IMG/VR virus record: IMGVR_UViG_3300044799_000154 | Location: 57,518 to 121,517 of that record | Origin: a virus | DNA: 64,000 nt | Reading direction: 5' to 3' (one strand) | In this document: in pieces, positions 1-64,000 of the stretch | How the letters are laid out: every line of letters starts with the position of its first letter | Numbering within the stretch: the first letter of the stretch is position 1 | The notes under the pieces: generated by a model | What the model was told of the DNA's origin: nothing | The model's input: only the letters and a program-made list of their open reading frames with translations | The model's database searches: none | Translations under genes and position numbers: made by a program

Positions 1-141
1 ATAATCTGTATGTTGTTAGAAATAAAAATAATACCTAAGCAGAACACCGTAGGCAGCGTCCTAAGTAAGAAATATCCAAAGAAAGCCTTGGTTCTTACTC
101 ATGTTATAAAAGACCTTGAAACTAAATTGAAATTAATATAG
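1..141 (+). CDS. C-terminal end of an unidentified gene (partial)
   Basis: Frame 1 is open from the first base to a TAG at 139-141, giving 46 residues that end in DLETKLKLI. The start lies outside the window. The stop codon overlaps the Shine-Dalgarno sequence (taggaggaaa) of the RadA-like gene, the same tight spacing seen through this operon, which supports a real gene end. Nothing in the 46 residues identifies a family. It could be a chance open frame, since the stretch is short. Confidence 0.5.
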   Translation: MICMLLEIKIIPKQNTVGSVLSKKYPKKALVLTHVIKDLETKLKLI

Positions 142-154
142 GAGGAAAAAGAAA

Positions 155-1078
155 ATGTCATTTTGTTCTACAGGATGCAAGAGCTTGGATGATATGATGA
201 ATGGTGGATTCCCACTGAAAGCTCCTAGTTTAGTCTTTGGTATTCCAAACCTGGGAAAGACTTGGTTATGCTTTCAGACTGCTTCTAACTGCACTCGTGA
301 GATAAGCAAAGGTGGACTTGGAAGACCAGCTTTATACTTGGATACAGAATCATTCTTTACTCCAGATGTCTTTGATAGATTCTATGGATACTTTGGGAAG
401 AGATGGACTGACCTGCCCAAGAATCCAAAGATAGAAGTTAAGATGATCTCAGATATCTTCGAACTTGGTAAAGAATTCGGCATTCAGTATGAAATTGTTC
501 AAGAGGAAGCAAGAGTTTCTGTATTGGCTAAGTTCCCTACTGATAGGCAAGCAAAACTTGCTGAAGGAAAAGGAGATGTAGTAAAACAAACTGTTCAGAC
601 TTATGATTGGCTAACAGGATCTCCTATTTGGAAAGCAATGGAAGCTAAGAACTATGGCATAATAGTTCTGGATTCAATAACAGTACCAATTAAAAGTGTT
701 ATTCCAAAAGGAACACAACATTTGCCTGGACGAGGAACTCTAATAACATCATTACTAGGAACTTTATATCCAATAGCTAAACACTTCAATTGTGCAATTG
801 TTATAACAGATCACTACTCAAGCAATCCAATGATGGGATATGGTCAGGGATTTGGAGGGAGTGCATGGGGAGGTCAAGACATGATGTTCTACATTAAGTA
901 TCACTATGGAATAGCACCTGCTCTCAAAGAACAGAGAGAGAAATATGGACCAGATGCAGAAAGACTCAGAAGGATTGAAAGACATAGATTTCCAGGATTA
1001 GACAAAGATATTCAATTGTTCTTGCTAATGAAAGACTACGGATACACAGACGTACCTAGAGGTTCTAGACCTGCTTAG
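155..1078 (+). CDS. RadA/RecA-like recombination ATPase
   Basis: A 307-residue P-loop ATPase of the RecA/RadA fold. The Walker A motif GIPNLGKTW covers residues 29-37, with Lys35 and Thr36 expected to bind ATP phosphates. The Walker B strand is YGIIVLDS, with Asp173. Residues DTES near 63-66 fit the catalytic-glutamate region of RecA-type ATPases. The N-terminal helix-hairpin-helix domain of cellular RadA is absent, so it resembles the short RadB or viral type. It probably loads on single-stranded DNA during viral replication or recombination. The start is set by a strong aggagg Shine-Dalgarno site. It heads a run with an XPF-like nuclease and PolB. The exact subfamily (RadA, RadB or KaiC-like) is uncertain. 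Confidence 0.8.
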   Translation: MSFCSTGCKSLDDMMNGGFPLKAPSLVFGIPNLGKTWLCFQTASNCTREISKGGLGRPALYLDTESFFTPDVFDRFYGYFGKRWTDLPKNPKIEVKMISDIFELGKEFGIQYEIVQEEARVSVLAKFPTDRQAKLAEGKGDVVKQTVQTYDWLTGSPIWKAMEAKNYGIIVLDSITVPIKSVIPKGTQHLPGRGTLITSLLGTLYPIAKHFNCAIVITDHYSSNPMMGYGQGFGGSAWGGQDMMFYIKYHYGIAPALKEQREKYGPDAERLRRIERHRFPGLDKDIQLFLLMKDYGYTDVPRGSRPA

Positions 1079-1089
1079 AGGGATAACCA

Positions 1090-1290
1090 ATGACAGGCAC
1101 TAAAACTACTGCAAAGACTGAATCCAAGAAGTATCCTTGTGTTTTTAAACTAACAGATGATTGCCCAGTGAAAGCTGAGTTTAAGTTGAAACCAGAGAAC
1201 TTGAGACCTTGGTGTGAAATATGTCCTATTAGACATCAAGAGATCAAAGAAGTTGAAGCTGAAGTAGAAGCAGATCAAGAAAAAAGTTAG
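1090..1290 (+). CDS. Small Cys4 protein
   Basis: A 66-residue protein with four cysteines spaced C-x7-C-P-x15-C-x2-C-P, which should bind a metal (zinc, or less likely an iron-sulfur cluster). The C-terminus is very acidic. The same spacing, including both Pro residues after the second and fourth Cys, occurs at the C-terminus of the portal protein of this genome. It lies 11 bases after the RadA-like gene and 10 before the XPF-like gene, with gaggg as Shine-Dalgarno. I do not recognise the family. A role as an adaptor that docks proteins to a shared partner is a guess from the repeated motif. Confidence 0.7.
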   Translation: MTGTKTTAKTESKKYPCVFKLTDDCPVKAEFKLKPENLRPWCEICPIRHQEIKEVEAEVEADQEKS

Positions 1291-1300
1291 GGATAAGAAG

Positions 1301-2044
1301 ATGAAGAAATCTCCAGACAATAATAATCTACAAATAACATTCCCAATAGAAGACCAACTGAAAGATGAAGAAGAGAAAAAGAATGGGAATGGTTTACAGA
1401 CCTCATTTGCTCCAGGATTTACAGGAATTATAGTTGATGTTCATGAGCCAAAGATAATTGCTCTATCTCTTCAGAAAGACAAAGGTCTTCTTGTTAAAGT
1501 TATGTCATTGAAATCTGGAGACTATGTCTTTGCAAATGTTGGAATTGAAAGGAAGGACTTTGGGGACTATATGACTAGCTTAACCTCTGGTCGGCTTTGG
1601 GAACAAATGTATAACTTAAAGAGAACTTATGAGAGACCTGTTCTAGTTGTTGAAGGTCTCAAAGATCCAACTTTACAATTGGCTGGAAACATCTCTATCA
1701 GGTTTGTTAGTTCTTTGTCAAGGATAATTCTTATGGGAATATCTGTTGTCGTACTTCCAACTCTTGCTCATTTTCTAAGTTTTATTCAGTATACATACTT
1801 ATCTTGTGGTCGGCAAGGAATAAGTATGAAACCAATTCCCAAGAAACCTTGGTATCGAGAGAAGGAAGAAATCAAAGAAGACCTTCTTTGTATGTGCCCA
1901 GGAATAGGAAGAAAGACAGCTAAATCTATCTTAGCTAGATTTAATACGTTTGATAAACTAATGGCTGCTAGTCCATTGGAGATAGCAAATACAGGTCTAG
2001 GGAAAAAGAGAAGTCAGGCACTCTGGGAAATACTTCATACCTGA
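1301..2044 (+). CDS. XPF/ERCC4-family structure-specific nuclease
   Basis: A 247-residue protein with an ERCC4 nuclease domain at about residues 40-170 and a helix-hairpin-helix region at about 195-245. The active-site signature is present: VDVHEPK (Asp46, Glu49), SGDY (Asp74) and IERKDFGD (Glu83, Arg84, Lys85, Asp88), equivalent to the ERKxxxD motif of XPF and Mus81. The C-terminal HhH contains CPGIGRKTAKSIL and GLGKKRSQAL. No helicase domain is fused, as in short archaeal XPF. Such enzymes cut branched or flap DNA with a metal ion. Placement directly before PolB and after the RadA-like gene fits processing of recombination or replication intermediates. Confidence 0.88.
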   Translation: MKKSPDNNNLQITFPIEDQLKDEEEKKNGNGLQTSFAPGFTGIIVDVHEPKIIALSLQKDKGLLVKVMSLKSGDYVFANVGIERKDFGDYMTSLTSGRLWEQMYNLKRTYERPVLVVEGLKDPTLQLAGNISIRFVSSLSRIILMGISVVVLPTLAHFLSFIQYTYLSCGRQGISMKPIPKKPWYREKEEIKEDLLCMCPGIGRKTAKSILARFNTFDKLMAASPLEIANTGLGKKRSQALWEILHT

Positions 2045-2058
2045 AGGAAGGATGCACA

Positions 2059-4845
2059 ATGAAAATTATACCAAATGAGAAGATCTGTATCAATTGTTGG
2101 GAATATCTAAACCTGCCAAATGCTCAGAAAGAGGTTGTTCCTGTAATCTTTGCATGGTACAGAGATTACCAAAAGAATAGAAAACGTCTTGTTTTTCGAG
2201 GCTTTGAACCTTATTGCTATGTAGATCAAAGTATTAGAGTGCCTCAATTCTTCTATCACAAGGAAACTGGAGAAAAAGAGAAGCTTGTTAAACGATTAGA
2301 GACAACCCGAATTAGAGATCCAGGTAATCCTATGTTATTGAAAGTATTCACATTCTTACCCTCTCAAGTTAGAGCTATTAGAATTCTTCTTGAATCACAA
2401 AATCCTCCTTTAGGAGATCATATCTTTGAAGCAGATATAGAATTTATCTATAGATTTATGATAGACAAGAAGATTAGATTCGCATTGGAAAGGACACCTT
2501 CTGGGTTCTTACCAATAGAAGAAGAGATTCCTTCAAATCTCAAATATGTCTTTCTAGACTTTGAAGTTTATACTAATAGAAAGCCTGATCCTAGAAAACT
2601 TAGGATAGGAGAGAAAGTTATCTGTGCTACTCTCTGGGATAATTATTCTAAGATATATCATCTTTTCTACGAATATTCTAGACAATTAACTTTACCTTCA
2701 TTTGGTTCAAATGTTGTAGTCCATTATTGTGTGAATGAGAGAGAACTCCTTAAATCAGTTACAAAATATCTGATGGAACAAGACCCAGATATCATTGCTG
2801 GATATAACATTGATTGGGACTTAACATGTCTTATCAAGACTATGGAACAACGGTATAAGATGTCTCCAGATGTTATTAGTCCACTCAAGAAAGTTAAGAT
2901 ACGCAATTCCAAGAAGAGACTTGGAGATATTCTCATTAATGCTCCTCGTGCTAGGATATGGGGTAGAAGTACATTAGACCTTCTGGAACTTTACATGAAG
3001 ATGCATCTTTCTGGATTAGAAGAAATGACATTGGAATATGTAGCTAAACTAGAGAAACTTCCAATTCAGAAGATTGTTGTTCCTGACTTCTTTGATACAT
3101 GGAATAAGAATCCTGAGTTGATTATTAGAAGGAACTTAGGAGATGTTCAGATTTATGTGGAATTAGAGAAGAAACTCAATCTCATTAGATTTGCAGATGA
3201 ACAGAGAAGACTAGTAGGCTGTAGATTAGAAGATACTCTCTCATCAAAGAAGATGTTAGACTTATTCATGATGAGAATGAAAGACAAGAAGATAATGCCT
3301 ACAGCTAGAAGTCGAGGAGCTAAGTATATTGGAGCTTATGTTAGAGATCCTATCTCTGGAATGTATTCCTGGGTTATACAATTAGACTTCTCTGCTCTAT
3401 ATCCTACTATAATGATATGCTTCAATATTGATCCTGATACTTTCAGAAATCCTCAGTTCTATAAGGGATCAGAGGATTTATTCAGATTAGATGAGAGCCA
3501 TGCTTTTGTTAAAGATCCAATTGGTCTTATTCCTAAGATGTTAAAGAAACTGCTAGAGCTAAGGGCTCAGAAGAAGCAACTTCAAGTAGAAGCTTTAGCT
3601 AAGAATGATGATGAAGCCTACAAGATGTATAACTTACAGGAAGGAGTAATCAAAGTTCTGAGCAATGCATTGTATGGAGTTATGGGTTATAGGTTTAGAA
3701 AAGGAAGTAAGGAAACGGTAGAGTCAGTAACTTTAATGGGCAGAAGTCTCATCACTTTTGTAGCTGAAAAATTAATTGAATCTAATAGGAAAGTAATATA
3801 TGGTGATACAGATTCAGTCTTCTTTGAAGCAAAAGGAAAGAGTTTAGATGAGTGTCTTGTAGAAGCAAAAGAAATACAAGCAATGATTCATGCAAAGTTA
3901 CCTGAATTCTTAGCTAAGTTTGGAGTAACAGGAGAACAGCCATTTAATATTGAACCTGCTCAAATTTATTCTGCTTTCTTCATATTGGAAGCTAAGAAAA
4001 GATATGCAGGAAAGATTGAATGGGATTCCAAAAGAGGGACCAAACTTAACTATAGGTACAATATCAAAGGTCTGGAAACAAGAAGATCAGATCTCTCGGT
4101 ATTAGGAAAGAGAATTCAGAAAGAAGTAATACATAAGCTTCTAGAGAAGACTTCCAAAGAAGAGATGCTCAAGTTCTTAGAAACAGAATTAAGTAATTTT
4201 GATACTCTACCATTGACAGAGATTGGTACTCCTTCTGCAATAGGACAGCCATTGAAAGCATATAAAGGAAATGCTATTCAGAAAACTTCTGCTGAATATT
4301 CCAATAACTTCTTACACACTCAATTTGATGTTGGATCTAAACCCAAAAGAATTGCAATAAAAGGAGTTCCTCCTCGAATAGAACAATCAGAAATTCTAGT
4401 AGGTTTACCAAAAGGACAAATTTATAGAGTCAAGAATGTTCCTTTGTCTGAAATAACAAAGTTAGAGATGGGATACTTAGATATCAAGAATAAACTCAAA
4501 AGTTATCATGCAGATGGATCTTTTGTTCTGGATCTTGAAGCTAAAAATCAAACTATCTCAATTAGTTATTTGCAAGGATATTCAGATACTCATTCTATAG
4601 CTATAGATTATGGTATAGTTCCACCTCCAGGATTCCAGATAGATTATTTGAAGATGTTGGATTCAACAGTAAAAAAGAAGATTGAGAAATTAATTGCTAT
4701 GATTGGAATAACTTGGGAAGAAATCAACCTAAAGCCTGAATTGAAGATTGTTCCCAAAGTTCCAAAGAAACGAAAAGAAAAAGTAGATAAAAAAGGAAAG
4801 ATAAAAGATGACAAGCAAAAAACCCTTAGCCAATTCAAGTGTTGA
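2059..4845 (+). CDS. polB: Family B DNA polymerase
   Basis: A 928-residue replicative DNA polymerase. Exonuclease motifs: Exo I LDFE (Asp167, Glu169), Exo II GYNIDWD (Asn250, Asp254), Exo III RRNLGD (Asp362). The usual Tyr of Exo III (Y-x3-D) is Arg358 here, so proofreading may be altered. Polymerase motifs: A DFSALYPTI (Asp443), B KVLSNALYG, C YGDTDSV (Asp583, Asp585). All polymerase residues needed for catalysis are present. A lysine-rich C-terminal tail ends in QKTLSQFKC; the QKTLSQF segment resembles a PCNA-interacting PIP box (QxxLxxF), suggesting recruitment by the host sliding clamp. No primer-terminal-protein insertion was recognised. The gene sits 14 bases after the XPF-like gene. 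Confidence 0.95.
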   Translation: MKIIPNEKICINCWEYLNLPNAQKEVVPVIFAWYRDYQKNRKRLVFRGFEPYCYVDQSIRVPQFFYHKETGEKEKLVKRLETTRIRDPGNPMLLKVFTFLPSQVRAIRILLESQNPPLGDHIFEADIEFIYRFMIDKKIRFALERTPSGFLPIEEEIPSNLKYVFLDFEVYTNRKPDPRKLRIGEKVICATLWDNYSKIYHLFYEYSRQLTLPSFGSNVVVHYCVNERELLKSVTKYLMEQDPDIIAGYNIDWDLTCLIKTMEQRYKMSPDVISPLKKVKIRNSKKRLGDILINAPRARIWGRSTLDLLELYMKMHLSGLEEMTLEYVAKLEKLPIQKIVVPDFFDTWNKNPELIIRRNLGDVQIYVELEKKLNLIRFADEQRRLVGCRLEDTLSSKKMLDLFMMRMKDKKIMPTARSRGAKYIGAYVRDPISGMYSWVIQLDFSALYPTIMICFNIDPDTFRNPQFYKGSEDLFRLDESHAFVKDPIGLIPKMLKKLLELRAQKKQLQVEALAKNDDEAYKMYNLQEGVIKVLSNALYGVMGYRFRKGSKETVESVTLMGRSLITFVAEKLIESNRKVIYGDTDSVFFEAKGKSLDECLVEAKEIQAMIHAKLPEFLAKFGVTGEQPFNIEPAQIYSAFFILEAKKRYAGKIEWDSKRGTKLNYRYNIKGLETRRSDLSVLGKRIQKEVIHKLLEKTSKEEMLKFLETELSNFDTLPLTEIGTPSAIGQPLKAYKGNAIQKTSAEYSNNFLHTQFDVGSKPKRIAIKGVPPRIEQSEILVGLPKGQIYRVKNVPLSEITKLEMGYLDIKNKLKSYHADGSFVLDLEAKNQTISISYLQGYSDTHSIAIDYGIVPPPGFQIDYLKMLDSTVKKKIEKLIAMIGITWEEINLKPELKIVPKVPKKRKEKVDKKGKIKDDKQKTLSQFKC

Positions 4846-4999
4846 CGATCTAATAGAAATGCTTAGAAAGTATAAAGAAGAGAAAGAAGCTAGAGACTTT
4901 CTTATGAGGATTCTATTAGAGCATCCAGAGAAGAAAACCGAAATGGATGAGGAATTGTGGAAGAAGAAGACTAATCCATCGAAGAGGAATAATAAATGA
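4808..4999 (+). CDS. Small charged hypothetical protein
   Basis: A 63-residue, lysine- and glutamate-rich, probably helical protein. It overlaps the end of PolB by 38 bases in another frame and ends in an ATGA overlap with the next gene. A ggaaag sequence upstream can serve as Shine-Dalgarno. No domain is recognised. The overlapping arrangement at both ends is typical of this operon and is the main support for a real gene. Confidence 0.6.
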   Translation: MTSKKPLANSSVDDLIEMLRKYKEEKEARDFLMRILLEHPEKKTEMDEELWKKKTNPSKRNNK

Positions 5000-5277
5000 C
5001 GGGAAAGATAAAGTATGGGTTCCATGAATTACGCAATAAAAACCCAAATAAGTATACCAGAGAACTTTATAAAGTCAATTTAGACTATAAACAAAAGAAA
5101 ATAATTCGTAGTCTGAATTCTTATTATAATAATAAAACTTGGATGGTTAGAAATTGTATTACATGTGGTAGATTCTGCTCTAAGTATTCTAGTAAGTACT
5201 GCAAAGATTGTGCAGTAATCTTTCATATAATTGATTCTAGAATTGGAGCTTGTGAACAAAGGAGGAGGCAAAAATAG
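4996..5277 (+). CDS. Small zinc-ribbon-like protein
   Basis: A 93-residue basic protein. Its central part has C-x2-C, then a further Cys, then C-x2-C (CITCGRFC and KYCKDC at about residues 52-72), consistent with a zinc-binding knuckle. The gene starts in an ATGA overlap with the preceding ORF. The basic N-terminus and zinc motif suggest nucleic-acid binding, but the family is not recognised. It belongs to a set of at least six very small Cys-rich proteins encoded in this window. Confidence 0.65.
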   Translation: MTGKIKYGFHELRNKNPNKYTRELYKVNLDYKQKKIIRSLNSYYNNKTWMVRNCITCGRFCSKYSSKYCKDCAVIFHIIDSRIGACEQRRRQK

Positions 5278-5280
5278 TTT

Positions 5281-5706
5281 ATGAAAATCTTCACGAGATA
5301 TCCAAGAATATGTATGCGTGAGAAGAAAGTAGTCTTCTCAGAAGAAGAATTATTGGATAATATCCGAGAAGGAGCTCAAAATAGAAAGCAATGTATAATG
5401 AGCTTATACTCCTTTGAAGAAGTCTATGATAAGAAAGTAAGACCAGAGACTGCTGTTATTGATTGTGCTATGTGGATTGGAGATAGAGCATTCTGTGAAA
5501 GTAAATGTAAATTATTTCCACATGATTCATCTCTCGTTATTGATGAAGGCAAGGATCATTTAGCTATTGTCTTCAAGAACTTTACACGAGAACAATTACA
5601 AAGTTTAAATGCCTGTACAGAGTTAGATATTATGATTGTTGTGCCTGGTTGCTTGAACCTCCGCACAGGCAAGAAATGTACTATCGTCAAGAGGAATAAC
5701 ATTTGA
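5281..5706 (+). CDS. Hypothetical protein, possibly primase-related
   Basis: A 141-residue protein. The segment around LYSFEEVYDKKVRPE and AVIDCAMWIGD is faintly like the N-terminal part of archaeal small primase subunits, where a conserved 'SVYSF' strand precedes the catalytic strand, but no DxD active site is visible, so this is only a suggestion. Six cysteines are present. It follows an ORF of the same operon by three bases, with aggagg as Shine-Dalgarno, and overlaps the next small ORF. Function unknown. Confidence 0.6.
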   Translation: MKIFTRYPRICMREKKVVFSEEELLDNIREGAQNRKQCIMSLYSFEEVYDKKVRPETAVIDCAMWIGDRAFCESKCKLFPHDSSLVIDEGKDHLAIVFKNFTREQLQSLNACTELDIMIVVPGCLNLRTGKKCTIVKRNNI

Positions 5707-5873
5707 AAATAATAGATAAAATTGCGAGTACAGTAATTTTAAATACAGGTGAAAATATTCAAATAGGACCAATATTACTAATGAATACAGCATCTGGAAA
5801 GAAATTACGAATCTCAATAGAAATATCTGAAGAAATAAATCCATCTGGGAGAAAAGAAAATGAAGAAACCTAA
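5703..5873 (+). CDS. Small hypothetical protein with TTG start
   Basis: A 56-residue frame starting with TTG at 5703, which overlaps the TGA of the preceding gene, and ending at a TAA inside the next gene (14-base overlap). A gagg Shine-Dalgarno lies eight bases before the TTG. It fills the only gap in an otherwise contiguous run of translated genes. The product (beginning MKIIDKIASTVILN) is probably beta-rich; no family is recognised. Confidence 0.6.
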   Translation: MKIIDKIASTVILNTGENIQIGPILLMNTASGKKLRISIEISEEINPSGRKENEET

Positions 5874-6921
5874 GATCATTTGGATAACACAATTTCCTCT
5901 ATCTGGAGTATCCTTTGGTGCTGTTAGTCAGCAATTGCTAATGCCATTGACTAATAAATATGATATCTATTGCCTAAGCTTTGGATATGATGGACAGCCC
6001 CTCGACATAGGGTATACAATATTACCATTCTCATCTGGAAGTCATATTGACTTCTATTGGAAAGAGATCAAGCCAGACTTGGTAGTTCTATTCCATGCTG
6101 TAGTTGCTTTGCCTAAGATAATGTCTATGGGAAGATTTGCAGAGCCATCAATCTTGTATGTTCCTGTGGAAGGTCATAGAGTTCCTCCAAGTTATATTTC
6201 ATATTTCCAGCACTTTGATAGAATCATTACTCCTTCAAAATGGAGTCAAGATGCTTTAGCTAGAGACAAGATAAACGCTGAGATTCTACCTCATGGTGTC
6301 AATACTGACTTCTATCATCCTTATGAGAGGAAGAATGAGGCATTCACATTTGGGTATTTAGGTTCAAATGATACAAGGAAACAAGTACCCACGATTATGG
6401 ATGCATTTGCTAGAGTTAAAGGACCAAAGGAATTGAATATGGCAACTCCAATTCAAGGATACATGGATTTAGGAGAAGTTTCTAAGGAACTAAATATTGT
6501 TCCTAAGTTCCAGAAAGCATTGGGAAGAGGACTTCCAGTTACAGCAGATAAGATCAGAGACTTCTATTATGGTCTTGATGCTTATGTTGGTCTAGGAACT
6601 GAAGGATTTGGATTGCCAGCATTGGAATGTGCAAGTACACAGATTCCTAACATTGCAATGGATTATGGTGCTAGTAAAGAGATCTTAGGAAATTCTGCTG
6701 TTTATGTTAAACCAGTAACAACTCAATTGAGTCCTCTAGGAAGACTAGGTATCTGTGACTTCAAGGAAGTTGCTGATGCAATGCAAGCTTTGAAAGAGGA
6801 TGAGAATGAATGCAAGAGATTAGCAAAGAATGGTGTTATAAGAGCCAAGAAATTTCCATGGAATAAACCAATCAAAAGATTGGATGATATTATCCAGGAG
6901 GAATTAAATGCCAGCAAATGA
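5860..6921 (+). CDS. GT4-type glycosyltransferase
   Basis: A 353-residue GT-B fold glycosyltransferase. The C-terminal half has the GT4 features: LPHGVNTDFYHP before the nucleotide-sugar domain, FGYLGSNDTRKQ at its first strand, and the EGFGLPALECAS motif whose glutamate (E-x7-E) contacts the donor sugar nucleotide. There is no signal peptide or membrane segment, so it acts in the cytoplasm. The start ATG at 5860 has a ggagaaaagaaa leader. It is the first enzyme of the long glycan block and overlaps a zinc-ribbon gene at its end. Donor and acceptor cannot be told from sequence. Confidence 0.88.
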   Translation: MKKPKIIWITQFPLSGVSFGAVSQQLLMPLTNKYDIYCLSFGYDGQPLDIGYTILPFSSGSHIDFYWKEIKPDLVVLFHAVVALPKIMSMGRFAEPSILYVPVEGHRVPPSYISYFQHFDRIITPSKWSQDALARDKINAEILPHGVNTDFYHPYERKNEAFTFGYLGSNDTRKQVPTIMDAFARVKGPKELNMATPIQGYMDLGEVSKELNIVPKFQKALGRGLPVTADKIRDFYYGLDAYVGLGTEGFGLPALECASTQIPNIAMDYGASKEILGNSAVYVKPVTTQLSPLGRLGICDFKEVADAMQALKEDENECKRLAKNGVIRAKKFPWNKPIKRLDDIIQEELNASK

Positions 6922-7057
6922 ATGTAATCCAGAAGGATGGAAATGTCCTTTTTGTAAGAGTGAAGACTTGTTTGTTTGCATAGATTGTGGAGTAATAACT
7001 TGTTGTTCTTGTGGGAAAGTCTTCAAAAAAGATAAAATAAAGAAGGAGAAAAATTAG
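6908..7057 (+). CDS. Tiny double zinc-ribbon protein
   Basis: A 49-residue protein from an ATG at 6908 with a very strong Shine-Dalgarno (caggagg, six bases upstream). It contains three CxxC-type knuckles: CPFC, CIDC and CCSC, so about seven of 49 residues are Cys, enough to bind one or two zinc ions. It overlaps the preceding glycosyltransferase gene by 14 bases and stops one base before the next start. Possibly a protein- or nucleic-acid-binding adaptor. Family unknown. Confidence 0.75.
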   Translation: MPANECNPEGWKCPFCKSEDLFVCIDCGVITCCSCGKVFKKDKIKKEKN

Positions 7058-7058
7058 A

Positions 7059-7376
7059 ATGCAAGAAGATAAGAAAGTAGATTATACAGGGCATCCGTGT
7101 TATGACCCTGCATCAGGTGTATTAAAAGGATTCATGTGTCCTTTCTGTGCTAGAATCTATCCTGCTGAAGAGCAAGCTAAACAATGTAAAGAGTCTCATG
7201 ATGATTTTGAGATAGATTATATCTTTGAGAAAGGATATAGGTTTCCAGCAGAAATTATCGTGAAAAGAATTAAAGGTAATGTTCTAATAGAAGTTGGAAC
7301 TTATATTGTAAAAAAAGTAGAGGTAATGGATGAAAATGGAAAAGTCAAAGAAACAATCCAAGATAAGCAAGTCTAA
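7059..7376 (+). CDS. Small zinc-finger protein
   Basis: A 105-residue protein. Residues about 25-45 read GFMCPFCARIYP followed by CKESHDDF, giving C-x2-C with a later Cys and His, a C2H2- or CCCH-like zinc site. The rest looks like a small beta-domain (EIIVKRIKGNVLIEVGTYIV). The gene has an aaggag Shine-Dalgarno and overlaps the next glycosyltransferase gene by 47 bases. Function unknown; regulation or an adaptor role is possible. Confidence 0.65.
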   Translation: MQEDKKVDYTGHPCYDPASGVLKGFMCPFCARIYPAEEQAKQCKESHDDFEIDYIFEKGYRFPAEIIVKRIKGNVLIEVGTYIVKKVEVMDENGKVKETIQDKQV

Positions 7377-8709
7377 AGTTCAGACTGCTCCTTCTCAGAA
7401 ATCTCCTGAAGAGATGAAGAAGGAAATCAATGAATTCTTAGCAAGACAGAAGATTCTCAAACTAGCAATATATGGTGAAGCTCCATTTATCAAGAGTTCT
7501 AGTGGTATCTTAGCAAACTACTTTAGTCAAGGATTCTTGAGTATGGGTATTCCTGCTATTGTTATAGCTAATTATGGAGTAGAATCAGGAGGCTATCTAA
7601 GATTTGGACAAACCAATGTTCTTCCAGTAGTTAGATCAGAAGAAGACAAGAAAGGATTTGGAACTGCTTTACAGCATTTCTTCAAATTCAAATTAGATGT
7701 ATTCTTTTATGTTGATAAGGACTTCATAGCAGGAGCAAACATAGCTACTAAGATTCCAAATACATGGGTTCTAGCTCGATTAGATTCAACTCAGTATCCA
7801 CAGGAAGCAATTGATGCTTTGAAGACATATAGTGTTGTTATTTCTCCCACTAAGTTTGCAGAGAAAGAACTTAACAAGTACAAAATTAAGAATGAATATT
7901 TTCCAATTGGAGTGAATACAAAGATATTCCAGCAAACTCCTAAGATAGAAAGTAGGAAATACTTCATGGTTCCAAAGGATCATTTCTGCATTGGTCTAGT
8001 TGGAGATAACAAAGATAAAGAACCTTCCAATGGATGGGACTCAATGTTTGAGGCTATACAGATATTCTTCAAAATATGCCCAGAGGCTAAAACAAAGACT
8101 ACTATTCTAATACATTCAAATCGTAAAGACAAAGATGGAATAGATTTGGAGAAGCTAACAAAAGGATTTGATATAGATCAAAATTGTGTTTGTCAAGATC
8201 CTCATCTCATGATACTAGGTGTACCAGAAGGAGCAATGTCTAGAATGTATTCTTCAATGGATGTCCTTCTGCACTTATCAAGAAGATGTGGTTATGGAAT
8301 GACAATCTTAGAAGCAGGAGCTTGTGGAGTTCCAGCAATAGTTTCAGACTATGGTGCTCAGAGAGAAAGAGTCAATGATGGCAAATGTGGCTGGTTGATT
8401 CCTGTAGTCCATCTAGTTCCAAATGAAGATAAAACTCAGTCAGCTATTCCAGATGCTCGGAAAGCAGGAGAAGCATTAGCAGAAGCTTACAAGGATAAGA
8501 AAAAGAGAGATACTTTTGGGAAGAAAGCTAAAGCATATGCTTTGAACTATTCTTGGGAAGTTATCTTGGAACAGAAATGGTTACCTTTCTTACAAAAGAA
8601 GGGTGAAGAGATTCTTGGAAAGGAAGAAATAAAACCAGTGGAAGGAAAGCCAGTTGTCAAACCAGAAGAAACTAAAAAGAATCCTGATAGTCAGTCCTCT
8701 AAAGAATGA
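7330..8709 (+). CDS. GT4-type glycosyltransferase
   Basis: A 459-residue GT-B glycosyltransferase. After a basic, disordered N-terminus of about 50 residues comes the acceptor domain (KLAIYGEAPFIKSSSGILAN, typical of the glycine-rich first loop), then FPIGVNTKIFQ at the hinge, GLVGDNKDKEP starting the donor domain, and GYGMTILEAGACGVPAIVSDYG, the E-x7-E donor-site motif. A Lys/Pro/Glu-rich tail of about 35 residues follows. The start at 7330 has gagg six bases upstream. It is translationally linked to the zinc-finger gene before it and the TTG-start glycosyltransferase after it (56-base overlap). Confidence 0.88.
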   Translation: MKMEKSKKQSKISKSKVQTAPSQKSPEEMKKEINEFLARQKILKLAIYGEAPFIKSSSGILANYFSQGFLSMGIPAIVIANYGVESGGYLRFGQTNVLPVVRSEEDKKGFGTALQHFFKFKLDVFFYVDKDFIAGANIATKIPNTWVLARLDSTQYPQEAIDALKTYSVVISPTKFAEKELNKYKIKNEYFPIGVNTKIFQQTPKIESRKYFMVPKDHFCIGLVGDNKDKEPSNGWDSMFEAIQIFFKICPEAKTKTTILIHSNRKDKDGIDLEKLTKGFDIDQNCVCQDPHLMILGVPEGAMSRMYSSMDVLLHLSRRCGYGMTILEAGACGVPAIVSDYGAQRERVNDGKCGWLIPVVHLVPNEDKTQSAIPDARKAGEALAEAYKDKKKRDTFGKKAKAYALNYSWEVILEQKWLPFLQKKGEEILGKEEIKPVEGKPVVKPEETKKNPDSQSSKE

Positions 8710-9415
8710 AGCTCAGTGGATATCAAGACATCTAAAAGCCTGGGAGAAAGTAGATTATCCAGGAGATAAGATTAGATGGGTAATTCTCCTAGGTAAAAGT
8801 ATTGACAAGACAGAAGAGATATTGCTGAATTACTTTGAGAAGCATAAATGGCAAGTAGAAATTTACAAAGAACCTAAGTTCCATAATCCAACTGGAAATG
8901 CTCTGTATATAGCAGATGTAATGAATGAATTCAAAAAATACTATCAAGATGAAGATTATGTAGTCTTGGATGATGGTGATATAGTAAAGATTCCTAAGAC
9001 TTTCTTGGAAGAAACTACTGATTTGAACTTGGATATAGTAGCTCCTGGAATCTGGATAGAGAATACAGATCCTCCTCAGTTTTTTGATACTTATGTTTTT
9101 AGAACTATTGATGGATCTAAGTTTCCACCATTCGGTATCCCTTATGAAGACAGCAAGTTACCGATAGAAATAGGATCAGTTGGAACTCTTGTTGTTATGA
9201 AAGGAAAAATATTCAATAAGATTTCCTTTGAGAATCCTGTACCAACTTTGCAGTTCTGTAAAAATGCAAGGAACGCTGGTTACAAGATCTGGTTTGCTCC
9301 TTGGATAAAAGTAATTCATGCTAATGTTATGGAGATAGGAGAATACCATATGCCTCTTGAATTTTATGTCCAAGCAGGGAAACTTCCTAAAGAAGAATTG
9401 GAGAAAGTGCAATGA
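8654..9415 (+). CDS. GT-A fold glycosyltransferase (Anp1/GT62- or GT2-like)
   Basis: A 253-residue protein from a TTG start at 8654; no ATG lies before the conserved region. The N-terminus RILIVSPLKNEAQWISRHL and the metal-binding DDGD (in YVVLDDGDIV, about residue 110) are features of GT-A fold enzymes. The overall pattern, including LLGKSIDKTEEIL and a late hydrophobic KIFNKISFE segment, is close to the Anp1/Mnn9 family of mannosyltransferases. It overlaps the previous gene by 56 bases and the aminotransferase gene by ATGA. Cytoplasmic by lack of a membrane segment. Linkage and sugar not determinable. Confidence 0.78.
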   Translation: MSNQKKLKRILIVSPLKNEAQWISRHLKAWEKVDYPGDKIRWVILLGKSIDKTEEILLNYFEKHKWQVEIYKEPKFHNPTGNALYIADVMNEFKKYYQDEDYVVLDDGDIVKIPKTFLEETTDLNLDIVAPGIWIENTDPPQFFDTYVFRTIDGSKFPPFGIPYEDSKLPIEIGSVGTLVVMKGKIFNKISFENPVPTLQFCKNARNAGYKIWFAPWIKVIHANVMEIGEYHMPLEFYVQAGKLPKEELEKVQ

Positions 9416-10503
9416 ATAAAATAAAATATGCCTGGGCTATTCCAGATATTGGTGAAGAAGAAAGATTAGCCGTAGATGAAGTCATGAAATCTGGATGGAT
9501 ATCTGGGACAACTCCTTACAATGAACTCTTTGAGAAAGCATTTGCTAAAACTGTAAGAGCTAAGTATGCTGTATCTGTAAGTAATGGAACAGCAGCTTTG
9601 ATATTAGGACTTATGGCAATAGAAAGAAGATTGAACCTAAAGTCTATGGAAAAGATGAGCATTGTTGTTCCTGCATGGACTTATATTGCTACAGCTAATA
9701 CAGCTAGATTCATGGGAAGAACAATATTAACAGACTGTGGTCGAGATACATTTTGTATTAAGATTCAAGGAATTCCGAAGAGTCAAGTTGTTATGCCTGT
9801 AGACATTGGTGGTTGTCCTTGTGAATATGATGACTTAAAGAATCTATCTTGGAAACCAATTCTCTTTGCAGATTCGGCAGAGGCTATTGGATCTATGTAC
9901 AAAGGGCATCCAGTTGGAAGTCAAGCATTACTACACATGTTTTCATTACATGCTACTAAAGTAATCACAACTGGAGAAGGTGGAATGCTAACTACTAATG
10001 ATCTAGCATTATATGAACAATTGAAATGTTTGAATAATCAAGGACATCCAATTGGGTATAAAACTTCAGACTATGAGCATCCAGAACTTGGATATAACTT
10101 TAGAATGCCAGCTCCTCAAGCAGCAATTGGTCTAGTTCAATTGAAGAAGCTTCCAGGATACTTAAAGAAAAGAGAAGAGTTCTCTCATATCTATAGTGAC
10201 ATTCTCGGAGATAAAGTTGGGTATCAATTTATACCAAGTTATTCTAGAAGTTGTAACTTCTTATTCACTATATTAGTTGATCCAAATCAGAAAATTGATT
10301 TCATGGATGAGATGTTGAAGCAAGGAATTCAGACTAAGAGTTGGAAACCAGTTCATATGCAACCTTGCTATAGTCTTTGGAATTCTATTAGTTTTCCAAA
10401 TGCAGAAGATCTGTACAAGAGAAATGTGCATCTTCCAATACACAACAAACTCTCTGATGAGGATATTAAATTCATTGCCGAAACAGCTAAAAGCTTGTTA
10501 TAG
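9412..10503 (+). CDS. DegT/DnrJ/EryC1/StrS sugar aminotransferase
   Basis: A 363-residue PLP-dependent aminotransferase. SNGTAAL near residue 57 binds the PLP phosphate, FADSAEAIG contains Asp154 for the pyridine nitrogen, and SLHATKVITTGEGGM carries Lys183, the Schiff-base lysine. The family transfers an amino group from glutamate to a keto group of a nucleotide-activated sugar. Together with the downstream epimerase/dehydratase and the GNAT acetyltransferase it could make an N-acylated amino sugar. It starts in an ATGA overlap with the glycosyltransferase before it. Length is normal for the family. Confidence 0.93.
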   Translation: MNKIKYAWAIPDIGEEERLAVDEVMKSGWISGTTPYNELFEKAFAKTVRAKYAVSVSNGTAALILGLMAIERRLNLKSMEKMSIVVPAWTYIATANTARFMGRTILTDCGRDTFCIKIQGIPKSQVVMPVDIGGCPCEYDDLKNLSWKPILFADSAEAIGSMYKGHPVGSQALLHMFSLHATKVITTGEGGMLTTNDLALYEQLKCLNNQGHPIGYKTSDYEHPELGYNFRMPAPQAAIGLVQLKKLPGYLKKREEFSHIYSDILGDKVGYQFIPSYSRSCNFLFTILVDPNQKIDFMDEMLKQGIQTKSWKPVHMQPCYSLWNSISFPNAEDLYKRNVHLPIHNKLSDEDIKFIAETAKSLL

Positions 10504-10525
10504 AAGTATATAGGTGTGAATCAAG

Positions 10526-11545
10526 TTGACACAAAAGAAAGATATTGTTGTTAAAGGTTCTAGTGTTTTGGTAACTGGCGGTGCAGGATTCATAGGATCT
10601 GCCTTAGTAAGAAAATTAGAGACTCTAAATTGTGATGTAACTATTGTAGACAATCTAGTTGCTGGAAGACAAGATCATTTGACAGGATGTAAAGCAAGAC
10701 TAGTTGAAGGAGACATTAGGAATAAAGAACTTTTGAAAGAGATCATGAAAAGAGATAGTCCCTCACTTTGCTTCCATCTTGCTGCTGAACCATTCATACC
10801 CAAAGGTTATCAGAACCCTGAGATAATGTTTGACGTAAATACTATGGGAACGATCTCTGTTCTTAAAGCTTGTCAATCTAGTAAGATTCAACGAGTAATC
10901 TATTACTCAACTTCTGAAGTTTATGGAACTGCTAGAACTTTGCCAATGTCTGAGAGTCATCCAACTACAATGCATTCGATGTATGCTCTTGCTAAGTTTG
11001 CAGGAGATAGAGCATGCTTCATCCTTTGGAAAGAAAGAAATATTCCTGTTGTCATCCTTAGACAATTTAATTGCTTTGGTCCTAGAGAAGCTCAACCTTA
11101 TATTATTCCTGAGATTATCAGACAGTTCAATGTAGGGAATGAATTACATCTAGGAAACATAGACGCTAAAAGAGATTTCCTTTGGGTTTATGACCACTGT
11201 GAAGCAGTAACTAAACTAATGGAAGTTCCAGATATTGAAGGAACAGTAGTCAATTGTGGAAGAGGAAAAAACTGGTCTATCAGAGAAATAGTTGATAAAC
11301 TTGCTAAGATCATGAATAGAGAACCTTACACAATAATACAAGAACGAAAGAGACTTAGACCTTATGATGTAGATGAGCTTCTATGTGATAATACTCTGTT
11401 TGATCAACTTACAGGTGGAATAAAATACACTGACTTTGAGGATGGATTGAAATGGTTAGTAGACTGGTATCACCGACATGGTGATAAATGGTCATGGGAA
11501 AGAGAGAAGGAAATGACTGTTGAAGCAAGTGCAAGGAAAAAGTAA
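10526..11545 (+). CDS. NAD-dependent nucleotide-sugar epimerase/dehydratase
   Basis: A 339-residue extended short-chain dehydrogenase. The Rossmann glycine motif GGAGFIG is at residues 18-24, the catalytic Ser/Thr is in YSTSEVYG, and the catalytic pair is YALAK (Tyr153, Lys157). LRQFNCFGPREAQ is the usual sugar-nucleotide region. Members interconvert or dehydrate UDP-, GDP- or dTDP-sugars. The gene starts with TTG at 10526, with an aggtg site upstream. It should supply the keto-sugar or the epimer used by the aminotransferase 22 bases upstream. Whether it is a 4-epimerase or a 4,6-dehydratase cannot be settled here. Confidence 0.9.
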   Translation: MTQKKDIVVKGSSVLVTGGAGFIGSALVRKLETLNCDVTIVDNLVAGRQDHLTGCKARLVEGDIRNKELLKEIMKRDSPSLCFHLAAEPFIPKGYQNPEIMFDVNTMGTISVLKACQSSKIQRVIYYSTSEVYGTARTLPMSESHPTTMHSMYALAKFAGDRACFILWKERNIPVVILRQFNCFGPREAQPYIIPEIIRQFNVGNELHLGNIDAKRDFLWVYDHCEAVTKLMEVPDIEGTVVNCGRGKNWSIREIVDKLAKIMNREPYTIIQERKRLRPYDVDELLCDNTLFDQLTGGIKYTDFEDGLKWLVDWYHRHGDKWSWEREKEMTVEASARKK

Positions 11546-11969
11546 GAAAATTATCGGCATGGATTTTGATGGAGTATTTAACATACTTATTCCTCCCATG
11601 CAATGGATTATGAAAAATCTAAGACCAGGTGACATCTGGGAAAGAAGTCATTTGACAAAACTTCTAAGTTTAATACTTAAAATATATTCTCATCTTCCTT
11701 TTATTTTAGATGGAAGAACTGTAAACAAAACTCCTAGAACTGTATTTATTATTTCTGGGAGAGTCCTTAAACGATCAGAAGCTAGAAAGCTTTTAGAGAA
11801 GTATGGATTCAGATTCTTTTTCTTTAGACCTAATAATAAGATAGGAGAATTTGAATGGAAATTGAGAATGTGTAAATTACTAGGAGTTACTGAATTTTAT
11901 GATGATCGCCCAAGTATTGTTGAAAGACTTAGAAAAGAAGGAATAGATGCGAGGTTAAATGTAAGATGA
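11520..11969 (+). CDS. HAD-like phosphatase
   Basis: A 149-residue protein with HAD superfamily motifs: IGMDFDGVFN (motif I, DxD, nucleophile and acid), FIISGR (motif II Ser), a conserved Lys in the middle and EFYDDRPSIV (motif IV acidic pair). It has no large cap domain. HAD enzymes in sugar operons remove phosphates from sugar phosphates, but a polynucleotide phosphatase role is also possible. It begins with TTG at 11520 inside the end of the epimerase gene and ends in an ATGA overlap with the next glycosyltransferase. Confidence 0.75.
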   Translation: MKQVQGKSKKIIGMDFDGVFNILIPPMQWIMKNLRPGDIWERSHLTKLLSLILKIYSHLPFILDGRTVNKTPRTVFIISGRVLKRSEARKLLEKYGFRFFFFRPNNKIGEFEWKLRMCKLLGVTEFYDDRPSIVERLRKEGIDARLNVR

Positions 11970-13033
11970 GAGAAACCATATCGGTCCTTGGTTATTGGAT
12001 TCCTTATTTATCAGCCAATCAATTACAGGGATTTCCACCACCAAGATTCTTCTTACCAGCTCTTGAAGCTGTTGGATATGATGTAGATTTTGTTAATATC
12101 TATGAGATTTCTCAAATGAAAGTAAATCCTCTTCAAAGAACTCATGAGCAAACCCATGATGATATTTTGGGTGCAATAAAAGCTTGCAAAGGTCAAAAGG
12201 TTATTCTTTCATACTGGGATTATATCTATAATAGAGATCTTGAAGCTATCTTCTCAGATCCAAGTAAGAAGATTTTATTCAATGTCAATTGGAATGAAGA
12301 ACCAAAAACTGTAGAACAGAAGATCGCTATTCTACAGAACTCATCTTATGTAACTGTATCTCAAGAACATTTTAGGAACCAATGGTGGCAAGATCTAGGT
12401 CCTGAAAATGCTAAGATCTTTGAAGACAAATTAAAGATCTGGAGATTCCCTTGTACTATAGGAGCTTCCTTAAACAAAGAAGCAGCAAAGAAACGAATTG
12501 GTATATCTACTACAAAATCTATTCTAATGTGGGGCTATTATGGATCAGGAAAAGGAGCAGATGATATCCTTCAGTGGTGTTCTTCAATGTTTGAAACTTC
12601 AGTCTTGTTCTGTGGAACTCCTGCTGCCGAGACTGCTGGTGAATATCTATTAGCTAAGTCAATGGAATTGAATATGAAAGATAGAGTGTTCTTTTCTAAA
12701 TCATTGATCTCTGATGAAGAAGCAGATCTATGGTTTTCAGCAGCAGATATAGTTGTTATTCCCTATTGGCATAAAATAGGTGAATCTGCTTTAGCATATG
12801 CTCTTGGACATAATAAGGTATGTATTACTTCTGATCTATATTGCTTCAAAGAATATGCAGATCAAGGAGCTTGCATATCAACTACAAAAGAAGCTTTCAA
12901 AAGCACATTAGAAAAATATCTTAATGATGTTGATCTAGCTAAGATTCAAGAACAGAAAGCTAGAGATTATGCTCAGAAATACAATTGGCAATCAACAGCC
13001 ATTCAGTTCAAAGAACTATTGGATAAGATGTGA
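11966..13033 (+). CDS. GT-B glycosyltransferase-like protein (paralogue of 16425-17441)
   Basis: A 355-residue GT-B-like protein. The donor half starts at ILMWGYYGSGKGADDI and continues with SVLFCG, RVFFSKSLISDEEADLWFSAADIVVIPYW, and a late EYADQGACIST segment, the usual order for GT4-like folds although the classical E-x7-E motif is weak (GESALAYALGHNKVC). It is clearly related to the protein at 16425-17441, which shares RVFFSK, EEADxWFSAxD and the LFCG strand. The start is an ATGA overlap with the HAD gene. Confidence 0.78.
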   Translation: MRETISVLGYWIPYLSANQLQGFPPPRFFLPALEAVGYDVDFVNIYEISQMKVNPLQRTHEQTHDDILGAIKACKGQKVILSYWDYIYNRDLEAIFSDPSKKILFNVNWNEEPKTVEQKIAILQNSSYVTVSQEHFRNQWWQDLGPENAKIFEDKLKIWRFPCTIGASLNKEAAKKRIGISTTKSILMWGYYGSGKGADDILQWCSSMFETSVLFCGTPAAETAGEYLLAKSMELNMKDRVFFSKSLISDEEADLWFSAADIVVIPYWHKIGESALAYALGHNKVCITSDLYCFKEYADQGACISTTKEAFKSTLEKYLNDVDLAKIQEQKARDYAQKYNWQSTAIQFKELLDKM

Positions 13034-13037
13034 TAAA

Positions 13038-14471
13038 ATGAGGATACTACTCTATATACCTCACTTTGGATGGGGCTCAGGTTTGATCTCTTCTATGCCA
13101 AGTGATACTTTCTACATTGCAAACAAATTAATGCCTGGAGAGAATAGAGGTGGAGATCTTTGTGTACTTAACGAATATTGGTCTTGGTGGAGATCAATAA
13201 AACCCAAACCTCCAAATGCAATTCTCTTAGGTCAAAATTGGAAAGAAATTGATACTCAGGATTATGATGTAGCTATCTTGATTGCAGATGCTGGACAAAT
13301 GAATCTATTATCTTATGTTGAAGATATGCCTAGAGTCTTTAAATTCCATCTTAAGAATCCAGGAACCAAAAACAGCATGCAAACTCTGCTAAGAGAAATT
13401 GGTAACTATCCACTTATCTTCTCTGCTGATAGCCAGAAAGAATGGTATGGTAACCCACCTAATTCCTGGGTTATAACTGGAGGAAAAGATCCAGACCTTT
13501 ACAAAGGATGGATTGGAGATTGGGAAAAAGTTCTCTGGGTATGTGAGAGAATATCAGTACCTGGAACTATAAGGTGGGAAGAACGTGGAGGAAGACTTTG
13601 GACAGATATAGCAGATGATTTACCATCTCTTCGATTGGGATTGGATATTGATAGAGCAACTCCATTAGAAGCATTTGAAAATGTTATCCTTGCTTTCAAG
13701 CATAGTAGAGTTTTCTTTGAAGCTGCCGAGAATACTCTTTTAACAGATGGATTGATGGAAGCTATGATGACTGGAATGCCAATAGTAGCTTATCCAAACA
13801 ATGAAATGGATAGAGTAATTACTCATGGAGTCAATGGATTCAAATCATCTAATCCAGAAGAATTGAAAGGATACTGCAAGACTCTATTGAAAAATGAAGA
13901 TCTAGCTAGAAAGATGGGAGCAGAAGCAAGAAAAACTGCCATTGAAGTTTGGAATCCCAAGAAAACAGAAAAATTTCATCACTTAGTATTTGAAGAAGCA
14001 ATGAAGGTTTACAATGCAGATAAAGTTCCAAGTGTTAGAACTTTCCACTTAGATCCTCCAACTCAACCAAATAGAACTGATCTCTTCTTTGCTTCAACAA
14101 TTGATAAAAGAATCCAAGAACGAGAAATAGAATATCATTCTGAATTGGGTTGGTTCAATTGTCCTCAATGTGGAGAAACCTATAGGGTTATTCATAGGAA
14201 AGGAAAACATGAATTGGAATTAATGAAAGAACTTGGTCCCAAAGAGAAGAAGTTATTCTTTCCACAACCTAGAGCACCTGATATGATGAAAGTTAATGCT
14301 TTAGAAGTTGAACTTGAACCAGAAATAGAAAGTTATACTTCATCAAATCCTTGTCCTTATTGCCATACAGATCAGATAGTAAAAGTCAGGGATAAAATTG
14401 TTTGTGAAGGTTGTAGAAGATTCTTAGGAACTTACAAAGAATGGAAAGCAAAGGAGAAGAAACATCAGTGA
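13038..14471 (+). CDS. Glycosyltransferase fused to a C-terminal zinc ribbon
   Basis: A 477-residue protein from ATG 13038; the open frame extends upstream to 12969, but that part lies within the preceding gene and MRILLYIPHF matches the starts of its paralogues. Residues to about 330 are a GT-B domain with SRVFFEAAENTLLTDGLMEA and TGMPIVAYPNNE, shared with the four paralogues at 17441-21274. The last 110 residues hold FNCPQCGETY, then PCPYCH and VCEGCRR, two zinc knuckles of a ribbon, separated by a variable stretch. A zinc ribbon on a glycosyltransferase is unusual. The stop overlaps the next start as GTGA. Confidence 0.8.
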   Translation: MRILLYIPHFGWGSGLISSMPSDTFYIANKLMPGENRGGDLCVLNEYWSWWRSIKPKPPNAILLGQNWKEIDTQDYDVAILIADAGQMNLLSYVEDMPRVFKFHLKNPGTKNSMQTLLREIGNYPLIFSADSQKEWYGNPPNSWVITGGKDPDLYKGWIGDWEKVLWVCERISVPGTIRWEERGGRLWTDIADDLPSLRLGLDIDRATPLEAFENVILAFKHSRVFFEAAENTLLTDGLMEAMMTGMPIVAYPNNEMDRVITHGVNGFKSSNPEELKGYCKTLLKNEDLARKMGAEARKTAIEVWNPKKTEKFHHLVFEEAMKVYNADKVPSVRTFHLDPPTQPNRTDLFFASTIDKRIQEREIEYHSELGWFNCPQCGETYRVIHRKGKHELELMKELGPKEKKLFFPQPRAPDMMKVNALEVELEPEIESYTSSNPCPYCHTDQIVKVRDKIVCEGCRRFLGTYKEWKAKEKKHQ

Positions 14472-15544
14472 AAACAATTCTAATACTTGGTTCTTCTGGA
14501 CAAGCAGCTTTATCAGTGATTAAGTGTTTACGACTGGCTAACTTGAAAGAACTAAAGTATAGAATCATAACTGAAGATCTGGATCCTCTATTGCCTGGAG
14601 CTTATGTTGGAGATGTAGGATATATTAATGAGAAAGATAATGACAAATGGATTGCTGGAATCAATAGGATCATTGCTGAAGAGAAAATTGATTTGGTAGT
14701 TCCATGTCATGACATTCCAGTTGATATTGTATCTGAAAGACGAGATGAAATCAATGCTCCAATACTAGTTACTCAGAATGAAAAAATCAAAATAACTAGA
14801 GACAAATGGTTGTTCAACCAATGGCTCAAACTGAATGGTTATCCTGCACCAAAGACCTGGCTTGGATTACCAATAGTTCTACACTTTCCTGAGTTTGTTC
14901 CTTATCCAGTGATTATCAAGCCAAGAGGAGGATATGGAAGCAAAGATCAATATACAATAAATTCACAGGAAGAAATGGAAGCATTGAAGGATCTATTCAA
15001 AGCTAAAGAACTCAATGAGGAAGATTATATAACTCAAGAAAAGTTAGAAGGTACAGAACTTAGTGGTATGGCTTTGGTCTCAAAGGATGGAGAGATCTTG
15101 AGTATTACTTGTGCAGAATCAGTCAAGAAGTTTGGCATGTCATATAAGACAATACATGGAAGTGAACAAGATAATCTAGACTTCAAATTACTTGTTGCTA
15201 AGATAGTTGGACGAATGGGCATAACAGGTCCAGTTTCAGTTCAGGGTTTCCGCACTAGCAAGATCTGTGACGCTTGCACCGTTACTCCCTACGATAGTAT
15301 CAAACTGTTTGAGATCAATCCAAGGTTTACTGGTGCTCAGGTGGTTCGAGCTATGGGTGGAGTTAACGGACCAGAAGTGTTGATTGACAATTGGTTGGAA
15401 GGAACCAAAGTTTATCCAATTTGTAAGGAAAGAATAATAGCACTATGGGTGGCAGATTATGGATATATCTCAGAAAAAGATTATCTAGAACTGAAAGAGA
15501 AAAAGAAAATAGCTAGAAAAGCAAAGTTTACAAATTTGTTATAA
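14468..15544 (+). CDS. ATP-grasp ligase, carbamoyl-phosphate-synthase-like
   Basis: A 358-residue ATP-grasp enzyme. The N-terminal pre-ATP-grasp domain begins TILILGSSGQAAL; the ATP-binding part shows VIIKPRGGYGSKD (nucleotide lysine and glycine loop), ITQEKLEGTELSG, and the metal-binding LFEINPRFTGAQ. Family members join a carboxylate to an amine or thiol with ATP, via an acyl phosphate. In a glycan operon it could couple an amino acid or other acid to an amino sugar. GTG at 14468 is chosen because it overlaps the previous stop as GTGA and has ggagaa upstream; an ATG at 14441 lies inside the preceding gene and lacks a site. Confidence 0.88.
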   Translation: MKTILILGSSGQAALSVIKCLRLANLKELKYRIITEDLDPLLPGAYVGDVGYINEKDNDKWIAGINRIIAEEKIDLVVPCHDIPVDIVSERRDEINAPILVTQNEKIKITRDKWLFNQWLKLNGYPAPKTWLGLPIVLHFPEFVPYPVIIKPRGGYGSKDQYTINSQEEMEALKDLFKAKELNEEDYITQEKLEGTELSGMALVSKDGEILSITCAESVKKFGMSYKTIHGSEQDNLDFKLLVAKIVGRMGITGPVSVQGFRTSKICDACTVTPYDSIKLFEINPRFTGAQVVRAMGGVNGPEVLIDNWLEGTKVYPICKERIIALWVADYGYISEKDYLELKEKKKIARKAKFTNLL

Positions 15545-15556
15545 GGAGAAAAAAGT

Positions 15557-15940
15557 ATGAATGAAAGAGAAAAGAAGAAATATCCTGTCAAGAAATATTA
15601 TGCAAAATATTATCGCAATCATAAGAAGCAAAGACATGATGCTACTACAAAATATATACATAAAATTAGAAATAAAGCTATCGAGTGTCTAGGTGGGAAA
15701 TGTTCCAATCCTAATTGTCTGGTCCCTGGAGGATGCAAAGATTTTCGTTGTTTACAAATAGATCACATTTATGGCAATGGAAATCATGATAACAGGAAAT
15801 CTAGTGCTTATTATAATCGAGTAATAGAAAGCTTCAAGAAAGGAGAGAGAAAATATCAACTTCTTTGTGCGAACTGCAACTGGATTAAAAGATGTGAGAA
15901 TAAAGAATACCTCAATACTGTAGGAGTTCCCTTGCTATGA
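15557..15940 (+). CDS. HNH endonuclease (homing type)
   Basis: A 127-residue basic protein. The HNH-type core is CSNPNCLVPGGC, CLQIDHIYGNG (Asp-His of the first strand) and LLCANCNWIKR, with four Cys probably binding structural zinc and His in IDH as general base. The same layout, including the PGGCKD insert, occurs in the protein at 22905-23342, so the two are paralogues. It interrupts the glycan block and overlaps the GNAT gene by ATGA. Such small genes are usually mobile homing endonucleases that spread between related viruses. Confidence 0.85.
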   Translation: MNEREKKKYPVKKYYAKYYRNHKKQRHDATTKYIHKIRNKAIECLGGKCSNPNCLVPGGCKDFRCLQIDHIYGNGNHDNRKSSAYYNRVIESFKKGERKYQLLCANCNWIKRCENKEYLNTVGVPLL

Positions 15941-16428
15941 GAATCAAAATATTAGAGTCTGGAGATGAAGAATTGTTCTTGGAGTTCTTACAGTGGTTAA
16001 CACCAGAATCATTGAATCTTTGGTATCCATATGGAAAGACCTTTGATCCAAGTAAAGCAAAAGAGATCTTAGCAAGACCAGATGAATTAAGAATTGCAGG
16101 GATTGATATAGTGAAGAAAGATGTATCTCTAAGCTATTCGGAGTCACCAGAGAAAGAACGAATTGTTGTTTATGGACACTTGTATCATTTCACTGATGAT
16201 TCATGCAGACTAGGAATAATCTCTGGCATAACTGGGAAAGGATATGGAACTCAAATGATGAAGATTCTAATTAACTATGCAAAGTCCTCTGGTGTTAAAA
16301 GACTTCTACTCTCAGTCGATCAAAACAATTATCCAGCATTAGCTTTGTACAAGAAGTTTAATTTCAAAATCATTCAAACATTCACAGACAAACTTAGACC
16401 TAGATTCGAAATGGAGAAAGACCTATGA
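15937..16428 (+). CDS. GNAT N-acetyltransferase
   Basis: A 163-residue GNAT-fold protein. The acetyl-CoA-binding loop is in GITGKGYGTQMMKILINYA (the G-x-G-x-G/A pattern of motif A), followed by the strand VKRLLLSVDQNNYPALALYKKFNF, the usual motif B. Family members transfer acetyl from CoA to an amine. With the DegT aminotransferase upstream, the likely substrate is a nucleotide-linked amino sugar, but protein or small-molecule acetylation is not excluded. It overlaps both neighbours by ATGA. Confidence 0.87.
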   Translation: MRIKILESGDEELFLEFLQWLTPESLNLWYPYGKTFDPSKAKEILARPDELRIAGIDIVKKDVSLSYSESPEKERIVVYGHLYHFTDDSCRLGIISGITGKGYGTQMMKILINYAKSSGVKRLLLSVDQNNYPALALYKKFNFKIIQTFTDKLRPRFEMEKDL

Positions 16429-17441
16429 CAATACAACCTGATTTTGCTTTCATCTTCTGGACTTACAAACAAAGAGAAGTGCCAGTAGGTTACCCTTTTC
16501 CACATCTTCTTGTTCCTGCTTTCAAGCGTATTGGAAAGAATCCACAAGTAATCGAATTTCAACAATATTATGGAACAAATGTATATGTGCCTACAAATAA
16601 AGAACCTTTTAAACAGATACTAGCTCAGTTGAAAACTGACAAGATTCTTTTAGAGTGGGACTATGTTACTGAAATATCAGACCATTATGCTCTTTTCAAT
16701 GCCAAAAAAGATCTTTACATTATTCCTCACAACGAAGATCTAGTTAACAACAAGTGGAAGAAAGAAATGATAGAGAATAGCAAAGTGATTCTCGGAATGA
16801 ATGTTTACAAAGAAATGTGGAAGAACTTATTTCCAGATCAAATCTCTAAGATGGAATTGATCCATCCTCCTACACGCTTGGGGCAAAGATTGAATAAAGA
16901 GCAGTGTAAGCAAACTTTGAATATAAAGACCAAGTATTCTATCATTTGTTGGGGAAGCTATTCATCGAAAAAGTTCTTAACAGTGATTCCTTATCTCTCA
17001 GAATGGAAAGATACTTCTCTACTCTTTTGTGGTTCATCTCGTGGGTGTAAGCCAGAATATCAGAAGATTGCTTCTGAAAATGGAGTCTTAGATAGAGTCT
17101 TCTTTTCCAAAGAAGCAATTTTAGAAGAAGAAGCAGATACATGGTTCTCAGCTTCTGATTTAGCTGTTTATCCTTGTCCTGTAGAACATGGTTGGAGTGC
17201 AACAGTAATAGATTGCATTGGGTTTGGAAAAACTTGTGTAACTCCTGATTTCCCTGTCTTCAGGGAACTTTCAAATATAAGTGGAGTGATTCCAACCTTA
17301 GATATTAAAGAACGCATTAGGACTCTTCTTTTAGATGAGGATACAAGAGAAGAATGTGAGAAGAAATCTAGAACTTATGCTCAAGAGAACTCATTTGAAA
17401 AATATGCAGAGAAAGTAACTAAAATTATGGGGATAAACTAA
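16425..17441 (+). CDS. GT-B glycosyltransferase-like protein (paralogue of 11966-13033)
   Basis: A 338-residue GT-B-like protein. It shares with 11966-13033 the donor-domain order: ICWGSYSSKKFL, SLLFCGSSRG, RVFFSKEAILEEEADTWFSASD, then a WSATVIDCIGFGKTCVTPD segment corresponding to the donor-sugar loop. No membrane segment. It is joined by an ATGA overlap to the GNAT gene and by TAATG to the next glycosyltransferase. Sugar specificity unknown. Confidence in the general class is good because of the conserved paralogue and setting. Confidence 0.78.
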   Translation: MTIQPDFAFIFWTYKQREVPVGYPFPHLLVPAFKRIGKNPQVIEFQQYYGTNVYVPTNKEPFKQILAQLKTDKILLEWDYVTEISDHYALFNAKKDLYIIPHNEDLVNNKWKKEMIENSKVILGMNVYKEMWKNLFPDQISKMELIHPPTRLGQRLNKEQCKQTLNIKTKYSIICWGSYSSKKFLTVIPYLSEWKDTSLLFCGSSRGCKPEYQKIASENGVLDRVFFSKEAILEEEADTWFSASDLAVYPCPVEHGWSATVIDCIGFGKTCVTPDFPVFRELSNISGVIPTLDIKERIRTLLLDEDTREECEKKSRTYAQENSFEKYAEKVTKIMGIN

Positions 17442-18379
17442 TGAAAGTTTTGCTACATGCTCCACTTCATCCTACCTTATGGATTTATCTAATGGAAGCA
17501 CTTAAGGAACACGAGTTCTTTATAGAACCTACTGCTGATTTCCAAGAAGCTGACACTCCTAGAACACAAATAAAATATGAAGTAGTACCAAGGAAACCTA
17601 ATAGTAATTTTGATGTTCAAATCATTGCTTTGCATGGAATAGGATATCATACGCCACAAGAACTTTTGAAAATATTTCCTGTACCAGTTGTTTGGATAGA
17701 ATTCCAAAGAACACTTTTACCTTTCACAGGAAACTATCCTTTGATCACTACTTGCCAAACTAGTTGCACTAGAAGATACCCTAATTGGAAATATTGGTGT
17801 CCTGTAGTTTCCAGAACCTTGTGGAATGAAGATTGGATAGGAGATGTACCAATAATAAATTGCACAGTTGGAGCTTATGCATGTCATCCAGATTTGGTCC
17901 CAATCTTGAACTATCTTAAAAAGGAAAATGTGCCTTTGGATATGAGAACTACTTCAAGAAGACTAGTTCCTTTTGCAGATTGGAAATCAAAGTTCATTCA
18001 TGATAGGGTTCTCTTTGAACTAACATTGAAACCATCTTCATTTACTATCTTGGAAGCAACTACAATAGGGATGCCAGTGGTTACATTGAATTGGTTTGAT
18101 CATTCAAAGATGATCCGAGATAATATAGATGGATTCACATTTGGATTTGGAGGACCCAATCCTGCTCATTTAACTGACTTAACTCTTCTTTTAAATAAAT
18201 TTCTAAATGATTATGATTTTGCTAAAGAATGGGGAAAGAAATCTAAGGAACGAGGAAATCAATTGAACTCCATAGAGAACACCAAAACAATCTGGAATCA
18301 AGCATTTGAAGATTCTATACGCATCTTCAAACAAAATCCTGGAAATCCTTTTGGGAAAGAAAAAAAATGGGAACCATAG
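17441..18379 (+). CDS. Glycosyltransferase-like protein, paralogue family of five
   Basis: A 312-residue protein with a predicted GT-B fold. The N-terminus MKVLLHAPLHPTLW and the C-terminal RVLFELTLKPSSFTILEATTIGMPVVTL and IRDNIDGF segments match those of the proteins at 13038, 18392, 19373 and 20291. The E-A-x-x-x-G-M-P pattern corresponds to the donor-binding region of GT4 enzymes. It starts one base inside the preceding stop (TAATG) and has a strong operon context. Confidence 0.78.
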   Translation: MKVLLHAPLHPTLWIYLMEALKEHEFFIEPTADFQEADTPRTQIKYEVVPRKPNSNFDVQIIALHGIGYHTPQELLKIFPVPVVWIEFQRTLLPFTGNYPLITTCQTSCTRRYPNWKYWCPVVSRTLWNEDWIGDVPIINCTVGAYACHPDLVPILNYLKKENVPLDMRTTSRRLVPFADWKSKFIHDRVLFELTLKPSSFTILEATTIGMPVVTLNWFDHSKMIRDNIDGFTFGFGGPNPAHLTDLTLLLNKFLNDYDFAKEWGKKSKERGNQLNSIENTKTIWNQAFEDSIRIFKQNPGNPFGKEKKWEP

Positions 18380-18391
18380 AGAGGAAAGAAT

Positions 18392-19369
18392 TTGAAAATC
18401 TTACTAATAGGTCCATGGTGGCATCCAGCTCTTCTTTCAAGCCTAACTTTAGTATTCCGAGAACATCAGTTCTTTATTACTGGACCTAAGATAAATCCTA
18501 GAGCTCTGACTCAACCAATGGGCTCAAATCTTCAACCCATTGAAGCATTTGGAAGTATTACTCAGAAGCGTTTAGATGATTTCGACTTACTCATAGATTA
18601 TTCAGAAAACAAATTCAAAGGATACCTAGAAAATTGGGAGATTCCTAAAATTTGGTTTTCCTGGTATCCTCTGGCAGGGAAGATTAAAACTGTTATCAAA
18701 ATAAATGAGCCAGTAGTCTATACTTCTTTTTGGACTAGAACTCAAAGCATAGCTGATTCCAAATTAATGAACTACACTGAGGAAAACATAAGAGGACCAG
18801 TTGTTTATCCTTATCGAGATCCCAATATTTTCAAAGGGTATACAGGAGAACTAGCTTCAGGATTGATAGTAGTAAATGACTTCTGGAATCGAAAAGTATT
18901 TGGAGCTATGAAGTACCAAGAAATGATCACAATAGAAAAAGATCTGCCAATTAAAATTATCGGTGATTATTCATATTCTTTCACTAAACTTCTAGAGAAC
19001 TATCAGAAAAACAGGGTCTTTCTAGAACTAACAGAAGCTGGAAGACCAAGTACTTCTACTATGGGAGAAGCTATGACTGTTGGGATGCCTATAATTGCCA
19101 CTTCCTTTGGAGATTTTCCAATCTTAATTAGGAATGATATAGAAGGATTCATTAGTTTGGATCCTAAAGAGATTATTAAATGTTTCAAAGTTTTAGTTAA
19201 TGATCAATCTAAAGCTCAAGAACTTGGTAGAAACTCAAGATCAAGAGCTCTAGAAGTTAATGGAGAAACTCAATTCAGAACAGGTCTTGAAGAAGCTTTT
19301 GGGTTTGCTCTAAAAGGACAAAAATGGATTGTCAATCAAGATCAAAGAAAGCAAAAATTAGAGGAATAA
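18392..19369 (+). CDS. Glycosyltransferase-like protein, paralogue family of five
   Basis: A 325-residue member of the local paralogue family. It starts with TTG at 18392, with gagg seven bases upstream. MKILLIGPWWHPAL opens the acceptor domain; YRDPNIFKGYTGEL is a family-specific hinge shared with the next two proteins; RVFLELTEAGRPSTSTMGEAMTVGMPIIAT is the donor-site segment. No signal peptide. It follows its closest relatives in tandem, indicating local gene duplication. Confidence 0.78.
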   Translation: MKILLIGPWWHPALLSSLTLVFREHQFFITGPKINPRALTQPMGSNLQPIEAFGSITQKRLDDFDLLIDYSENKFKGYLENWEIPKIWFSWYPLAGKIKTVIKINEPVVYTSFWTRTQSIADSKLMNYTEENIRGPVVYPYRDPNIFKGYTGELASGLIVVNDFWNRKVFGAMKYQEMITIEKDLPIKIIGDYSYSFTKLLENYQKNRVFLELTEAGRPSTSTMGEAMTVGMPIIATSFGDFPILIRNDIEGFISLDPKEIIKCFKVLVNDQSKAQELGRNSRSRALEVNGETQFRTGLEEAFGFALKGQKWIVNQDQRKQKLEE

Positions 19370-19372
19370 AAT

Positions 19373-20290
19373 ATGAAAATTTTAATGAAAGGATTTGTTC
19401 ACCAAGTATTCCTTCAAAGTCTAACAGAAACATTCAGCAAAGATTCTTTCTATCTAACAAATAGAATCTATCATCCTAAATATCCTGATAACTACTTCCC
19501 TAAACCTTCTCCTAATGTTAGAGTTATTCCAGAAATTCAAGATCTAAAAGAATTAGATGATTATGATATCTTCATTGGAGTTTTTGGAGGACGAGTAATG
19601 GAGGATACTAAAGATTGGAAGATTCCTACTGTCTGGAGAACGTATGTCCCTATTTCTCAGAATTGGCAGTACCTAAGAGGAGCACCAGTAGTTTACAATG
19701 CATCAATTTCTAAGAATGTTACTCTTGGAGCTTCTAAAATGCAGAAAGTATATTCTTCAAATCTTGATGGACCTTATAGTTATGATTATAGAGATCCTAA
19801 AGTCTACTGCTCATGGAATGGAAATATTGAGAAAGGTATGGTTGTTGGAGTAGCAGCAGGTCTAGGATATGGTAGAGATCTTTGTGAGGAAATCAAGAAA
19901 ACAATTCCAATTGATGTTATTGAGAATGTACCCTATTGGTATCTTGTTGAAGCTTTTAAGGACCATCGAGTCTATCTAGAAGTGAACAAGACTTCAAGAG
20001 TCATTAGTGCAGCATTCACAGAAGCTATGCTTACTGGAACTCCTATCGTGTCAAATAGAGTAGGTGAATTCAAAGAATTAATAGAGCATGGGAAGAATGG
20101 TTTCCTAAATGCTAAATCTCATGATCCCCAAGATATGGTGGAATATGCCTCACAATTATTACAAGACAAAAAATTAGCTAAAAAGATAAGCCAAGAAGAA
20201 CGCAAAAGAGCACTAGAATTGTTCAGCAAAAAAAGAGTGAAAGAATCATTTGAAAGTGCATTTAAATATACTAAGGATGGGAAATGGTAA
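19373..20290 (+). CDS. Glycosyltransferase-like protein, paralogue family of five
   Basis: A 305-residue member of the paralogue family. MKILMKGFVHQVFLQSLTE aligns with the start of the next protein (MKILMKGPQVHPSYLNSLTQ), and YDYRDPKVYCSWNGN plus RVYLEVNKTSRVISAAFTEA and TGTPIVSNRVGEF align with the donor half. The C-terminal helix (AKKISQEERKRALELF) is the usual GT4 closing segment. It ends immediately before the next start codon. Substrate unknown. Confidence 0.78.
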   Translation: MKILMKGFVHQVFLQSLTETFSKDSFYLTNRIYHPKYPDNYFPKPSPNVRVIPEIQDLKELDDYDIFIGVFGGRVMEDTKDWKIPTVWRTYVPISQNWQYLRGAPVVYNASISKNVTLGASKMQKVYSSNLDGPYSYDYRDPKVYCSWNGNIEKGMVVGVAAGLGYGRDLCEEIKKTIPIDVIENVPYWYLVEAFKDHRVYLEVNKTSRVISAAFTEAMLTGTPIVSNRVGEFKELIEHGKNGFLNAKSHDPQDMVEYASQLLQDKKLAKKISQEERKRALELFSKKRVKESFESAFKYTKDGKW

Positions 20291-21274
20291 ATGAAGATTT
20301 TAATGAAAGGACCTCAAGTTCATCCCTCATACTTGAATAGTTTGACACAAGTTTTCCCAGAACATACTTTTCATTTAACTGGTTATAAAGATCGGATTAC
20401 TCAAGAGTTAAAATTAACCGACTTCACTTATTTGTATCCAATGCAACCAAATGTGAAGATTGAAATTCCCTGGGATGAACTATTACAGATCAAAGATTGG
20501 CAAGACAATTATGATCTATTTATAGGAGATACAGAAGGAACTCAACCAAAAGAATTGGAAAAATATACTATCATTCCTAAAGTCTGGAGAACTTTCTCTA
20601 TTCTTGATTTCAGTAAAGTACCAATACTAGGTGGACCAGTTGTATTCAATTCTTATACTTCTAGGAATTTTGCTGTTAGAGAATGTAGGAAGCATGAAGT
20701 TCTAACTAGAGATATGGGCAAATATGTTGCTTATGATTATAAGAATCCTTCTGTCTATAAAGGATGGACAGGAGACAATCCTAATCCTCTAATAGTAACT
20801 CATAACTTCTTTACTAGAGGAGCAGTAGGAAATGAACTATATGCAAAATTAGATCCAAAGATAAAATCAAATGTTAGAGTAATAGATGGCAATCTTCATT
20901 TCGAAGATCTATTGAAAGCTTATAGAGAACATAGAGTTCTGTTAGAATTAACTCAAGGAGGAAGATTGATTACTGGAACTATAATGGAAGGGATGATGAC
21001 AGGAATGCCAGTAATAGCTACTTCAGAAGCTGATTTCCCAATGTTTGTTAGACCATGGATTGAAGGATTTCTTTCAGATGATCCAGCCAGAATCTCTCAT
21101 TTTTCAGATTTCCTATCATATGATTTTATTACTGCTCAAGATATGGGACATAATGCTAGAATGCGAGCTTTAGAACTTTGTAGTTATTCTTCTATTCGAG
21201 CAGTGTGGGAAGATGCTATCCATGAAGTTACCAAAGCAGGACCTTGGAGTGAAGTAGGTAGGATGTGGGGCTAA
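20291..21274 (+). CDS. Glycosyltransferase-like protein, paralogue family of five
   Basis: A 327-residue member of the paralogue family, beginning at the base after the preceding stop. Shared blocks are MKILMKGPQVHPSYL, YDYKNPSVYKGWTGDN, RVLLELTQGGRLITGTIMEG and TGMPVIATSEADFP. It is closest in layout to 18392-19369. The hinge phrase 'YRDP/YKNP..YKGWTG' seems specific to this set. Cytoplasmic. Probably adds one sugar of a larger glycan, with each copy having a different linkage; this is inference from the number of copies. Confidence 0.78.
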   Translation: MKILMKGPQVHPSYLNSLTQVFPEHTFHLTGYKDRITQELKLTDFTYLYPMQPNVKIEIPWDELLQIKDWQDNYDLFIGDTEGTQPKELEKYTIIPKVWRTFSILDFSKVPILGGPVVFNSYTSRNFAVRECRKHEVLTRDMGKYVAYDYKNPSVYKGWTGDNPNPLIVTHNFFTRGAVGNELYAKLDPKIKSNVRVIDGNLHFEDLLKAYREHRVLLELTQGGRLITGTIMEGMMTGMPVIATSEADFPMFVRPWIEGFLSDDPARISHFSDFLSYDFITAQDMGHNARMRALELCSYSSIRAVWEDAIHEVTKAGPWSEVGRMWG

Positions 21275-21886
21275 ATGGAAGACTTTACCAAATATTCTAA
21301 GAATGATCCTCAGAATAGAATGAAGGTTCTTTCTCCAACCAGAATAGACTTTACTGCACATGATGAGATTTCATATATGTGGAAAGAAATAGATTCTAAG
21401 AAATCTTTGAACTTGATAACTAAAGTAAAAGTAAAGCCTAGAATTGGAGCAGGATTCTCATTGTTAATCTTCTATAGTTTAGCCAATGAACTTCAATATG
21501 GAAAGTATTTCAGAGATCAGAAAAAGAAATGCATATGGATCTGCTTTGAGACTGTACAAGGAAAACCTAGATTAGCAATATACTATGAAGGAGATCAAGG
21601 AGCACAACATAATGGTCCTCTCCTTTCATGGAATAAAATCTATTCGATAACAATTGTTAGAAGTCCTCAGGATCTTTCATTGGAAGCACTTGATGAAGAA
21701 GGAAAGAATGTAAGTTCTCTAAAAGTTAGATTGGAAGATTCACCTAAGTTCCAATACTTCTTTATATGCAACAATTGGTTTTTCAATGATTCAAAGGAAC
21801 CAATGTGGTTCAGAGGAGAAATATTAGACTTGGAATTTGCAGAGGAAGTTGAAAAGAAAAGTTTCTTTAGGAGTTTGAGATCATGA
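21275..21886 (+). CDS. Beta-sandwich protein, LamG-like, unknown role
   Basis: A 203-residue protein that starts directly after the preceding stop and overlaps the next gene by ATGA. Alternating hydrophobic strands (GFSLLIFYS, KCIWICFETVQG, RLAIYYEG, YSITIVRS, FQYFFICNNWFF, GEILDLEF) suggest a concanavalin/LamG-like beta-sandwich. It has no catalytic residues I can identify. Set among glycosyltransferases, it might bind a glycan or act as an accessory carbohydrate-binding subunit, but that is only contextual. Confidence 0.55.
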   Translation: MEDFTKYSKNDPQNRMKVLSPTRIDFTAHDEISYMWKEIDSKKSLNLITKVKVKPRIGAGFSLLIFYSLANELQYGKYFRDQKKKCIWICFETVQGKPRLAIYYEGDQGAQHNGPLLSWNKIYSITIVRSPQDLSLEALDEEGKNVSSLKVRLEDSPKFQYFFICNNWFFNDSKEPMWFRGEILDLEFAEEVEKKSFFRSLRS

Positions 21887-22767
21887 AAATAGTTTTCTTC
21901 CAATGGGGTCCACACCATCAAGCAACTTGGGAATATCTTTTTAGTCAATTAGAACTGAAAGGTTTTAATCCCATAAATCATAGTGGACAAGAGAATGGTA
22001 AGAAAATTGCTGATGATGCAGATATAGTCTTTATTACCTCTGATAGAGATCGTCCTATTAAGAATCCCAAAACCAAGACATGTTTTATAGGACACGGAAT
22101 GGGTTTGGAAAGTTGGGATCCTGGAATGAACACGGATGATCGTGTATTTCTTGCGGGAAAAAAACCTTGGACTCCGCCTCTAGATGCTTCAAATTGGAGA
22201 ATGGTTGGTTGGAGTAAATCTGATGTTCTATGGTATCCTGAAAAAGAAAAAGTAGATTATGTCAGAGACTTCATGGCTAAGTTTCCTTATGAGACTTCTA
22301 TCTTATTTGTTCCTCCTCAAGATAGAAATGATCTTCCTCATCTTGATTTCATAGTAGAATATGCAGATCAGCATAAGTATAACTTGATAGTTCCATTTAG
22401 GAAAAGAAGTCAAGCTTACAATATCGAAGAAGGAATTGCAAGATACAAAAAGTATGCTAATGTTCAATGCCCAGAGATCTTGAATCTATATTACTTCAAA
22501 CCTTATATCAAAATAGTAGCAATAATGGGTTTGTCTTCAGTTGGGAGAGAATTCTATCCAACTGGTCTTCCAACCTTACATGCTGGTTTTGGATTTGAAG
22601 AGTCTCATTTTAGTTATCCTATTGAAAGAGACTTTCCTAAGTTTCTAGAAGAAGCTATTATAGATCCAAAGAAATATCTACAACCACCTGAAGTAGTTAG
22701 AAGCTTTCATGAAATCTGGGATGGAGAAGCTACAAAAAGAATAATAGCTGAAATAGAAAAAATGTAA
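21883..22767 (+). CDS. GT-B-like transferase, CDP-glycerol-transferase-like
   Basis: A 294-residue protein beginning MKIVFFQWGPHHQATWEYL. The segment TCFIGHGMGLESWDPG resembles the conserved 'HG' loop of CDP-glycerol glycerophosphotransferases and other GT-B polyol-phosphate enzymes, and HAGFGFEESHFSYPIE occupies the place of the donor-site motif. It could be a polyol-phosphate or sugar transferase. It is the last gene of the glycan block. No clear terminator follows; 137 bases separate it from an HNH gene with its own promoter-like sequence. Confidence 0.6.
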   Translation: MKIVFFQWGPHHQATWEYLFSQLELKGFNPINHSGQENGKKIADDADIVFITSDRDRPIKNPKTKTCFIGHGMGLESWDPGMNTDDRVFLAGKKPWTPPLDASNWRMVGWSKSDVLWYPEKEKVDYVRDFMAKFPYETSILFVPPQDRNDLPHLDFIVEYADQHKYNLIVPFRKRSQAYNIEEGIARYKKYANVQCPEILNLYYFKPYIKIVAIMGLSSVGREFYPTGLPTLHAGFGFEESHFSYPIERDFPKFLEEAIIDPKKYLQPPEVVRSFHEIWDGEATKRIIAEIEKM

Positions 22768-22860
22768 GTCTCCGAGAAGGAAAATTCTAGAATAAATATA
22801 AGCACTAAATAGATTAATCCATCTGAACAAAAACGATTTCAAAGATAAGGCTAAAGAAGA

Positions 22861-22876
22861 AATCTTTATATGTTTC
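22861..22876 (+). promoter_or_regulatory. Candidate TATA box for the solitary HNH gene
   Basis: The sequence ctttatatg at 22864-22872 resembles an archaeal TATA box and lies about 35 bases before the HNH start codon, leaving room for a short leader with the gtgagg ribosome site. The preceding 137-base gap breaks the run of overlapping genes, which suggests independent transcription. Confidence 0.4.
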
Positions 22877-22904
22877 TTTCTTATCCTTTAAGTGAGGAAA
22901 TTAA

Positions 22905-23342
22905 ATGCCTTGGAGTAAAGAGAAACTTAAGGAGTATATGAAAAAGAAATATCATGAAGATTCTGATTATAGAGAAAAAGTGAAAAAGAAATCAAGAGAA
23001 AGACAAAGGAAGAACTATTATGACAAGAATCTTCGACCATATAGACAGAAGTTAAGAGCAGAAATTTTGGAACTTTTAGGAAACAAATGCAATAATTCAG
23101 GTTGTCTCATTCCAGGAGGTTGTAAAGACATTCGGTGTTTGGAAATTGATCATGTAAAAAATAATGGATATCTCCATAGAAAGAAATTTGGGGGTGTTCG
23201 TCTGAATTATACTAGTTATTTGATAGAAATTAGAAATGCAATTCTTCATGGTTCAAAAGATTATCAACTTTTGTGCTCAAACTGTAACAAGATAAAAGAA
23301 TTTGAAAGAATGGAAATTAAAAGAAAGCAAAGATTTCTTTAG
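22905..23342 (+). CDS. HNH endonuclease (homing type)
   Basis: A 145-residue, very basic protein, paralogous to 15557-15940. The core is CNNSGCLIPGGCKD, CLEIDHVKNNG and LLCSNCNKIKEF. The N-terminal 60 residues are lysine/arginine-rich and likely contact DNA. Unlike its relative it stands alone between the glycan block and the convergent junction, with its own TATA-like sequence and a gtgagg Shine-Dalgarno. It is probably a mobile endonuclease that inserted at the end of the operon. Confidence 0.85.
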   Translation: MPWSKEKLKEYMKKKYHEDSDYREKVKKKSRERQRKNYYDKNLRPYRQKLRAEILELLGNKCNNSGCLIPGGCKDIRCLEIDHVKNNGYLHRKKFGGVRLNYTSYLIEIRNAILHGSKDYQLLCSNCNKIKEFERMEIKRKQRFL

Positions 23343-23424
23343 TAACATTTTTTCAGAAATTAAAATTTGCCTTTCTCATCCTTTTCTAAGAACTTAGTAT
23401 TTTAAAAAAAGAAATGTTTGGAAC
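23343..23424. terminator. Convergent junction with T-runs on both strands
   Basis: The + strand block and the - strand late block meet here. A run of six T (23348-23353) follows the HNH stop on the + strand, and seven A (23404-23410, T on the - strand) follows the membrane-protein stop at 23425 on the - strand. Archaeal transcription ends at such T-runs. An 18-bp dyad lies between them. Confidence 0.5.
23383..23400. repeat. Copy of the 18-bp near-palindrome
   Basis: TTTCTAAGAACTTAGTAT, with CTAAG and CTTAG as inverted arms around AA. It matches 16 of 18 positions of the perfect dyad at 62851-62868. It lies in the intergenic junction rather than in a gene. Confidence 0.55.
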
Positions 23425-23766
23425 TTAAGCATATTTGGCTTTAATAGCTTTATATGCTTTCACTACAAATTTACGCCAAATAACTTTGACTGCTTGATCT
23501 GCAAACATTGTTATAGCAGTTAACACAATAGCTTTTAGAGCTTCTGCTGGTATTCCAACTTCTGCAAAAGAATCCCATTGAGCATCTGTTATTCCTGCAC
23601 CTGCTATTCCACCTAAGATTGAACCAATGATTACTGTCTTTGCTAATTTTTGTTTATCAATAGATTCCCAAGGTTCATTCTTTGCCATTCCAATGCCAGC
23701 AGCTATAGCACCATAGACAATACCTTTTCCAATTCCAATAAGTATTCGTACTATTTCTGGATTCAT
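23425..23766 (-). CDS. Small glycine-rich membrane protein, possible holin
   Basis: A 113-residue protein with a glycine/alanine-rich hydrophobic segment near the N-terminus (VRILIGIGKGIVYGAIAAGIG), a second around TVIIGSILGGIAGAGI and a third around ALKAIVLTAITMFA, ending in a lysine-rich tail. This layout (two or three short membrane segments, basic C-terminus, last gene of the late block) fits a holin or a virion membrane-interacting protein, but no family is recognised. It has its own promoter-like motif at 23789-23807 and a gggagag ribosome site. Confidence 0.65.
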   Translation of the reverse strand: MNPEIVRILIGIGKGIVYGAIAAGIGMAKNEPWESIDKQKLAKTVIIGSILGGIAGAGITDAQWDSFAEVGIPAEALKAIVLTAITMFADQAVKVIWRKFVVKAYKAIKAKYA

Positions 23767-23788
23767 ATTCTCTCCCTACCTATTATAA

Positions 23789-23807
23789 GTTATTTAACCT
23801 ATATAAG
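23789..23807 (-). promoter_or_regulatory. Late promoter motif copy, before the membrane-protein gene
   Basis: Read on the - strand it is CTTATATAGGTTAAATAAC, an archaeal TATA-box-like sequence about 35 bases before the start of the gene ending at 23425. Seventeen of 19 bases match a sequence at 60235-60253 before the first late gene, which supports a shared late promoter. Confidence 0.55.
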
Positions 23808-23972
23808 TGTTTTGGATTCTTTCTCACACTTTTTACAAAGATATGTGATCTTAATGCTCCCATTCTCAAATTTCTGTTGAACTTCAGTCATATTCCTAAA
23901 ATCATCTAAGTTCCCACATTTGTAACATATGTATGGAATATATTCTATTTTAGGTTTTGCTTGAGATTCCAT
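23799..23972 (-). CDS. Small zinc-ribbon protein
   Basis: A 57-residue protein with two CxxC knuckles (YICYKCGN and YLCKKCEK), a classic zinc ribbon. The open frame begins at 23993, but the ATG at 23972 is preferred: it lies one base after the stop of the upstream gene and has a ggag site nine bases before it. It sits between an adhesin and the membrane protein. Function unknown; an archaeal-type small zinc protein. Confidence 0.65.
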   Translation of the reverse strand: MESQAKPKIEYIPYICYKCGNLDDFRNMTEVQQKFENGSIKITYLCKKCEKESKTLI

Positions 23973-23973
23973 T

Positions 23974-26634
23974 CTAATTGCTCCATAATGCATTTATTCC
24001 AGTTGTACCTGTGCTTAAAGCTAGAGTACTACTAACACTCAAAGTAGAAATATCTACCTTTTTAATCTCATTGATGTTTCCACCACCAACATATAGATAA
24101 TCACCAGATCCTATAGCACAACCAAATGAGGTCCAATCAGTATCACTATCAGCAAGCTCTTTCTCAAAACCAAAGGCTCCCATTCTCAACTTAAGCAAAT
24201 GTTTGAAAGTGCATCCAGTAACCCAGAATAAATCATTCCAAGGTTTGGAACCAGCATAGAAGAAGCATTCCATCTTAGGAGTGTGAGAAGATCCAGTTGG
24301 AATAAGATAATTGCTTGTACTCAATGTAAGATCTGCCTTAGTAATTTTATAGCACATACCATTTGTCGTAAAGGCATAGATGTAAGTATCATCAAGATAG
24401 AATGTTTCTATCTGTCCAGGAGTAGTTACTTCACCAATTGCTAAGTTCTCAATGTCTAGATCACAAGTCTTATTGCTTCCATCATTGTAAGTATCTCCAG
24501 CATAAAGATATCTGAAAGTATGATTGGCATGAAGTGTCAAAGTTTTAGTTCCCAAATCACCTGATGCTCCAGCATCTAAAAGAGCTTGACTTGAATAAAC
24601 ATCTAATGTAAGAGTTGTAGTACTCTTGACTAGTCTACAGAAATAGAAAGTTGTAAGAGCTATTGTTAAAGCAGTATCCTCATACGCTGATCCACCATTA
24701 TCTTCATGAAGATAAAGTTTATAACTGGAAGCACCATCTTGAGTAACTCTAACTCCTATGAAAATTTTAGATCCATCATGCAATCCTTTGGCATCATCTA
24801 GAGTGTCTTTAGCTAAAAGATAAGGATAAGCAACTGCTCCTTCAGCAGAACTATCTATACAGAATTTAAATTTATGAGTGAAATTTCCAAAGTGATCTGC
24901 TGTATAATCTTTAGTTACTCTAGCATCTTGAGAAGTATTAGCATTGAAGTCTAGATAATTGTGATGAATAATATCTATCCAAGTCGCTGGATCAGTCTCT
25001 GTAAATCCTTTAAGATCTTCATAGACTCTATTATCTTGGAAAATTGTATATTTGTAAGAAGCTGTTATTGTTGAAAAGTCTGCAATAGCAATAGTCCAAA
25101 AAGCAGACTTTGCTGTAGCTACAGATCCACCTATCCTTAGATCTGTACCATCAACTGAGATTGGACCAACACTATCAGCACTATCTCCACCAATAGTACT
25201 TAAAATTTTTACAGTCTCTGTCCAATCACTCTTAGCTATTTTAATTACTCTTGGAGATGAAGCTCCAGTACCATCCTGTAAACAAGTAACATAAATATAA
25301 TCTCCACTTTGAACAATACCTCTAATCTTTCGTCCATTTGTAAGAGTATGAGTAGAATTAACTCCCATGTCTCCAGAGCCATCTACTTTCTTGATAATAT
25401 TCTCATTGGTTCCTCCGCCAGCTATGTAAAGCCAATTGGTGTCCCCGACAAGAACTAGATAACCTGCCATATTCTCCCCTACTTCTTCTATCTCATATAC
25501 ACATAAAAACCCTTCGGAAGAACTGTAAATTTCTCCCCATGTATACTTAATTGTTGTATAATTAATTACATCCATCAAACCCCAACCTTGATGAGCACCA
25601 CTATATACCGTTTCATCAAGGCTCCAAGTATCGCCACTATCCAATGTTTTGAAAATTAAAACTTGAAATGGAGTAGCATAATCCAAAATAACTGTGTAGG
25701 TAGTTGCATCTACAACGTCAATTTTTCCCCAACCCTCAGAACCATTTCCAGAGTTACCTGCTGCGGTAATTGCTTTAATACTCCATGTTGAACCAGTCCA
25801 ACTTGCAGTATGCCATTCCATATTACCACTCAGACCATGTACTGTAAATAGAATAATTGGATTACCATTTGGTAGAAGTCTTAAGTGTGCCCCTCTTGTT
25901 GCAGCACCAGAACTATCATATACCTTATCAGAAGTTGTAGCATTTGCTGGAGTCGTTATAACTGTACCATCAGCCTTTTTCCAAATTGTACCGCCAGATT
26001 CTCCAACTATATAATATACATCTACTAATGCTTCATCTCCAGCATCTTTTTCCCAAAGGATATGGATTTTATCATTACTATCCATCCAGCAGTATGAGTT
26101 CCATAAGAAAATTGTACCACTGAAATCAGCAAGTTCCCCACTAATTGGATTGCTCCAAGTATCTCCACCATCTGTTGATTTTCTAATACGCACTACTCTA
26201 CGAGATGATACATTATGTTGACATATAAAATATAAGTTTCCGACAGAATCCACTAAAATGTTAGGTTCATTGCATGAAGTTATATCGCTTGGTGGAGTTT
26301 TAGTTGCCCAACTAGTAATATCATAAGGATTAACACTTCTTTTGTATTTAGGTGCAGTATTACCACAAGAATAAAAAACATGAATATAGCCATCCTTGTC
26401 AACATTCATACAAGGTCTGCCTATATCTATACCAGCAGCATTATCAGTAGCAACTGTAACTACGTCATGCCATTCCTCAGTTGTATGGTTGTAAGCAGTT
26501 ATAATAATGTTTGCAGCACTCCTCTCATCAGAACAAACATATGTTGTACCATTAGCGTATACACTCGCTGGATTCATATAATTACATTGTTGACAGAATT
26601 TATCTGTAATTGCCAATTTTTTGTATCCTACCAT
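23974..26634 (-). CDS. Large sialidase/beta-propeller-like virion adhesin
   Basis: An 886-residue protein. Residues 1-385 look like a six-bladed sialidase-type propeller with Asp boxes (STDGGDTW near 175, LDSGDTW near 345). Residues 389-886 form a second part with repeated Gly-rich strands (NWLYIAGGGTNENIIKKVDG near the start and YLYVGGGNINEIKKVDIS near the end), another likely propeller, flanking a LamG-like middle. No catalytic set for sialidase is clear, so it may only bind glycans. A strong Shine-Dalgarno and ATG occur in frame at 25470, exactly at the boundary of the two parts. It lies at the distal end of the tail module, as expected for a receptor-binding protein. Confidence 0.72.
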   Translation of the reverse strand: MVGYKKLAITDKFCQQCNYMNPASVYANGTTYVCSDERSAANIIITAYNHTTEEWHDVVTVATDNAAGIDIGRPCMNVDKDGYIHVFYSCGNTAPKYKRSVNPYDITSWATKTPPSDITSCNEPNILVDSVGNLYFICQHNVSSRRVVRIRKSTDGGDTWSNPISGELADFSGTIFLWNSYCWMDSNDKIHILWEKDAGDEALVDVYYIVGESGGTIWKKADGTVITTPANATTSDKVYDSSGAATRGAHLRLLPNGNPIILFTVHGLSGNMEWHTASWTGSTWSIKAITAAGNSGNGSEGWGKIDVVDATTYTVILDYATPFQVLIFKTLDSGDTWSLDETVYSGAHQGWGLMDVINYTTIKYTWGEIYSSSEGFLCVYEIEEVGENMAGYLVLVGDTNWLYIAGGGTNENIIKKVDGSGDMGVNSTHTLTNGRKIRGIVQSGDYIYVTCLQDGTGASSPRVIKIAKSDWTETVKILSTIGGDSADSVGPISVDGTDLRIGGSVATAKSAFWTIAIADFSTITASYKYTIFQDNRVYEDLKGFTETDPATWIDIIHHNYLDFNANTSQDARVTKDYTADHFGNFTHKFKFCIDSSAEGAVAYPYLLAKDTLDDAKGLHDGSKIFIGVRVTQDGASSYKLYLHEDNGGSAYEDTALTIALTTFYFCRLVKSTTTLTLDVYSSQALLDAGASGDLGTKTLTLHANHTFRYLYAGDTYNDGSNKTCDLDIENLAIGEVTTPGQIETFYLDDTYIYAFTTNGMCYKITKADLTLSTSNYLIPTGSSHTPKMECFFYAGSKPWNDLFWVTGCTFKHLLKLRMGAFGFEKELADSDTDWTSFGCAIGSGDYLYVGGGNINEIKKVDISTLSVSSTLALSTGTTGINALWSN

Positions 26635-26643
26635 AAACTCCCT

Positions 26644-27984
26644 CTAAGTTATTGTTAAAATTTTCTCCTCTATTAAAGTACTTAAATCAATCCTAAAAAC
26701 ATTATTTTCCCTGTCAACCACAAAGATCTTTCCAGTAGATAAAGTTGGAGTTGTCGTAGTTGCATTATTCTCTGAATAACCATCAGAGTAATAACCAGAG
26801 TCTGAATCATAAGCCCAAGCCCTGTAATAATAATGAACTCCTCCAATTAATCCTATATTATTGTAAGATGTTCCAATGTCAAAATAAACTAAATCACCAT
26901 CTGAAATATTTGCTGGATAAGAACCTATCTTTCGTATAATCTTAGTCTTATCTCCACCTGTTCCTTTTGTCCAAGCAAGATTGATTTGATGAGAATCTAT
27001 TATAGTACATCCTAGACTAGAAGGATCATTTGGTTTGGTATAAAAGGTTACTTCATTACCATAGCCATATCCTACTGAATTGTAAGCATAAGCTCTAACA
27101 TAATACAAAGTTCCAGGAGCAAGACTTGTCATTGATTCAGTGAAAGCTCCAGTTCCAAAAGGACCAGGACTTTCTTCGGTCTTAGAATCAGATATTGTTG
27201 GAGTCCCAGTTGTGTTCCAACAAATTCCTCTCTTAGTACAATTTGCTCCACCAGTAGCGGTAATAGTTCCATTTCCAGTAGCCGTGGTTTCTTCTACACT
27301 GGAAACTGCTTCAGTTGTAACTGTTGGAGCTGTTGGAGCTACATATTCCATAATTGCATCAGCAATCAAATTCCAGTAAGTAGTACCAAATGTCCAATTT
27401 ACTGCTGTTGCAGATTGAGTAGCTGTAACAACTTTATACTCTCCATGTTCAAGATTATTTACACAACTTACAATAAGTGTAAATCCAGAACCAACAGTTG
27501 GTGTCCCAACATTATACTTATATAAGAGTCCAACTATCATATCATGAGCATTTGATGTTGTAATGTTGACACTTGGATTGGAAGTACCATCGCCACCAGC
27601 AGACGGATTAGCTCCCGCATTACTATCAAAAATTGTTGTAGTATCTGCTCCACTAATGCCAAATGCTATCCCAGTCCAACCTTGAACATTTGGAGCACCA
27701 CTTACCGCAACTGTTATAGAAATAGTTCCATGACTTGTCCAGACAGCATACCACTCTTCAAAGTTTTGATAAGCACTACCATGAATATATTGTACTCGTT
27801 TCCTTAAAGTCCATGTAAGGGCAGGATTTGATGTTATACCAGTAACAGTTTTATAACCACCACTATCAAAAGAACCTGCTGTAACAATTAAAACATCATT
27901 ATCCTGAGTAGTAACCAAATTAAATGTCGTTGGTGGGTAAGAGCCATTTAAACCTGAAACAGCTCCATCAATAGCTAAAGTCAT
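26644..27984 (-). CDS. Adhesin with fibronectin type III domains
   Basis: A 446-residue beta-rich protein. An N-terminal beta-sandwich of about 215 residues is followed by two fibronectin type III-like domains (APTVTTEAVSSVEETTATGNG with LAPGTLYYVRAYAYNSVG; DPSSLGCTIIDSHQINLAWTKG with YYYRAWAYDSDSG). The last 30 residues contain NNVFRIDLSTLIEEK, nearly the same as the end of the adjacent protein at 28041-29072. It is probably a tail-tip decoration or receptor-binding protein. No signal peptide, consistent with virion assembly in the cytoplasm. Confidence 0.72.
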   Translation of the reverse strand: MTLAIDGAVSGLNGSYPPTTFNLVTTQDNDVLIVTAGSFDSGGYKTVTGITSNPALTWTLRKRVQYIHGSAYQNFEEWYAVWTSHGTISITVAVSGAPNVQGWTGIAFGISGADTTTIFDSNAGANPSAGGDGTSNPSVNITTSNAHDMIVGLLYKYNVGTPTVGSGFTLIVSCVNNLEHGEYKVVTATQSATAVNWTFGTTYWNLIADAIMEYVAPTAPTVTTEAVSSVEETTATGNGTITATGGANCTKRGICWNTTGTPTISDSKTEESPGPFGTGAFTESMTSLAPGTLYYVRAYAYNSVGYGYGNEVTFYTKPNDPSSLGCTIIDSHQINLAWTKGTGGDKTKIIRKIGSYPANISDGDLVYFDIGTSYNNIGLIGGVHYYYRAWAYDSDSGYYSDGYSENNATTTTPTLSTGKIFVVDRENNVFRIDLSTLIEEKILTIT

Positions 27985-28040
27985 AACCTCTTAAACCCAT
28001 CTTTTTTTCAATTTTATCTCCATGTTATCTTAACTTTCTT

Positions 28041-29072
28041 TCAAGTTACAACAAGTTTTTTCTCTTCAACCAGACCACTAAGATCTATCCTAAATACATT
28101 GTTATCTTTGTCAATTACAAATATTTTGTTAGAAGGCAAAGTAGGTTGTTCTTCTATTCCCCATGTATCATGTGCTGGTTCAGTTGCTTGGTATTTAGAT
28201 ACGAATATCCAATCCAAATCAAGAGTAGGATTAACACTATAACCACCTTCCATTTCAAAAAGAGTTACATTTACTGGTATATGTGTAGTATGATTTACTA
28301 TTTGACTTCCATTATCTACATAATATGATGATGATGTATTAGCAATCCATCTTAATTCATAAAGATGAAATACATTAGCAGATGGTGCTGTCCAAGCGGT
28401 TTTATCTTCAGCAGTATAATAATCCAAGATTTGACCCGCCCCAGATTGAAATATTGAATATTCTGCATTATCAGATTTTTGAAGACCATAATCAGACCCA
28501 TTAGTGGCACTACTTCTTAGATTAAATTTTAGTCTGAGTGAAGTTGGAAGTGTTCCTTTGCTTCTTTCCTTACTATTAACACCAGACAGTGTTAAGTAGC
28601 CACCAGATTCAACTATTGTACCACTTACTGCTGTCCATTTGTTACTATCAATAGAACCATCAGCAAAGTTATCAAAGAATATGAATGTGGCTACACCTTG
28701 GGCTAAATCAGTTGCTAAATAAGGATATGTAGCATCAGACTTACTATAATAAACATAGATAGTTTTATCTACTGTACTTAAGTCTCCAGCAACTTCTACC
28801 CAGAATATGGCACTTGTACCAGAAACATAAGATTCCATCCAACAATCTATTAAAGTATTTCCAGTATCATCAGTAAATCTAATATCACCAAAATCGTTTC
28901 TACAATGACTGTCACAACTAACTTTTCCAGCAGTTACTCCACCAATGGTTTCAGTTCCGTTTGCTGTTCCAACTTTGTAAACTTTAATGCAAGTCTGATA
29001 GAGTGTTCCAGCATTAGCTGCATGAACAATAAGATGAGACTTTCTATAATTCCAACCAGTAAGCCAAGCCAT
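28041..29072 (-). CDS. DUF2341-type beta-sandwich adhesin
   Basis: A 343-residue protein. Residues 1-120 (GWNYRKSHLIV, RNDFGDIRFTDDTG, IFWVEVAGDLSTVDKTIYVYYSKSDA) match the DUF2341 pattern seen in carbohydrate-binding and surface proteins; residues 130-300 form a LamG-like sandwich (FFDNFADGSIDSNKWTAVSG). The C-terminus carries NNVFRIDLSGLVEEK, shared with the neighbour at 26644. The same DUF2341-plus-sandwich unit is fused to a tail-tube-like domain at 30856-32166. Likely a host-attachment protein of the tail. Confidence 0.78.
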   Translation of the reverse strand: MAWLTGWNYRKSHLIVHAANAGTLYQTCIKVYKVGTANGTETIGGVTAGKVSCDSHCRNDFGDIRFTDDTGNTLIDCWMESYVSGTSAIFWVEVAGDLSTVDKTIYVYYSKSDATYPYLATDLAQGVATFIFFDNFADGSIDSNKWTAVSGTIVESGGYLTLSGVNSKERSKGTLPTSLRLKFNLRSSATNGSDYGLQKSDNAEYSIFQSGAGQILDYYTAEDKTAWTAPSANVFHLYELRWIANTSSSYYVDNGSQIVNHTTHIPVNVTLFEMEGGYSVNPTLDLDWIFVSKYQATEPAHDTWGIEEQPTLPSNKIFVIDKDNNVFRIDLSGLVEEKKLVVT

Positions 29073-29075
29073 ATT

Positions 29076-30215
29076 TTAATTCAGTCTCCTTTTACTTTCT
29101 TTTATTCTTCTAACTTTAATTTGAGGAGGAAGGATAACCAGTTCACAATTTCCTTCCTTCTCAATATTAGTATACTTGCAGATTATTGAATGATTTCCAG
29201 AGCCAGCAAATAAAGTTCCTATGTAATTACTATTCATATCCAGAACTGGAGACCCTGAATCTCCACCAAGACTAAAGTTCTTGCCTGAAACTAGAATACA
29301 ATCAATAAATGTAGCAGAACCTCTTGAATATTTTACAGTACCTGTCCAACTTGTAGATACTACACTTCCAACTGTTACTCCAGTAGTTCTTCCTACTTTC
29401 TGTACTCTTTGATTAAGATTTGGAAGTTTCTTTCCAATTGGTAATCCAATACCATATATTTTAACAAGACAGATATTTGTTATAGGATTACATTTAGGAC
29501 AATTGGAACATCCAATGAAAGAAGCAAAGGCGATGTCTACTCGGTTAAAGAAAGCTTCTTCAGGTCTGAAAGTTTTAAAGATCTTAAGAAAAAAATCTTT
29601 GATAGGATTCTTGACCTGTATAAACTTGATCTCAATACATTTGTAGAATTCTCCTATTTTATCTATAGGTTCTATTCCACCATCGTAAGGAGAAGGTTGC
29701 AGTATAGAATCTCCTACCTTAGCTGTATTCTCTTTTCCAAAACAATGATTATTAGAAGCCATAAGCAATCTTCCAGTTCCATTTTCAATAAATAAACAAT
29801 TTAATGTACAGGCAGTAGATCTATAATGTGTTGCTGAGGTCCCTGCTAGAAGAGGACGATATCTTAATTGTGTTTTTTGTCTTGGTGTAACAGGTCTAGG
29901 AGCAACTACTTCTACTTCATCAAGAGAATGAACTTCTCCCATTTCAACTACATCCACAGGATAACCATTAATAGTTTCTGGAATTAGATCTTCAAGAGAA
30001 AGATGTTTATTAAAAATCTTTGAGATCACATTTCGTTTTCTAAACTGATCTCGTGGAATCTTCTTTGAAACATAAACTCTAATAGCCAAAGAATTGAGAA
30101 TCTTTCCATCCTTGATTTTGGGTTGTAATTCTCCATCAATACCAATTACATTAGGATATTTCCTCAGATCTAGAAAACATTTAGTTAACTCTTCTTCTGT
30201 ACTGAATGCTTGCAT
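29076..30215 (-). CDS. Trypsin-like serine protease
   Basis: A 379-residue protein with a chymotrypsin-fold protease. The triad is visible: SNNHCFG (His157), RVDIAFAS (Asp227) and SLGGDSGSPVLD (Ser320 in GDSGSP). The N-terminal 120 residues are a separate region seen in bacterial and archaeal 'Nal1-like' peptidases (IGIDGELQPKIKDGK, LAIRVYVSKKIP). A small Cys cluster CSNCPKC precedes the last third. There is no signal peptide. In the tail-adhesin module it may mature tail proteins or cut host surface proteins such as the S-layer; both are inference. It has an agaagg ribosome site. Confidence 0.88.
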   Translation of the reverse strand: MQAFSTEEELTKCFLDLRKYPNVIGIDGELQPKIKDGKILNSLAIRVYVSKKIPRDQFRKRNVISKIFNKHLSLEDLIPETINGYPVDVVEMGEVHSLDEVEVVAPRPVTPRQKTQLRYRPLLAGTSATHYRSTACTLNCLFIENGTGRLLMASNNHCFGKENTAKVGDSILQPSPYDGGIEPIDKIGEFYKCIEIKFIQVKNPIKDFFLKIFKTFRPEEAFFNRVDIAFASFIGCSNCPKCNPITNICLVKIYGIGLPIGKKLPNLNQRVQKVGRTTGVTVGSVVSTSWTGTVKYSRGSATFIDCILVSGKNFSLGGDSGSPVLDMNSNYIGTLFAGSGNHSIICKYTNIEKEGNCELVILPPQIKVRRIKESKRRLN

Positions 30216-30293
30216 GTTCTTTTACCTTCTAGGAATGGAGTTCTCTACTAATAGAAAGTATATAGAAATTAATAAGGTTATCTAAGGTATGGA

Positions 30294-30779
30294 TCATTTG
30301 TTCCACATATCCTTTTTCTTATATAGACATTTCCTATGAGGATTCTCTATATATCCATTCTTTCTAAGGATCTCCCAGAGGATCCTAGCTTGTTGAGATA
30401 GACCTTCATGACAAGAATAGAATTTACCATCTTTCTTGCTTATAGATATTGACTTCTGATTCTTGTATTGTAGAATGAAAGAATCATCTTCTTCAATAAT
30501 ATCTATGTCAGCATGACTGTCTCGGAATATCTTCTTTAGGATTGTTTTAGAGAGATTCTCTGTCATTATTCTACCTTGACAGAATTGTAATCCTCTAGCA
30601 TTCTTGTTTATTGGTTGGACTTCAAGAGGATATGCTTTACTAGGTTTGAAGGAAATATTTAGACTCTCGTCCCTAGAATCATCTTTTGCACTAGAAGAAG
30701 TCTTACTAAAATGTTCGGGATGAGACCATCCCTCAATCAGTCGTTTACCCTCCTTACCTTTCATTCCACATCTATCCAA
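30294..30779 (-). CDS. Hypothetical protein with uncertain start
   Basis: A 161-residue frame. The C-terminal 90 residues (from MTENLSKTILKK, ATG at 30566, preceded by aaggt) look like a compact alpha/beta domain; the N-terminal 71 residues are Ser/Lys-rich and low in structure. A TATA-like sequence (TTTAAATAGG) 40-50 bases before 30779 favours the longer form, but its ribosome site is weak. No family is recognised. Confidence 0.5.
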   Translation of the reverse strand: MDRCGMKGKEGKRLIEGWSHPEHFSKTSSSAKDDSRDESLNISFKPSKAYPLEVQPINKNARGLQFCQGRIMTENLSKTILKKIFRDSHADIDIIEEDDSFILQYKNQKSISISKKDGKFYSCHEGLSQQARILWEILRKNGYIENPHRKCLYKKKDMWNK

Positions 30780-30819
30780 TTACAAGATAATTGCTTACTT
30801 ACCTTTAATAGTGTTTCAC

Positions 30820-30833
30820 ACCTATTTAAAGCT
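30820..30833 (-). promoter_or_regulatory. Candidate TATA box before the hypothetical gene at 30294-30779
   Basis: On the - strand the sequence reads AGCTTTAAATAGGT, similar to the CTTATATAGGT part of the late promoter motif, and lies about 45 bases upstream of the first possible start codon. Confidence 0.35.
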
Positions 30834-30855
30834 TTGTTCTTCATTAAAATAAATA

Positions 30856-32166
30856 TTAGAGAGTTGTGATTTCCTCAGGTCCCCAATCCCCATGACTGGG
30901 CTCAGGACTAACATATTTACTTGCAAATATCCAATCAACATAGCCAATATTTGTCCCTGCACCATAGAATGCTATGCCAATTAAACCACTTGCTGAACCT
31001 GCATCTATCCCAGTAATTTCATTAATACCGTCAAATAATGCCTTATGACTACTACCTACAACCATTTCTTCCATTAGATGCCAAACACCCAAAGTTAAAA
31101 ATGGAGCAGAGGTTCCGAAGAAATAACTAGGAGGTATTCTATAATGCTGACAGACCCACCCAAAAGGAGGTCCATAAACCATATAAAATGTATTTGCATT
31201 AGTATAACGATATATTAAATCCATGTCACTTGCAGAAACCTTGATACATCGAGACTTAATTCTTGCATTTGTTATAGTTGAATTAGTTAAACAAGCCATA
31301 CCTCCACTAGGAAAAGTACTAGTACACTGGATTGTTCCATCTCCAATAGCTACCCATGAACCACTCACTATTGTCCAACCAGTTAATACATCACAATCAT
31401 CAAAATGTAAGAAAGTATTATCTCCATTACTTGTTGTCGTGGCATCTGCTTTACCATAATACACATAAATTCTCTGATTTATTGAACTTAGATCATCTGC
31501 CACTTCAACCCAAAATATAGCATAGTTGCCATCAACTTTACTTTCCATCCAATAATCTAAAAGTGTAAAGCCGTCATCATCAGTAAATCTTACATCACCA
31601 AAATCAGTTCTACAATGATTATTAAGATAAACATCATCATCATTGTCTATTCCACTTCCAAAGTGAACAGTTATCAGTTTCTGATAGTTAGTTCCAGCTC
31701 CAGCAGCATAATTAATAATATGATATTTTCGATATTCCCAACCTAGTAACCATTCCAAAGTCGAAGAGGTTGCACTAATAGCTATGAAATCATATTCTTC
31801 TTCTAGCCATCCAGAAACTGGAATATTGATAGTAGCTTTCTTGAACCTACAATTGTAAAGATATAGAGAAGGAGAGCTAGGATCAGTAGAACTTTCCAAT
31901 AACAAATCAAAAGGAATATTATTGTTCCAAGAGAAAGGAGATATATTTATACCAAGAAGGCTAAGATAATAAGTATTAACCCAAAGCCGTTTGATATGTC
32001 CTAAGATTTCTTGGGTTCCTTCGGTAATAATTGTATTAGGAGTTATTTGTTCTATCCCATAGTATTCTTCTAAGCTATTGTTTATTTCTATAGAGACATT
32101 AGAACAACCAACTTCTATTCCATTAATCAGAATCTTAGCAGTTCCACTCTTGAAGATCTTTCCCAT
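30856..32166 (-). CDS. Tail-tube-like domain fused to a DUF2341 adhesin
   Basis: A 436-residue two-part protein. Residues 1-130 match the major tail tube protein of this genome (GTAKILINGIEV, LWVNTYYLSLLG, SPSLYLYNCRFKKATINIPVSGWLEEEYDFIA). Residues 140-430 are the DUF2341 plus LamG-like unit also found at 28041-29072 (LLGWEYRKYHIINY, RTDFGDVRFTDDDG, FWVEVADDLSSINQRIYVYYGKADA). The fusion could place a glycan-binding head on the tail tube or cap. Six bases separate it from the glycosyltransferase gene upstream. Confidence 0.75.
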   Translation of the reverse strand: MGKIFKSGTAKILINGIEVGCSNVSIEINNSLEEYYGIEQITPNTIITEGTQEILGHIKRLWVNTYYLSLLGINISPFSWNNNIPFDLLLESSTDPSSPSLYLYNCRFKKATINIPVSGWLEEEYDFIAISATSSTLEWLLGWEYRKYHIINYAAGAGTNYQKLITVHFGSGIDNDDDVYLNNHCRTDFGDVRFTDDDGFTLLDYWMESKVDGNYAIFWVEVADDLSSINQRIYVYYGKADATTTSNGDNTFLHFDDCDVLTGWTIVSGSWVAIGDGTIQCTSTFPSGGMACLTNSTITNARIKSRCIKVSASDMDLIYRYTNANTFYMVYGPPFGWVCQHYRIPPSYFFGTSAPFLTLGVWHLMEEMVVGSSHKALFDGINEITGIDAGSASGLIGIAFYGAGTNIGYVDWIFASKYVSPEPSHGDWGPEEITTL

Positions 32167-32172
32167 TTTAGA

Positions 32173-32676
32173 TCATTCCCTTTGGTCTTTCAAATGTTTT
32201 GCTCGCATAGGTAAAGTTTCTATTTGGTAACCAAAATGTCTTATTTTACTCCACATATAAAGACATTCACAGATTCCAGAAGGATTCCAATCATAATATT
32301 TCTTAAGTAGATCTGTTCTCCATATACTTGTTCCAAATGCTAAATGTCCTTGAAGAGTCTCATAATCAAGAGCAACTACTCCCACTTTATCATTTTTTTC
32401 TAAGATCTGTAAAGCTTCATCAACATAACCATAAGGAAGTAAAGTATCTGAGTCCAAAACAAGAATATATTTTGTTGAAGTGAGATCAATCATCTTTCTC
32501 CTAGCTTCCCAAAACTTCATGTCAGATATCTCTACATTGTTCACAAATAGTATTGTATCAGAAGTAGCAATTATGCGGATTGGATATTTCTTGAAGAGCT
32601 CTCTATGATGCTCAATAAATTTAACTAAGATTTCTTTCTTCTCTTTGATAGGAATTGTGATAGTTAAAAGATCCAT
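32173..32676 (-). CDS. GT-A (family 2-like) glycosyltransferase in the tail module
   Basis: A 167-residue protein. KYILVLDSDTLLPYGYVDEAL contains the DSD metal-binding motif of GT-A enzymes, preceded by KFWEARRKMIDL and followed by VGVVALDYETL. It is shorter than most family 2 enzymes (200-300 residues), so it is a minimal catalytic domain. It lies between two tail-tube-like genes, away from the main glycan block, which suggests that its target is a tail protein. It could instead have arrived with its neighbours by module exchange. Confidence 0.75.
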   Translation of the reverse strand: MDLLTITIPIKEKKEILVKFIEHHRELFKKYPIRIIATSDTILFVNNVEISDMKFWEARRKMIDLTSTKYILVLDSDTLLPYGYVDEALQILEKNDKVGVVALDYETLQGHLAFGTSIWRTDLLKKYYDWNPSGICECLYMWSKIRHFGYQIETLPMRAKHLKDQRE

Positions 32677-32692
32677 TAATGTTCATCCTCCA

Positions 32693-33418
32693 TTAACATC
32701 CTGAATGATGAAAAACTGCTGTTATTGTACAAGTTCCAGAAATGTGAGCTACAGTACTAATAAGAGAAGGATCATCCAAAACAACAGAACCAGTACTTTC
32801 CCAATGATTAAAAATATTAGAATCAGTTTCAATATAAGTTATAGTATAATCTCCTGCTGCTTTTGTTAAAGTTTGAGGTAAAGGAACGTAAGTTTCTAGA
32901 GGAGGAGAAATAGTTATCTCTCCTTCATGATCATGCCAAGGTTCCCATTCACATCTTGAGTCTATTACTACACTATAAGTTGGAAGTGGAGGGATAGTAT
33001 TTGTACCAGCAGAAAAAGCTATAAAATCATAAGATTCCTCTAGCCAACCATTTGCTGGTATTGAGATTGATCCTTTCTTAAATCTACAATTATAAAGATA
33101 TAAAATAGGAGAGTCTGGATCAGAAGAAGCTTGAAGTCTCATATCAAATTCAAAATTGGGAACTGTTGGTCCTACTCCACCAAGAAGAAGTCTTAGATAA
33201 TAAATGTTAACCCAAGCTTTCTCAATAGTTCCAGAAATTTCTATTAGCCCAAACTCATCAGCAGAAGCAACAGGATGATGATACATGTTCGGATCTTCAA
33301 TTGAATAATAAGGTTCTACAGGAGTATTGTAATCTACCTTGACGCTTCTACAATCTATGATTTCCATGTCTTGAAGGTAGATCTTAGCTGTCCATCCCCT
33401 AAATATTCTGTGAGACAC
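32693..33418 (-). CDS. Tail-tube-like domain fused to an InlB-repeat-like domain
   Basis: A 241-residue protein. Residues 1-150 resemble the tail tube protein (GWTAKIYLQDMEIIDC, AWVNIYYLRLLL, SPILYLYNCRFKKGSISIPANGWLEESYDFIAF). The last 80 residues (PLPQTLTKAAGDYTITYIET, FNHWESTGSVVLDDP, TCTITAVF) resemble InlB B-repeat-type beta domains, in which a 'F-x-x-W' centre is typical. A similar domain ends the protein at 48387-50225. It probably decorates the tail surface or forms a tail terminator ring. Confidence 0.72.
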   Translation of the reverse strand: MSHRIFRGWTAKIYLQDMEIIDCRSVKVDYNTPVEPYYSIEDPNMYHHPVASADEFGLIEISGTIEKAWVNIYYLRLLLGGVGPTVPNFEFDMRLQASSDPDSPILYLYNCRFKKGSISIPANGWLEESYDFIAFSAGTNTIPPLPTYSVVIDSRCEWEPWHDHEGEITISPPLETYVPLPQTLTKAAGDYTITYIETDSNIFNHWESTGSVVLDDPSLISTVAHISGTCTITAVFHHSGC

Positions 33419-33419
33419 A

Positions 33420-36400
33420 TTAGTCTACCTCCGTTGGATTCTCGGCTGGTTTCCTTCTTCCTTTCTGTTCTATTCGTCTAACTCTTTCAGAGATCTGGTA
33501 AACATTACCTTCAAAGTAAATTGGATCTAAAGACAGAATTAGATCTACATAGTAATCATTTTCTTCAATATGATGAATGATTGTCTCAATTCTGTAACTT
33601 CTATTGTCAAGAGTCATATCAGCAAATTCAGGGACAGAGTTATCAACTACTAGAACTTTTCCAGGGTCTAAGTTTTCCATTCCAATATATTCTGCTTCTA
33701 CATTCTTTATTGTTATAATTGGATCTTTGTACTTGACTACAAATTCAAGAGCTCTTCTTGCAGCAGCAGTATCTGAGTATAGAGTCTCATCAAATAATTC
33801 TTTAAATCGAACACCATTGCCAAACTCAGAAGTAGCATCCTCATATTCTCCATACCATCTAGCTTGATCGAAATGAATCCAATCAATTAAGAGATAATCT
33901 CCAACTGCTGGTACTCCTCCAAAAGTAGCTGTTAGTTCAAATTCAATACTCTGCAAAGTTCCTACACAATTTCCTGTCCATCCATCAGCATCTTCACCTA
34001 CAGGAATTTCTATAGTTGTCCAGTTATCACTTGTCATTCCAGAAAATTGGACTTGAGTAGTAGCTGTATTACCATCTGCAAAGATAAATCTAACTACTAA
34101 TTGTGAGATTCCAGTTGGGAAATTACCATAATGAGGAGCAGCTACAAACTTAAAGGATTTAGCTGAAGCTTTAGTTTCTAGATCAACTATTTCATCCAAT
34201 GGATTAGAATTAACCAGCCAATCTAAACGATAAGTAGCAGTTACATTTCCACTTCCATGGAATCGTATTGATCGAATATGATCCCAACCAGTATAACCTC
34301 CAATAGTTGCAAAGTCTGCTCTTGCAGGTTCAAACCATTTCCATCCTACGAAATTATCAGTGATTTGATACCTATACCCATCTATCATAACTGGAACATA
34401 TACTGCTTTGGAGAACTCAATATCAATTGTTGATCCTGTATTCTGTCCATATAGCCAGAATCCTATATTGGGCTTAGAAGCAGAACTGTAATTTTGATCT
34501 ACACTGTAGTTATGATAGAAATCTAAAGTTTGTGTAGACAAGATCACTTTATAAGAGCTAGAGCCTTTTTTCATTTCCTCAGAATCATCTTCAGCACTTC
34601 CTGAAATTAGACTCCAGAAAGCAGTTCCTCCATCAGTCCAAATAACTACTGGAGATGGTATTGTTAATCTAGCTGAAAACTTCTCTGTTCCTGCAACAGA
34701 ATTGTCGGCATAATAGACAGTAAAGTTATTCATGCATCCAGTAGAATACAATCCCATTCCTGTAAGTTTGTATTTAATATAAAGATCTGTGTCTGTAGGT
34801 CCTTCAACATAATCAGGAGGTCCTGGAGGCAAATATGGAAAGAGATCTTGATACTCATCAGTGATATTATCATCTGGATACAATAACCTTACATAAGTTC
34901 CACCAGAACCCCATTTGTAATAAACTTCAACATGTCCAGTTCCTGTATGGAAACAACCAGCACTATGAAGTCTCATCTTTTTACCTGAAGAACAACCCAA
35001 ACTGAATTCTACTTCTAAACTTCCAGGTCCAAAAAGAACAGGAGTATGACACCAACCATCTGGATGATTCCATATCCACCAAGAACCAGTTGTAGCTCCT
35101 GAGATCTTAATTGAATTTGTTCCAGCTTTTGGAGTAGGTGGTGCAGGTTGTAAAGTACATGAGCAGGTAAGAAGTCCAGTCCATACAAATGGTAATGAAC
35201 CTCCACCTAAAGAATCAGACCAACGATCATAATCCCAAGGAATAACTTTGTTATCTCGACCATAGACTTTTACTTTATTACAAAGCAATTCTTCTGGATC
35301 AGTTACATCATAATCAGTTAGATCTTCTCTATAAAGTACAAGTGGAATAGTAGGAGGATCATCTCGATATTGGATATGTCCAACTGTATCTCTTCTCTTG
35401 AACCATCTAGCCATTTTCTCTTCATCAATATACCAATCATGCTCTGTTGCATCACTTACTTTAGTCATTGCATCAATTAAAGGTTCTCCATCAAAATCTA
35501 GTTGTCTAGTGGGTCTAGGTATCAAATCTTCAATATGATCAGTACCTATTACTGCTGAAATATTTAGATTACATTTTTCAGTAGCAAGAGGTTCTTCTGT
35601 TCCTGTGCCTCCATTCCATCTAATAGCTATTTCAGAAGTTGAAAGAACTCCTGAATAAAGAACTATTTCATCTAGTTTAGTGTAATAAAGATGATCGGCA
35701 ATAGTATTGGAACCAAATCTTAGAGGTTCAGTATTCAATATTGAAGCAGTAAGATTATCTTCAACAACAAGTGGAGCTTTTAATGTATTATCTATGTACA
35801 ATTTAATTCCACTTGCAACTCCACTACCATCATAAGTCATTACTAAATGATGCCAAGCACTATTTAACCATGAACAAGGATACACTCCTTCAGTAAGTGT
35901 AAGAAGTATTCTATTACCAGTTAAACCATTAGAACTAAGAACTATATTTAAATTAAGTCCATCCTGTTCAAATATAGTCCAACCTGTGAAAGGAGTACCT
36001 GAATATTTTGAGATTAAAGGAAAGATTCCAGCCCAGTCAGTTTCAAGTTTACTTGAATCCATCCAGAACCAGAATTCCACAGAGAAAGGAGTATTCCAAT
36101 CAAAATCAGTGATATCTCCACAAGTTACTGATCCAGTCTGAGAGGATTGAAAATATAAAGCGTTTCCCAATTTTCCAGAGACCCAAGTTGGTGCTAGACC
36201 TGGATTCAATAAATCCTCATAAGTTCCATCTCTTCCAAAATAGCTTGAATCAGTTATTAGAGTTCCAGATCCTTCATTAATATGCCAATGTCCTTCTTCA
36301 AAGAAAGATGGTGTAAAAGATGAGAGAATGTCAAGAACAATTTGTGTAGCATATTCAGTTTCTGGATATGATTGAGTAAATTTATCTGTCAAAAGAAGAA

Positions 36401-36773
36401 ATGACCAATCTCTAGCTCTCAAAGTTAGTGTTTTATCTTCATCATCTGAGGTTTTAGCAGCTTCATAAACTACGCCACTAAATACTTTTTGAAGAACGCT
36501 TCCAGTCGCTTCGAATCCTAACCAAATAAGAATAATATCTCCAGCTTCAAATCTTTTAGTAGGATCATTATCAAAAGATACTTCTGCTTCAGCTACCTGA
36601 CCTGAGACTGTTTGAGTTGCTTTTATTTTTATTAATTCAGACAATAGAAATTCATGAATATCATCTGGAGTAGTATTCTGAGGAGGAGGATTAACATAAG
36701 TGGCATTATTATCAATGCGAGTACAAATTCCACTTATTTTTCTATAAATCTGAATATCATAGTCAGGTATCAT
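33420..36773 (-). CDS. Tail hub / tail-tip protein with LamG insert
   Basis: A 1117-residue protein. Residues 1-150 (IKATQTVSGQVAEAEVSFDN, FEAGDIILIWLGF, VFSGVVYEAAKTSD, TLRARDWSFLLL) are typical of the N-terminal hub domain of phage tail proteins of the late-control-D type. A LamG/concanavalin domain follows at about 155-395 (GHWHINEGSGTLITDSSYFG, SVEFWFWMD), then further beta-sandwiches, and the C-terminus (NVEAEYIGMENLDPGKVLVV, RRIEQKGRRKP) returns to hub-like sequence. The interrupted hub domain with inserted binding modules is an unusual architecture. It lies immediately after the distal tail protein in the late order. Confidence 0.8.
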   Translation of the reverse strand: MIPDYDIQIYRKISGICTRIDNNATYVNPPPQNTTPDDIHEFLLSELIKIKATQTVSGQVAEAEVSFDNDPTKRFEAGDIILIWLGFEATGSVLQKVFSGVVYEAAKTSDDEDKTLTLRARDWSFLLLTDKFTQSYPETEYATQIVLDILSSFTPSFFEEGHWHINEGSGTLITDSSYFGRDGTYEDLLNPGLAPTWVSGKLGNALYFQSSQTGSVTCGDITDFDWNTPFSVEFWFWMDSSKLETDWAGIFPLISKYSGTPFTGWTIFEQDGLNLNIVLSSNGLTGNRILLTLTEGVYPCSWLNSAWHHLVMTYDGSGVASGIKLYIDNTLKAPLVVEDNLTASILNTEPLRFGSNTIADHLYYTKLDEIVLYSGVLSTSEIAIRWNGGTGTEEPLATEKCNLNISAVIGTDHIEDLIPRPTRQLDFDGEPLIDAMTKVSDATEHDWYIDEEKMARWFKRRDTVGHIQYRDDPPTIPLVLYREDLTDYDVTDPEELLCNKVKVYGRDNKVIPWDYDRWSDSLGGGSLPFVWTGLLTCSCTLQPAPPTPKAGTNSIKISGATTGSWWIWNHPDGWCHTPVLFGPGSLEVEFSLGCSSGKKMRLHSAGCFHTGTGHVEVYYKWGSGGTYVRLLYPDDNITDEYQDLFPYLPPGPPDYVEGPTDTDLYIKYKLTGMGLYSTGCMNNFTVYYADNSVAGTEKFSARLTIPSPVVIWTDGGTAFWSLISGSAEDDSEEMKKGSSSYKVILSTQTLDFYHNYSVDQNYSSASKPNIGFWLYGQNTGSTIDIEFSKAVYVPVMIDGYRYQITDNFVGWKWFEPARADFATIGGYTGWDHIRSIRFHGSGNVTATYRLDWLVNSNPLDEIVDLETKASAKSFKFVAAPHYGNFPTGISQLVVRFIFADGNTATTQVQFSGMTSDNWTTIEIPVGEDADGWTGNCVGTLQSIEFELTATFGGVPAVGDYLLIDWIHFDQARWYGEYEDATSEFGNGVRFKELFDETLYSDTAAARRALEFVVKYKDPIITIKNVEAEYIGMENLDPGKVLVVDNSVPEFADMTLDNRSYRIETIIHHIEENDYYVDLILSLDPIYFEGNVYQISERVRRIEQKGRRKPAENPTEVD

Positions 36774-36785
36774 TAAGATTCATTC

Positions 36786-37283
36786 CTATACTGTGCAAGT
36801 CCAAGGATCAGTATATCCAGTAATATTCTCACAGTTAACTCTTTCAAGATCTATTGTATAGTCTAACCAACCAATCCTTCCTTCTGTTTGAGTAAACTTT
36901 ACATTCTTGAAAACTACAAAAACAATTTCCCAAGTATGTGCATTAGCACCTGCTGGATTTGGACATAGAAAAATCTGAGGTGTGTTAGAATCTATAACTA
37001 CTTGGAACTTAGAGTTCCTTTTGGAATAAAATTCTATTAGGTTAGCAAGAGCATCTGAACTGTAAGATCCTTGACAACTTCCTTGTAAGTTCCAAGTTAT
37101 AGTTTCTCGTGTACGGAACTTAGCTTTCTTTAATTTTCTCCTTCCTCTGTGAGCAACTCTCCACTGAACCTCAACTGATTTAGTAATAGACTTAGGTCCA
37201 GGAGAGAAAGTTAAAGTAGTTCCACTAGTTGCATATGAACTTCCATCCCAGTAATATTCTGTTAATCTTAAACTTACTGTCAT
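36786..37283 (-). CDS. Distal tail (Dit-like) or tail component protein
   Basis: A 165-residue protein between the tape measure and the hub, the position of the distal tail protein in siphoviruses. The sequence shows beta-strands with SVEVQWRVAHRGRRKLKKAKF and LIEFYSKRNSKFQVVID, followed by IGWLDYTIDLERVNC at the C-terminus. The name is by position; no decisive motif is seen. It starts three bases downstream of the tape measure stop. Confidence 0.6.
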   Translation of the reverse strand: MTVSLRLTEYYWDGSSYATSGTTLTFSPGPKSITKSVEVQWRVAHRGRRKLKKAKFRTRETITWNLQGSCQGSYSSDALANLIEFYSKRNSKFQVVIDSNTPQIFLCPNPAGANAHTWEIVFVVFKNVKFTQTEGRIGWLDYTIDLERVNCENITGYTDPWTCTV

Positions 37284-37285
37284 TA

Positions 37286-39754
37286 TTAATACACTCTTCC
37301 ACCATATTCTTTACTTTGCTTTTCAGATATCTTCTTTGCCAATTTATCTATATCTGCATCTTCTCGGATAGTAGCTTGTATATTATAGGTATTGTATATT
37401 GAACCTATTCCACCTACTGCTCCACCTGGAGGTACAACTACTTCTGCTGGTTCCAAATAAGCTACTCCTCCTCTCTCTACAACTCCTCCAGCTTGTAACA
37501 TTGGAATACCTCCCATTACTCCACCTATGAATCCAGCTATTCCTCCTACTATTCCAGTTGCCCAAGCAGGGATAGCACTCAAAGATGCAGCTAGAGCACC
37601 TACTGCTCCTGCTAAGAGACCTATTGACCCTGCAACCATTGCTATTCCAGCAGCACCTAAGAACAACCCAGGCATAGCAATTAGAAGTGCTGTTCCCAAA
37701 ACTACAAATGCAAGACCTAATCCTAGAATTATTCCTAAAGCAGCAGCCATTTGAGGAATTGAACCAATTATAGTATTGAAGAATCCAGTTGAAGCAACCA
37801 TTACACTTATGAATGCATTTGCTAAGTTCTGCACTCCTATTGAGAATACTAAGAATGCAGCAGCAGCTACCAAAACAGCTCCTGCTAAAACCATGAAAAC
37901 AGCAGCTCCCAGAAGAGTTAAAGGAGCTAAAGCACCCATGATTGTCATTGCTACCATTAATGCTAAGAATGCACCCACAAATGCATACATTACTGATATC
38001 ATATCCCCAATATTTCCACCCATAGCTCCCAAAGCAAGAAACATTCCAGTGAATGCTCCTATTAGCATGATGATAGGAATTGTCATCACAATCATAGCAG
38101 CAGCTCCTTGCATTATCTGACCAGAGAATGCATTGAGAATAACTATGATTCCAGTCATTATTCCCATTAATGATCCTATTGCTCCAGCCATGCTGAATAG
38201 GAATCCTACTACTTCCCCTACTGATAGTCCTGCATTACCAATGACAGTTAAGAATAATGTGAACATTCCTATTAAAATGTCAACAGCAAGAGATAATGCT
38301 ATGAGTACTCCTACTGCTTTGTAAGTATCAGCCTCTAATCCACTCATACTTCTAATGAAGAATACTAGAGCTCCAACAATTGCTATGATATTTACTGATA
38401 AAGTTCCCAGATATCCAAAGAGATCAGCTAGACTAATCTTGAAAGTTCCTACAGTTTTTAGAATCTCGTTTATAGCTAACAATAATGGAGTCAAAGCTAG
38501 AACTAGAGCAGCAAGGGCAGCAATATTCTTCCAAGCACTATCTCCTGTACCAGTTACAGCACCACTTGCATCTTCTGCTCCACCAGCTACTTGTCCAAAA
38601 GCTCCACCCAATTTTCCTAGAGCACCTGAAAAAGCTGGAATAAACTTAGCAAAAAGCATTACTCCTGCCAGAGAAAGTAAGATTGCTACTACCAATGCTT
38701 GATTATTTTCTATGAAATCAACTATCATATCTATAACAGGTTCTAAGCTTTCAAAGACTGCTTCGAAAGCATCACCTATAGCTTCAAAAATAGGGGATAT
38801 AAGTTCTATTATCGGACCTAGGGCAAGGAACAAGATAGCCATTGGACCCAAGAATGTAACAAGATTCTTGATTGTTGACCCTATGCTTTTAAAAACATCG
38901 GCTACTCCTTTGCCTTCTTTCTTTCCTTGTGCTTCTCCTTTATTCAGACCTTCTCTTTCTTTCTTTAGTTTGCCCATCTCTTCTTTAGTATTAATTATAG
39001 TATCTTGGTGCTTTGCTTCTTCAGCTCTAAGATTAGCTAATTTCTTTGCTTGATCAGCAGTCATTGAAGCTTCATCTGCTCCAGACAATAGGTTTTGATT
39101 AACTATTTTCTGAATTTCTTTTCTTGTATTCTTAAGTTGTTGTTGAGCTAAATTCAAGGCTACTGTTTTATCTTGCAAAGTTCCTTCTATTACAGCTAAT
39201 TTTTCTGTATTGGAAATAGCACCTTTTAGAAAAGGAAAAGCATTTCTAAAAGTATTGAAAAGATTAGAGGCATCTTTAGAAGTAGATTTCATTGTTCCTC
39301 TAATCATTACTAGAGCACCCCAAAGTTTGGTGAAGAGAGCTACCAAAGTTAAGAGTACTACTCCACCAAGGATGACTAGACCAATTATCATTTTCAGAGG
39401 ATCAGGAAGACCTTCGAATGCATCTGCTACTTTCTCTAAGATATCTCCTACTGTTTCCAAAATAGGAGATAAAGCATCACCTATTGAAGCAGCTATATCT
39501 TCTATTGCCCAATTGATATCTTCTACAGCAGCACCTAACTCTAGAGAACTAGAAGTCATCATATTCCAACCTTTCATGAATACATCTGCAAAGGTTGTAA
39601 CTACACCTGATAAACGCATTATGTCTCTTCCTAAGATTCTAGTTTCAAAGCCCAAGTTCTTAGCTGCTTCTGCTCCAGCTTTCGCTGCATTAGTCATTGG
39701 ATTAGTATTTAGGTATACTTCCAATACTGAAAGTGGAGCACTTGTTCCTGCCAT
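37286..39754 (-). CDS. Tape measure protein
   Basis: An 822-residue protein. The N-terminal half is helical and includes a coiled coil (about residues 190-275, many Lys/Glu/Gln), while the rest is a run of hydrophobic, Gly/Ala-rich segments that could cross a membrane, as in tape measure proteins that help DNA entry. The C-terminus VERGGVAYLEPAEVVVP is a common tape-measure ending. It follows the G/GT chaperone genes, its normal partner. Length predicts a tail of roughly 120 nm at about 1.5 angstrom per residue, if it is fully helical. Confidence 0.9.
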   Translation of the reverse strand: MAGTSAPLSVLEVYLNTNPMTNAAKAGAEAAKNLGFETRILGRDIMRLSGVVTTFADVFMKGWNMMTSSSLELGAAVEDINWAIEDIAASIGDALSPILETVGDILEKVADAFEGLPDPLKMIIGLVILGGVVLLTLVALFTKLWGALVMIRGTMKSTSKDASNLFNTFRNAFPFLKGAISNTEKLAVIEGTLQDKTVALNLAQQQLKNTRKEIQKIVNQNLLSGADEASMTADQAKKLANLRAEEAKHQDTIINTKEEMGKLKKEREGLNKGEAQGKKEGKGVADVFKSIGSTIKNLVTFLGPMAILFLALGPIIELISPIFEAIGDAFEAVFESLEPVIDMIVDFIENNQALVVAILLSLAGVMLFAKFIPAFSGALGKLGGAFGQVAGGAEDASGAVTGTGDSAWKNIAALAALVLALTPLLLAINEILKTVGTFKISLADLFGYLGTLSVNIIAIVGALVFFIRSMSGLEADTYKAVGVLIALSLAVDILIGMFTLFLTVIGNAGLSVGEVVGFLFSMAGAIGSLMGIMTGIIVILNAFSGQIMQGAAAMIVMTIPIIMLIGAFTGMFLALGAMGGNIGDMISVMYAFVGAFLALMVAMTIMGALAPLTLLGAAVFMVLAGAVLVAAAAFLVFSIGVQNLANAFISVMVASTGFFNTIIGSIPQMAAALGIILGLGLAFVVLGTALLIAMPGLFLGAAGIAMVAGSIGLLAGAVGALAASLSAIPAWATGIVGGIAGFIGGVMGGIPMLQAGGVVERGGVAYLEPAEVVVPPGGAVGGIGSIYNTYNIQATIREDADIDKLAKKISEKQSKEYGGRVY

Positions 39755-39768
39755 TTCTTTCTACCTTC

Positions 39769-40259
39769 TTATCTTCTTCGACTTGCTTTTCTAATTGCTT
39801 CAGCTTCTTGATCCTTGTACCATTTTATTCCTGTAGCAAGGAAATTAAGCTGGTCCATTGTCATCCTTTGAACATCTTCATATGTATATCCAAATTCATA
39901 CATTACTATGAAGATTGTTCTACAGGTCCGATCCCCAATAAATTTTGCATACGATCTACTGAGGCTTTATCAAGACCAGAATATTTAGAAATCTCGCCAC
40001 CTAGTTCAAGAAGCACATCATGAGGCAATTTCTTAACATCAGCGATAGACATCTTTGGGTCTATCATACACCTGAAGACCAGCCATGTGAATTGTTCCAT
40101 AGCATTATCTTTAGCTGCATTCATAATGTCAGAAAGTTCACCTACTGTTGCTTTCTTGATCTTAACTTTTAGCCCACAGGTCTTCAGTTGAACTACTTTC
40201 TCACCTTGACCTAGTGCTAATAGTTCGGCAGCAGATGCCATACTTTGTTCATCTGTCAT
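39769..40259 (-). CDS. Tail assembly chaperone GT (made by -1 frameshift)
   Basis: The G frame (40259 to 39906) can shift by -1 at AAATTTA (39939-39945) into a 56-codon frame that runs to TAA at 39769-39771. The shifted part reads FIVMYEFGYTYEDVQRMTMD, with QLNFLATGIKWYKDQEAEAI after it, which is the usual pattern of a T domain (a 'Y-T-Y-E-D-V ... L-N-F-L' block that recruits the tape measure). The fusion is about 163 residues. No other start could give this reading without the shift, and the segment fits exactly the gap between G and tape measure. Confidence 0.85.
39906..40259 (-). CDS. Tail assembly chaperone G
   Basis: A 117-residue protein read without frameshift. It has a conserved alpha/beta pattern (KTCGLKVKIKKATVGELSDIMNAA, LVFRCMIDPKMSIADVKKLPHDVLLELG) typical of gpG-type proteins that coat the tape measure during tail assembly. 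The start ATG is next to an agagaaatg leader, seven bases from the preceding HNH gene. G is expected in excess over GT. Confidence 0.85.
   Translation of the reverse strand: MTDEQSMASAAELLALGQGEKVVQLKTCGLKVKIKKATVGELSDIMNAAKDNAMEQFTWLVFRCMIDPKMSIADVKKLPHDVLLELGGEISKYSGLDKASVDRMQNLLGIGPVEQSS
39939..39945 (-). promoter_or_regulatory. -1 programmed frameshift slippery site
   Basis: On the - strand the heptamer is A AAT TTA in the G reading frame, which matches the X XXY YYZ rule: after a one-base slip both tRNAs re-pair with AAA and TTT. The downstream -1 frame encodes a T domain, and the G stop follows 33 bases later. Confidence 0.8.
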
Positions 40260-40265
40260 TTCTCT

Positions 40266-40682
40266 TTACACCTCCACCTTACTTGATGCGAGTATTTTAT
40301 CTTTTAATTCTAAATAAAGAGGCACTAATCCAGAGTCAACTTTTTCTACAAACCAGTGACAAGGAACACAAATCCAGATTCCTATCTCAGGATGTTTGTC
40401 ATCCCAATGATGATAGTGCAAATGATTTTCTAGAATGTTATAAGATCTATGGCAAAGCTCACAAAATGCTGATTTTGGTCTTTTCTCAATACCATAAATG
40501 AAAACTTTCTTTCCATTAATAGTAGTACTTAATCTACATTGATATTTCCTAAGTTTCCATTCTGGATGTTCTTTTCGCCAACCAATCTGATATCTTCTAT
40601 TGTATTCTCTAATACCAATACTAAGCCTAGTTTCTCCTATTCCTAGAATTCCAAATGGATTCTTTCTTCTTTTATCTGTCAT
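40266..40682 (-). CDS. HNH endonuclease
   Basis: A 138-residue protein. FCELCHRSYNILENHLHYHHWDDKHPE and WICVPCHWFVEKVD give an HNH arrangement: CxxC, the His-His-Trp-Asp core and a second CxxCH. The N-terminus is Arg/Lys-rich (about 60 residues) for DNA binding. It sits between the tail tube and the chaperone genes, a place where homing endonucleases often lie. It is not closely similar to the other three HNH genes in the window. Confidence 0.75.
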   Translation of the reverse strand: MTDKRRKNPFGILGIGETRLSIGIREYNRRYQIGWRKEHPEWKLRKYQCRLSTTINGKKVFIYGIEKRPKSAFCELCHRSYNILENHLHYHHWDDKHPEIGIWICVPCHWFVEKVDSGLVPLYLELKDKILASSKVEV

Positions 40683-40755
40683 TTCTCATTTCATCTCTTT
40701 ACTTAGAGCATGTTTTCTTACAAGCCAAGAACAACAGATTCACACTACAAGCTAG

Positions 40756-40778
40756 GGACAAAAAAAGAGTTTGTGTCC
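40756..40778 (-). terminator. Hairpin and T-run after the tail tube gene
   Basis: Reading on the - strand, GGACA pairs with TGTCC around a stretch that contains seven T, with extra AAA/TTT pairing around a one-base bulge. It lies about 120 bases past the tail tube stop, in a 216-base gap without a gene, and could end a separate transcript for this abundant protein. Confidence 0.45.
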
Positions 40779-40898
40779 TTATTGGACAACTTATGCTTAT
40801 AGCTTTATTCATCGTCTCTCTTTCTCCTTACTTGGAGCACGAACACATCCTTTCTTGGATGGATCTCTTCTTGAGACCAGTTGAAATTGCTTACTCTA

Positions 40899-41306
40899 TT
40901 ATGTGACTACTCCGACCCAGATGCTTGTAGCCCTGAAGTCGTAAGACTCTTTCAATACACCATCTGTGGGTATATCCAAAGAACCTTTCTCGAACATGCA
41001 ATCATAGAGATACACCATTGGTGAATCAACTTCTGTTGAAGCTTTAAAGACTATCTTGAACTTTGGAGGCATTGCAGTTATATCAGCTAAACCCAATAGA
41101 TTTAGGTAATAGATATTTACCCAAGCATGAGTTATGCTTCCAGTAATCTCAAAGTTTCCTGGAACTACTGCATAAGCATCTCTTTTACCAATACAATAGT
41201 ATGCATCCAAACTTGCAGATATATCAACAGACGCTGATTCAGCACAAGCTATCTCTATGTCATCAATGTAGAGTCTTGCATTCCAACCTTTGTATACTGT
41301 TCCCAT
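40899..41306 (-). CDS. Major tail tube protein
   Basis: A 135-residue protein beginning WNARLYIDDIEIACAESASV (residues 8 onward), with THAWVNIYYLNLLG in the middle and MVYLYDCMFEKGSLDIPTDG near the end, the pattern of a tail tube protein. The proteins at 30856 and 32693 are extended paralogues. This is the shortest and most plausible tube-forming copy, and it lies before the chaperones and tape measure as expected. It has a strong aggagag ribosome site and its own promoter-like region (41343-41351). Confidence 0.8.
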   Translation of the reverse strand: MGTVYKGWNARLYIDDIEIACAESASVDISASLDAYYCIGKRDAYAVVPGNFEITGSITHAWVNIYYLNLLGLADITAMPPKFKIVFKASTEVDSPMVYLYDCMFEKGSLDIPTDGVLKESYDFRATSIWVGVVT

Positions 41307-41342
41307 GTTTTTCTCTCCTAATATATTCTTACTCTTTTATTC

Positions 41343-41351
41343 CTTTTAAAC
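41343..41351 (-). promoter_or_regulatory. Candidate TATA box before the tail tube gene
   Basis: On the - strand GTTTAAAAG lies about 40 bases before the tail tube start codon, at the right place for an archaeal TATA box. It is in the short gap after the tiny zinc protein. Confidence 0.35.
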
Positions 41352-41355
41352 TTTT

Positions 41356-41505
41356 CTACCGTCCATGTCTTCGCCATCTTCGAATCATTATTAAATCAAC
41401 ATAGCAGTCCTTACAAACTACTATGAACTTAGGATCCTTCTCAGATTTAGGCTCAAGATACCATGTTTTCTCGGCTTCATTCTGTCCACAAATTTCACAT
41501 TTCAT
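41356..41505 (-). CDS. Tiny zinc-ribbon protein
   Basis: A 49-residue protein (MKCEICGQNEAEKTWYL then VCKDCYVDLIM) with CxxC knuckles about 27 residues apart, a zinc-ribbon pattern. The ATG at 41505 is preferred because gaggg lies seven bases upstream; an ATG at 41511 directly abuts that site. It ends in RRWRRHGR, likely basic enough for nucleic-acid contact. It lies between the tail terminator-like gene and the tail tube gene. Confidence 0.65.
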   Translation of the reverse strand: MKCEICGQNEAEKTWYLEPKSEKDPKFIVVCKDCYVDLIMIRRWRRHGR

Positions 41506-41527
41506 TTCCATCCCTCTTTATTTACTA

Positions 41528-42022
41528 TTATGGAGAATCAGTTTTAGTTCTATAGTAATACACTCTTATGGTTACTGTTCTTCTAAAGATCTCATAAGCA
41601 TCCATGTATGGAATAGTTAAAGTAGAAACTATTTCAAGATCATAGATTTGATTACTTATTCTCAGTGATTTCTTTCCATTCATAAGAGTTTGAATAACAT
41701 CATCTCCCATTCGATCTCGTAAAGCAGTACCTGCATGTTTAGGAGCAGGAGCAGGATCTACCTGTATTGCATTTCCTTTTTGAACCCAGATATCTATATC
41801 ATAACTTGTATATTGATATTCCCCTTTGTTAGTTGGTCCCAACTCCCCAATTCCAGCAGAAGCAGTTGAATGACCTGATTGGCTAACAGAAATTCTAGGA
41901 AATGTAGCATCTGGTCTAGGATAATCCATATATATTGATTTAGACCAATCTAACCCAGTATAAGCAGGAAGATTGAGTCTAAGCAGATCAACGATAACTC
42001 TATTTAATGCTTCTATTTTCAT
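41528..42022 (-). CDS. Tail terminator-like protein
   Basis: A 164-residue protein. Its order in the block (after the gp10-like protein and before the tail tube) and length match tail terminator or completion proteins. Sequence features are an N-terminal helix (MKIEALNRVIVDLLRLNLP), a Gly/Thr/Asn-rich linker and a final strand pair (YEIFRRTVTIRVYYYRTK). It overlaps the preceding gene by one base. Assignment is by position and size. Confidence 0.6.
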   Translation of the reverse strand: MKIEALNRVIVDLLRLNLPAYTGLDWSKSIYMDYPRPDATFPRISVSQSGHSTASAGIGELGPTNKGEYQYTSYDIDIWVQKGNAIQVDPAPAPKHAGTALRDRMGDDVIQTLMNGKKSLRISNQIYDLEIVSTLTIPYMDAYEIFRRTVTIRVYYYRTKTDSP

Positions 42023-42642
42023 TATCCCATCACCTTAAATTTGATTTTTCTTGTTTTCTTAGCAATCTCATCGCCATTCATTCTTGATCTAAAGATAGTA
42101 AAGAAGTTAGATTGAGTATTTTCAAAAGCTCTGATATGGAATTTATTGAAAGTTACTTGTTTGGGAGCTCTAGCGAAAGTAATATATATCCAAGCAACTG
42201 AAGGATCTTCAGGTATTCCTTTTGGAGGAGGAACTTCTACTTCTGGATTTCTAAGTTCTGATCTTAGAACTGGAAATTGCATTGGCTTCATTCTTGCTTT
42301 AGGTGCAACCCAACCTCTATGAAGAACTTGAGTGATAATCCAAGCTCTATCTTGGTCTGTTGTTTGTCCCATTCCAGTTGCTCCTGGGATTCCACAAGTC
42401 AAATATGTTCTTCCACTCTTTGTTTGAGCAGTTACTTGACCAATGTATTGTTTTAACAATCCTTTTGGATGATATTGTTCTCTTGGATCTGGACCTTGAT
42501 ATATTGGAGCTGCAAACTTAGTAGCAGGAATAACATTCTGTCTTTGCCATTGTGAGAAAGATTCAATCACTCTTTCTTCCAAGATCTTAGCTAAATCTTT
42601 TGAATCCCAGATGTATCCTTTGACTCCAGATTTTGATGACAT
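42022..42642 (-). CDS. Head-tail connector / tail completion protein (gp10-like)
   Basis: A 206-residue protein. It occupies the third neck position and has the alternating strand-helix pattern of gp10-type proteins (helical N-terminus LAKILEERVIESFSQWQ, beta-rich core with YLTCGIPG, C-terminal KIRFKV-like strand). There is no decisive motif, so the assignment depends on gene order. It ends two bases before the head-closure gene stop region and overlaps the next gene by one base. Confidence 0.55.
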   Translation of the reverse strand: MSSKSGVKGYIWDSKDLAKILEERVIESFSQWQRQNVIPATKFAAPIYQGPDPREQYHPKGLLKQYIGQVTAQTKSGRTYLTCGIPGATGMGQTTDQDRAWIITQVLHRGWVAPKARMKPMQFPVLRSELRNPEVEVPPPKGIPEDPSVAWIYITFARAPKQVTFNKFHIRAFENTQSNFFTIFRSRMNGDEIAKKTRKIKFKVMG

Positions 42643-42644
42643 TA

Positions 42645-43466
42645 TTATTCACCTACTACTTTCTTTAGATAACATTCTTTCAGAAGAATACTATCTTTAG
42701 TATAATAATCAATAACAAGTTCAACATGATATCTTTTGTTTTGATGGTCTATGACTTCATCATCTACAGCTATCTTTATTCCAAAGATCATCTTTACTTC
42801 TTTAAGTTCTGGAGTTGATACACCATCATCACTATGTAAGAATGCTTTCCATTTAAAACATCCTGAAGTTAAAGGAAGAGTACTCAAATGAGCTATTATA
42901 TCAGCAGTTGTATTAGACTGAGAATAAGTTCCATCTGAAAGAGCCCATATTGCTCCATCCCACCAATACCAAGTTAAACCATTATTCCCTGAGAGAATAA
43001 ATTTAATTTGAGTATGTGTAGGAATTGTAGATTTAATTGTGAAAGAGAATGCAGGAACACTAAAAGTACAACACCATGAAGGCATAATAGTAGGATTTGT
43101 TATAGGATAAAGCATACATGGATCTGTTCCTGGTTTGAGTTTAGCTAAAGAATTTACTACTACGATCTTAGTGATATCATAAGAATAAAGTATTGGATCT
43201 TCAAAAGTTGCTACGCAAGTTGACATAGCTATTAGTTCTTTGAACCAACCTCTTGCATCTCCTACATTTAGTATTCCTGGTTGAAGCCAAACTAGATCCT
43301 CTGAAGTAACTGGTTGTATCTCACAATTAAGAACAGGATACTCAGTGAAAGATTCAATGCCTTGTTCATATTGATCATTAATCATAGCAACAGTTTTCTT
43401 TCGTAGAGTACTATGCTGTCTAAGATATGCTTTCTTCAATTGCCAATTTGGAGGATATTTTAACAT
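42645..43466 (-). CDS. Head closure protein with a possible inserted beta domain
   Basis: A 273-residue protein. Residues 1-110 and the last 40 (IAVDDEVIDHQNKRYHVELVI) look like the two halves of a head-closure (adaptor) protein; the middle (about 118-230) is a separate beta-rich segment with KFILSGNNGLTWYWWDGAIW, longer than usual for the family. It lies between the gp6-like connector and the gp10-like protein. The insertion is judged from the sequence break only. Confidence 0.55.
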   Translation of the reverse strand: MLKYPPNWQLKKAYLRQHSTLRKKTVAMINDQYEQGIESFTEYPVLNCEIQPVTSEDLVWLQPGILNVGDARGWFKELIAMSTCVATFEDPILYSYDITKIVVVNSLAKLKPGTDPCMLYPITNPTIMPSWCCTFSVPAFSFTIKSTIPTHTQIKFILSGNNGLTWYWWDGAIWALSDGTYSQSNTTADIIAHLSTLPLTSGCFKWKAFLHSDDGVSTPELKEVKMIFGIKIAVDDEVIDHQNKRYHVELVIDYYTKDSILLKECYLKKVVGE

Positions 43467-43477
43467 GTAGATCCACC

Positions 43478-44197
43478 TTAATCAGGACATTTAGGACAAC
43501 TGTCATCTCTTGCACAAGATTGATCTTCTTCAGAGAACTGTTCAGCTTCACCAACTTCTTCTTTCAGTGTTAATCCTCTAGGAGCTTTTACCATCTTTTC
43601 ATAGGAAACTTTATCCATAGCTTTCTCAAGTAACAAGTGCATTATTCTTTCAAAGTTCTGATTACAGACATTCCAATACTCATAACCCTTTGAAGTAACT
43701 CTCCCTATTCTTACTGTTTGAGGTACAAGCATTAGTTCTCTTTCTACCCACATCTTAGCAGCATAATATGCAGCAGCTAAGTTCATCATGTCCCAATCCA
43801 CTTGGTTCATATAATAGGAATAATCTACTGTGATTGAATATCCTGTAGGAATTGCAGCAACTAGAACTATTCTTCCACCAATAGGATTTAAAGATAATAC
43901 ATCTACTTGAGTCTTGGTAGATTCATCACCTAGAGTTCCCCATTTAAAGACAGCAATGTCATCTTTGTTTATAATAGTATCTCCATTAACATCAGCTATA
44001 TAATCTTGAAGACAGTACCATTCAGTTCCATTAGTCGTATAACCTTGCTCTGGTTCTTCATTAATAACCCTAACAGTTAATCTACGGATAATTACTTTGG
44101 TAGCATCATTAATGAAAGGATTCAAGATCTCATCTGTTGCATCTTCATCTGATACTCCTAAGATACTTCTTATTTTAGCAGGAGTTGTGTATGCCAT
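43478..44197 (-). CDS. Head-tail connector (gp6-like) with an EF-hand-like loop
   Basis: A 239-residue protein. The N-terminus TPAKIRSILGVSDEDATDEIL and the helix ATKVIIRRLTVRV are typical of gp6-like connectors that sit under the portal. A Ca-binding-type loop DVNGDTIINKDD occurs at about residues 68-79, similar to dockerin/EF-hand motifs (D-x-N-x-D-x-x-I-x-x-x-D). The C-terminus ends in CARDDSCPKCPD, a small Cys cluster. Promoter-like sequence lies 31-50 bases upstream of its start. Confidence 0.72.
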   Translation of the reverse strand: MAYTTPAKIRSILGVSDEDATDEILNPFINDATKVIIRRLTVRVINEEPEQGYTTNGTEWYCLQDYIADVNGDTIINKDDIAVFKWGTLGDESTKTQVDVLSLNPIGGRIVLVAAIPTGYSITVDYSYYMNQVDWDMMNLAAAYYAAKMWVERELMLVPQTVRIGRVTSKGYEYWNVCNQNFERIMHLLLEKAMDKVSYEKMVKAPRGLTLKEEVGEAEQFSEEDQSCARDDSCPKCPD

Positions 44198-44227
44198 ATC
44201 TGACCCTCTATTAAAAATAAGGATCTC

Positions 44228-44247
44228 TAACTTAATAAGCTTATCGG
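44228..44247 (-). promoter_or_regulatory. Late promoter motif copy before the connector gene
   Basis: On the - strand CCGATAAGCTTATTAAGTTA. The first 13 bases (CCGATAAGCTTAT) are identical to a stretch at 60249-60261 upstream of the first late gene, and the continuation resembles its TATA-like part. It is 31-50 bases before the connector start. Confidence 0.5.
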
Positions 44248-44317
44248 CTGGAATAAACAGAGCCTATCGAGAGCAAAAACAAATAAAAAGAATAAATAAA
44301 TAAACAGGGAAAATATC

Positions 44318-44357
44318 AGAAAAAAGAAATACCTGACTCGCTACAAGAGCTGAGTCA
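44318..44357 (-). terminator. Terminator after the major capsid gene
   Basis: Reading on the - strand, TGACTC pairs with GAGTCA and inner AGC pairs with GCT across a one-base bulge (9 bp in all). TTTCTTTTTTCT follows. It lies about 40 bases past the capsid stop, in a 197-base gap, and could reduce read-through from the highly expressed capsid gene to the connectors. Confidence 0.6.
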
Positions 44358-44394
44358 AGTTGTATTGGATTCCAATGAACTTAGCTAGAAATTC

Positions 44395-45477
44395 CTACAG
44401 AGCTTTGTTAGCATCGAATTGGCAGTCATAGACGATGGCAATGCAATCAGCATTCACAACTTTCGGAGCAAACTCAAAGTAGAAGTAAAGTTCTACTGCG
44501 TCTGATCTTGGGTTGTCCCATCTCTTGAGATCTACATTCCTCTTGATTACGAGGTATGCAGCTCTTGTACTGTCAACACAGAATACTACACCAGCAGGAA
44601 TGTTTGTAGTTGCCAACAGCTTCATTGCACCAACCTTGCCAACTTCACCAGTCAACAGAGGTTCAGCAGATCCATACTGACTTGCGTCAATGAATCTAGC
44701 ATCCTTGATCAAATCAGCCATCTCTTCAGGGTTCAATACCATGAAGTTAGGTGACCATTTGTGACTTCGGATGAAAGTGCCCATAGCTGTAATGTCTTCA
44801 TACTTTAGAATCTTATCAGTTGTAGAATCAATTGCTCCTCTTGCAGTTCCAGCTACAGTATACCAGTACTTGAAGTGAAGATTATCTCCACCCAGGTTCT
44901 CGGCAATCTGTACTTTTCCAGCAAGGTAATCAACACCTTCTACTGTGACATTTGCAGCAGCATCATTCTTTGCTGTCAGCCATGTCAAAACTAATGGATG
45001 TGCTAAAGTATAAACATTGTGTGCAGCAGCACCCGCAATCACTTGAGTTACTTCAACTTTACCCAAGAATTCCCAGACTATTTCCTGGTCTTCTAGGTCA
45101 GCCAAAGCTTCACCCGCTTCTCGGATGTGGTCTCTTATCAGGTCAAACTCTGAAGCATCAAGTGCTTCTTGAGTCAACGCAGCATAAGACACAACCTTGA
45201 ATGGAGTGATTTCAATTGTGGTATATGCAGGTGATGTTCCATCGGCAAAAGCATTCAATTCAGTGCCTTCAGCCACACGAGCAGCAGACATGATTGTTCT
45301 CTTTGGAACATGGATAGATCGACCTTGCTTTCCAACAAGATCTGCATTTATCTTTACCAAAGCACGACCAAATCTACGAGCTCTTGCAGCCTCTTCTACC
45401 TCTGATATGATTATCTTTGGTAGGATTGCTGTAATGTCGCCTGTAGTCATCTTTGCTAGTTCTTCTAATGTTTTCAT
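44395..45477 (-). CDS. Major capsid protein, HK97 fold
   Basis: A 360-residue protein, the usual length for HK97-like capsids. The helix-rich N-terminus (ITAILPKIIISEVEEAARARRFGRA), the strand RSIHVPKRT, the long helix REAGEALADLEDQEI and the P-domain block KWSPNFMVLNPEEMADLIKDARF match this fold. The ATG at 45477 is chosen because gaggag lies seven bases upstream; an in-frame TTG at 45492 overlaps that site. It is the product acted on by the upstream protease. Both a promoter-like sequence and a terminator surround it, fitting high expression. Confidence 0.85.
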   Translation of the reverse strand: MKTLEELAKMTTGDITAILPKIIISEVEEAARARRFGRALVKINADLVGKQGRSIHVPKRTIMSAARVAEGTELNAFADGTSPAYTTIEITPFKVVSYAALTQEALDASEFDLIRDHIREAGEALADLEDQEIVWEFLGKVEVTQVIAGAAAHNVYTLAHPLVLTWLTAKNDAAANVTVEGVDYLAGKVQIAENLGGDNLHFKYWYTVAGTARGAIDSTTDKILKYEDITAMGTFIRSHKWSPNFMVLNPEEMADLIKDARFIDASQYGSAEPLLTGEVGKVGAMKLLATTNIPAGVVFCVDSTRAAYLVIKRNVDLKRWDNPRSDAVELYFYFEFAPKVVNADCIAIVYDCQFDANKAL

Positions 45478-45520
45478 TTTTATTCTCCTCAATTTAATTT
45501 GAGTTCACTATAATAAAATA

Positions 45521-45538
45521 GGGTTATTATTTATAAGG
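45521..45538 (-). promoter_or_regulatory. Candidate promoter of the capsid gene
   Basis: On the - strand CCTTATAAATAATAACCC, a TATA-like sequence about 50 bases upstream of the capsid start codon and similar to the CTTATATAGGTTAAATAAC late motif. It lies in the only gap between capsid and the upstream gene. Confidence 0.45.
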
Positions 45539-45549
45539 CTTTCCATGTT

Positions 45550-45912
45550 TCACTCAGAGTCAGATTGATAGCTTCCAGGTTCCATTCTGGGACCTTTCTT
45601 AATGAGGTCATGTTCAATAGCTATTTTAACAGCTTCTCCAACAGATATCTTGCCTTTAAGATCTTCTGGATTGCTATAGCCAACTCGACTCTTGGGTTTG
45701 GGTCTTTCCTCGGTAGTTGCAGTCAACTGCTCGGGATTCTTACCCATCCTCAATACATTTTCAGAGAGAGTTGCATATCTCTCTTTCCATGAATTGAGTT
45801 CAGATCTGATAGATCCGAGTTCTATTTCTAGGGCAATCTTTTGATCTGTGAGTTCATCTAATTTCTTTGATAGAGCAATTATTCTTTTATCTGACTCAGA
45901 TTGTTCTGTCAT
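45550..45912 (-). CDS. Coiled-coil protein, possible scaffold or head protein
   Basis: A 120-residue protein. The N-terminal half is a predicted coiled coil (DKRIIALSKKLDELTDQKIALEIELG and SELNSWKERYATLSENVL), and the C-terminus is Pro/Gly-rich with ISVGEAVKIAIEHDLI. It overlaps the end of the capsid protease by four bases (ATGA) and precedes the capsid gene, a typical scaffold position. It could work with, or instead of, the Pro/Glu/Lys-rich tail of the protease. Confidence 0.6.
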   Translation of the reverse strand: MTEQSESDKRIIALSKKLDELTDQKIALEIELGSIRSELNSWKERYATLSENVLRMGKNPEQLTATTEERPKPKSRVGYSNPEDLKGKISVGEAVKIAIEHDLIKKGPRMEPGSYQSDSE

Positions 45913-46343
45913 TGTTTTGACCTCTTGCTATCCAACCATTTCTCTAAGATAACCCGCTTGGCTTCTGGATGTTCTTTCAGAGCTTGTAGCAGTTGTTCCT
46001 CGGTCATAGGAACCTCTTTTGGAGCTTCTATGATCTTAGGCTCTTCAACCTTTGGTGCTTCAGCCTTAGGAGCTTCAACCTTAGGTTCCTCTTTTGGTAG
46101 TTCTCTAATACTTGGAACTATCACTATTGGAATCTCAAATGGTTTTTGCTCTACCTTAGGTTCCTCTTTAGGAGCTTCAACCTTAGGTACTTCTACCTTT
46201 GGCTCTTCCTTTGGAGCTTCGACCTTTGGTGCTTCAACAACCTTAGGTGCCTCTTCTTTAGGAGCTTCAACTTTTGGAGCTTCTACTTTGGGCTCTTCTT
46301 TCTTCACCTCAGCAACCTTGGGTTCTTCTTTCTTTTCCGACAT
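45909..46343 (-). CDS. Internal start in the capsid protease: candidate scaffold protein
   Basis: In the 3' part of the protease gene an ATG at 46343 (residue 580) follows a strong Shine-Dalgarno (aaggagggaaaggaaat). Translation from it gives a 144-residue, Lys/Glu/Pro/Val/Ala-rich protein with about a dozen EEPKVEAP-like repeats and a helical C-terminus. Nested in-frame scaffold genes inside the protease gene are known from lambda (C/Nu3). The internal site is seen here; the use of it is inference. Confidence 0.55.
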   Translation of the reverse strand: MSEKKEEPKVAEVKKEEPKVEAPKVEAPKEEAPKVVEAPKVEAPKEEPKVEVPKVEAPKEEPKVEQKPFEIPIVIVPSIRELPKEEPKVEAPKAEAPKVEEPKIIEAPKEVPMTEEQLLQALKEHPEAKRVILEKWLDSKRSKQ

Positions 46344-48080
46344 TATTTCCTTTCCCTCCTTCAAATTTATACCATCTTTAGGTGGCATACCATATTCAGG
46401 TGACTGATCAGGTTTGGGTTTGTATTGACCATATTTTTCAACATGAGTGTCCATCCAATGTTTGTTGAAGATCACTTCATCAGTAAACTTCTCTCCACAT
46501 ACTGGACAAACTATTTGATCAGCAGCCTTCTCTTCTTTACCACCAGTCTTGACAAATTTCTTAGCCTCTGCTTGAGTATCAAAGACTTTAACTATTTTCC
46601 ACAAGCCTTCTTCAGGAACTTCGAAAACAGTGTATTTCTCAGTACCCTTATTAAAAACAACCTTTAGTACACCTTTCTTCAGGTCATCAGATTGCTTCTC
46701 ATATTTCGGGTAATAAGGATAGTATGGGTAATAAGGATAATATTGTTCACCATAGTATGGATAATACCCATAACCTTGCTTTTCAGCAGGAGTGTACTTT
46801 CCATATTTCTCCATGTGATCCTTACTCCAATGCTTTATGAAGTCTTTGAAGTTTGAGAACTTAGCACCACATGCTTTACACACGATACTATCTTCCATCT
46901 CTTCAAAAGGATCCTCATCAGATTTCTTCTCGGGCTTGGGATAAGCTTTGTATTTCTTATACTTATATGGATAATATCCATATGGAGAATATGCATACTT
47001 GTATCCTTTGAGTTTCTTAGTGCTCTCAGGAAGTTTACACATTCTTCTAAGATCATCCAATTCAGCCTCTGATTGTAATGGAACCTCTTCAAGATATTCT
47101 CCTTCTTCAACTAGAGCTACAACAAATGGAATGTCAGACTGAGCTACTGGTTTCTTATATTTCTTGTATTTGTAAGGATAGTAACCAGGGTAATTACCAT
47201 AACCATAATGTGGGTAATAACCATAGCCATAATATGGATAACCATCTAGTTTAGGATAACCATAATAGTATCCATAGACTTTCTTATTCTTTCTAAGTTC
47301 TTCCAATTGCTCTTCAGAACTTAATTCCATGAGCTCTAGATCTTCATTGTCTTCTACCCAAGCAAGGATAATTGGTCCTTCCTCTTCAGAGATTTCTAGG
47401 TTAGGAGCAGAGTTTTCTTCTTTTTCCATTTTATTTTCGCCTACTATACTTTCTTTCTTTTCTACTTTTAAATCTTTCTCCATTCTTGATAATTTCTCGC
47501 AATGGAATATAAAACAGCGATCACAGGCAGGATTTGATACTAATGAGAGTTCAGCAAACTTGAAATCAAGACCCATTTTGATTCCCTCTTGACCAATTGG
47601 AATCTTATCCATCCAAGTAGACATAGATACAGCTTTGAACCTACCTGCATTAACATAATCAATAGCTTTTTGATCTGTTAATCTAGCCTTAAATTTCAAA
47701 GCTTTAAGAAGTTCATCCCATAGAGCTTCTATGACTTCTCCAACAGTTCGATCTCCAAATTCTTTATCTTGACCATGTTCGATCTTTAAAGGTTTACCAA
47801 TTAGTTGATCAGCAGCTTTCTTGATCTCTTCTGAAGAATAAACAACATTCTTCCAGATACCTTCAGCTAAAGCAACACCAGTAACTAAAAGACCTTTATC
47901 TTCAAGAACAGTAAAAAAATCAAAAGCTAGTTCTTCTTGGACAGATTCAGGCTTAACAGTGTTCTTAAGATTCTCTATCTCAAGTTTCCTAGCCTGGAGA
48001 TCTTGTTCTAATTGTTCAATCTCAGCTTCCAAGATTTCCTGGATGCCTGATTGATCTTCGATAGTTTCCATTTTCTTCAC
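45909..48080 (-). CDS. Prohead protease fused to Tyr-rich repeats, two zinc fingers and a scaffold-like tail
   Basis: A 723-residue multidomain protein. A coiled coil (1-45) leads to an S78-like prohead protease (50-195) with His102 in KIEHGQD and Ser152 in AVSMSTW, the expected dyad. Then follow two similar acidic-plus-YGYYPYKYKKYK units (235-310 and 317-380), C2H2 fingers CKACG...HWSKDH (Cys401, Cys404, His417, His422) and CPVCG...HWMDTH (Cys525, Cys528, His541, His546), another Tyr/Pro-rich segment at 435-460, and a Lys/Glu/Pro repeat tail from 580. The protease is expected to trim the capsid and this tail. Compared with usual proteases (200-350 residues), the insertions are very large. 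It overlaps the next gene by four bases. Confidence 0.8.
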   Translation of the reverse strand: MKKMETIEDQSGIQEILEAEIEQLEQDLQARKLEIENLKNTVKPESVQEELAFDFFTVLEDKGLLVTGVALAEGIWKNVVYSSEEIKKAADQLIGKPLKIEHGQDKEFGDRTVGEVIEALWDELLKALKFKARLTDQKAIDYVNAGRFKAVSMSTWMDKIPIGQEGIKMGLDFKFAELSLVSNPACDRCFIFHCEKLSRMEKDLKVEKKESIVGENKMEKEENSAPNLEISEEEGPIILAWVEDNEDLELMELSSEEQLEELRKNKKVYGYYYGYPKLDGYPYYGYGYYPHYGYGNYPGYYPYKYKKYKKPVAQSDIPFVVALVEEGEYLEEVPLQSEAELDDLRRMCKLPESTKKLKGYKYAYSPYGYYPYKYKKYKAYPKPEKKSDEDPFEEMEDSIVCKACGAKFSNFKDFIKHWSKDHMEKYGKYTPAEKQGYGYYPYYGEQYYPYYPYYPYYPKYEKQSDDLKKGVLKVVFNKGTEKYTVFEVPEEGLWKIVKVFDTQAEAKKFVKTGGKEEKAADQIVCPVCGEKFTDEVIFNKHWMDTHVEKYGQYKPKPDQSPEYGMPPKDGINLKEGKEIMSEKKEEPKVAEVKKEEPKVEAPKVEAPKEEAPKVVEAPKVEAPKEEPKVEVPKVEAPKEEPKVEQKPFEIPIVIVPSIRELPKEEPKVEAPKAEAPKVEEPKIIEAPKEVPMTEEQLLQALKEHPEAKRVILEKWLDSKRSKQ

Positions 48081-48094
48081 CTTAATTAAAACTA

Positions 48095-48340
48095 CTAAGA
48101 TCTAACAATACTGGTAACTTTCTTATCAGCATTATAGGCAAAAGTTAGAGTAAACAATAAAGTGCTATTCTCATAAGCTCTAAGAGTTTCAACTAATTTG
48201 TCAACATTGTAAGTAAATACTAGAGAAGTTATAGAAGTGTGTCCTTGAGGTATTTGCATTATGTCAGTAACAGCATTTCTAATAGCATCTTGTACTCCTA
48301 CTGTTCTTCCACCTACTTCAATAAATGGATCTGATGTCAT
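48095..48340 (-). CDS. Small hypothetical head-module protein
   Basis: An 81-residue protein between the sialidase-like protein and the protease. It has two similar hydrophobic repeats (SLVFTYNVDKLVETLRAYENS and TLTFAYNADKKVTSIVRS), a beta-strand/helix pattern of internal duplication. No family is recognised. A weak ribosome site (aggtgta) precedes it. Possibly a small capsid-associated or fibre protein. Confidence 0.5.
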   Translation of the reverse strand: MTSDPFIEVGGRTVGVQDAIRNAVTDIMQIPQGHTSITSLVFTYNVDKLVETLRAYENSTLLFTLTFAYNADKKVTSIVRS

Positions 48341-48386
48341 GTTTTACACCTACCTATTAATTGTCTTTCTCCTTTTTAAACATTTC

Positions 48387-50225
48387 TTAACTAAGTTGGA
48401 TTAGATTTCCATTTCCCAATCTCAAGTATAGATTTCCATCTTTTGTTATTATAAGATCTTTAGATAGATATACAAGAGGAACATCTCCAGAACTTTGGAA
48501 TCCAAGAAAATGAGTTCTATAGATCTCATCTGCTGAAGAAGCAGTTGCTTTGTATATTGCTCTTAAAGTTCCTCCAGGGGAAGCAACAGTTACAGTAGTA
48601 GGATTAGCAGTTGGATCTAAGACACTAATTCCATCAGTAACTACCCAATGATCGAACTCATAGCCTACGACTGCATTGTACAGAGCAGAATAGCTTCCTA
48701 TTGTTTTTCCAACATCATTTGGAAGAGTATATGTTATTCCATCAAATGTTATAGTTCCAAGATTAGAAGTAGAACTGTCATCTTGCAAAGATTCCAAATG
48801 AACAGGAGGATCTGCTGGCATGAACCAAAGATCTCCAAGAGCATGGTGAGGCATAGTAGTAAAAATACCATTCCTAAAGAGTACTTTTGGATATAAATCT
48901 GATCCCATTTCCTTTAAAGTATGTGTCATTCTATTTCCAAGATTATCATTGGTTAGATATTCTTCAACTGACCAAGTAGCTCCACCATCTGTAGATTTCT
49001 TCATCACTATATCTAGGTTAGCATGAGGTACATTTGTAGGATAAGCTACAAAAAGATTGTTTGCATCTTTGTATGCAAGAGAATATTCCCAAAGATATCC
49101 ATTTTGAGTTCCAGTAGCAATATAAACTTGAGCATTCCATGCTGTAGCTGTAATTGTCTTAGGATTAGTTGTTTTCCTAAATACAACATTGGCTCCATTT
49201 AAATCATAGATCATGCAGATTCTATCATCTGGTAGAACTCTCAATTGGCATTGACCAGAACCTGCTGAAGAAACTGCTTGCCAAGCTGCTCCTGTGGAGT
49301 TAGCATTTGCTGAACCACTTCCAGTACCACTAGTAATTGTCATAACTGAATTTGTTAGAATTGTAGAAATAGCGTCTATTACCCAAGTGCGAGTAGTGTT
49401 GTTGTAACTCAATAGAACACCAATTTCAGTACCATCATCTTTAACTTGTTTTCCAACATCTCCAGGAACACAGCCAACATACCCAGATGATTTCAATATT
49501 AATGTTTGTGGAGTATATCCCCAACTTGGTCCAGCACGATAACCTATCTTGATAGCATAATTTTGTCGTGGACCAAAAGCTGCAAAGGAAGAATCTCCAA
49601 CTCCTACATATAAATTATTGGCTGAATCTTTGTCAATACTTGGAGCCATCAACAAATTGAACATACCAATAGATGGAAGAGTTGTTTTAGTCCAAGTAGC
49701 ACCACCATTAATTGATCTAGCCCATATAGGAGGACCATTTGCTCCTTTCATATAAGTAATATGAATATAATTGTTAGAATCAACTACAATATCAGGAACA
49801 TCAATATAATTGGAATCAGAATCTACAGTTATTTCAGCTCCCAAGTTCCAAATCCAGAGTGTAGGATTAGTTTTGTCTACTGTTCCTTTTCTAAAGTATA
49901 TAACATCTAAACTGGGACTTGGAGGAGTCTCAACTCTTGAAAAGTAAAGATTTCCAGTCGCATCTGAGCATATTGTAGGAAAATCTATATCTCCTTGACC
50001 TGCTGGATACTCATACAAAATAACATTAGTCCAAGTACTTCCACCATCTCGACTATATGACCACATTACCCAAGATTTATCTGAACTTGGAAAGAAAGGA
50101 GGACCATAGCAACTAACAGCATGAATAGTGCCATCAGGTGTCCTACACATTTTCTTCTGAGTTACATAATTACAAATTGTACTAATTGTTCCGTCACCAT
50201 ATATTTTTACTTTAGGTAATACCAT
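48387..50225 (-). CDS. Sialidase-like (BNR) propeller protein with InlB-like C-terminus
   Basis: A 612-residue protein from ATG 50225, which has aggag nine bases upstream; the open frame extends to 50285 inside the preceding gene. Asp boxes SRDGGSTW, SINGGATW and STDGGATW mark a six-bladed propeller of the sialidase type. The region GYEFDHWVVTDGISVLDP near the C-terminus resembles InlB-type repeats, as in the protein at 32693. The last 30 residues hold KDGNLYLRLGNGNLIQL, a beta-hairpin ending. It lies in the head module, away from the tail adhesins, and may be a head decoration or a fibre encoded out of place. Confidence 0.7.
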   Translation of the reverse strand: MVLPKVKIYGDGTISTICNYVTQKKMCRTPDGTIHAVSCYGPPFFPSSDKSWVMWSYSRDGGSTWTNVILYEYPAGQGDIDFPTICSDATGNLYFSRVETPPSPSLDVIYFRKGTVDKTNPTLWIWNLGAEITVDSDSNYIDVPDIVVDSNNYIHITYMKGANGPPIWARSINGGATWTKTTLPSIGMFNLLMAPSIDKDSANNLYVGVGDSSFAAFGPRQNYAIKIGYRAGPSWGYTPQTLILKSSGYVGCVPGDVGKQVKDDGTEIGVLLSYNNTTRTWVIDAISTILTNSVMTITSGTGSGSANANSTGAAWQAVSSAGSGQCQLRVLPDDRICMIYDLNGANVVFRKTTNPKTITATAWNAQVYIATGTQNGYLWEYSLAYKDANNLFVAYPTNVPHANLDIVMKKSTDGGATWSVEEYLTNDNLGNRMTHTLKEMGSDLYPKVLFRNGIFTTMPHHALGDLWFMPADPPVHLESLQDDSSTSNLGTITFDGITYTLPNDVGKTIGSYSALYNAVVGYEFDHWVVTDGISVLDPTANPTTVTVASPGGTLRAIYKATASSADEIYRTHFLGFQSSGDVPLVYLSKDLIITKDGNLYLRLGNGNLIQLS

Positions 50226-50248
50226 TTTAACAATCTCCTTTTCTTGTA

Positions 50249-52447
50249 TTAATCTTTTCCTTTCTTTATCATTTCTTGAGTCCATGTATGAAGGTTATTA
50301 TCTTTGATCCATTTGGTAGCAGTCTCTATTGGAGCATCACCTTTAAACTTAACTTGGGATACTCTTGCCCAATGGAAAGTACCTGGCTTTGGATATAGAC
50401 ATACAAGGATATCTTCCACATAATCTGGAATGCTAAGATCTGGGAAGTAAGTTTTATAATCAGACTCACATCTAGTGAATGTCCTCATGTCATAAAGATG
50501 AAGCCAATAGTAATCCCATCCTTTCTTCTGTCCTTGAATGAATGGATCATAATAGTCTCCTTTGACTGGGTCTCCACTTAAAGTCTGAGCTTCAGGTAAT
50601 TTAGATTTTATAAAGAACCAATCTCCTTCAGGGGATTTTTTCAGGACCCAGTATCCTTTTATTTTGTCTCCATAGAGTTTCATTGACATGAATCCACCAG
50701 TTTGCTCAATGATATCTATCTTACCATGATCTAAGACATCAACAAAAGTTTCCAAAGATCCTACCTTTCTAGGAAGCTTTTGTCCTTCGGTCATAAACCA
50801 ATCTTTGGGATTATTACATGTCTTTAGAAGTCCTGGTATCGGGTCTCCAGTATTAGCTTCAAGAGGATTCTTCCATAGGTTCCATTCTACTAGAACTTTG
50901 GGATTCTCAGTTATCTTCACTCTAATATCCCAATGTTGTTTATTATCCCAATAATGTCGATGAAGTACAAACTCTCCAGATGCTAGAGAACTTTGTTCTT
51001 TAGCTTTCCAAGAATACATGTTTGCTCCTTTCTCTTCTTGGATTAAATCATAGTTTCCTTTCATGATCTTACCATGAAGCTTCAAATGATAGATCTTTCT
51101 ATTCTGATCATCAGTTTCTAGTTCAACAGTAGCAGAACCAGAATCAAAGTTCCTCATTGTAGCAATCAATGTCTTCGTTGGATTATACATTTCTCCTGGA
51201 TGTATCTTACCTTCCCATGTCATCCATTTCTTATTCACTTTGCCTTCATACATTGCTCCTAGTTCATTAACTCTAGCTGGATCACCATCCAGATACCAGG
51301 AGTCTACTCCAGTAGTTTGAAGACGGAAAAAGAACTCTACATGAGGTACTGCTCTAACAACTACTTGTCCCATATAAGTATTAACTTGAAGATTGAATTT
51401 AGCACCAGCTAATGGATTTACAGGTTCTTTCATTTCAAAATCTTCACATGCTGGTTCTTCAATAGATAGATCTTTGATACAATGCATACAATGAATACAT
51501 TCTTCACATGTAAAATCATCTAAGATCTCACCTGTTTTTCTAGCAATCACAGCACAATAAGCGGATGCTCTCTTTTCATCCCAACCTTTCTTTTCCATGA
51601 TCTGTTTTACACAATCTTTGAAATTCTTATAACCAGCAAATGGAAGTCCTTCTAATTCTCTAAGACTTTCTTTAGTTAGACTCTTACCTTCCATGTATGC
51701 TTGCCATTTATCCCAGAGTTCTCCAGATCTCTGATCAGGTGGAATTGGAATAACACCTTTTGGAGGTTTCCAACCTTTCTTTATTCCTCGTTGTAAAGCA
51801 TAAGCTATTTGGTTGCCAGGAATCATGCATTTCCACATGTATTCTGTTTGACCCTTAATTGGTTTCTTAGTGACTGGATCTATCTTAGGGACTTGAACTC
51901 CTCTGAAGACAACACGAGCCCATTTACCTTTTGGAAGGAAGTTACCTACGTCAGTCTTCAGGAAGTATTCATGGAAATAAGATTTCTGAGTTCCTTCCCA
52001 GAACACGCCATGCTCAATAATGTCTACCACTCCAGTCTCTTCTTTAGTAGCTCCTACCTCTCCAGGCTTAACTACACCATTAACTTTCAACCATTCTTTT
52101 GGCTGTCTAGCTTTTGTTTCTGCTCTCAATCCTTTATTCTTCTTTGTGAAATCAAAAGCCCAATCCAATTTCTTTATCTGAGCTTCAGCTTCAGGCATAG
52201 TTGTTACCTCAGGAGTTCCAGAAGGATTATCTAAGATCGTCCATCCAACAAGGTGATTATTCATTTCCATTCTGAAATCTTTGTGAACAGAAGCTCCTCT
52301 CCAATGATGCTGCATGACAAATCTTCGTTTACATCCTGAAGGAGGATATTCCATGTATTGAGAGACACCTGTAACTTGTAATTCTTCCTGGAATATTCCT
52401 AGTTCTTCTAAGAACTTAGGATCAATCATTTCACGAGTTATTTTCAT
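50249..52447 (-). CDS. Tandem LigD-type 3'-phosphoesterase protein
   Basis: A 732-residue protein with two copies of a LigD phosphoesterase-like domain. Copy 1 (about 40-205) has RFVMQHHWRGASVHKDFRME and VVDIIEHGVFWEG; copy 2 (about 490-650) has EFVLHRHYWDNKQHWDIRV and VDVLDHGKIDIIEQ with an LYGDKIKGYWVLK strand. In LigD the conserved His-rich motif (FxxQxH...HxDFR) removes 3' ribonucleotides or phosphates before ligation. The first copy retains HxDFR; the second is degenerate (HWDIR). Between them lies GYKNFKDCVKQIMEKKGWDEKRAS, a segment common in phage structural proteins, and a Cys cluster (CEECIHCMHC). It is two bases from the ligase gene, forming a probable repair pair. Confidence 0.75.
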   Translation of the reverse strand: MKITREMIDPKFLEELGIFQEELQVTGVSQYMEYPPSGCKRRFVMQHHWRGASVHKDFRMEMNNHLVGWTILDNPSGTPEVTTMPEAEAQIKKLDWAFDFTKKNKGLRAETKARQPKEWLKVNGVVKPGEVGATKEETGVVDIIEHGVFWEGTQKSYFHEYFLKTDVGNFLPKGKWARVVFRGVQVPKIDPVTKKPIKGQTEYMWKCMIPGNQIAYALQRGIKKGWKPPKGVIPIPPDQRSGELWDKWQAYMEGKSLTKESLRELEGLPFAGYKNFKDCVKQIMEKKGWDEKRASAYCAVIARKTGEILDDFTCEECIHCMHCIKDLSIEEPACEDFEMKEPVNPLAGAKFNLQVNTYMGQVVVRAVPHVEFFFRLQTTGVDSWYLDGDPARVNELGAMYEGKVNKKWMTWEGKIHPGEMYNPTKTLIATMRNFDSGSATVELETDDQNRKIYHLKLHGKIMKGNYDLIQEEKGANMYSWKAKEQSSLASGEFVLHRHYWDNKQHWDIRVKITENPKVLVEWNLWKNPLEANTGDPIPGLLKTCNNPKDWFMTEGQKLPRKVGSLETFVDVLDHGKIDIIEQTGGFMSMKLYGDKIKGYWVLKKSPEGDWFFIKSKLPEAQTLSGDPVKGDYYDPFIQGQKKGWDYYWLHLYDMRTFTRCESDYKTYFPDLSIPDYVEDILVCLYPKPGTFHWARVSQVKFKGDAPIETATKWIKDNNLHTWTQEMIKKGKD

Positions 52448-52449
52448 AA

Positions 52450-55398
52450 TTATTCACCTATCTTCTTACAGGGACATTCTTCATCCCTTTGTGTCTCTTC
52501 ATCAGTTTCTGGATCAACCAAGTAGTCGTAATAGTAAGGCTTGACATATCTACATTTCCAGTAATAAGCTAATGAACAAGCAACTGGGAATTTAAGATAC
52601 ATTCTCTTAGATAAATCATCCATGGTTCTAGCAAATCTAGGTTTCATAGGGCATACTTTTAGATCCTCATAAAATGGACATGTTGGAAGTTGGACTACTT
52701 CTTCAGCTAGAGTACTCAATGGAGCAGTTCCTGCTACTATTAATTTCTTAACTACATCCAACCCATCAGGTTCACTCTTGTTTGGATTTCTAGCTTTGAC
52801 AGTTGGAAACATCCATGTCCAATAAATTCTTCCTTTCTCTTCGAATTGAGCAACTCTAATTGGTCTAATTGCTAGGATATCTCCCTTTCCACATTTGACA
52901 GCAGAAGCATAACTTCTTCCAATAAGATAATAACATTTTCCTTTCCATTCTTTGAAGCCATCTTCTTTGATCTTATCTTTCATTCCACAAGGAACAGAGA
53001 TAACACAATCATACATATATTGCCCTGGAATAATCTGACCTGTTTTTGACTCTTTCTTAGGAATAACTTCCCAGACCATTACATCAATTTCTTTGACATT
53101 CTTTATCTTAGCCCAATCAGTAGTTCTACCAGTCAACTTGTAGATAGAATCTGCTTGCTTGAGCATTGCTCCTTCAGAACCTCTGATCCTTCTGACCTTA
53201 GCTAGAGTTCTATCAAACTCTCTCTTATCATGAACCTCATAACCTGGAACTGCTTTGAAATGATATGTTCCTGATGGAATTATTTTATCAACAGCAGTTA
53301 ATCTCTCAGTATATCCTTTCTGAGTCATATCTTGCCCATCATACATCATACAATCATGAACATGGAAAACAATATCTTCATCATCAAGCTTCATTTTTGT
53401 AGAAGTAATCCAAGGAATCATTTCTTCTCTTGGACGAGGTTGACAGAAAGCTTCTTTATCTTTAGTATCTTTACCTTGACAATTATACCAGACCATCTCA
53501 GTATCAATAATGAAATTATCAGCTTTGAAATGCTTAACCAATTCTTCTACTGATTTCTTAAAGACATCTGCTCGATCTCTCTGTCTATCTTCTGTAAAGA
53601 ACCAGATCTTGTCTCCCTTTCTATGGATTTGAATTCTCATACCATCAAATTTCTTCTGCATCACTATACCTTTCTCAATTCTAGATGCAGCCCAATTATT
53701 CCACAATGGAACTGGATCAAAGAATTCAAATTTGTCAAATCCTGTACCTGATTTCAAAGATCTAATAGGTTTTCCCAAAGCTATATCGGAAAGATATTCC
53801 CAAGGAGAATGTTTACCCCATTCATTTGGAGGCACTCTAACATAAGCTAATCTGTAGATAGGCATTGAATATCCTACCTGTGGACCATGAGGATCAAAGA
53901 CCCAGTGAATCCTATTTGCAACTTCAGGATCTCTTGCTCGAATTGCAGTAGTTAAAGCGGTCATCAATCTCTTATCTGGAAATGATTGTTTTACCAATAC
54001 ATCTATGTCATGACCTGGTTGAGAAAGATCTTTATTAACAGTGCTTCCACAAACATGAATATGAGCTGGAGGGTCCATAAGAATGATCTGCTCTGGAAAT
54101 GCACTTAGAATTCTAAGAACTGGAAGATCTTGGAAATTAGCAGGAATGTTTTCATCAACTTTATCTTTAGAAGCAAATCCTCTTGGTGTTGGATATTCTA
54201 CTACATCTAAAGCTGTAGCATCTGTCAATGGATCTTCAATGGTATGACGAATATTTCTATGCACCATTTCTGACCAAACAAAGATATGAGCATTGCTTAA
54301 AGGCTCAGTAATCTTACTCTGTTCTCGATAGATAGCATGAAGTCGTTTATCCAAAGATACAAGATCTTTGTCACTAAGTTTTCTAGAATAAATATCATCT
54401 ATTGCTTCAAGATCTTTGAACTCTATCTTTGAGACATCTATCAATAGTTCTTCCTCAATTGAAGAAAGAGTTTCAAAGAATTCTTCAAAAGTAGCTTCAC
54501 CTTCAACATTACTCAATGAACTCGATTCTTTCAAAGGAGTATAATTCCAGCCCATCTTCTTGAAAGCTTCAAGAATGTTGTTATCAAGTCCTTTTACTAT
54601 TTTTTTCTGCTCTTCTAGAGTATAATCTTTGAATTGTGGACTCATCATTCTTTTACCAGATTGGAGAAGATTCCACCAAGCATGAACTATTCTATGATCA
54701 TCCAAGACTACTTTCCTTCCACGAGGAGTCTTTATCAATTCCATTGCATCATAAGTCTTCCAATCTCTAATCAAGAATTCCTCTATTCTATCCAAGAAGT
54801 CTAAATAAGGATGTGTCATATTTCTATCTGAAAATTCTTTAGTTATTAGAGCATGAAGTTCTGTATCTCTGACTAAATGAGAATGAGCATGAAGTCTTAA
54901 AATTGCTCCCATTGGAAGTTCCTTCATTTTCTCAAATTTGATATTCTTAGCATCTATCCAATTCTGTGTTCCCTTTGGAAGAGTAACTACAGTGGGAGGT
55001 TTAAATCGTTCTACCATCTTGACAGGATAAAAATATAGTGGACCTTTACACCAGGCTTTGTAAACTTTGCACCATTTCTCTCTTGTCTTCTCTGAGATTC
55101 TGTGCTTGGGCTCTAATTGATGAAAATCTTTTATTGAGATTTCTATAGGTTCTCCTATACGCATAGTTCCATAACACAATCCATGTCCCAAGAGATAAAC
55201 AGGTTCATCTGGATTTACATCATATTTCTTTGACTTACAAAAAGCGGTCTTAAATCCTGTAGATATCCAGTGAGCATGAGGCTCTATCAAATACAAACCA
55301 GTCCTCGGAGCAGTCTCTACTTTCTTGATAAAAATCTTTGGAACAATTGGTTGAATATCAACAGTTGTAATAGCTGTATTATTTTCTTTCTCTGGCAT
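52450..55398 (-). CDS. ATP-dependent DNA ligase with N-terminal nucleotidyltransferase domain
   Basis: A 982-residue protein. Residues 1-240 (HAHWISTGFKTAF, LRLHAHSHLVRDTELH) are a domain I do not recognise. About 430-510 has the Pol-beta nucleotidyltransferase signature: HVCGSTVNKDLSQPGHDIDV with Asp464 and Asp466, and Asp502 downstream. The ligase begins near 560: MQKKFDGMRIQIHR (Lys583 adenylation, motif I), FIIDTEMVW (III), EGAMLKQADSIYK (IV) and TTDWAKIKNV (V). The C-terminus has four more Cys and CPCKK. A ligase fused to a nucleotidyltransferase, near a phosphoesterase, recalls the LigD set used in end joining, but here a Pol-beta-type fold replaces the primase-type one. Its place in the late operon is unusual. 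Confidence 0.85.
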   Translation of the reverse strand: MPEKENNTAITTVDIQPIVPKIFIKKVETAPRTGLYLIEPHAHWISTGFKTAFCKSKKYDVNPDEPVYLLGHGLCYGTMRIGEPIEISIKDFHQLEPKHRISEKTREKWCKVYKAWCKGPLYFYPVKMVERFKPPTVVTLPKGTQNWIDAKNIKFEKMKELPMGAILRLHAHSHLVRDTELHALITKEFSDRNMTHPYLDFLDRIEEFLIRDWKTYDAMELIKTPRGRKVVLDDHRIVHAWWNLLQSGKRMMSPQFKDYTLEEQKKIVKGLDNNILEAFKKMGWNYTPLKESSSLSNVEGEATFEEFFETLSSIEEELLIDVSKIEFKDLEAIDDIYSRKLSDKDLVSLDKRLHAIYREQSKITEPLSNAHIFVWSEMVHRNIRHTIEDPLTDATALDVVEYPTPRGFASKDKVDENIPANFQDLPVLRILSAFPEQIILMDPPAHIHVCGSTVNKDLSQPGHDIDVLVKQSFPDKRLMTALTTAIRARDPEVANRIHWVFDPHGPQVGYSMPIYRLAYVRVPPNEWGKHSPWEYLSDIALGKPIRSLKSGTGFDKFEFFDPVPLWNNWAASRIEKGIVMQKKFDGMRIQIHRKGDKIWFFTEDRQRDRADVFKKSVEELVKHFKADNFIIDTEMVWYNCQGKDTKDKEAFCQPRPREEMIPWITSTKMKLDDEDIVFHVHDCMMYDGQDMTQKGYTERLTAVDKIIPSGTYHFKAVPGYEVHDKREFDRTLAKVRRIRGSEGAMLKQADSIYKLTGRTTDWAKIKNVKEIDVMVWEVIPKKESKTGQIIPGQYMYDCVISVPCGMKDKIKEDGFKEWKGKCYYLIGRSYASAVKCGKGDILAIRPIRVAQFEEKGRIYWTWMFPTVKARNPNKSEPDGLDVVKKLIVAGTAPLSTLAEEVVQLPTCPFYEDLKVCPMKPRFARTMDDLSKRMYLKFPVACSLAYYWKCRYVKPYYYDYLVDPETDEETQRDEECPCKKIGE

Positions 55399-55409
55399 TA
55401 AAGTTCACT

Positions 55410-55790
55410 TCACGAAATATACTGTTTGCCACCGTTCTTGCTTGGTTGCTTATCAGCTTCTTTCTCTTTCTCTTTCTTTCTAGAAGCTATTTCTGCTTCC
55501 TTATGTTCTTTCAATTTCTTGGTCCATTTAACATCAAATTCTAGAAATTCAACAGACATCTTTCTAATTTCTTCAGCAATCTCAGTTAATTCTTTCTCAT
55601 CAAAAAGCTTCATGATAGATGGATGTTGTAACCAAGAACTCCATCCCATTGTTGATGCATTAACAGCAGTAATAGCTTCCTCAATCAAGGAAACTAAATC
55701 TAGACGATCTCCTAGCTTCTTATCTTTCAAATGCTTAATGATAACTTCTGATTTCTTAATATAATCATCTACTGGAGATTCTTCTGACAT
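55410..55790 (-). CDS. DUF2153-like archaeal protein
   Basis: A 126-residue helical protein. SLIEEAITAVNASTMGWSSW and the following FDEKELTEIAEEIRKMSVEFLEFDVKWT segment resemble the archaeal DUF2153 family, judged from memory of its length and the conserved 'W-x-x-W ... ELxxIxxxxR ... FDV' pattern. The C-terminus is a lysine-rich tail. ATG 55790 follows aggtgtgat; an upstream GTG at 55796 is possible. It lies just upstream of the ligase and may be a partner. Confidence 0.6.
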   Translation of the reverse strand: MSEESPVDDYIKKSEVIIKHLKDKKLGDRLDLVSLIEEAITAVNASTMGWSSWLQHPSIMKLFDEKELTEIAEEIRKMSVEFLEFDVKWTKKLKEHKEAEIASRKKEKEKEADKQPSKNGGKQYIS

Positions 55791-55834
55791 TATCACACCT
55801 ACTTATATTAGATCATATACTCCTTAAAAAAGAT

Positions 55835-56266
55835 TTAGGAAAGGAGGACCTTAAGATAATCATTGCTATCTCTTCCAAGATACTCTATAGCTTTTTCTAA
55901 GATTAGAATTGAATCTCCAGATAGACCTATCATGAAATTACATTTATTGCAAAGAAGACCTCTAATTTTCTTAGTTTCATGGTTATGGTCTATAGATGGT
56001 TCTTTAAAAGGTTTAAATTTCTCATTGCAAATAGCACATCTATTATCTTGAAGTTCAAGCATAGAATCATAATCTTCCTTAGTAATATTATAAGGCTTCA
56101 ATCTTTGAACATTCTTCCAATATTTTCTTTGATATTCATTTATTGCGTCTTTTCTTTCAGCTCTCTTTTTCATAATTTCTTCCTTGTGTTCCTTGAAGCG
56201 TATTTTAGCTTGAAGAAGCTTATGTTCTCTGTGGTCTTGATAATATTCTGATTCACTTCTAACCAT
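55835..56266 (-). CDS. Endonuclease VII-type HNH nuclease
   Basis: A 143-residue protein with the endonuclease VII pattern: RCAICNEKFKPF, SIDHNHETKKIRGLLCNKCNFMIG, where DHNH and the two CxxC knuckles form the zinc-supported active site. The N-terminal 60 residues are a basic coiled coil. It can act as a resolvase or a homing endonuclease. It stands alone between the LonB and DUF2153-like genes, with flanking gaps, which suggests an inserted mobile gene. Confidence 0.85.
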   Translation of the reverse strand: MVRSESEYYQDHREHKLLQAKIRFKEHKEEIMKKRAERKDAINEYQRKYWKNVQRLKPYNITKEDYDSMLELQDNRCAICNEKFKPFKEPSIDHNHETKKIRGLLCNKCNFMIGLSGDSILILEKAIEYLGRDSNDYLKVLLS

Positions 56267-56283
56267 TTAATTTCCTCCAAAAT

Positions 56284-58458
56284 TTATTGAAGAAGCACTC
56301 GAAGATAATCATCCAAAGTCTTCCCTGGTCTCACGACCACTTTAAAGTCTGTGGGCTCTATTGAAAATTGATAGTTTTTATCAGGAATCACTACTTCCTT
56401 GAAGTTCCAACTTTCAGCAGCTTTGATTTTCTCATATAATCCACCAACAGCAGTGATCTCTATCTCATTATCTGAAGATATATTTATCTCTCCAGTCACA
56501 GCAACATCTTGTCTAATTGGTTTCTTCTCTAACAGAGAACACAAAGCAAGAGTCATTGTAACACCAGCAGAGGGACCATCTACTGCATAAGACTGAGAAA
56601 AGTCTATGTGAGTACAATAATCTTTAGATACATCTGCACCATATTTCTTCAGGATTACAGATCTTACCTTAGATATTGACCCAGGCATGTATAAAGCATC
56701 TTTTGGAACACCAGTTACTTTGAAATATCCGCAGTCTTTCTTAGCTTTTATCATTTGTGCTTTTATTCTTAAGACTGATCCGACAGATTCTCCTGAGAGT
56801 GGATCGGAAGATACTGCCAAACCATAGATTACTCCTAATTTCTTTCCAGATGGTTTAATCTCCAAGAACTTGTTTTCTTCCTGGATATAGTTCTCCAAGA
56901 TTTGTTTCTGAATGGTCTTACAATGTTCCTCGATAGCTTCCCTTACACGCTTACCAGATACTTCTGTCTCTCCTGCATTCATAGCCAAGACAGATGCTGT
57001 TTTTAGGATTGATATCAAAGGTCTGAACTTAGCTGTTAAAGTGTCTCTTTTATCAGACTTTCTTCTAGCTTCTTCAATCACTTCAATGCAAGCATCTCTT
57101 GTGAAGGGCATTAGATTGAATCTATTAATTTCCTGAGCAATGAATTGGACATACTTTCTTCTGCTTTCATCCGTATTTGGAAAATCATTGTTCATTCTAA
57201 CTACTTTTCCATATCCATAGATACGATCCATCAAAGCAGGATGTATCTGACAAATAGAATCAAAGTTTCCTGCTCCTACAAGAAAAGTAACACATGGAAT
57301 TGGTTCAGTAGATACAGCCATTGCAGAAGTATCTCCACCATGAAGTTGAGATCTTAGAGCAATTGGTAGTTGACCATCTTCTAAAACTGATAACAAAGTT
57401 ATTGCCTCGGCTGGCATCAAGTTCTTCAATTCATCTATGTATAGAATTCCCAGATTAGCTCTATGAACATCTCCAGCAGATACTCTTTGATGTTCTGGAG
57501 TTCCAAGTCCACCTGTCTGATATGGATCCCAAGCTATTGATCCAAAGAGTTGTGAAGAACCATGTCCAGTTGCATCAATGAACTGAGCTATTTGTTGAGA
57601 GTTATCAATCAACATCTTAGGAGCATCAGTATTCTCTGAACCACCGATTCCTTTCATTCCACCCTGGGATCCCAAAAACTTAAATAGATAACTTATGAAG
57701 ATACTTGAGAATAACAAAGATCCTCCAGCCATTAACAAGAAAGCAGTATCTGGTAATGCAGCCATAAAGTACTGGAAGAAGTTTCCATCGTATAAAATTT
57801 GAAGAGGAACACCATATCCTGTCATTTGATTGGTAGCCCAAGGCATGGTAATAGTATACAAAGCACAGAAGAGTAATAGGAGTCCCAATCCAGCACACAA
57901 CCATTTAACTGAACTAATTCCCAAGCTTTTCTTCCAAGCTTGTCTCTCTACTTTCTGTCTCTCTTTTATAACAAAATCTTTTCCTTTTGGTGATGGATGT
58001 ATTGAGATTCTAGGTTCACTAGGAATTGTCTTATTTTTCCAAGATAGAACATCATACATCTTTACATTGTTTTCTCTATAAAGGTCAGTAAGTTTCTCAG
58101 CAAGAGCTCTACCTATCAGAGACTTTCCTGTTCCTGGATCACCTAGCAAGAATAAATAAGGACCAGGGGAAAGTTTCTTCTTAACTGTTGGCTTAACATT
58201 CTCTGGATTCTCCCAATCCTTCCACCAATGATCTTTATCTAAGTTCTTGAGTTTGTGTACCCATTCATCAAGACATAAGTAACATTCTTTCATTGCCTGG
58301 TCTTGACCTATGACCCAGTCTAGAAGTTTAGTAGAAAGAGGGAATCCTTCAGTAGAATGAAAATCTTTCCAATCCCATTCTACTTCTGGACAATTAGCCC
58401 ACTTTATCTTTGACTTTCCTTTGCCGAAGTATTTTTCTTTTCTTTCTTGTTCAGACAT
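56284..58458 (-). CDS. lonB: Archaeal LonB-type membrane protease
   Basis: A 724-residue ATP-dependent protease. Walker A GDPGTGKS is at residues 106-113, and after two membrane segments (LGLLLLFCALYTIT near 200 and SLLFSSIFISYLFKFLG near 250) comes Walker B ILYIDELKNL. Membrane segments between Walker A and B are the archaeal LonB layout. The C-terminal protease domain has VDGPSAGVTM (catalytic Ser) and GGLYEKIKAAES (catalytic Lys). It overlaps the portal gene by 55 bases with a gaggaagga ribosome site, so it is translated in the late operon. It may turn over a host protein or process head proteins at the membrane. Confidence 0.92.
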   Translation of the reverse strand: MSEQERKEKYFGKGKSKIKWANCPEVEWDWKDFHSTEGFPLSTKLLDWVIGQDQAMKECYLCLDEWVHKLKNLDKDHWWKDWENPENVKPTVKKKLSPGPYLFLLGDPGTGKSLIGRALAEKLTDLYRENNVKMYDVLSWKNKTIPSEPRISIHPSPKGKDFVIKERQKVERQAWKKSLGISSVKWLCAGLGLLLLFCALYTITMPWATNQMTGYGVPLQILYDGNFFQYFMAALPDTAFLLMAGGSLLFSSIFISYLFKFLGSQGGMKGIGGSENTDAPKMLIDNSQQIAQFIDATGHGSSQLFGSIAWDPYQTGGLGTPEHQRVSAGDVHRANLGILYIDELKNLMPAEAITLLSVLEDGQLPIALRSQLHGGDTSAMAVSTEPIPCVTFLVGAGNFDSICQIHPALMDRIYGYGKVVRMNNDFPNTDESRRKYVQFIAQEINRFNLMPFTRDACIEVIEEARRKSDKRDTLTAKFRPLISILKTASVLAMNAGETEVSGKRVREAIEEHCKTIQKQILENYIQEENKFLEIKPSGKKLGVIYGLAVSSDPLSGESVGSVLRIKAQMIKAKKDCGYFKVTGVPKDALYMPGSISKVRSVILKKYGADVSKDYCTHIDFSQSYAVDGPSAGVTMTLALCSLLEKKPIRQDVAVTGEINISSDNEIEITAVGGLYEKIKAAESWNFKEVVIPDKNYQFSIEPTDFKVVVRPGKTLDDYLRVLLQ

Positions 58459-59858
58459 TCTAATCCTTCCTCTTTACTTAATCCCTCTTTTGTTTTGGGA
58501 CAATTCTGACAATACTTGAATAGTTCACTCAAAGGTATGTTCTTTTCTTTTCTTATTGGACACTCAATATCTTCTTGATAAACACAATTGATGGCTTGTA
58601 CTTTGTCCTTACTCTCATCTTCTAAGAGTGGCAAACCAAGTTCTCCTCTCAATTTGTTTTCCAAAGACCTATCCACATGGAGAACTCCTTTCTCAGTTAG
58701 CATTGAGATTGATCTCATTCTAAGCATCTGAGTCTCAGGAGAAGATTCTCCAAACTCTACCTCTGGAATGCTTTGTAGTTTTTTCTGGATTCTCACTTCG
58801 GCTAGGAGTTGTTCATCCAGTTCAGCTTTAATTTCCTCTGTGTACATCTTAGCTGCTTTTTCAAAATCAATATTAGAAAATGTTGCACCACCTTTGCTCT
58901 CTGTGGATCCCGATGGTACTATGAATCCAACTGGATTATCCAATGCTCTAGCTATTTCTCCTGCTAAGAAAGCCCATAGATCAACTATAGGTGCCAAAGG
59001 AGTCTTGCTTTCTAATCTTCCTGGTTTTATCCAGACAGGAAGTATAAGTTCCTCAGCACTCTCTAAGTTCTTGAGAATTTTCTTTGCTTCAGCGATCAAA
59101 GGTGCATCAATAGGATGATTTAAATCACCAATGTTGAAGTATATAATTGGAAATCCATGTCTATACAGAGCTTCTCCATAAGCCTCTTCCAAGTTCATTC
59201 TAATCCAGGATGCCTTGAACGCAGGTTCTAATGGAGATATTCCTAGGCATTCAACTCCCAAAGTAAAGAAGTTCATTAGAACTACATCTTTCATTGGAAG
59301 ATCAATGCTATCACTATTTACTGTTTGTACCAATCCAACAGGGTTCAAATTGTCATCTAACAATATTTTTCCATCTCTATCTTTCTGCCAATCCACAGTC
59401 TTTGGATCTACAATGACAAGCTGAACTATGTTACCCTTTGAATCTCGGACCTTTTCAATAACAGAATATCCATAAATGATAATATCCAAAATAGCTTCCC
59501 AAAGTACTTTCTTCAAGTTCACAGTTCGAGCCCAAGCTTCCATAGCAGTACGATCTTGCTCAACTCCACCTGAGAAGTAAACTCTTGGAGAAGCTATAGC
59601 TCTCCTAAGACGGTTTACACCAGCGAAGATGAGTGGATCCATTCTATAAAGAAGCTCTGCTTTCTTTTGAACTTGAGTTTCTTTCTTTAATCTCTCAGTA
59701 TCTCCCTTACTCTTCCTAGTTCTAGTAATTGCCACTAGGTCTGACAATGACAATTCAACTTTTTCAGGTGGGATGTCACTTGGTCTGCTTCGTCTCAAAG
59801 CATCATAAAGTTTTCTTACTCTAGATCTTGAATCATCTTTTGGTGCTTCATTAGTCAT
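58404..59858 (-). CDS. Portal protein
   Basis: A 484-residue portal. PLIFAGVNRLRRAIASPRVYF, VLWEAILDIIIYGYSVIEKV, VDPKTVDWQKDRDGKI and DVVLMNFFTLG are characteristic of the portal family, as is the helix-rich LAGEIARALDNPVGFIVP segment. The C-terminus adds a Cys4 module, C-x7-C-P-x15-C-x2-C-P (from INCVYQ to QNCPKT), with the same spacing as the 66-residue protein at 1090. Late gene order (portal, then protease and capsid) fits. It overlaps the downstream LonB start by 55 bases. Confidence 0.9.
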   Translation of the reverse strand: MTNEAPKDDSRSRVRKLYDALRRSRPSDIPPEKVELSLSDLVAITRTRKSKGDTERLKKETQVQKKAELLYRMDPLIFAGVNRLRRAIASPRVYFSGGVEQDRTAMEAWARTVNLKKVLWEAILDIIIYGYSVIEKVRDSKGNIVQLVIVDPKTVDWQKDRDGKILLDDNLNPVGLVQTVNSDSIDLPMKDVVLMNFFTLGVECLGISPLEPAFKASWIRMNLEEAYGEALYRHGFPIIYFNIGDLNHPIDAPLIAEAKKILKNLESAEELILPVWIKPGRLESKTPLAPIVDLWAFLAGEIARALDNPVGFIVPSGSTESKGGATFSNIDFEKAAKMYTEEIKAELDEQLLAEVRIQKKLQSIPEVEFGESSPETQMLRMRSISMLTEKGVLHVDRSLENKLRGELGLPLLEDESKDKVQAINCVYQEDIECPIRKEKNIPLSELFKYCQNCPKTKEGLSKEEGLECLNKKEKKNTSAKESQR

Positions 59859-60051
59859 AATGTTTCTCCCCTGCTATAATGTGTCTCCTGAATGAAGAGT
59901 AGGAAAGATTGTATGCTTCATTCTTTGTTTCTTGGTATTTCTGTCTAGCCATTCTCTGAAGTTGTCTCAAAGATCTTGACTCTTTGAACAATTCATCGTG
60001 GAATGCTGGATCTAAGTCTTTCAATTGACAAACTTTACATCTAGGTTCCAT
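59851..60051 (-). CDS. Small CxxC protein, possible small terminase-like subunit
   Basis: A 66-residue protein (ATG 60051, with aggagg upstream; an in-frame TTG at 60054 is less likely). It begins EPRCKVCQLKDLDPAFHDEL and ends ISYSS-like (LSYSSFRRHIIAGEKHY), a helical DNA-binding pattern. The protein at 62054-62419 has a related arrangement (CSLCKL start, LQRHF later), so both may be members of one family around terminase. It overlaps the portal start by eight bases. Confidence 0.6.
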   Translation of the reverse strand: MEPRCKVCQLKDLDPAFHDELFKESRSLRQLQRMARQKYQETKNEAYNLSYSSFRRHIIAGEKHYD

Positions 60052-60185
60052 CAAGATTCCTCCTTAGGTATCTTGTCATCTAGATCCATTTTAATTAATT
60101 CCCTGAGTCTAGCAGAAGCTGATTTATGTTTCTTGATAAATTCTGCCCACATTTCTTCATCTACTACAAAGGATCTAGTTTTCAT
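60051..60185 (-). CDS. Ribbon-helix-helix-like regulator
   Basis: A 44-residue protein (MKTRSFVVDEEMWAEFIKKH, then KSASARLRELIKMDL). A short strand (RSFVVDE) followed by two helices fits a ribbon-helix-helix fold. It has gagg eight bases before its start and its stop overlaps the next start. It is the first gene of the late block, behind the motif cluster at 60208-60275, a place for an autoregulator of the late promoter. Confidence 0.6.
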   Translation of the reverse strand: MKTRSFVVDEEMWAEFIKKHKSASARLRELIKMDLDDKIPKEES

Positions 60186-60207
60186 ATTTCTTCCTCTCTT
60201 TATGATA

Positions 60208-60275
60208 GTTATTTAACCTATCTAACATACATAAGGTATTTAACATATATAAGCTTATCGGTATGATTCTACCGA
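60208..60275 (-). promoter_or_regulatory. Divergent control region of the late block
   Basis: On the - strand there are a late TATA motif (CTTATATATGTTAAATACC, 60235-60253) preceded by CCGATAAGCTTAT (60249-60261), a second half motif (ATAGGTTAAATAAC, 60208-60221) and a hairpin TCGGTA-tgattc-TACCGA (60258-60275). The - strand late block starts at 60185. The terminase on the + strand begins at 60453 on the other side, so the region may drive both directions. Confidence 0.55.
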
Positions 60276-60452
60276 GAGGGAAAATATCTAAATAAGTATT
60301 AAAGTGTTTCATTGTTTCAGGTTCGGCAATATAACCATAGGGACCCAAGTTTCGGATCGCCCTTTCCCTACCTACGGGTGTACCTGGATATTCTTCCCTG
60401 GATATAGGAAAGTATAAGAAAGAGGAGACACTAAAGATAGATGAGGAATAAG

Positions 60453-62057
60453 ATGCCAAGAGTACCTCAAGTGGAAATAGCAGAAGCTCAATGGACTAGA
60501 TGGACCCACCTGAACTTCTTTTTTGAAGATCTTACTAGAACTAACGTCTTTCCAAAGCAGAAACAATTCTTTGACTTTGTAGAAGACATTGATAATGAAG
60601 ATCATATCTGTTTGTGTGCTGGAAGAGGTTGTGGTAAAACATGGTCTCTTGCAGTTGTAGCCTTATGGTGTGCTTTCGTCCTAGCTCATGTTCAAAATGA
60701 ACCAATAGCAGTAGCTGTATTAGCGGGCTCAAAAGATGAATCTCAAAGATTATTTACTTACATACGGAGGATTCTAAAAGGTCACAAGGAACTTGATCAG
60801 TATATATCTGAGAACTTAAAAGGTGGTCTAAGATTCACCAAAGATTATATTGAGTTTAAAGATGGATCAACAATAGAAGCTCTTGCTTGTTCTATGACTG
60901 GAGTATGTGGTCCTCGTGCCAATCTTCTGATTATAGATGAAGCTGGTCTAGAAGAGTTCAAGGAAGATGTGAAAAATGAATCCTTTGAAATTATCACTGG
61001 TCAGAAATGGGGAAGAATTATTATGGCTTCAACTCCATATTACTATAGATCTCCTTTCGTCAATATCTATCTAGCTAACCAAGGTTGGAGAAAAGTCAAT
61101 TGGTCTCAAGAAGATTGTCCATGGATCAAGAAAACTGAGATAGAAAGAAAGAAAAAAGATTATACTGAAGTTGAGTTCAAAATTAGAATTCAAGGAATAC
61201 CAACTCCTCAAGAAGGAAAGATGTTTGAACCAGCAAAACTTAGAACTGTACTTAAAGATCCAACTGAGATACATTATTCAGATTATTCAAGAATCATTGC
61301 TGGTCTAGATTTTGGACAAAATATTTCACAGACTGCTCTTGTCATTATAGATATAAATCCAGTGGATAAGAAGGTCCGTGTTGTAAACTCCTGGTTATTT
61401 TCCACTCCAGACCATTCAGAAATTATTCCATCAATAGTTCAACTATTGACTCAGAATCAGGTTACAAAACTAGTTATGGATATTCAGCCTCCTAGTGCTT
61501 GTGCAATGATGAAGAAAGCTTTACTTCATATTAATGTTGAAGTTAGAGAACAGTCTTTTACTCATGGACGAGGAGATGCAATGTATCATAATCTGAAGAG
61601 ATTAATAGAGAAAGACTTGATTGAAATTCCACATGTCTATACTGGTCAGATGAATACATTAGCTGAACAACTTAGAGAAATGCAGTGGGAGAAAGATCCC
61701 AAAGTAAGAACTGACTTGGTAGATGCACTAGCTCTTGCTTGCTCTGAAGAAGGTGGATATGAAGTCTTTCGTGAAGAAGAGACTAAAAATACAATGAAAG
61801 ATCAGATGAAAGCCTGGACAGATGCAATGAAAACTTCTAAAGATATCAAGGTTGTCCCAGATGAATATACTCAGCCAGAAGTAGAGGAAGAACCATTTGA
61901 TTATCCAAAGGAATTACAAGGAAATCCAGAGGATAAGATTTTCTGGGAAGATCCTAACTTTGGAGATATGAGAATAATGTCTAAGGCTGAAGCACGAGCA
62001 ATCTATAAGAAAGGGACAAAACATAAGCTTGCTGGTCCAAGAGGTGAACGCATGTGA
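60453..62057 (+). CDS. terL: Large terminase subunit
   Basis: A 534-residue DNA packaging motor. Walker A CAGRGCGKTW covers residues 55-64 (Lys62), Walker B LLIIDEAGL has Asp162 and Glu163, and the nuclease domain has AGLDFGQ (first acid), LVMDIQPPSACAM and DLVDALALAC (last acid). ATG 60453 has gagga six bases upstream; an ATG at 60441 is less well placed. It lies alone on the + strand, opposite to the portal, with a GTGA overlap to a small partner gene. Cutting and packaging mode cannot be told from the sequence. Confidence 0.93.
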   Translation: MPRVPQVEIAEAQWTRWTHLNFFFEDLTRTNVFPKQKQFFDFVEDIDNEDHICLCAGRGCGKTWSLAVVALWCAFVLAHVQNEPIAVAVLAGSKDESQRLFTYIRRILKGHKELDQYISENLKGGLRFTKDYIEFKDGSTIEALACSMTGVCGPRANLLIIDEAGLEEFKEDVKNESFEIITGQKWGRIIMASTPYYYRSPFVNIYLANQGWRKVNWSQEDCPWIKKTEIERKKKDYTEVEFKIRIQGIPTPQEGKMFEPAKLRTVLKDPTEIHYSDYSRIIAGLDFGQNISQTALVIIDINPVDKKVRVVNSWLFSTPDHSEIIPSIVQLLTQNQVTKLVMDIQPPSACAMMKKALLHINVEVREQSFTHGRGDAMYHNLKRLIEKDLIEIPHVYTGQMNTLAEQLREMQWEKDPKVRTDLVDALALACSEEGGYEVFREEETKNTMKDQMKAWTDAMKTSKDIKVVPDEYTQPEVEEEPFDYPKELQGNPEDKIFWEDPNFGDMRIMSKAEARAIYKKGTKHKLAGPRGERM

Positions 62058-62419
62058 CAGGTTGTAGTTTGTGTAAACTGAAGAATGAAAACATGAGAGC
62101 TCAAGTGGAACTTATTGAAATGATGCTCAGAGACAAAGGTCACACAGATTGGAATCTATCTAAACCATTATCCTATAATCAAATATGTTATATAGCTTAT
62201 ATAGCTCTTGGAATAGAAATTGAAAGACATGCTCTTCAAAGACATTTCGTAATTTGTATGGGACAAAGTCATTTGAAAGCACCAATACATTATAATCCTC
62301 ATTCGAAGCTTTGGTTGAATAGAAAAGGAGAAATCATTCCTAAGGAACAGGTTGGAAAGTTCAAGAGAACTAGATCTCATGGCACTCTAAATCAAGATCC
62401 TCCAACATCTACAGAATAA
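62054..62419 (+). CDS. Small protein after terminase, possible small subunit
   Basis: A 121-residue protein from a GTG start at 62054, overlapping the terminase stop as GTGA with gaggtga upstream. It begins CSLCKLKNENM (CxxC) and continues YNQICYIAYIALGIEIERHALQRHF, a helix-turn-helix-like stretch similar in arrangement to the protein at 59851-60051. The C-terminus is disordered. A DNA-binding small terminase or regulator is possible. Confidence 0.55.
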   Translation: MTGCSLCKLKNENMRAQVELIEMMLRDKGHTDWNLSKPLSYNQICYIAYIALGIEIERHALQRHFVICMGQSHLKAPIHYNPHSKLWLNRKGEIIPKEQVGKFKRTRSHGTLNQDPPTSTE

Positions 62420-62501
62420 CTCTCCGATGAATATCATACAGGCTAGATACGAAACAGAGTGTACAACTGGTAGAGAACCAAGAATCATATCATCAAGTTG
62501 A

Positions 62502-62520
62502 ATTCAGAATTTTTCTGAAT
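62502..62520 (+). terminator. Hairpin after the terminase operon
   Basis: ATTCAGAA-ttt-TTCTGAAT is a perfect 8-bp stem with a three-base loop, 80 bases past the last stop. It is rich in T but is followed by ccctccc rather than a long T-run, so it could instead be a structured RNA element. Confidence 0.45.
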
Positions 62521-62850
62521 CCCTCCCTTGTGTCTATGTGTTGTACGAGCCTACAATGTTCTTTCTAGAACGTCTATGCTTCTAAGTTCTTTTGACTAGG
62601 CTTGGCTCAGGAAGACTCTGTTTTAAAAAAGAAGCTCATTCTGAAGCCTTCTGTCAGGACGCTGTCTATAGCGTTGTGCTTTTCATGTTCTAAGCTCAAA
62701 GCTTGACTCTTTTCCCTATTCATCCTATTCTAAGTTCCCAATAGTCATAAGAGCATTAAAAGAACTATATATTTGTTCCCTTTATGTAGGAATAGGTTCA
62801 ACTCTTTTATCACTAGGTTTAGGCAATGGAAAAGGCTAAAAATGACTAAG

Positions 62851-62868
62851 TTTCTAAGGACTTAGAAA
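62851..62868. repeat. 18-bp perfect inverted repeat (dyad copy 1)
   Basis: TTTCTAAG-GA-CTTAGAAA, two 8-bp arms around two bases. Further copies are at 63070-63087 (one mismatch in an arm) and 23383-23400 (diverged). Confidence 0.65.
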
Positions 62869-63069
62869 AATCGAATAATCGAAACAATGGGCAACTTAGA
62901 GTTTAATTCTCTATTGTCCAAAACCATGATTATATAAGCAATGTGTATAAGTGTTGTGCAGTTAATTTTTCCATGCTAACTGTATTTATGTTAAACATAA
63001 CTACATTGTATTATTGTTGAACATATCAGATTTTTCTATGTTCATATTGACTGTATTTGTGTCATACAG

Positions 63070-63087
63070 TTTCTTAGAACTTAGAAA
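63070..63087. repeat. 18-bp inverted repeat (dyad copy 2)
   Basis: TTTCTTAGAACTTAGAAA, identical in length and arm order to the copy at 62851-62868, differing at two positions (one in the left arm, one in the central pair). Confidence 0.6.
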
Positions 63088-63178
63088 TATTGTGTATTTG
63101 TGAACAACAACATTTTAAAATTCTAGTGCTTAAACTATTTAAATTCATTCTGACATTATGAAGAAAAACACTAAATAC

Positions 63179-63229
63179 TATTTAAGAACATTGTTCTATG
63201 TGTAGGTGAAAGCAGTATTTAAGAACATT
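63179..63229 (+). repeat. Two direct copies of TATTTAAGAACATT
   Basis: The 14-mer TATTTAAGAACATT occurs at 63179-63192 and again at 63216-63229, 37 bases apart. The second copy is followed by similar gatgtgtat sequence (the first by ctatgtgta). Spaced direct repeats of this type are found at origins and other protein-binding sites. Confidence 0.55.
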
Positions 63230-63429
63230 AGAGGATGTGTATATTGACTTGATTTGAGGTTATTGAGTATGCTTGACATCCAAATAATTGTCCTTTAGCT
63301 GAAAGCACCTCAGGATAGGCTTGGATTAACTGTATATTGAAAAGTCAATTTTGAGAAAATAGAGGTTTAGAGATATTGTTTTAAATTCCCTAAGTTTCTC
63401 CATTGCTAGAATGAACAGAAAAAGCTCTT

Positions 63430-63452
63430 GTGTATTGTTGTTATACACAAAT
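63430..63452. repeat. Hairpin TGTGTAT/ATACACA
   Basis: Within gtgtattgttgttatacacaaa, TGTGTAT and ATACACA can pair over seven bases around tgttgtt. Several other short inverted repeats of similar type lie nearby (for example GAACATA ... TATGTTC around 63020-63045). Confidence 0.45.
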
Positions 63453-63540
63453 ACATAGAAGACATGGAGAGCCTAAACTCTATCGCCTTAGATTGGGCTC
63501 AGTTTGGTTGCTTTATGGAGTTAGGAGTATCCATTCATGG

Positions 63541-63565
63541 AAAGAACCCTGAAATGAGGTTCTTT
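63541..63565 (+). repeat. Hairpin, 8-bp stem
   Basis: AAAGAACC-ctgaaatga-GGTTCTTT is a perfect 8-bp stem with a nine-base loop, followed by TTcacc. It may end a transcript in the + direction or be part of a structured RNA. Confidence 0.5.
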
Positions 63566-64000
63566 TTCACCAATTTTCACTTTTTACCATAAAGCCATTA
63601 AAGTGTATATTGGCAAAAAACTTTACGAATGTAAACCCTTTTTAAAAAACTCAAAGCTCTGGACTTTGTTTGTCAGGTTGATGTTGATAAAATGACTCTA
63701 TTGCCAGCAAAGTTCTTAAATCTTAAGCAATTTGGAAAAGAGTCTGAAATTGGAGAACTCTGGGCAAATAAGACTGTTTGCACTTAGTAACCATAAAGAC
63801 CATTAAATTAATGAATTCCTTATATATCAACCCTAAACAATAGTTTATATAATCATGCAACTAATCTTTAAGAACTGGGGTTCATTCTGGGAAAGGAGTC
63901 AGATTCTTGTTGCTTTTTAATTGAAAAACATACAATAGGCTAAAACCAACATTGGATAATTGCAAGTTTAATTCTGAGTTTACGAAGTGTATATTTAGAG

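Follow-up and report, generated by a model that had tools for sequence, protein, structure and literature searches.

Scaffold proteins are missing from mature virions and diverge fast, and the origin of the capsid assembly shared by tailed viruses and herpesviruses is therefore known mainly through protein folds. In lambda, the scaffold Nu3 is nested in frame within the gene of the protease C, which is of the ClpP/SppA type and differs from the gp21/assemblin fold; as far as we know, Nu3 is not Tyr-rich and has no zinc fingers. In T4, the scaffold gp22 is a separate gene product. To our knowledge, neither zinc fingers nor repeated Tyr modules occur in herpesvirus scaffolds. The nested scaffold of herpesviruses holds the major capsid protein (MCP) via its C-terminus, and this protease-less form is in excess (PMC12474303). 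Furthermore, the peptide PYYPGEA of the HSV-1 scaffold docks between portal subunits (PMC12282113), and a C-Nu3-portal complex of lambda has been described (PMC3224144).

The gene described here likely joins a capsid-maturation protease and its assembly scaffold in one reading frame, with probably two or three co-terminal products made from nested starts that we infer. It resembles UL26/UL26.5 in having (i) an N-terminal assemblin-fold protease, (ii) a long low-complexity scaffold part, (iii) a short C-terminal element and (iv) a candidate in-frame nested product, the latter being also what it shares with lambda C/Nu3. However, it has no sequence similarity with the herpesvirus system outside the fold. 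Moreover, HSV infects eukaryotes and makes its nested product from the overlapping gene UL26.5, whereas internal ribosome-binding sites are proposed here. T4 gp21, the top structural match of the protease, differs by the lack of a fused Tyr-rich body. ORF20 of the haloarchaeal virus HJTV-4 (OP374082.1) shows weak similarity in the protease domain (29%, E 6e-3), belongs to a head gene cluster and also has a long extension after the protease, but this extension is acidic, of halophilic type, and contains no Tyr runs, C2H2 fingers or CPxG motifs. Protease-scaffold fusions are a known kind of protein; the repeat body is what is unusual.

The window, i.e. the whole stretch of 64,000 nucleotides that was analysed, comes from a virus record of 121,517 bases, and the gene is encoded on its minus strand (Table 1). 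All the elements listed in the initial annotation were found, but the start that it gave (48080, 723 residues) has to be moved. Indeed, the GTG at 48080 belongs to the Shine-Dalgarno (SD) sequence AGGTGA. Since this GTG sits within the ribosome-binding site, the start is the downstream ATG, as in the closest relatives. From the N-terminus, a helix and the protease are followed by acidic module 1 with a Tyr run and acidic module 2 with a Tyr/Lys run; then come finger 1, Tyr/Pro run 3, module 3, finger 2, the Glu/Pro/Lys tail and a short charged end. The same gene is carried by two independent contigs, L001 (94% identical) and L002 (80%), and an assembly error, which the initial annotation had named as a possible source of this arrangement, was rejected on these grounds.

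Table 1. Features of the protease-scaffold gene and of its neighbours. Positions are those of the window; residues are numbered throughout on the 723-residue ORF, in which the ATG at 48071 is residue 4.
Feature	Coordinates	Strand	Basis or remark
Protease-scaffold gene	45909..48071	minus	ORF; 720 aa from ATG 48071; SD AGGTGA 5 nt upstream; L001 and L002 start alike
N-terminal helix, residues 11-41, ahead of protease	47958..48050	minus	AlphaFold model (numbered 8-38 there)
Protease domain, residues 55-198, assemblin/gp21 fold	47487..47918	minus	pLDDT mostly about 90; structural Z scores
Predicted catalytic His102 (EHG)	47775..47777	minus	Invariant, 14 sequences
Predicted catalytic Ser152 (AVS)	47625..47627	minus	Invariant, 14 sequences
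Predicted third catalytic residue Glu177 (ELSL)	47550..47552	minus	Invariant, 14 sequences
Candidate internal start Met218, just past protease	47427..47429	minus	Met position in 15/15 loci
Acidic module 1, residues 235-268, predicted strand-helix-strand (low confidence)	47277..47378	minus	Structure model
Tyr/Pro/Gly run 1, residues 269-312, 43% Tyr, ends YPYKYKKYK	47145..47276	minus	Composition
Acidic module 2, residues 313-357	47010..47144	minus	Composition/alignment
Tyr/Lys run 2 with YPYKYKKYK, residues 358-384, 37% Tyr	46929..47009	minus	Composition
C2H2 finger 1, C401-H422	46815..46880	minus	Ligands kept in L001, L002, L021, L022; dN/dS 0.03 vs L002
Tyr/Pro run 3 with PYYPYYPYYP, residues 426-465	46686..46805	minus	Composition
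Small module 3, residues 466-515, predicted strands and helix	46536..46685	minus	Alignment/model; relatives in L011, L021, L022
C2H2 finger 2, C525-H546	46443..46508	minus	Alignment of ligands
AGGAGG, SD-like site for tail	46355..46360	minus	dG -11.1; same signal leads the stand-alone tail genes of L021, L022
Scaffold-like tail, residues 580-723, Glu/Pro/Lys/Val-rich, candidate internal start Met580	45912..46343	minus	Separate ORFs in L021, L022
Candidate MCP-binding element at the C-terminus, residues 691-723, likely helical	45912..46010	minus	C-termini compared
120-aa ORF, coiled-coil-like N-terminus, start overlaps protease-scaffold stop	45550..45912	minus	Counterparts in L012, L021, L022
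HK97-fold major capsid protein	44395..45477	minus	Above cut-off for PF25209 and PF05065; 4e-14 for PHROG major head protein

The AlphaFold model of the protease was built from 14 sequences and is confident in its core. Using model residues 52-195, the best structural match was T4 gp21 (5jbl_A, Z 11.7, 123 residues, 2.8 A), followed by the herpesvirus proteases, or assemblins (Z 8-11), while unrelated MCE-domain proteins formed a background below both (Z 6-7). Foldseek by itself gave the Epstein-Barr virus (EBV) protease at E 1e-3 amid MCE/MlaD noise, and this was resolved by a second look with VIA-align. The predicted catalytic His, Ser and Glu are invariant, unlike Ser154, which is absent from L020. 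The Ser-to-Glu spacing is 25 residues in the window protease, and the Ser and the second His of the human cytomegalovirus protease are separated by the same distance. PHROG families of head maturation proteases were weakly matched by 9/14 and 8/14 members, and DUF2213 was weakly matched among the Pfam results of the 14 members. Pfam Peptidase_S78 (PF04586) was matched neither in the record nor by these members, and assignment to S78 was rejected because its cut-off was not reached. A sequence search of the PDB with the protease profile matched nothing meaningful. The domain is under purifying constraint, with dN/dS of 0.06-0.14. The identity proposed in the initial annotation is thus supported: from its modelled fold and conserved residues, the domain is predicted to be a capsid protease of the assemblin/T4-gp21 fold.

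Profile searches of viral contigs from many metagenomes retrieved the protease with Tyr-rich modules at 15 distinct loci, window counted, the Tyr runs being only traces in L020 and L021. Hence, the middle of the protein is a conserved trait and not an assembly error, and the same middle does exist in other viruses, where the initial annotation had suggested looking for it. The proteases of L021 and L022 are about half identical to that of the window, and both proteins retain the two fingers with all four ligands. Four further contigs (L003, L005, L006 and L007) were set aside since their matches were confined to low complexity or to the Glu/Pro/Lys tail. Among cultured viruses, none of the 50,697 phage records searched gave a useful match, whether the query was the protease domain, the finger region, or the protein of L018 or L022. 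Moreover, we did not find the combination of a protease with this middle described in the literature, and a paper on Bathyarchaeia viruses held nothing matching the gene. Therefore, the earlier statement that no described capsid protease has such a middle held in the phage-record, PHROG, Pfam and literature searches.

A nested scaffold is indicated by two relatives in which the tail is an ORF of its own (L021:7620-8129 and L022:7851-8354), located after a stop that follows the finger region. In both, AGGAGG precedes the ATG, by 8 nt in L021 and 11 nt in L022. At the corresponding point within the fused frame, the window has AGGAGG, 11 nt and the ATG of Met580, and this is the strongest SD ahead of any in-frame start beyond residue 30 in the window, L001 and L002. 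The short charged C-termini are similar in fused proteins and separate tail ORFs, with a basic end in most loci. An internal start of translation at Met580 is thus likely, as judged from these signals. A second start, at Met218, is plausible. A Met is found 16-26 residues past the protease at all 15 loci although conservation of the linker around it is low. Most loci have an SD-like sequence for this Met; it is strong in L002, L011, L012, L014 and L033 and weak in the window (dG -5.0). Shuffling of synonymous codons revealed no overall extra DNA-level signal for this SD (p = 0.14). Together with the separate tail ORFs, the SD comparisons lend weight to the nested scaffold proposed in the initial annotation. 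The scaffold could instead be the 120-aa protein, with the middle and the long tail serving only as a tether of the protease inside the prohead. The coiled-coil-like ORF encoding it is indeed retained between protease and MCP in L001, L002, L012, L021 and L022, but this reading explains neither the strong start signal and independence of the tail nor the post-protease Met of all loci, and we consider it rather unlikely.

The two fingers have the identical spacing reported earlier, exactly C-x2-C-x12-H-x4-H, a motif that occurs nowhere else in window ORFs of at least 100 aa; only 1 of 20,000 shuffles of the protein yielded even one copy. The zinc ligands and one Phe are invariant across seven fingers. 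The window finger reaches 19.2 bits with zf-Di19, whose cut-off is 27.5, whereas the homologous fingers of L022 exceed Pfam cut-offs (zf-Di19 30.3, zf-C2H2_4 28.4), as do those of L021 for zf-met and jaz. Fingers are limited to two lineages, one with the window, L001 and L002 and the other with L021 and L022, that are separate in trees; parsimony requires two changes, and the fingers may have a single origin. At least one CPxGxxWDx5C motif is present in most members devoid of fingers. In L010:6001-8163 and L011:1887-3989, repeated CPxGxxWDx5CV motifs exceed the Pfam CBM_14 cut-off with half of the domain covered (51.1 bits in L010 for a cut-off of 22.1). A full CBM_14 chitin-binding domain was rejected for these two proteins, as the best stretch covers only ~24/53 positions and two Cys.

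Conserved fingers with every ligand retained, Pfam-level scores in L022 and the net positive charge of Tyr runs 1 and 2 (+5 and +6) could suggest that the middle acts as do the internal head proteins of T4-like phages: once cut off, it would stay in the virion, with its fingers and Lys/Tyr runs bound to the packaged DNA. However, the finger starts are 124 residues apart with no short linker, so that a tandem DNA-reading C2H2 array was rejected. Furthermore, most of the clade has no fingers, many members having the two-Cys motifs instead, and residues 218-579 are net negative (-9). An internal head protein is therefore quite improbable.

Both copies of the acidic segment with YPYKYKKYK announced by the initial annotation are present (235-309 and 316-377), and a third run, rich in Tyr and Pro, comes in addition. 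Each run contains 37-43% Tyr. The richest 60-aa stretch has 19 Tyr, while the next best in any window ORF of at least 100 aa has 10. Structure prediction of the parts, which had been advised, succeeded for the protease and failed to give a confident middle (mean pLDDT 43). Fold matches to the middle were left out as evidence because of this low value; they include a weak likeness of module 3 to HVO_2922 (6q2z, Z 4.3). Run lengths vary while composition is kept: L001 lacks 13 codons and run 3 of L002 is longer by about 17 residues. That the runs are a slippery low-complexity linker born from repeat expansion, with no specific binding role, would suit these length differences among near relatives and the scarcity of Tyr in L020 and L021, but it is very doubtful given that composition is retained across about 50% protease identity, that Tyr, Pro, Gly and Lys prevail instead of random linker residues and that run 1 has a dN/dS of 0.19-0.20 and run 3 one of 0.06.

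The Tyr-rich modules are clade-wide and the likely nested product includes them, so that the simplest view of the middle is that it forms the scaffold's own body. The earlier view of a foreign region lying between protease and scaffold is not supported. A protease fused to its scaffold would then act as follows. Two or three products would probably be made: the full-length protein with protease and scaffold, together with a scaffold that starts at Met218 and lacks the protease, a short tail that starts at Met580, or both. This scaffold would occupy the interior of the prohead, its conserved C-terminal segment gripping the MCP and the Pro/Glu/Lys tail serving as a flexible tether. The Tyr/Pro repeats, the small folded modules and the zinc fingers would form a core engaged in self-association and/or portal docking, in which fingers or two-Cys motifs would add rigidity or cross-links. 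The N-terminal protease, present in a minor fraction, would later cut the scaffold, opening the way to DNA entry.

By analogy, the Tyr/Pro middle may have a role in portal capture or self-association, a proposal open to testing. Like the PYYPGEA peptide of the HSV-1 scaffold, the middle contains Pro-Tyr-Tyr-Pro motifs, with three PYYP in the window and up to seven in L018; L011, L020, L021 and L022 have none. This likeness is chemical and is no evidence of descent, and composition may be its cause, as PYYP may arise easily within Tyr/Pro-rich sequence. Tyr runs that vary in length and conserve their composition, along with the constraint on finger 1, are more in keeping with multivalent stickers than with an exact catalytic or DNA-reading surface, as far as sequence comparison can tell. 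A sticker-and-spacer scaffold that nucleates and fills the proheads of this clade, with a condensate-like Tyr/Pro core made by self-association, a grip on the portal via PYYP and cross-links by fingers or two-Cys motifs, all in frame with the protease that destroys it, is a tentative and unlikely extension of this proposal.

The gene precedes that of the MCP in a head cluster that also includes, farther upstream, a portal-like ORF (58404-59858) with a weak match to TIGR01540 (E 0.001, below cut-off). The family B DNA polymerase is, among phage records, nearest to those of haloarchaeal tailed viruses (27%), the Lon-like protease is nearest to the LonB model TIGR00764 with a score under the cut-off, and the ligase has its nearest match in ANMV-1, which infects an uncultured archaeon. 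Owing to these affinities, the host is likely archaeal. The LonB-like protease gene (56284-58458) adjoins the portal-like gene, and the head cluster contains a DNA ligase and a protein with a LigD-type 3'-phosphoesterase domain (50249-55398), a pair also found in L001, L002, L010, L012, L021 and L022. The ligase of L002 (L002:2-2917) is interrupted in frame by an intein-like insert (CFDQLTEILTKDGW...WSGN), which neither the window nor L001 has. The ligases of the finger-bearing L021 (L021:1548-4010) and L022 (L022:293-3829) also carry an N-terminal C2H2-like motif (CPFCSKIFDSIKILIAHLESKH; CPIDPEHGPFETEIALKKHLKKKH). By eye, a long run of genes at 5860-22767 of the window resembles glycosyltransferases and sugar-nucleotide enzymes, and two small ORFs (22905-23342 and 55835-56266) resemble HNH endonucleases; similar ORFs adjoin the head genes of L010 and L011.

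This gene, whose virus is probably archaeal, provides a parallel to UL26/UL26.5 that can be tested, as well as an unusual class of repeat scaffold. The split versions in L021 and L022, compared with the fused version of the window, show where the scaffold parts start. If the sticker-and-spacer reading were true, these viruses would have reached the same chemical solution as herpesvirus scaffolds.

Follow-up and report, generated by a model that had tools for sequence, protein, structure and literature searches.

A LigD-like cassette of nucleotidyltransferase, ligase and phosphoesterase domains in the head gene module of tailed viruses, with a predicted role in DNA end healing and sealing

Why would a virus encode a DNA ligase together with end-processing domains among its head genes, far from its DNA polymerase? 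The question is raised by two adjacent genes in a stretch of 64,000 nucleotides (the window), which lies in a viral record of 121,517 bases (IMGVR_UViG_3300044799_000154). Based on the ORF list, Pfam, and AlphaFold/Foldseek, gene A (52450-55398, minus strand; 982 aa) is predicted to begin with an ASCH domain and a helical region, followed by a nucleotidyltransferase (NTase) of the Pol-beta type and an ATP-dependent DNA ligase, and gene B is predicted to encode (50249-52447, minus strand; 732 aa) three domains of the LigD phosphoesterase (PE) type and a C-terminal region. An earlier note on this DNA had described the two genes as an adjacent pair, two bases apart, in the late structural block and not beside PolB; both parts of this description hold. 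The ORFs are separated by a 2-base gap on the minus strand; upstream are the genes for a LonB-like protease (56284-58458, minus strand; Pfam Lon_C 6e-21) and the portal protein (58404-59858, minus strand; Pfam Portal_Mu 2.4e-9, PHROG portal), and downstream those for a probable head-maturation protease/scaffold protein (45909-48080, minus strand) and the major capsid protein (44395-45492, minus strand; Pfam Phage_capsid 2.8e-6, PHROG major head protein 4e-14). The large terminase gene (60441-62057, plus strand; Pfam Terminase_6N 3.5e-6) is encoded on the opposite strand, and the PolB gene (2059-4845, plus strand) is far from the cassette. The protease/scaffold assignment of gene 45909-48080 is a probable one, based on its position and on iterative profiles that place it in the same set as the S78/XkdF proteases of the relatives; Pfam did not recognise this gene, and matches to XkdF/S78 were not significant by hhalign with shallow alignments.

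The immediate neighborhood of the cassette includes a DUF2153 gene (55410-55796, minus strand; Pfam) directly upstream of gene A, which also adjoins the cassette in 6 other lineages, and a gene for a BNR-type protein in the same minus-strand block. An endonuclease VII gene (55835-56266), two genes upstream of the cassette in this block, was considered as a conserved partner and rejected; it is absent from the nearest relative (L001) and from every other cassette locus compared, and it resembles a mobile insertion. Large BNR-repeat/laminin-G-like genes in the structural region (23974-26634, 33420-36773, 48387-50285) are candidates for receptor-binding or spike proteins, and glycosyltransferase and sugar-nucleotide genes, for example a GDP-mannose dehydratase (10526-11545), occupy positions 7330-17441 downstream of PolB.

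The ligase is the most clearly recognizable component of gene A, all of whose domains share its strand. Residues 575-766 match the Pfam family DNA_ligase_A_M (E 4e-27) within a predicted core of nucleotidyltransferase and OB region (residues ~575-860; 52819-53676); the catalytic Lys583, already proposed in the earlier note, is a lysine in 45 of 45 relatives in the non-redundant alignment, and the motif residues E634, E742/G743/K747 and K764 are almost invariant in the same set. As in LigD, gene A thus contains by its sequence an ATP-dependent DNA ligase domain with its catalytic lysine. An RNA ligase reading was set aside, as weak matches to such models occur in two relatives alone (L014 and L045) and DNA ligase models score far better. 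The N-terminal region, which had carried no name, was included in an AlphaFold model of residues 1-575 (mean pLDDT 75.6; the alignments for the structure models left out L004, a named GenBank sequence). Its first domain (residues ~33-150; 54949-55302) has in this model an ASCH, or PUA-like, fold: Foldseek retrieves the ASCH proteins 2dp9 (E 7e-5), Zymomonas ASCH (ZmASCH) and E. coli YqfB, and one relative (L016) has a Pfam ASCH match (E 0.0038). The helical region that follows (residues ~151-410; 54169-54948) contains a conserved HxFVWSEM motif; a reading as a glycosylase resembling T4 DenV is tentative, with a single weak Pfam Pyr_excise match among the relatives (L014, 8e-4) and with the catalytic residues of DenV, compared by eye, not retained.

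Between the helical region and the ligase lies a predicted minimal NTase (residues ~425-525; 53824-54126), for which the earlier note had named Asp464, Asp466 and Asp502. In the AlphaFold model, residues 427-515 are arranged in the order strand-helix-strand-helix-strand-strand, the topology of Pol-beta-type NTases, in which G451 follows strand 1, the DxD motif (464/466) falls on strand 2 and D502 comes behind strand 3; sequence and model together provide the G-[GS] turn, the DxD, the third acidic residue and the beta-alpha-beta core of the Pol-beta superfamily. Conservation among the relatives is high (G451 in 48/48, D464 in 49/49 and D466 in 48/49), and 40 of 48 relatives have D or E at position 502. 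Nearly all top PDB matches of a profile of 41 NTase segments are TdT, Pol beta and Pol mu, with a best E-value of just 0.03; three members match Pfam NTP_transf_2 weakly, and Foldseek of the model of residues 1-575 returned no NTase above noise. Since the assignment draws on the motif, the predicted topology and weak profile matches to TdT and Pol beta, a Pol-beta-type NTase in gene A is likely, and less firmly shown than the other domains. It amounts to a bare palm of ~100 residues, and protein or RNA could be its substrate.

Gene B matches Pfam LigD_N in two stretches (E 2.9e-9), and the top six PDB matches of its AlphaFold model (pLDDT 74.6) are all LigD PE structures, including the solved structures 3p43 and 3p4h (TM 0.79 and 0.83 on target, E ~3e-6). 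Structure prediction therefore upholds the LigD-like PE fold that had been claimed for two copies; the number has to be corrected, since the alignments reveal a third PE-like unit, and the one in the middle of the three has no metal ligands. On the minus strand, the units are PE1 (residues ~31-189; 51881-52357), with conserved Q46, H48, H55, D57 and R59; PE2 (residues ~350-486; 50990-51400), which has lost the metal ligands and whose role is probably structural; and PE3 (residues ~487-618; 50594-50989), with H498, H505, D507 and R509 aligned to the archaeal PE 3p4h. A short FAGYKxFxDCV...AYC motif (51524-51634), seen in the alignment of some relatives only, lies between PE1 and PE2, and the C-terminal region (50252-50593) is conserved in 14 lineages. 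In three relatives (L001, L008 and L010), PE1 has a common insert of ~40 residues (CxxEICxEW...) at the same site, which is not intein-like and is absent from the window copy.

In the PE domain of Pseudomonas aeruginosa LigD, His42, His48 and Asp50 bind manganese while Arg52, His84 and Tyr88 bind phosphate, and His84 and Tyr88 are essential (PMC8656161). PE1 retains the equivalents of the three manganese ligands and of Arg52; H48, H55 and D57 occur in 50 of 50 relatives and R59 is almost invariant, so that the predicted fold and manganese ligands of gene B are those of LigD. The anion-site pair His84 and Tyr88 is not retained in the sequences: PE1 has Q/E at the His84 position in 44 of 51 relatives and W at the Tyr88 position in 47 of 49, with equivalence assigned by eye, and the alignment of PE3 to 3p4h has N in place of H and W in place of Y at these sites. 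Because of these replacements, PE activity may be altered. Considering the retained manganese ligands and arginine, the changed His84 and Tyr88 positions and other residues that are conserved instead (K112, K155 and E160 of PE1, in the non-redundant set), gene B belongs to a divergent PE family that is probably active.

Searching with the ligase alone recovered 3 viral contigs, and a four-sequence alignment 26; with a PE alignment, 98 viral contigs were found and 80 kept. After domains had been placed on all ORFs of these relatives by HMM scan, clustering at 70% identity resulted in 52 lineages. The pair or its fused form thus recurs in dozens of viral contigs, and the cassette in ~52 non-redundant viral lineages, nearly all uncultivated. 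NTase, ligase and PE occur together in 46 of these 52, and several of the six incomplete lineages are cut contigs; most loci were recovered through PE patterns alone, and for these the search did not favour contigs that also have an NTase and a ligase. That the three activities form a unit, as the earlier note had it, is supported by this co-occurrence, often within one polypeptide; its description of LigD activities with a Pol-beta-type enzyme, split over two proteins, stands for the predicted activities, but the split form is the minor one (ligase and PE form one polypeptide in 29 lineages and separate genes in 19), and the ASCH domain has to be added. The domain set also stays together when shuffled, in the orders NTase-PE-PE-ligase (L058/L078, L063, L091) or ligase-NTase-PE-PE (L057 and its kin). 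Distances between lineages are correlated for ligase and NTase (r 0.67) and for ligase and PE (r 0.53), values reached in 0 of 2000 permutations. In comparison with L001, whose ligase is 89% identical to that of the window, the ligase has a dN/dS of 0.14 and the PE gene one of 0.06, indicating strong purifying selection on both coding sequences. Inteins tend to sit in active enzymes; here, inteins or intein-like inserts are found directly before ligase motif I (L010), directly before motif V (L042, L047, L056) and within the NTase (L002), and these sites point to working enzymes.

Additional Pfam domains on the 49 cassette proteins analysed are UDG, PNK3P, metallo-beta-lactamase, Nudix, D12 methylase and Pyr_excise. 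In one contig (L021, 1-4215), an adenine methyltransferase-like segment is fused in front of the cassette, and an XkdF protease lies behind it. Structural or fibre-like genes are found between the ligase and PE genes in L001 (12214-14167) and L042 (4348-7665), and between two ligase halves in L022 (11727-13839).

Among ~85,000 prokaryote genomes, 13 matching contigs were found, all of them MAG contigs; in most of them the PE gene has a gene for a head protease, portal or capsid protein as a neighbour, so the family appears to be viral and not cellular. The MAG titles name archaea (Archaeoglobales, Thermoprotei, Methanosarcinales, Geothermarchaeota) and also bacteria (Planctomycetota, Omnitrophota, Thermotoga), with the caveat that binning of viral contigs is unreliable; confinement to archaeal viruses is not borne out. 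Three Planctomycetota MAG contigs (L107, L108, L112) contain PE genes, in two cases beside a head protease, but neither a ligase nor an NTase was found in the stretch examined; L076 also shows PE without a recognised ligase. Among 50,697 phage records, the whole cassette was found in ANMV-1 only.

The cassette belongs to the head module. The usual gene order is portal, cassette, head-maturation protease and capsid protein; the commonest PHROG classes among 116 neighbouring ORFs are major head, portal and terminase proteins, and portal and major capsid protein genes were located in 21 and 18 of the 52 loci, respectively. Protease-type domains were assigned in 44 of 52 lineages, usually in the next gene or fused, and fusion to the cassette in 17, by profiles that started from the window and from relatives recognised by Pfam. 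As the iteration of these profiles drew on a small set, they could be too inclusive at some loci. For this reason, reliance is placed on the calls of Pfam and PHROGs: by Pfam alone, a protease is fused in 10 of 49 cassette proteins (XkdF in nine, S78 in one), with E-values down to 1e-32 and examples in L021 (E 2.9e-28) and L063 (E 2.6e-30), and several next genes are independently called head maturation protease by PHROGs. An ASCH domain is fused to the portal protein in six contigs (L017, L018, L019, L022, L057, L113). In ANMV-1, a MuF-like gene, identified by eye, adjoins the cassette in place of a recognised protease.

Among known systems, LigD, the ligase of bacterial and archaeal non-homologous end joining, resembles the cassette in uniting an enzyme that adds nucleotides with a 3'-phosphoesterase and an ATP-dependent ligase, in a domain order that varies. 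In contrast to LigD, the cassette has a Pol-beta-type NTase in place of the AEP primase-polymerase, two or three copies of a PE whose anion-site residues differ, and an added ASCH domain, and it is known from viral head modules only, without Ku. Pfam matches to an AEP primase-type polymerase were found neither in the window proteins nor among the families of 49 relatives; Ku was found in 0 of 15 records by a search that detects the Bacillus subtilis control, although these records may be fragments and host Ku is possible. Lacking the AEP polymerase, Ku and the original PE site, the cassette is LigD-like in its activities but is not LigD.

A true homolog exists in ANMV-1, where AJP62006.1 (KP703175), an 866-aa NTase-ligase-PE-PE protein, is encoded directly downstream of a portal-like gene; unlike the window proteins it is one polypeptide, and no ASCH domain or helical region was recognised in it. 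It is annotated in GenBank just as "ATP-dependent DNA ligase", and the main text of the ANMV-1 paper does not mention the ligase (PMC4372165). The cassette had been put forward as a candidate for an undescribed system; no description was found in the literature searched, which did not extend to subscription journals and preprints, but this member was already deposited under its partial name. Virion polyvalent proteins (Iyer et al. 2017; PMC5512222) are an established precedent for virion packaging: large multidomain head-module proteins with Pol-beta NTases, which are predicted to modify proteins, and with C-terminal assemblin-like peptidases for processing. Cassette proteins resemble them in being multidomain, encoded in the head module and fused to or beside a predicted maturation peptidase; they differ in their predicted DNA-end repair functions. 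The main text of that paper names neither a LigD nor an ASCH domain, and the few ligase mentions listed from it concern RNA ligases (PMC5512222). The RlaP NTases of phages likewise stand beside ATP-dependent ligases, but these partners are RNA ligases (PMC7824862), whereas the cassette combines a DNA-type ligase with PE domains and linkage to the head protease.

The domains, conserved active sites, co-occurrence, head-gene syntax, and protease and portal fusions computed here indicate that genes A and B divide between them a multidomain protein that is widespread in viruses and has predicted end-healing and sealing activity. Enzymatic activity, packaging, injection and action on the incoming genome are what we infer, and the favoured reading, to which we give about an even chance, is a virion-packaged, protease-processed machine that heals and seals DNA ends of the viral genome at entry. 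The cassette protein would be made with the head proteins and would probably enter the prohead with portal and maturation protease, which would cut it free for delivery with the genome; such incorporation fits the head syntax and protease fusions, following the polyvalent-protein precedent (PMC5512222), although position in the head module alone is no proof of packaging. Once delivered, the PE domains would turn 3' ends blocked by a 3'-phosphate or 3'-ribonucleotide into 3'-OH ends, the NTase would add or fill in nucleotides and the ligase would seal, while the ASCH domain and helical region would probably bind DNA or recognise modified nucleotides. Nicks and ends would thus be repaired, and the genome perhaps circularised, before viral gene expression. 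Of this scheme, the predicted enzymology is well supported. The three predicted activities, like the fusions to repair-type domains, are in keeping with healing and sealing of DNA ends, and repair or circularisation of injected DNA is a plausible role.

The head-gene position and the portal and protease neighborhood would also suit a cassette that works at the portal, ahead of packaging or in its course, and rids replicated DNA of nicks, gaps and blocked ends, in the infected cell only and without delivery to the next host. Endonuclease VII is a type known from T4 packaging, and its gene in the window, in the same block, speaks for this possibility; its absence from the other loci speaks against it, and the fusions to maturation protease argue for prohead entry, which leaves packaging-coupled repair the second choice and rather unlikely. 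The protein could also be a polyvalent virion protein that uses its NTase, ASCH and PE domains on RNA or proteins of host or phage, in counter-defence or tRNA repair, and whose ligase seals RNA. The protein-modifying role predicted for polyvalent NTases (PMC5512222), the pairing of RlaP with RNA ligases (PMC7824862), the weak RNA_ligase matches in two relatives, and the ac4C amidohydrolase YqfB among ASCH proteins are consistent with such a conflict role; yet profile scores place the ligase, with its OB region, among DNA ligases, and the LigD-type PE together with fused UDG, Pyr_excise and PNK3P domains points to DNA, so that this explanation appears improbable.

Lower in probability is an ordinary replication ligase that came to lie among late genes by chance. 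Of 14 searched records with a ligase, 11 have the cassette ligase as the sole one found; the other three contain a second, separate ligase, and in these a plain role in replication is less likely. The cassette ligase is also constantly found with PE, NTase and head protease and, in the window, far from PolB, so that this account is quite doubtful. Finally, the folds could have been co-opted without catalysis, as scaffold or internal head proteins, in keeping with the lost metal ligands of PE2 and with the four contigs that show PE without a recognised ligase; the almost invariant active sites of ligase, NTase and PE1 and the inteins at ligase active-site motifs render this the least probable of the explanations, and a very unlikely one.

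Repair at entry accordingly ranks above these alternatives. The broader proposition, that a widespread class of tailed viruses of archaea and bacteria carries a complete, Ku-free, capsid-borne end-joining system, released by the prohead protease, mending and joining the genome on arrival and not described before, is advanced tentatively, at somewhat less than an even chance. To our knowledge, packaged viral DNA is not repaired inside the particle, and it may arrive nicked or with damaged ends. A cassette tied to portal and maturation protease in ~52 lineages would suggest that many tailed viruses bring repair enzymes along with their genome. The cassette offers new multi-activity ligases for biochemistry; if the proposition is true, the principle of LigD – to clean, fill and seal in one protein – would also include a viral form that does without Ku and uses another polymerase fold.
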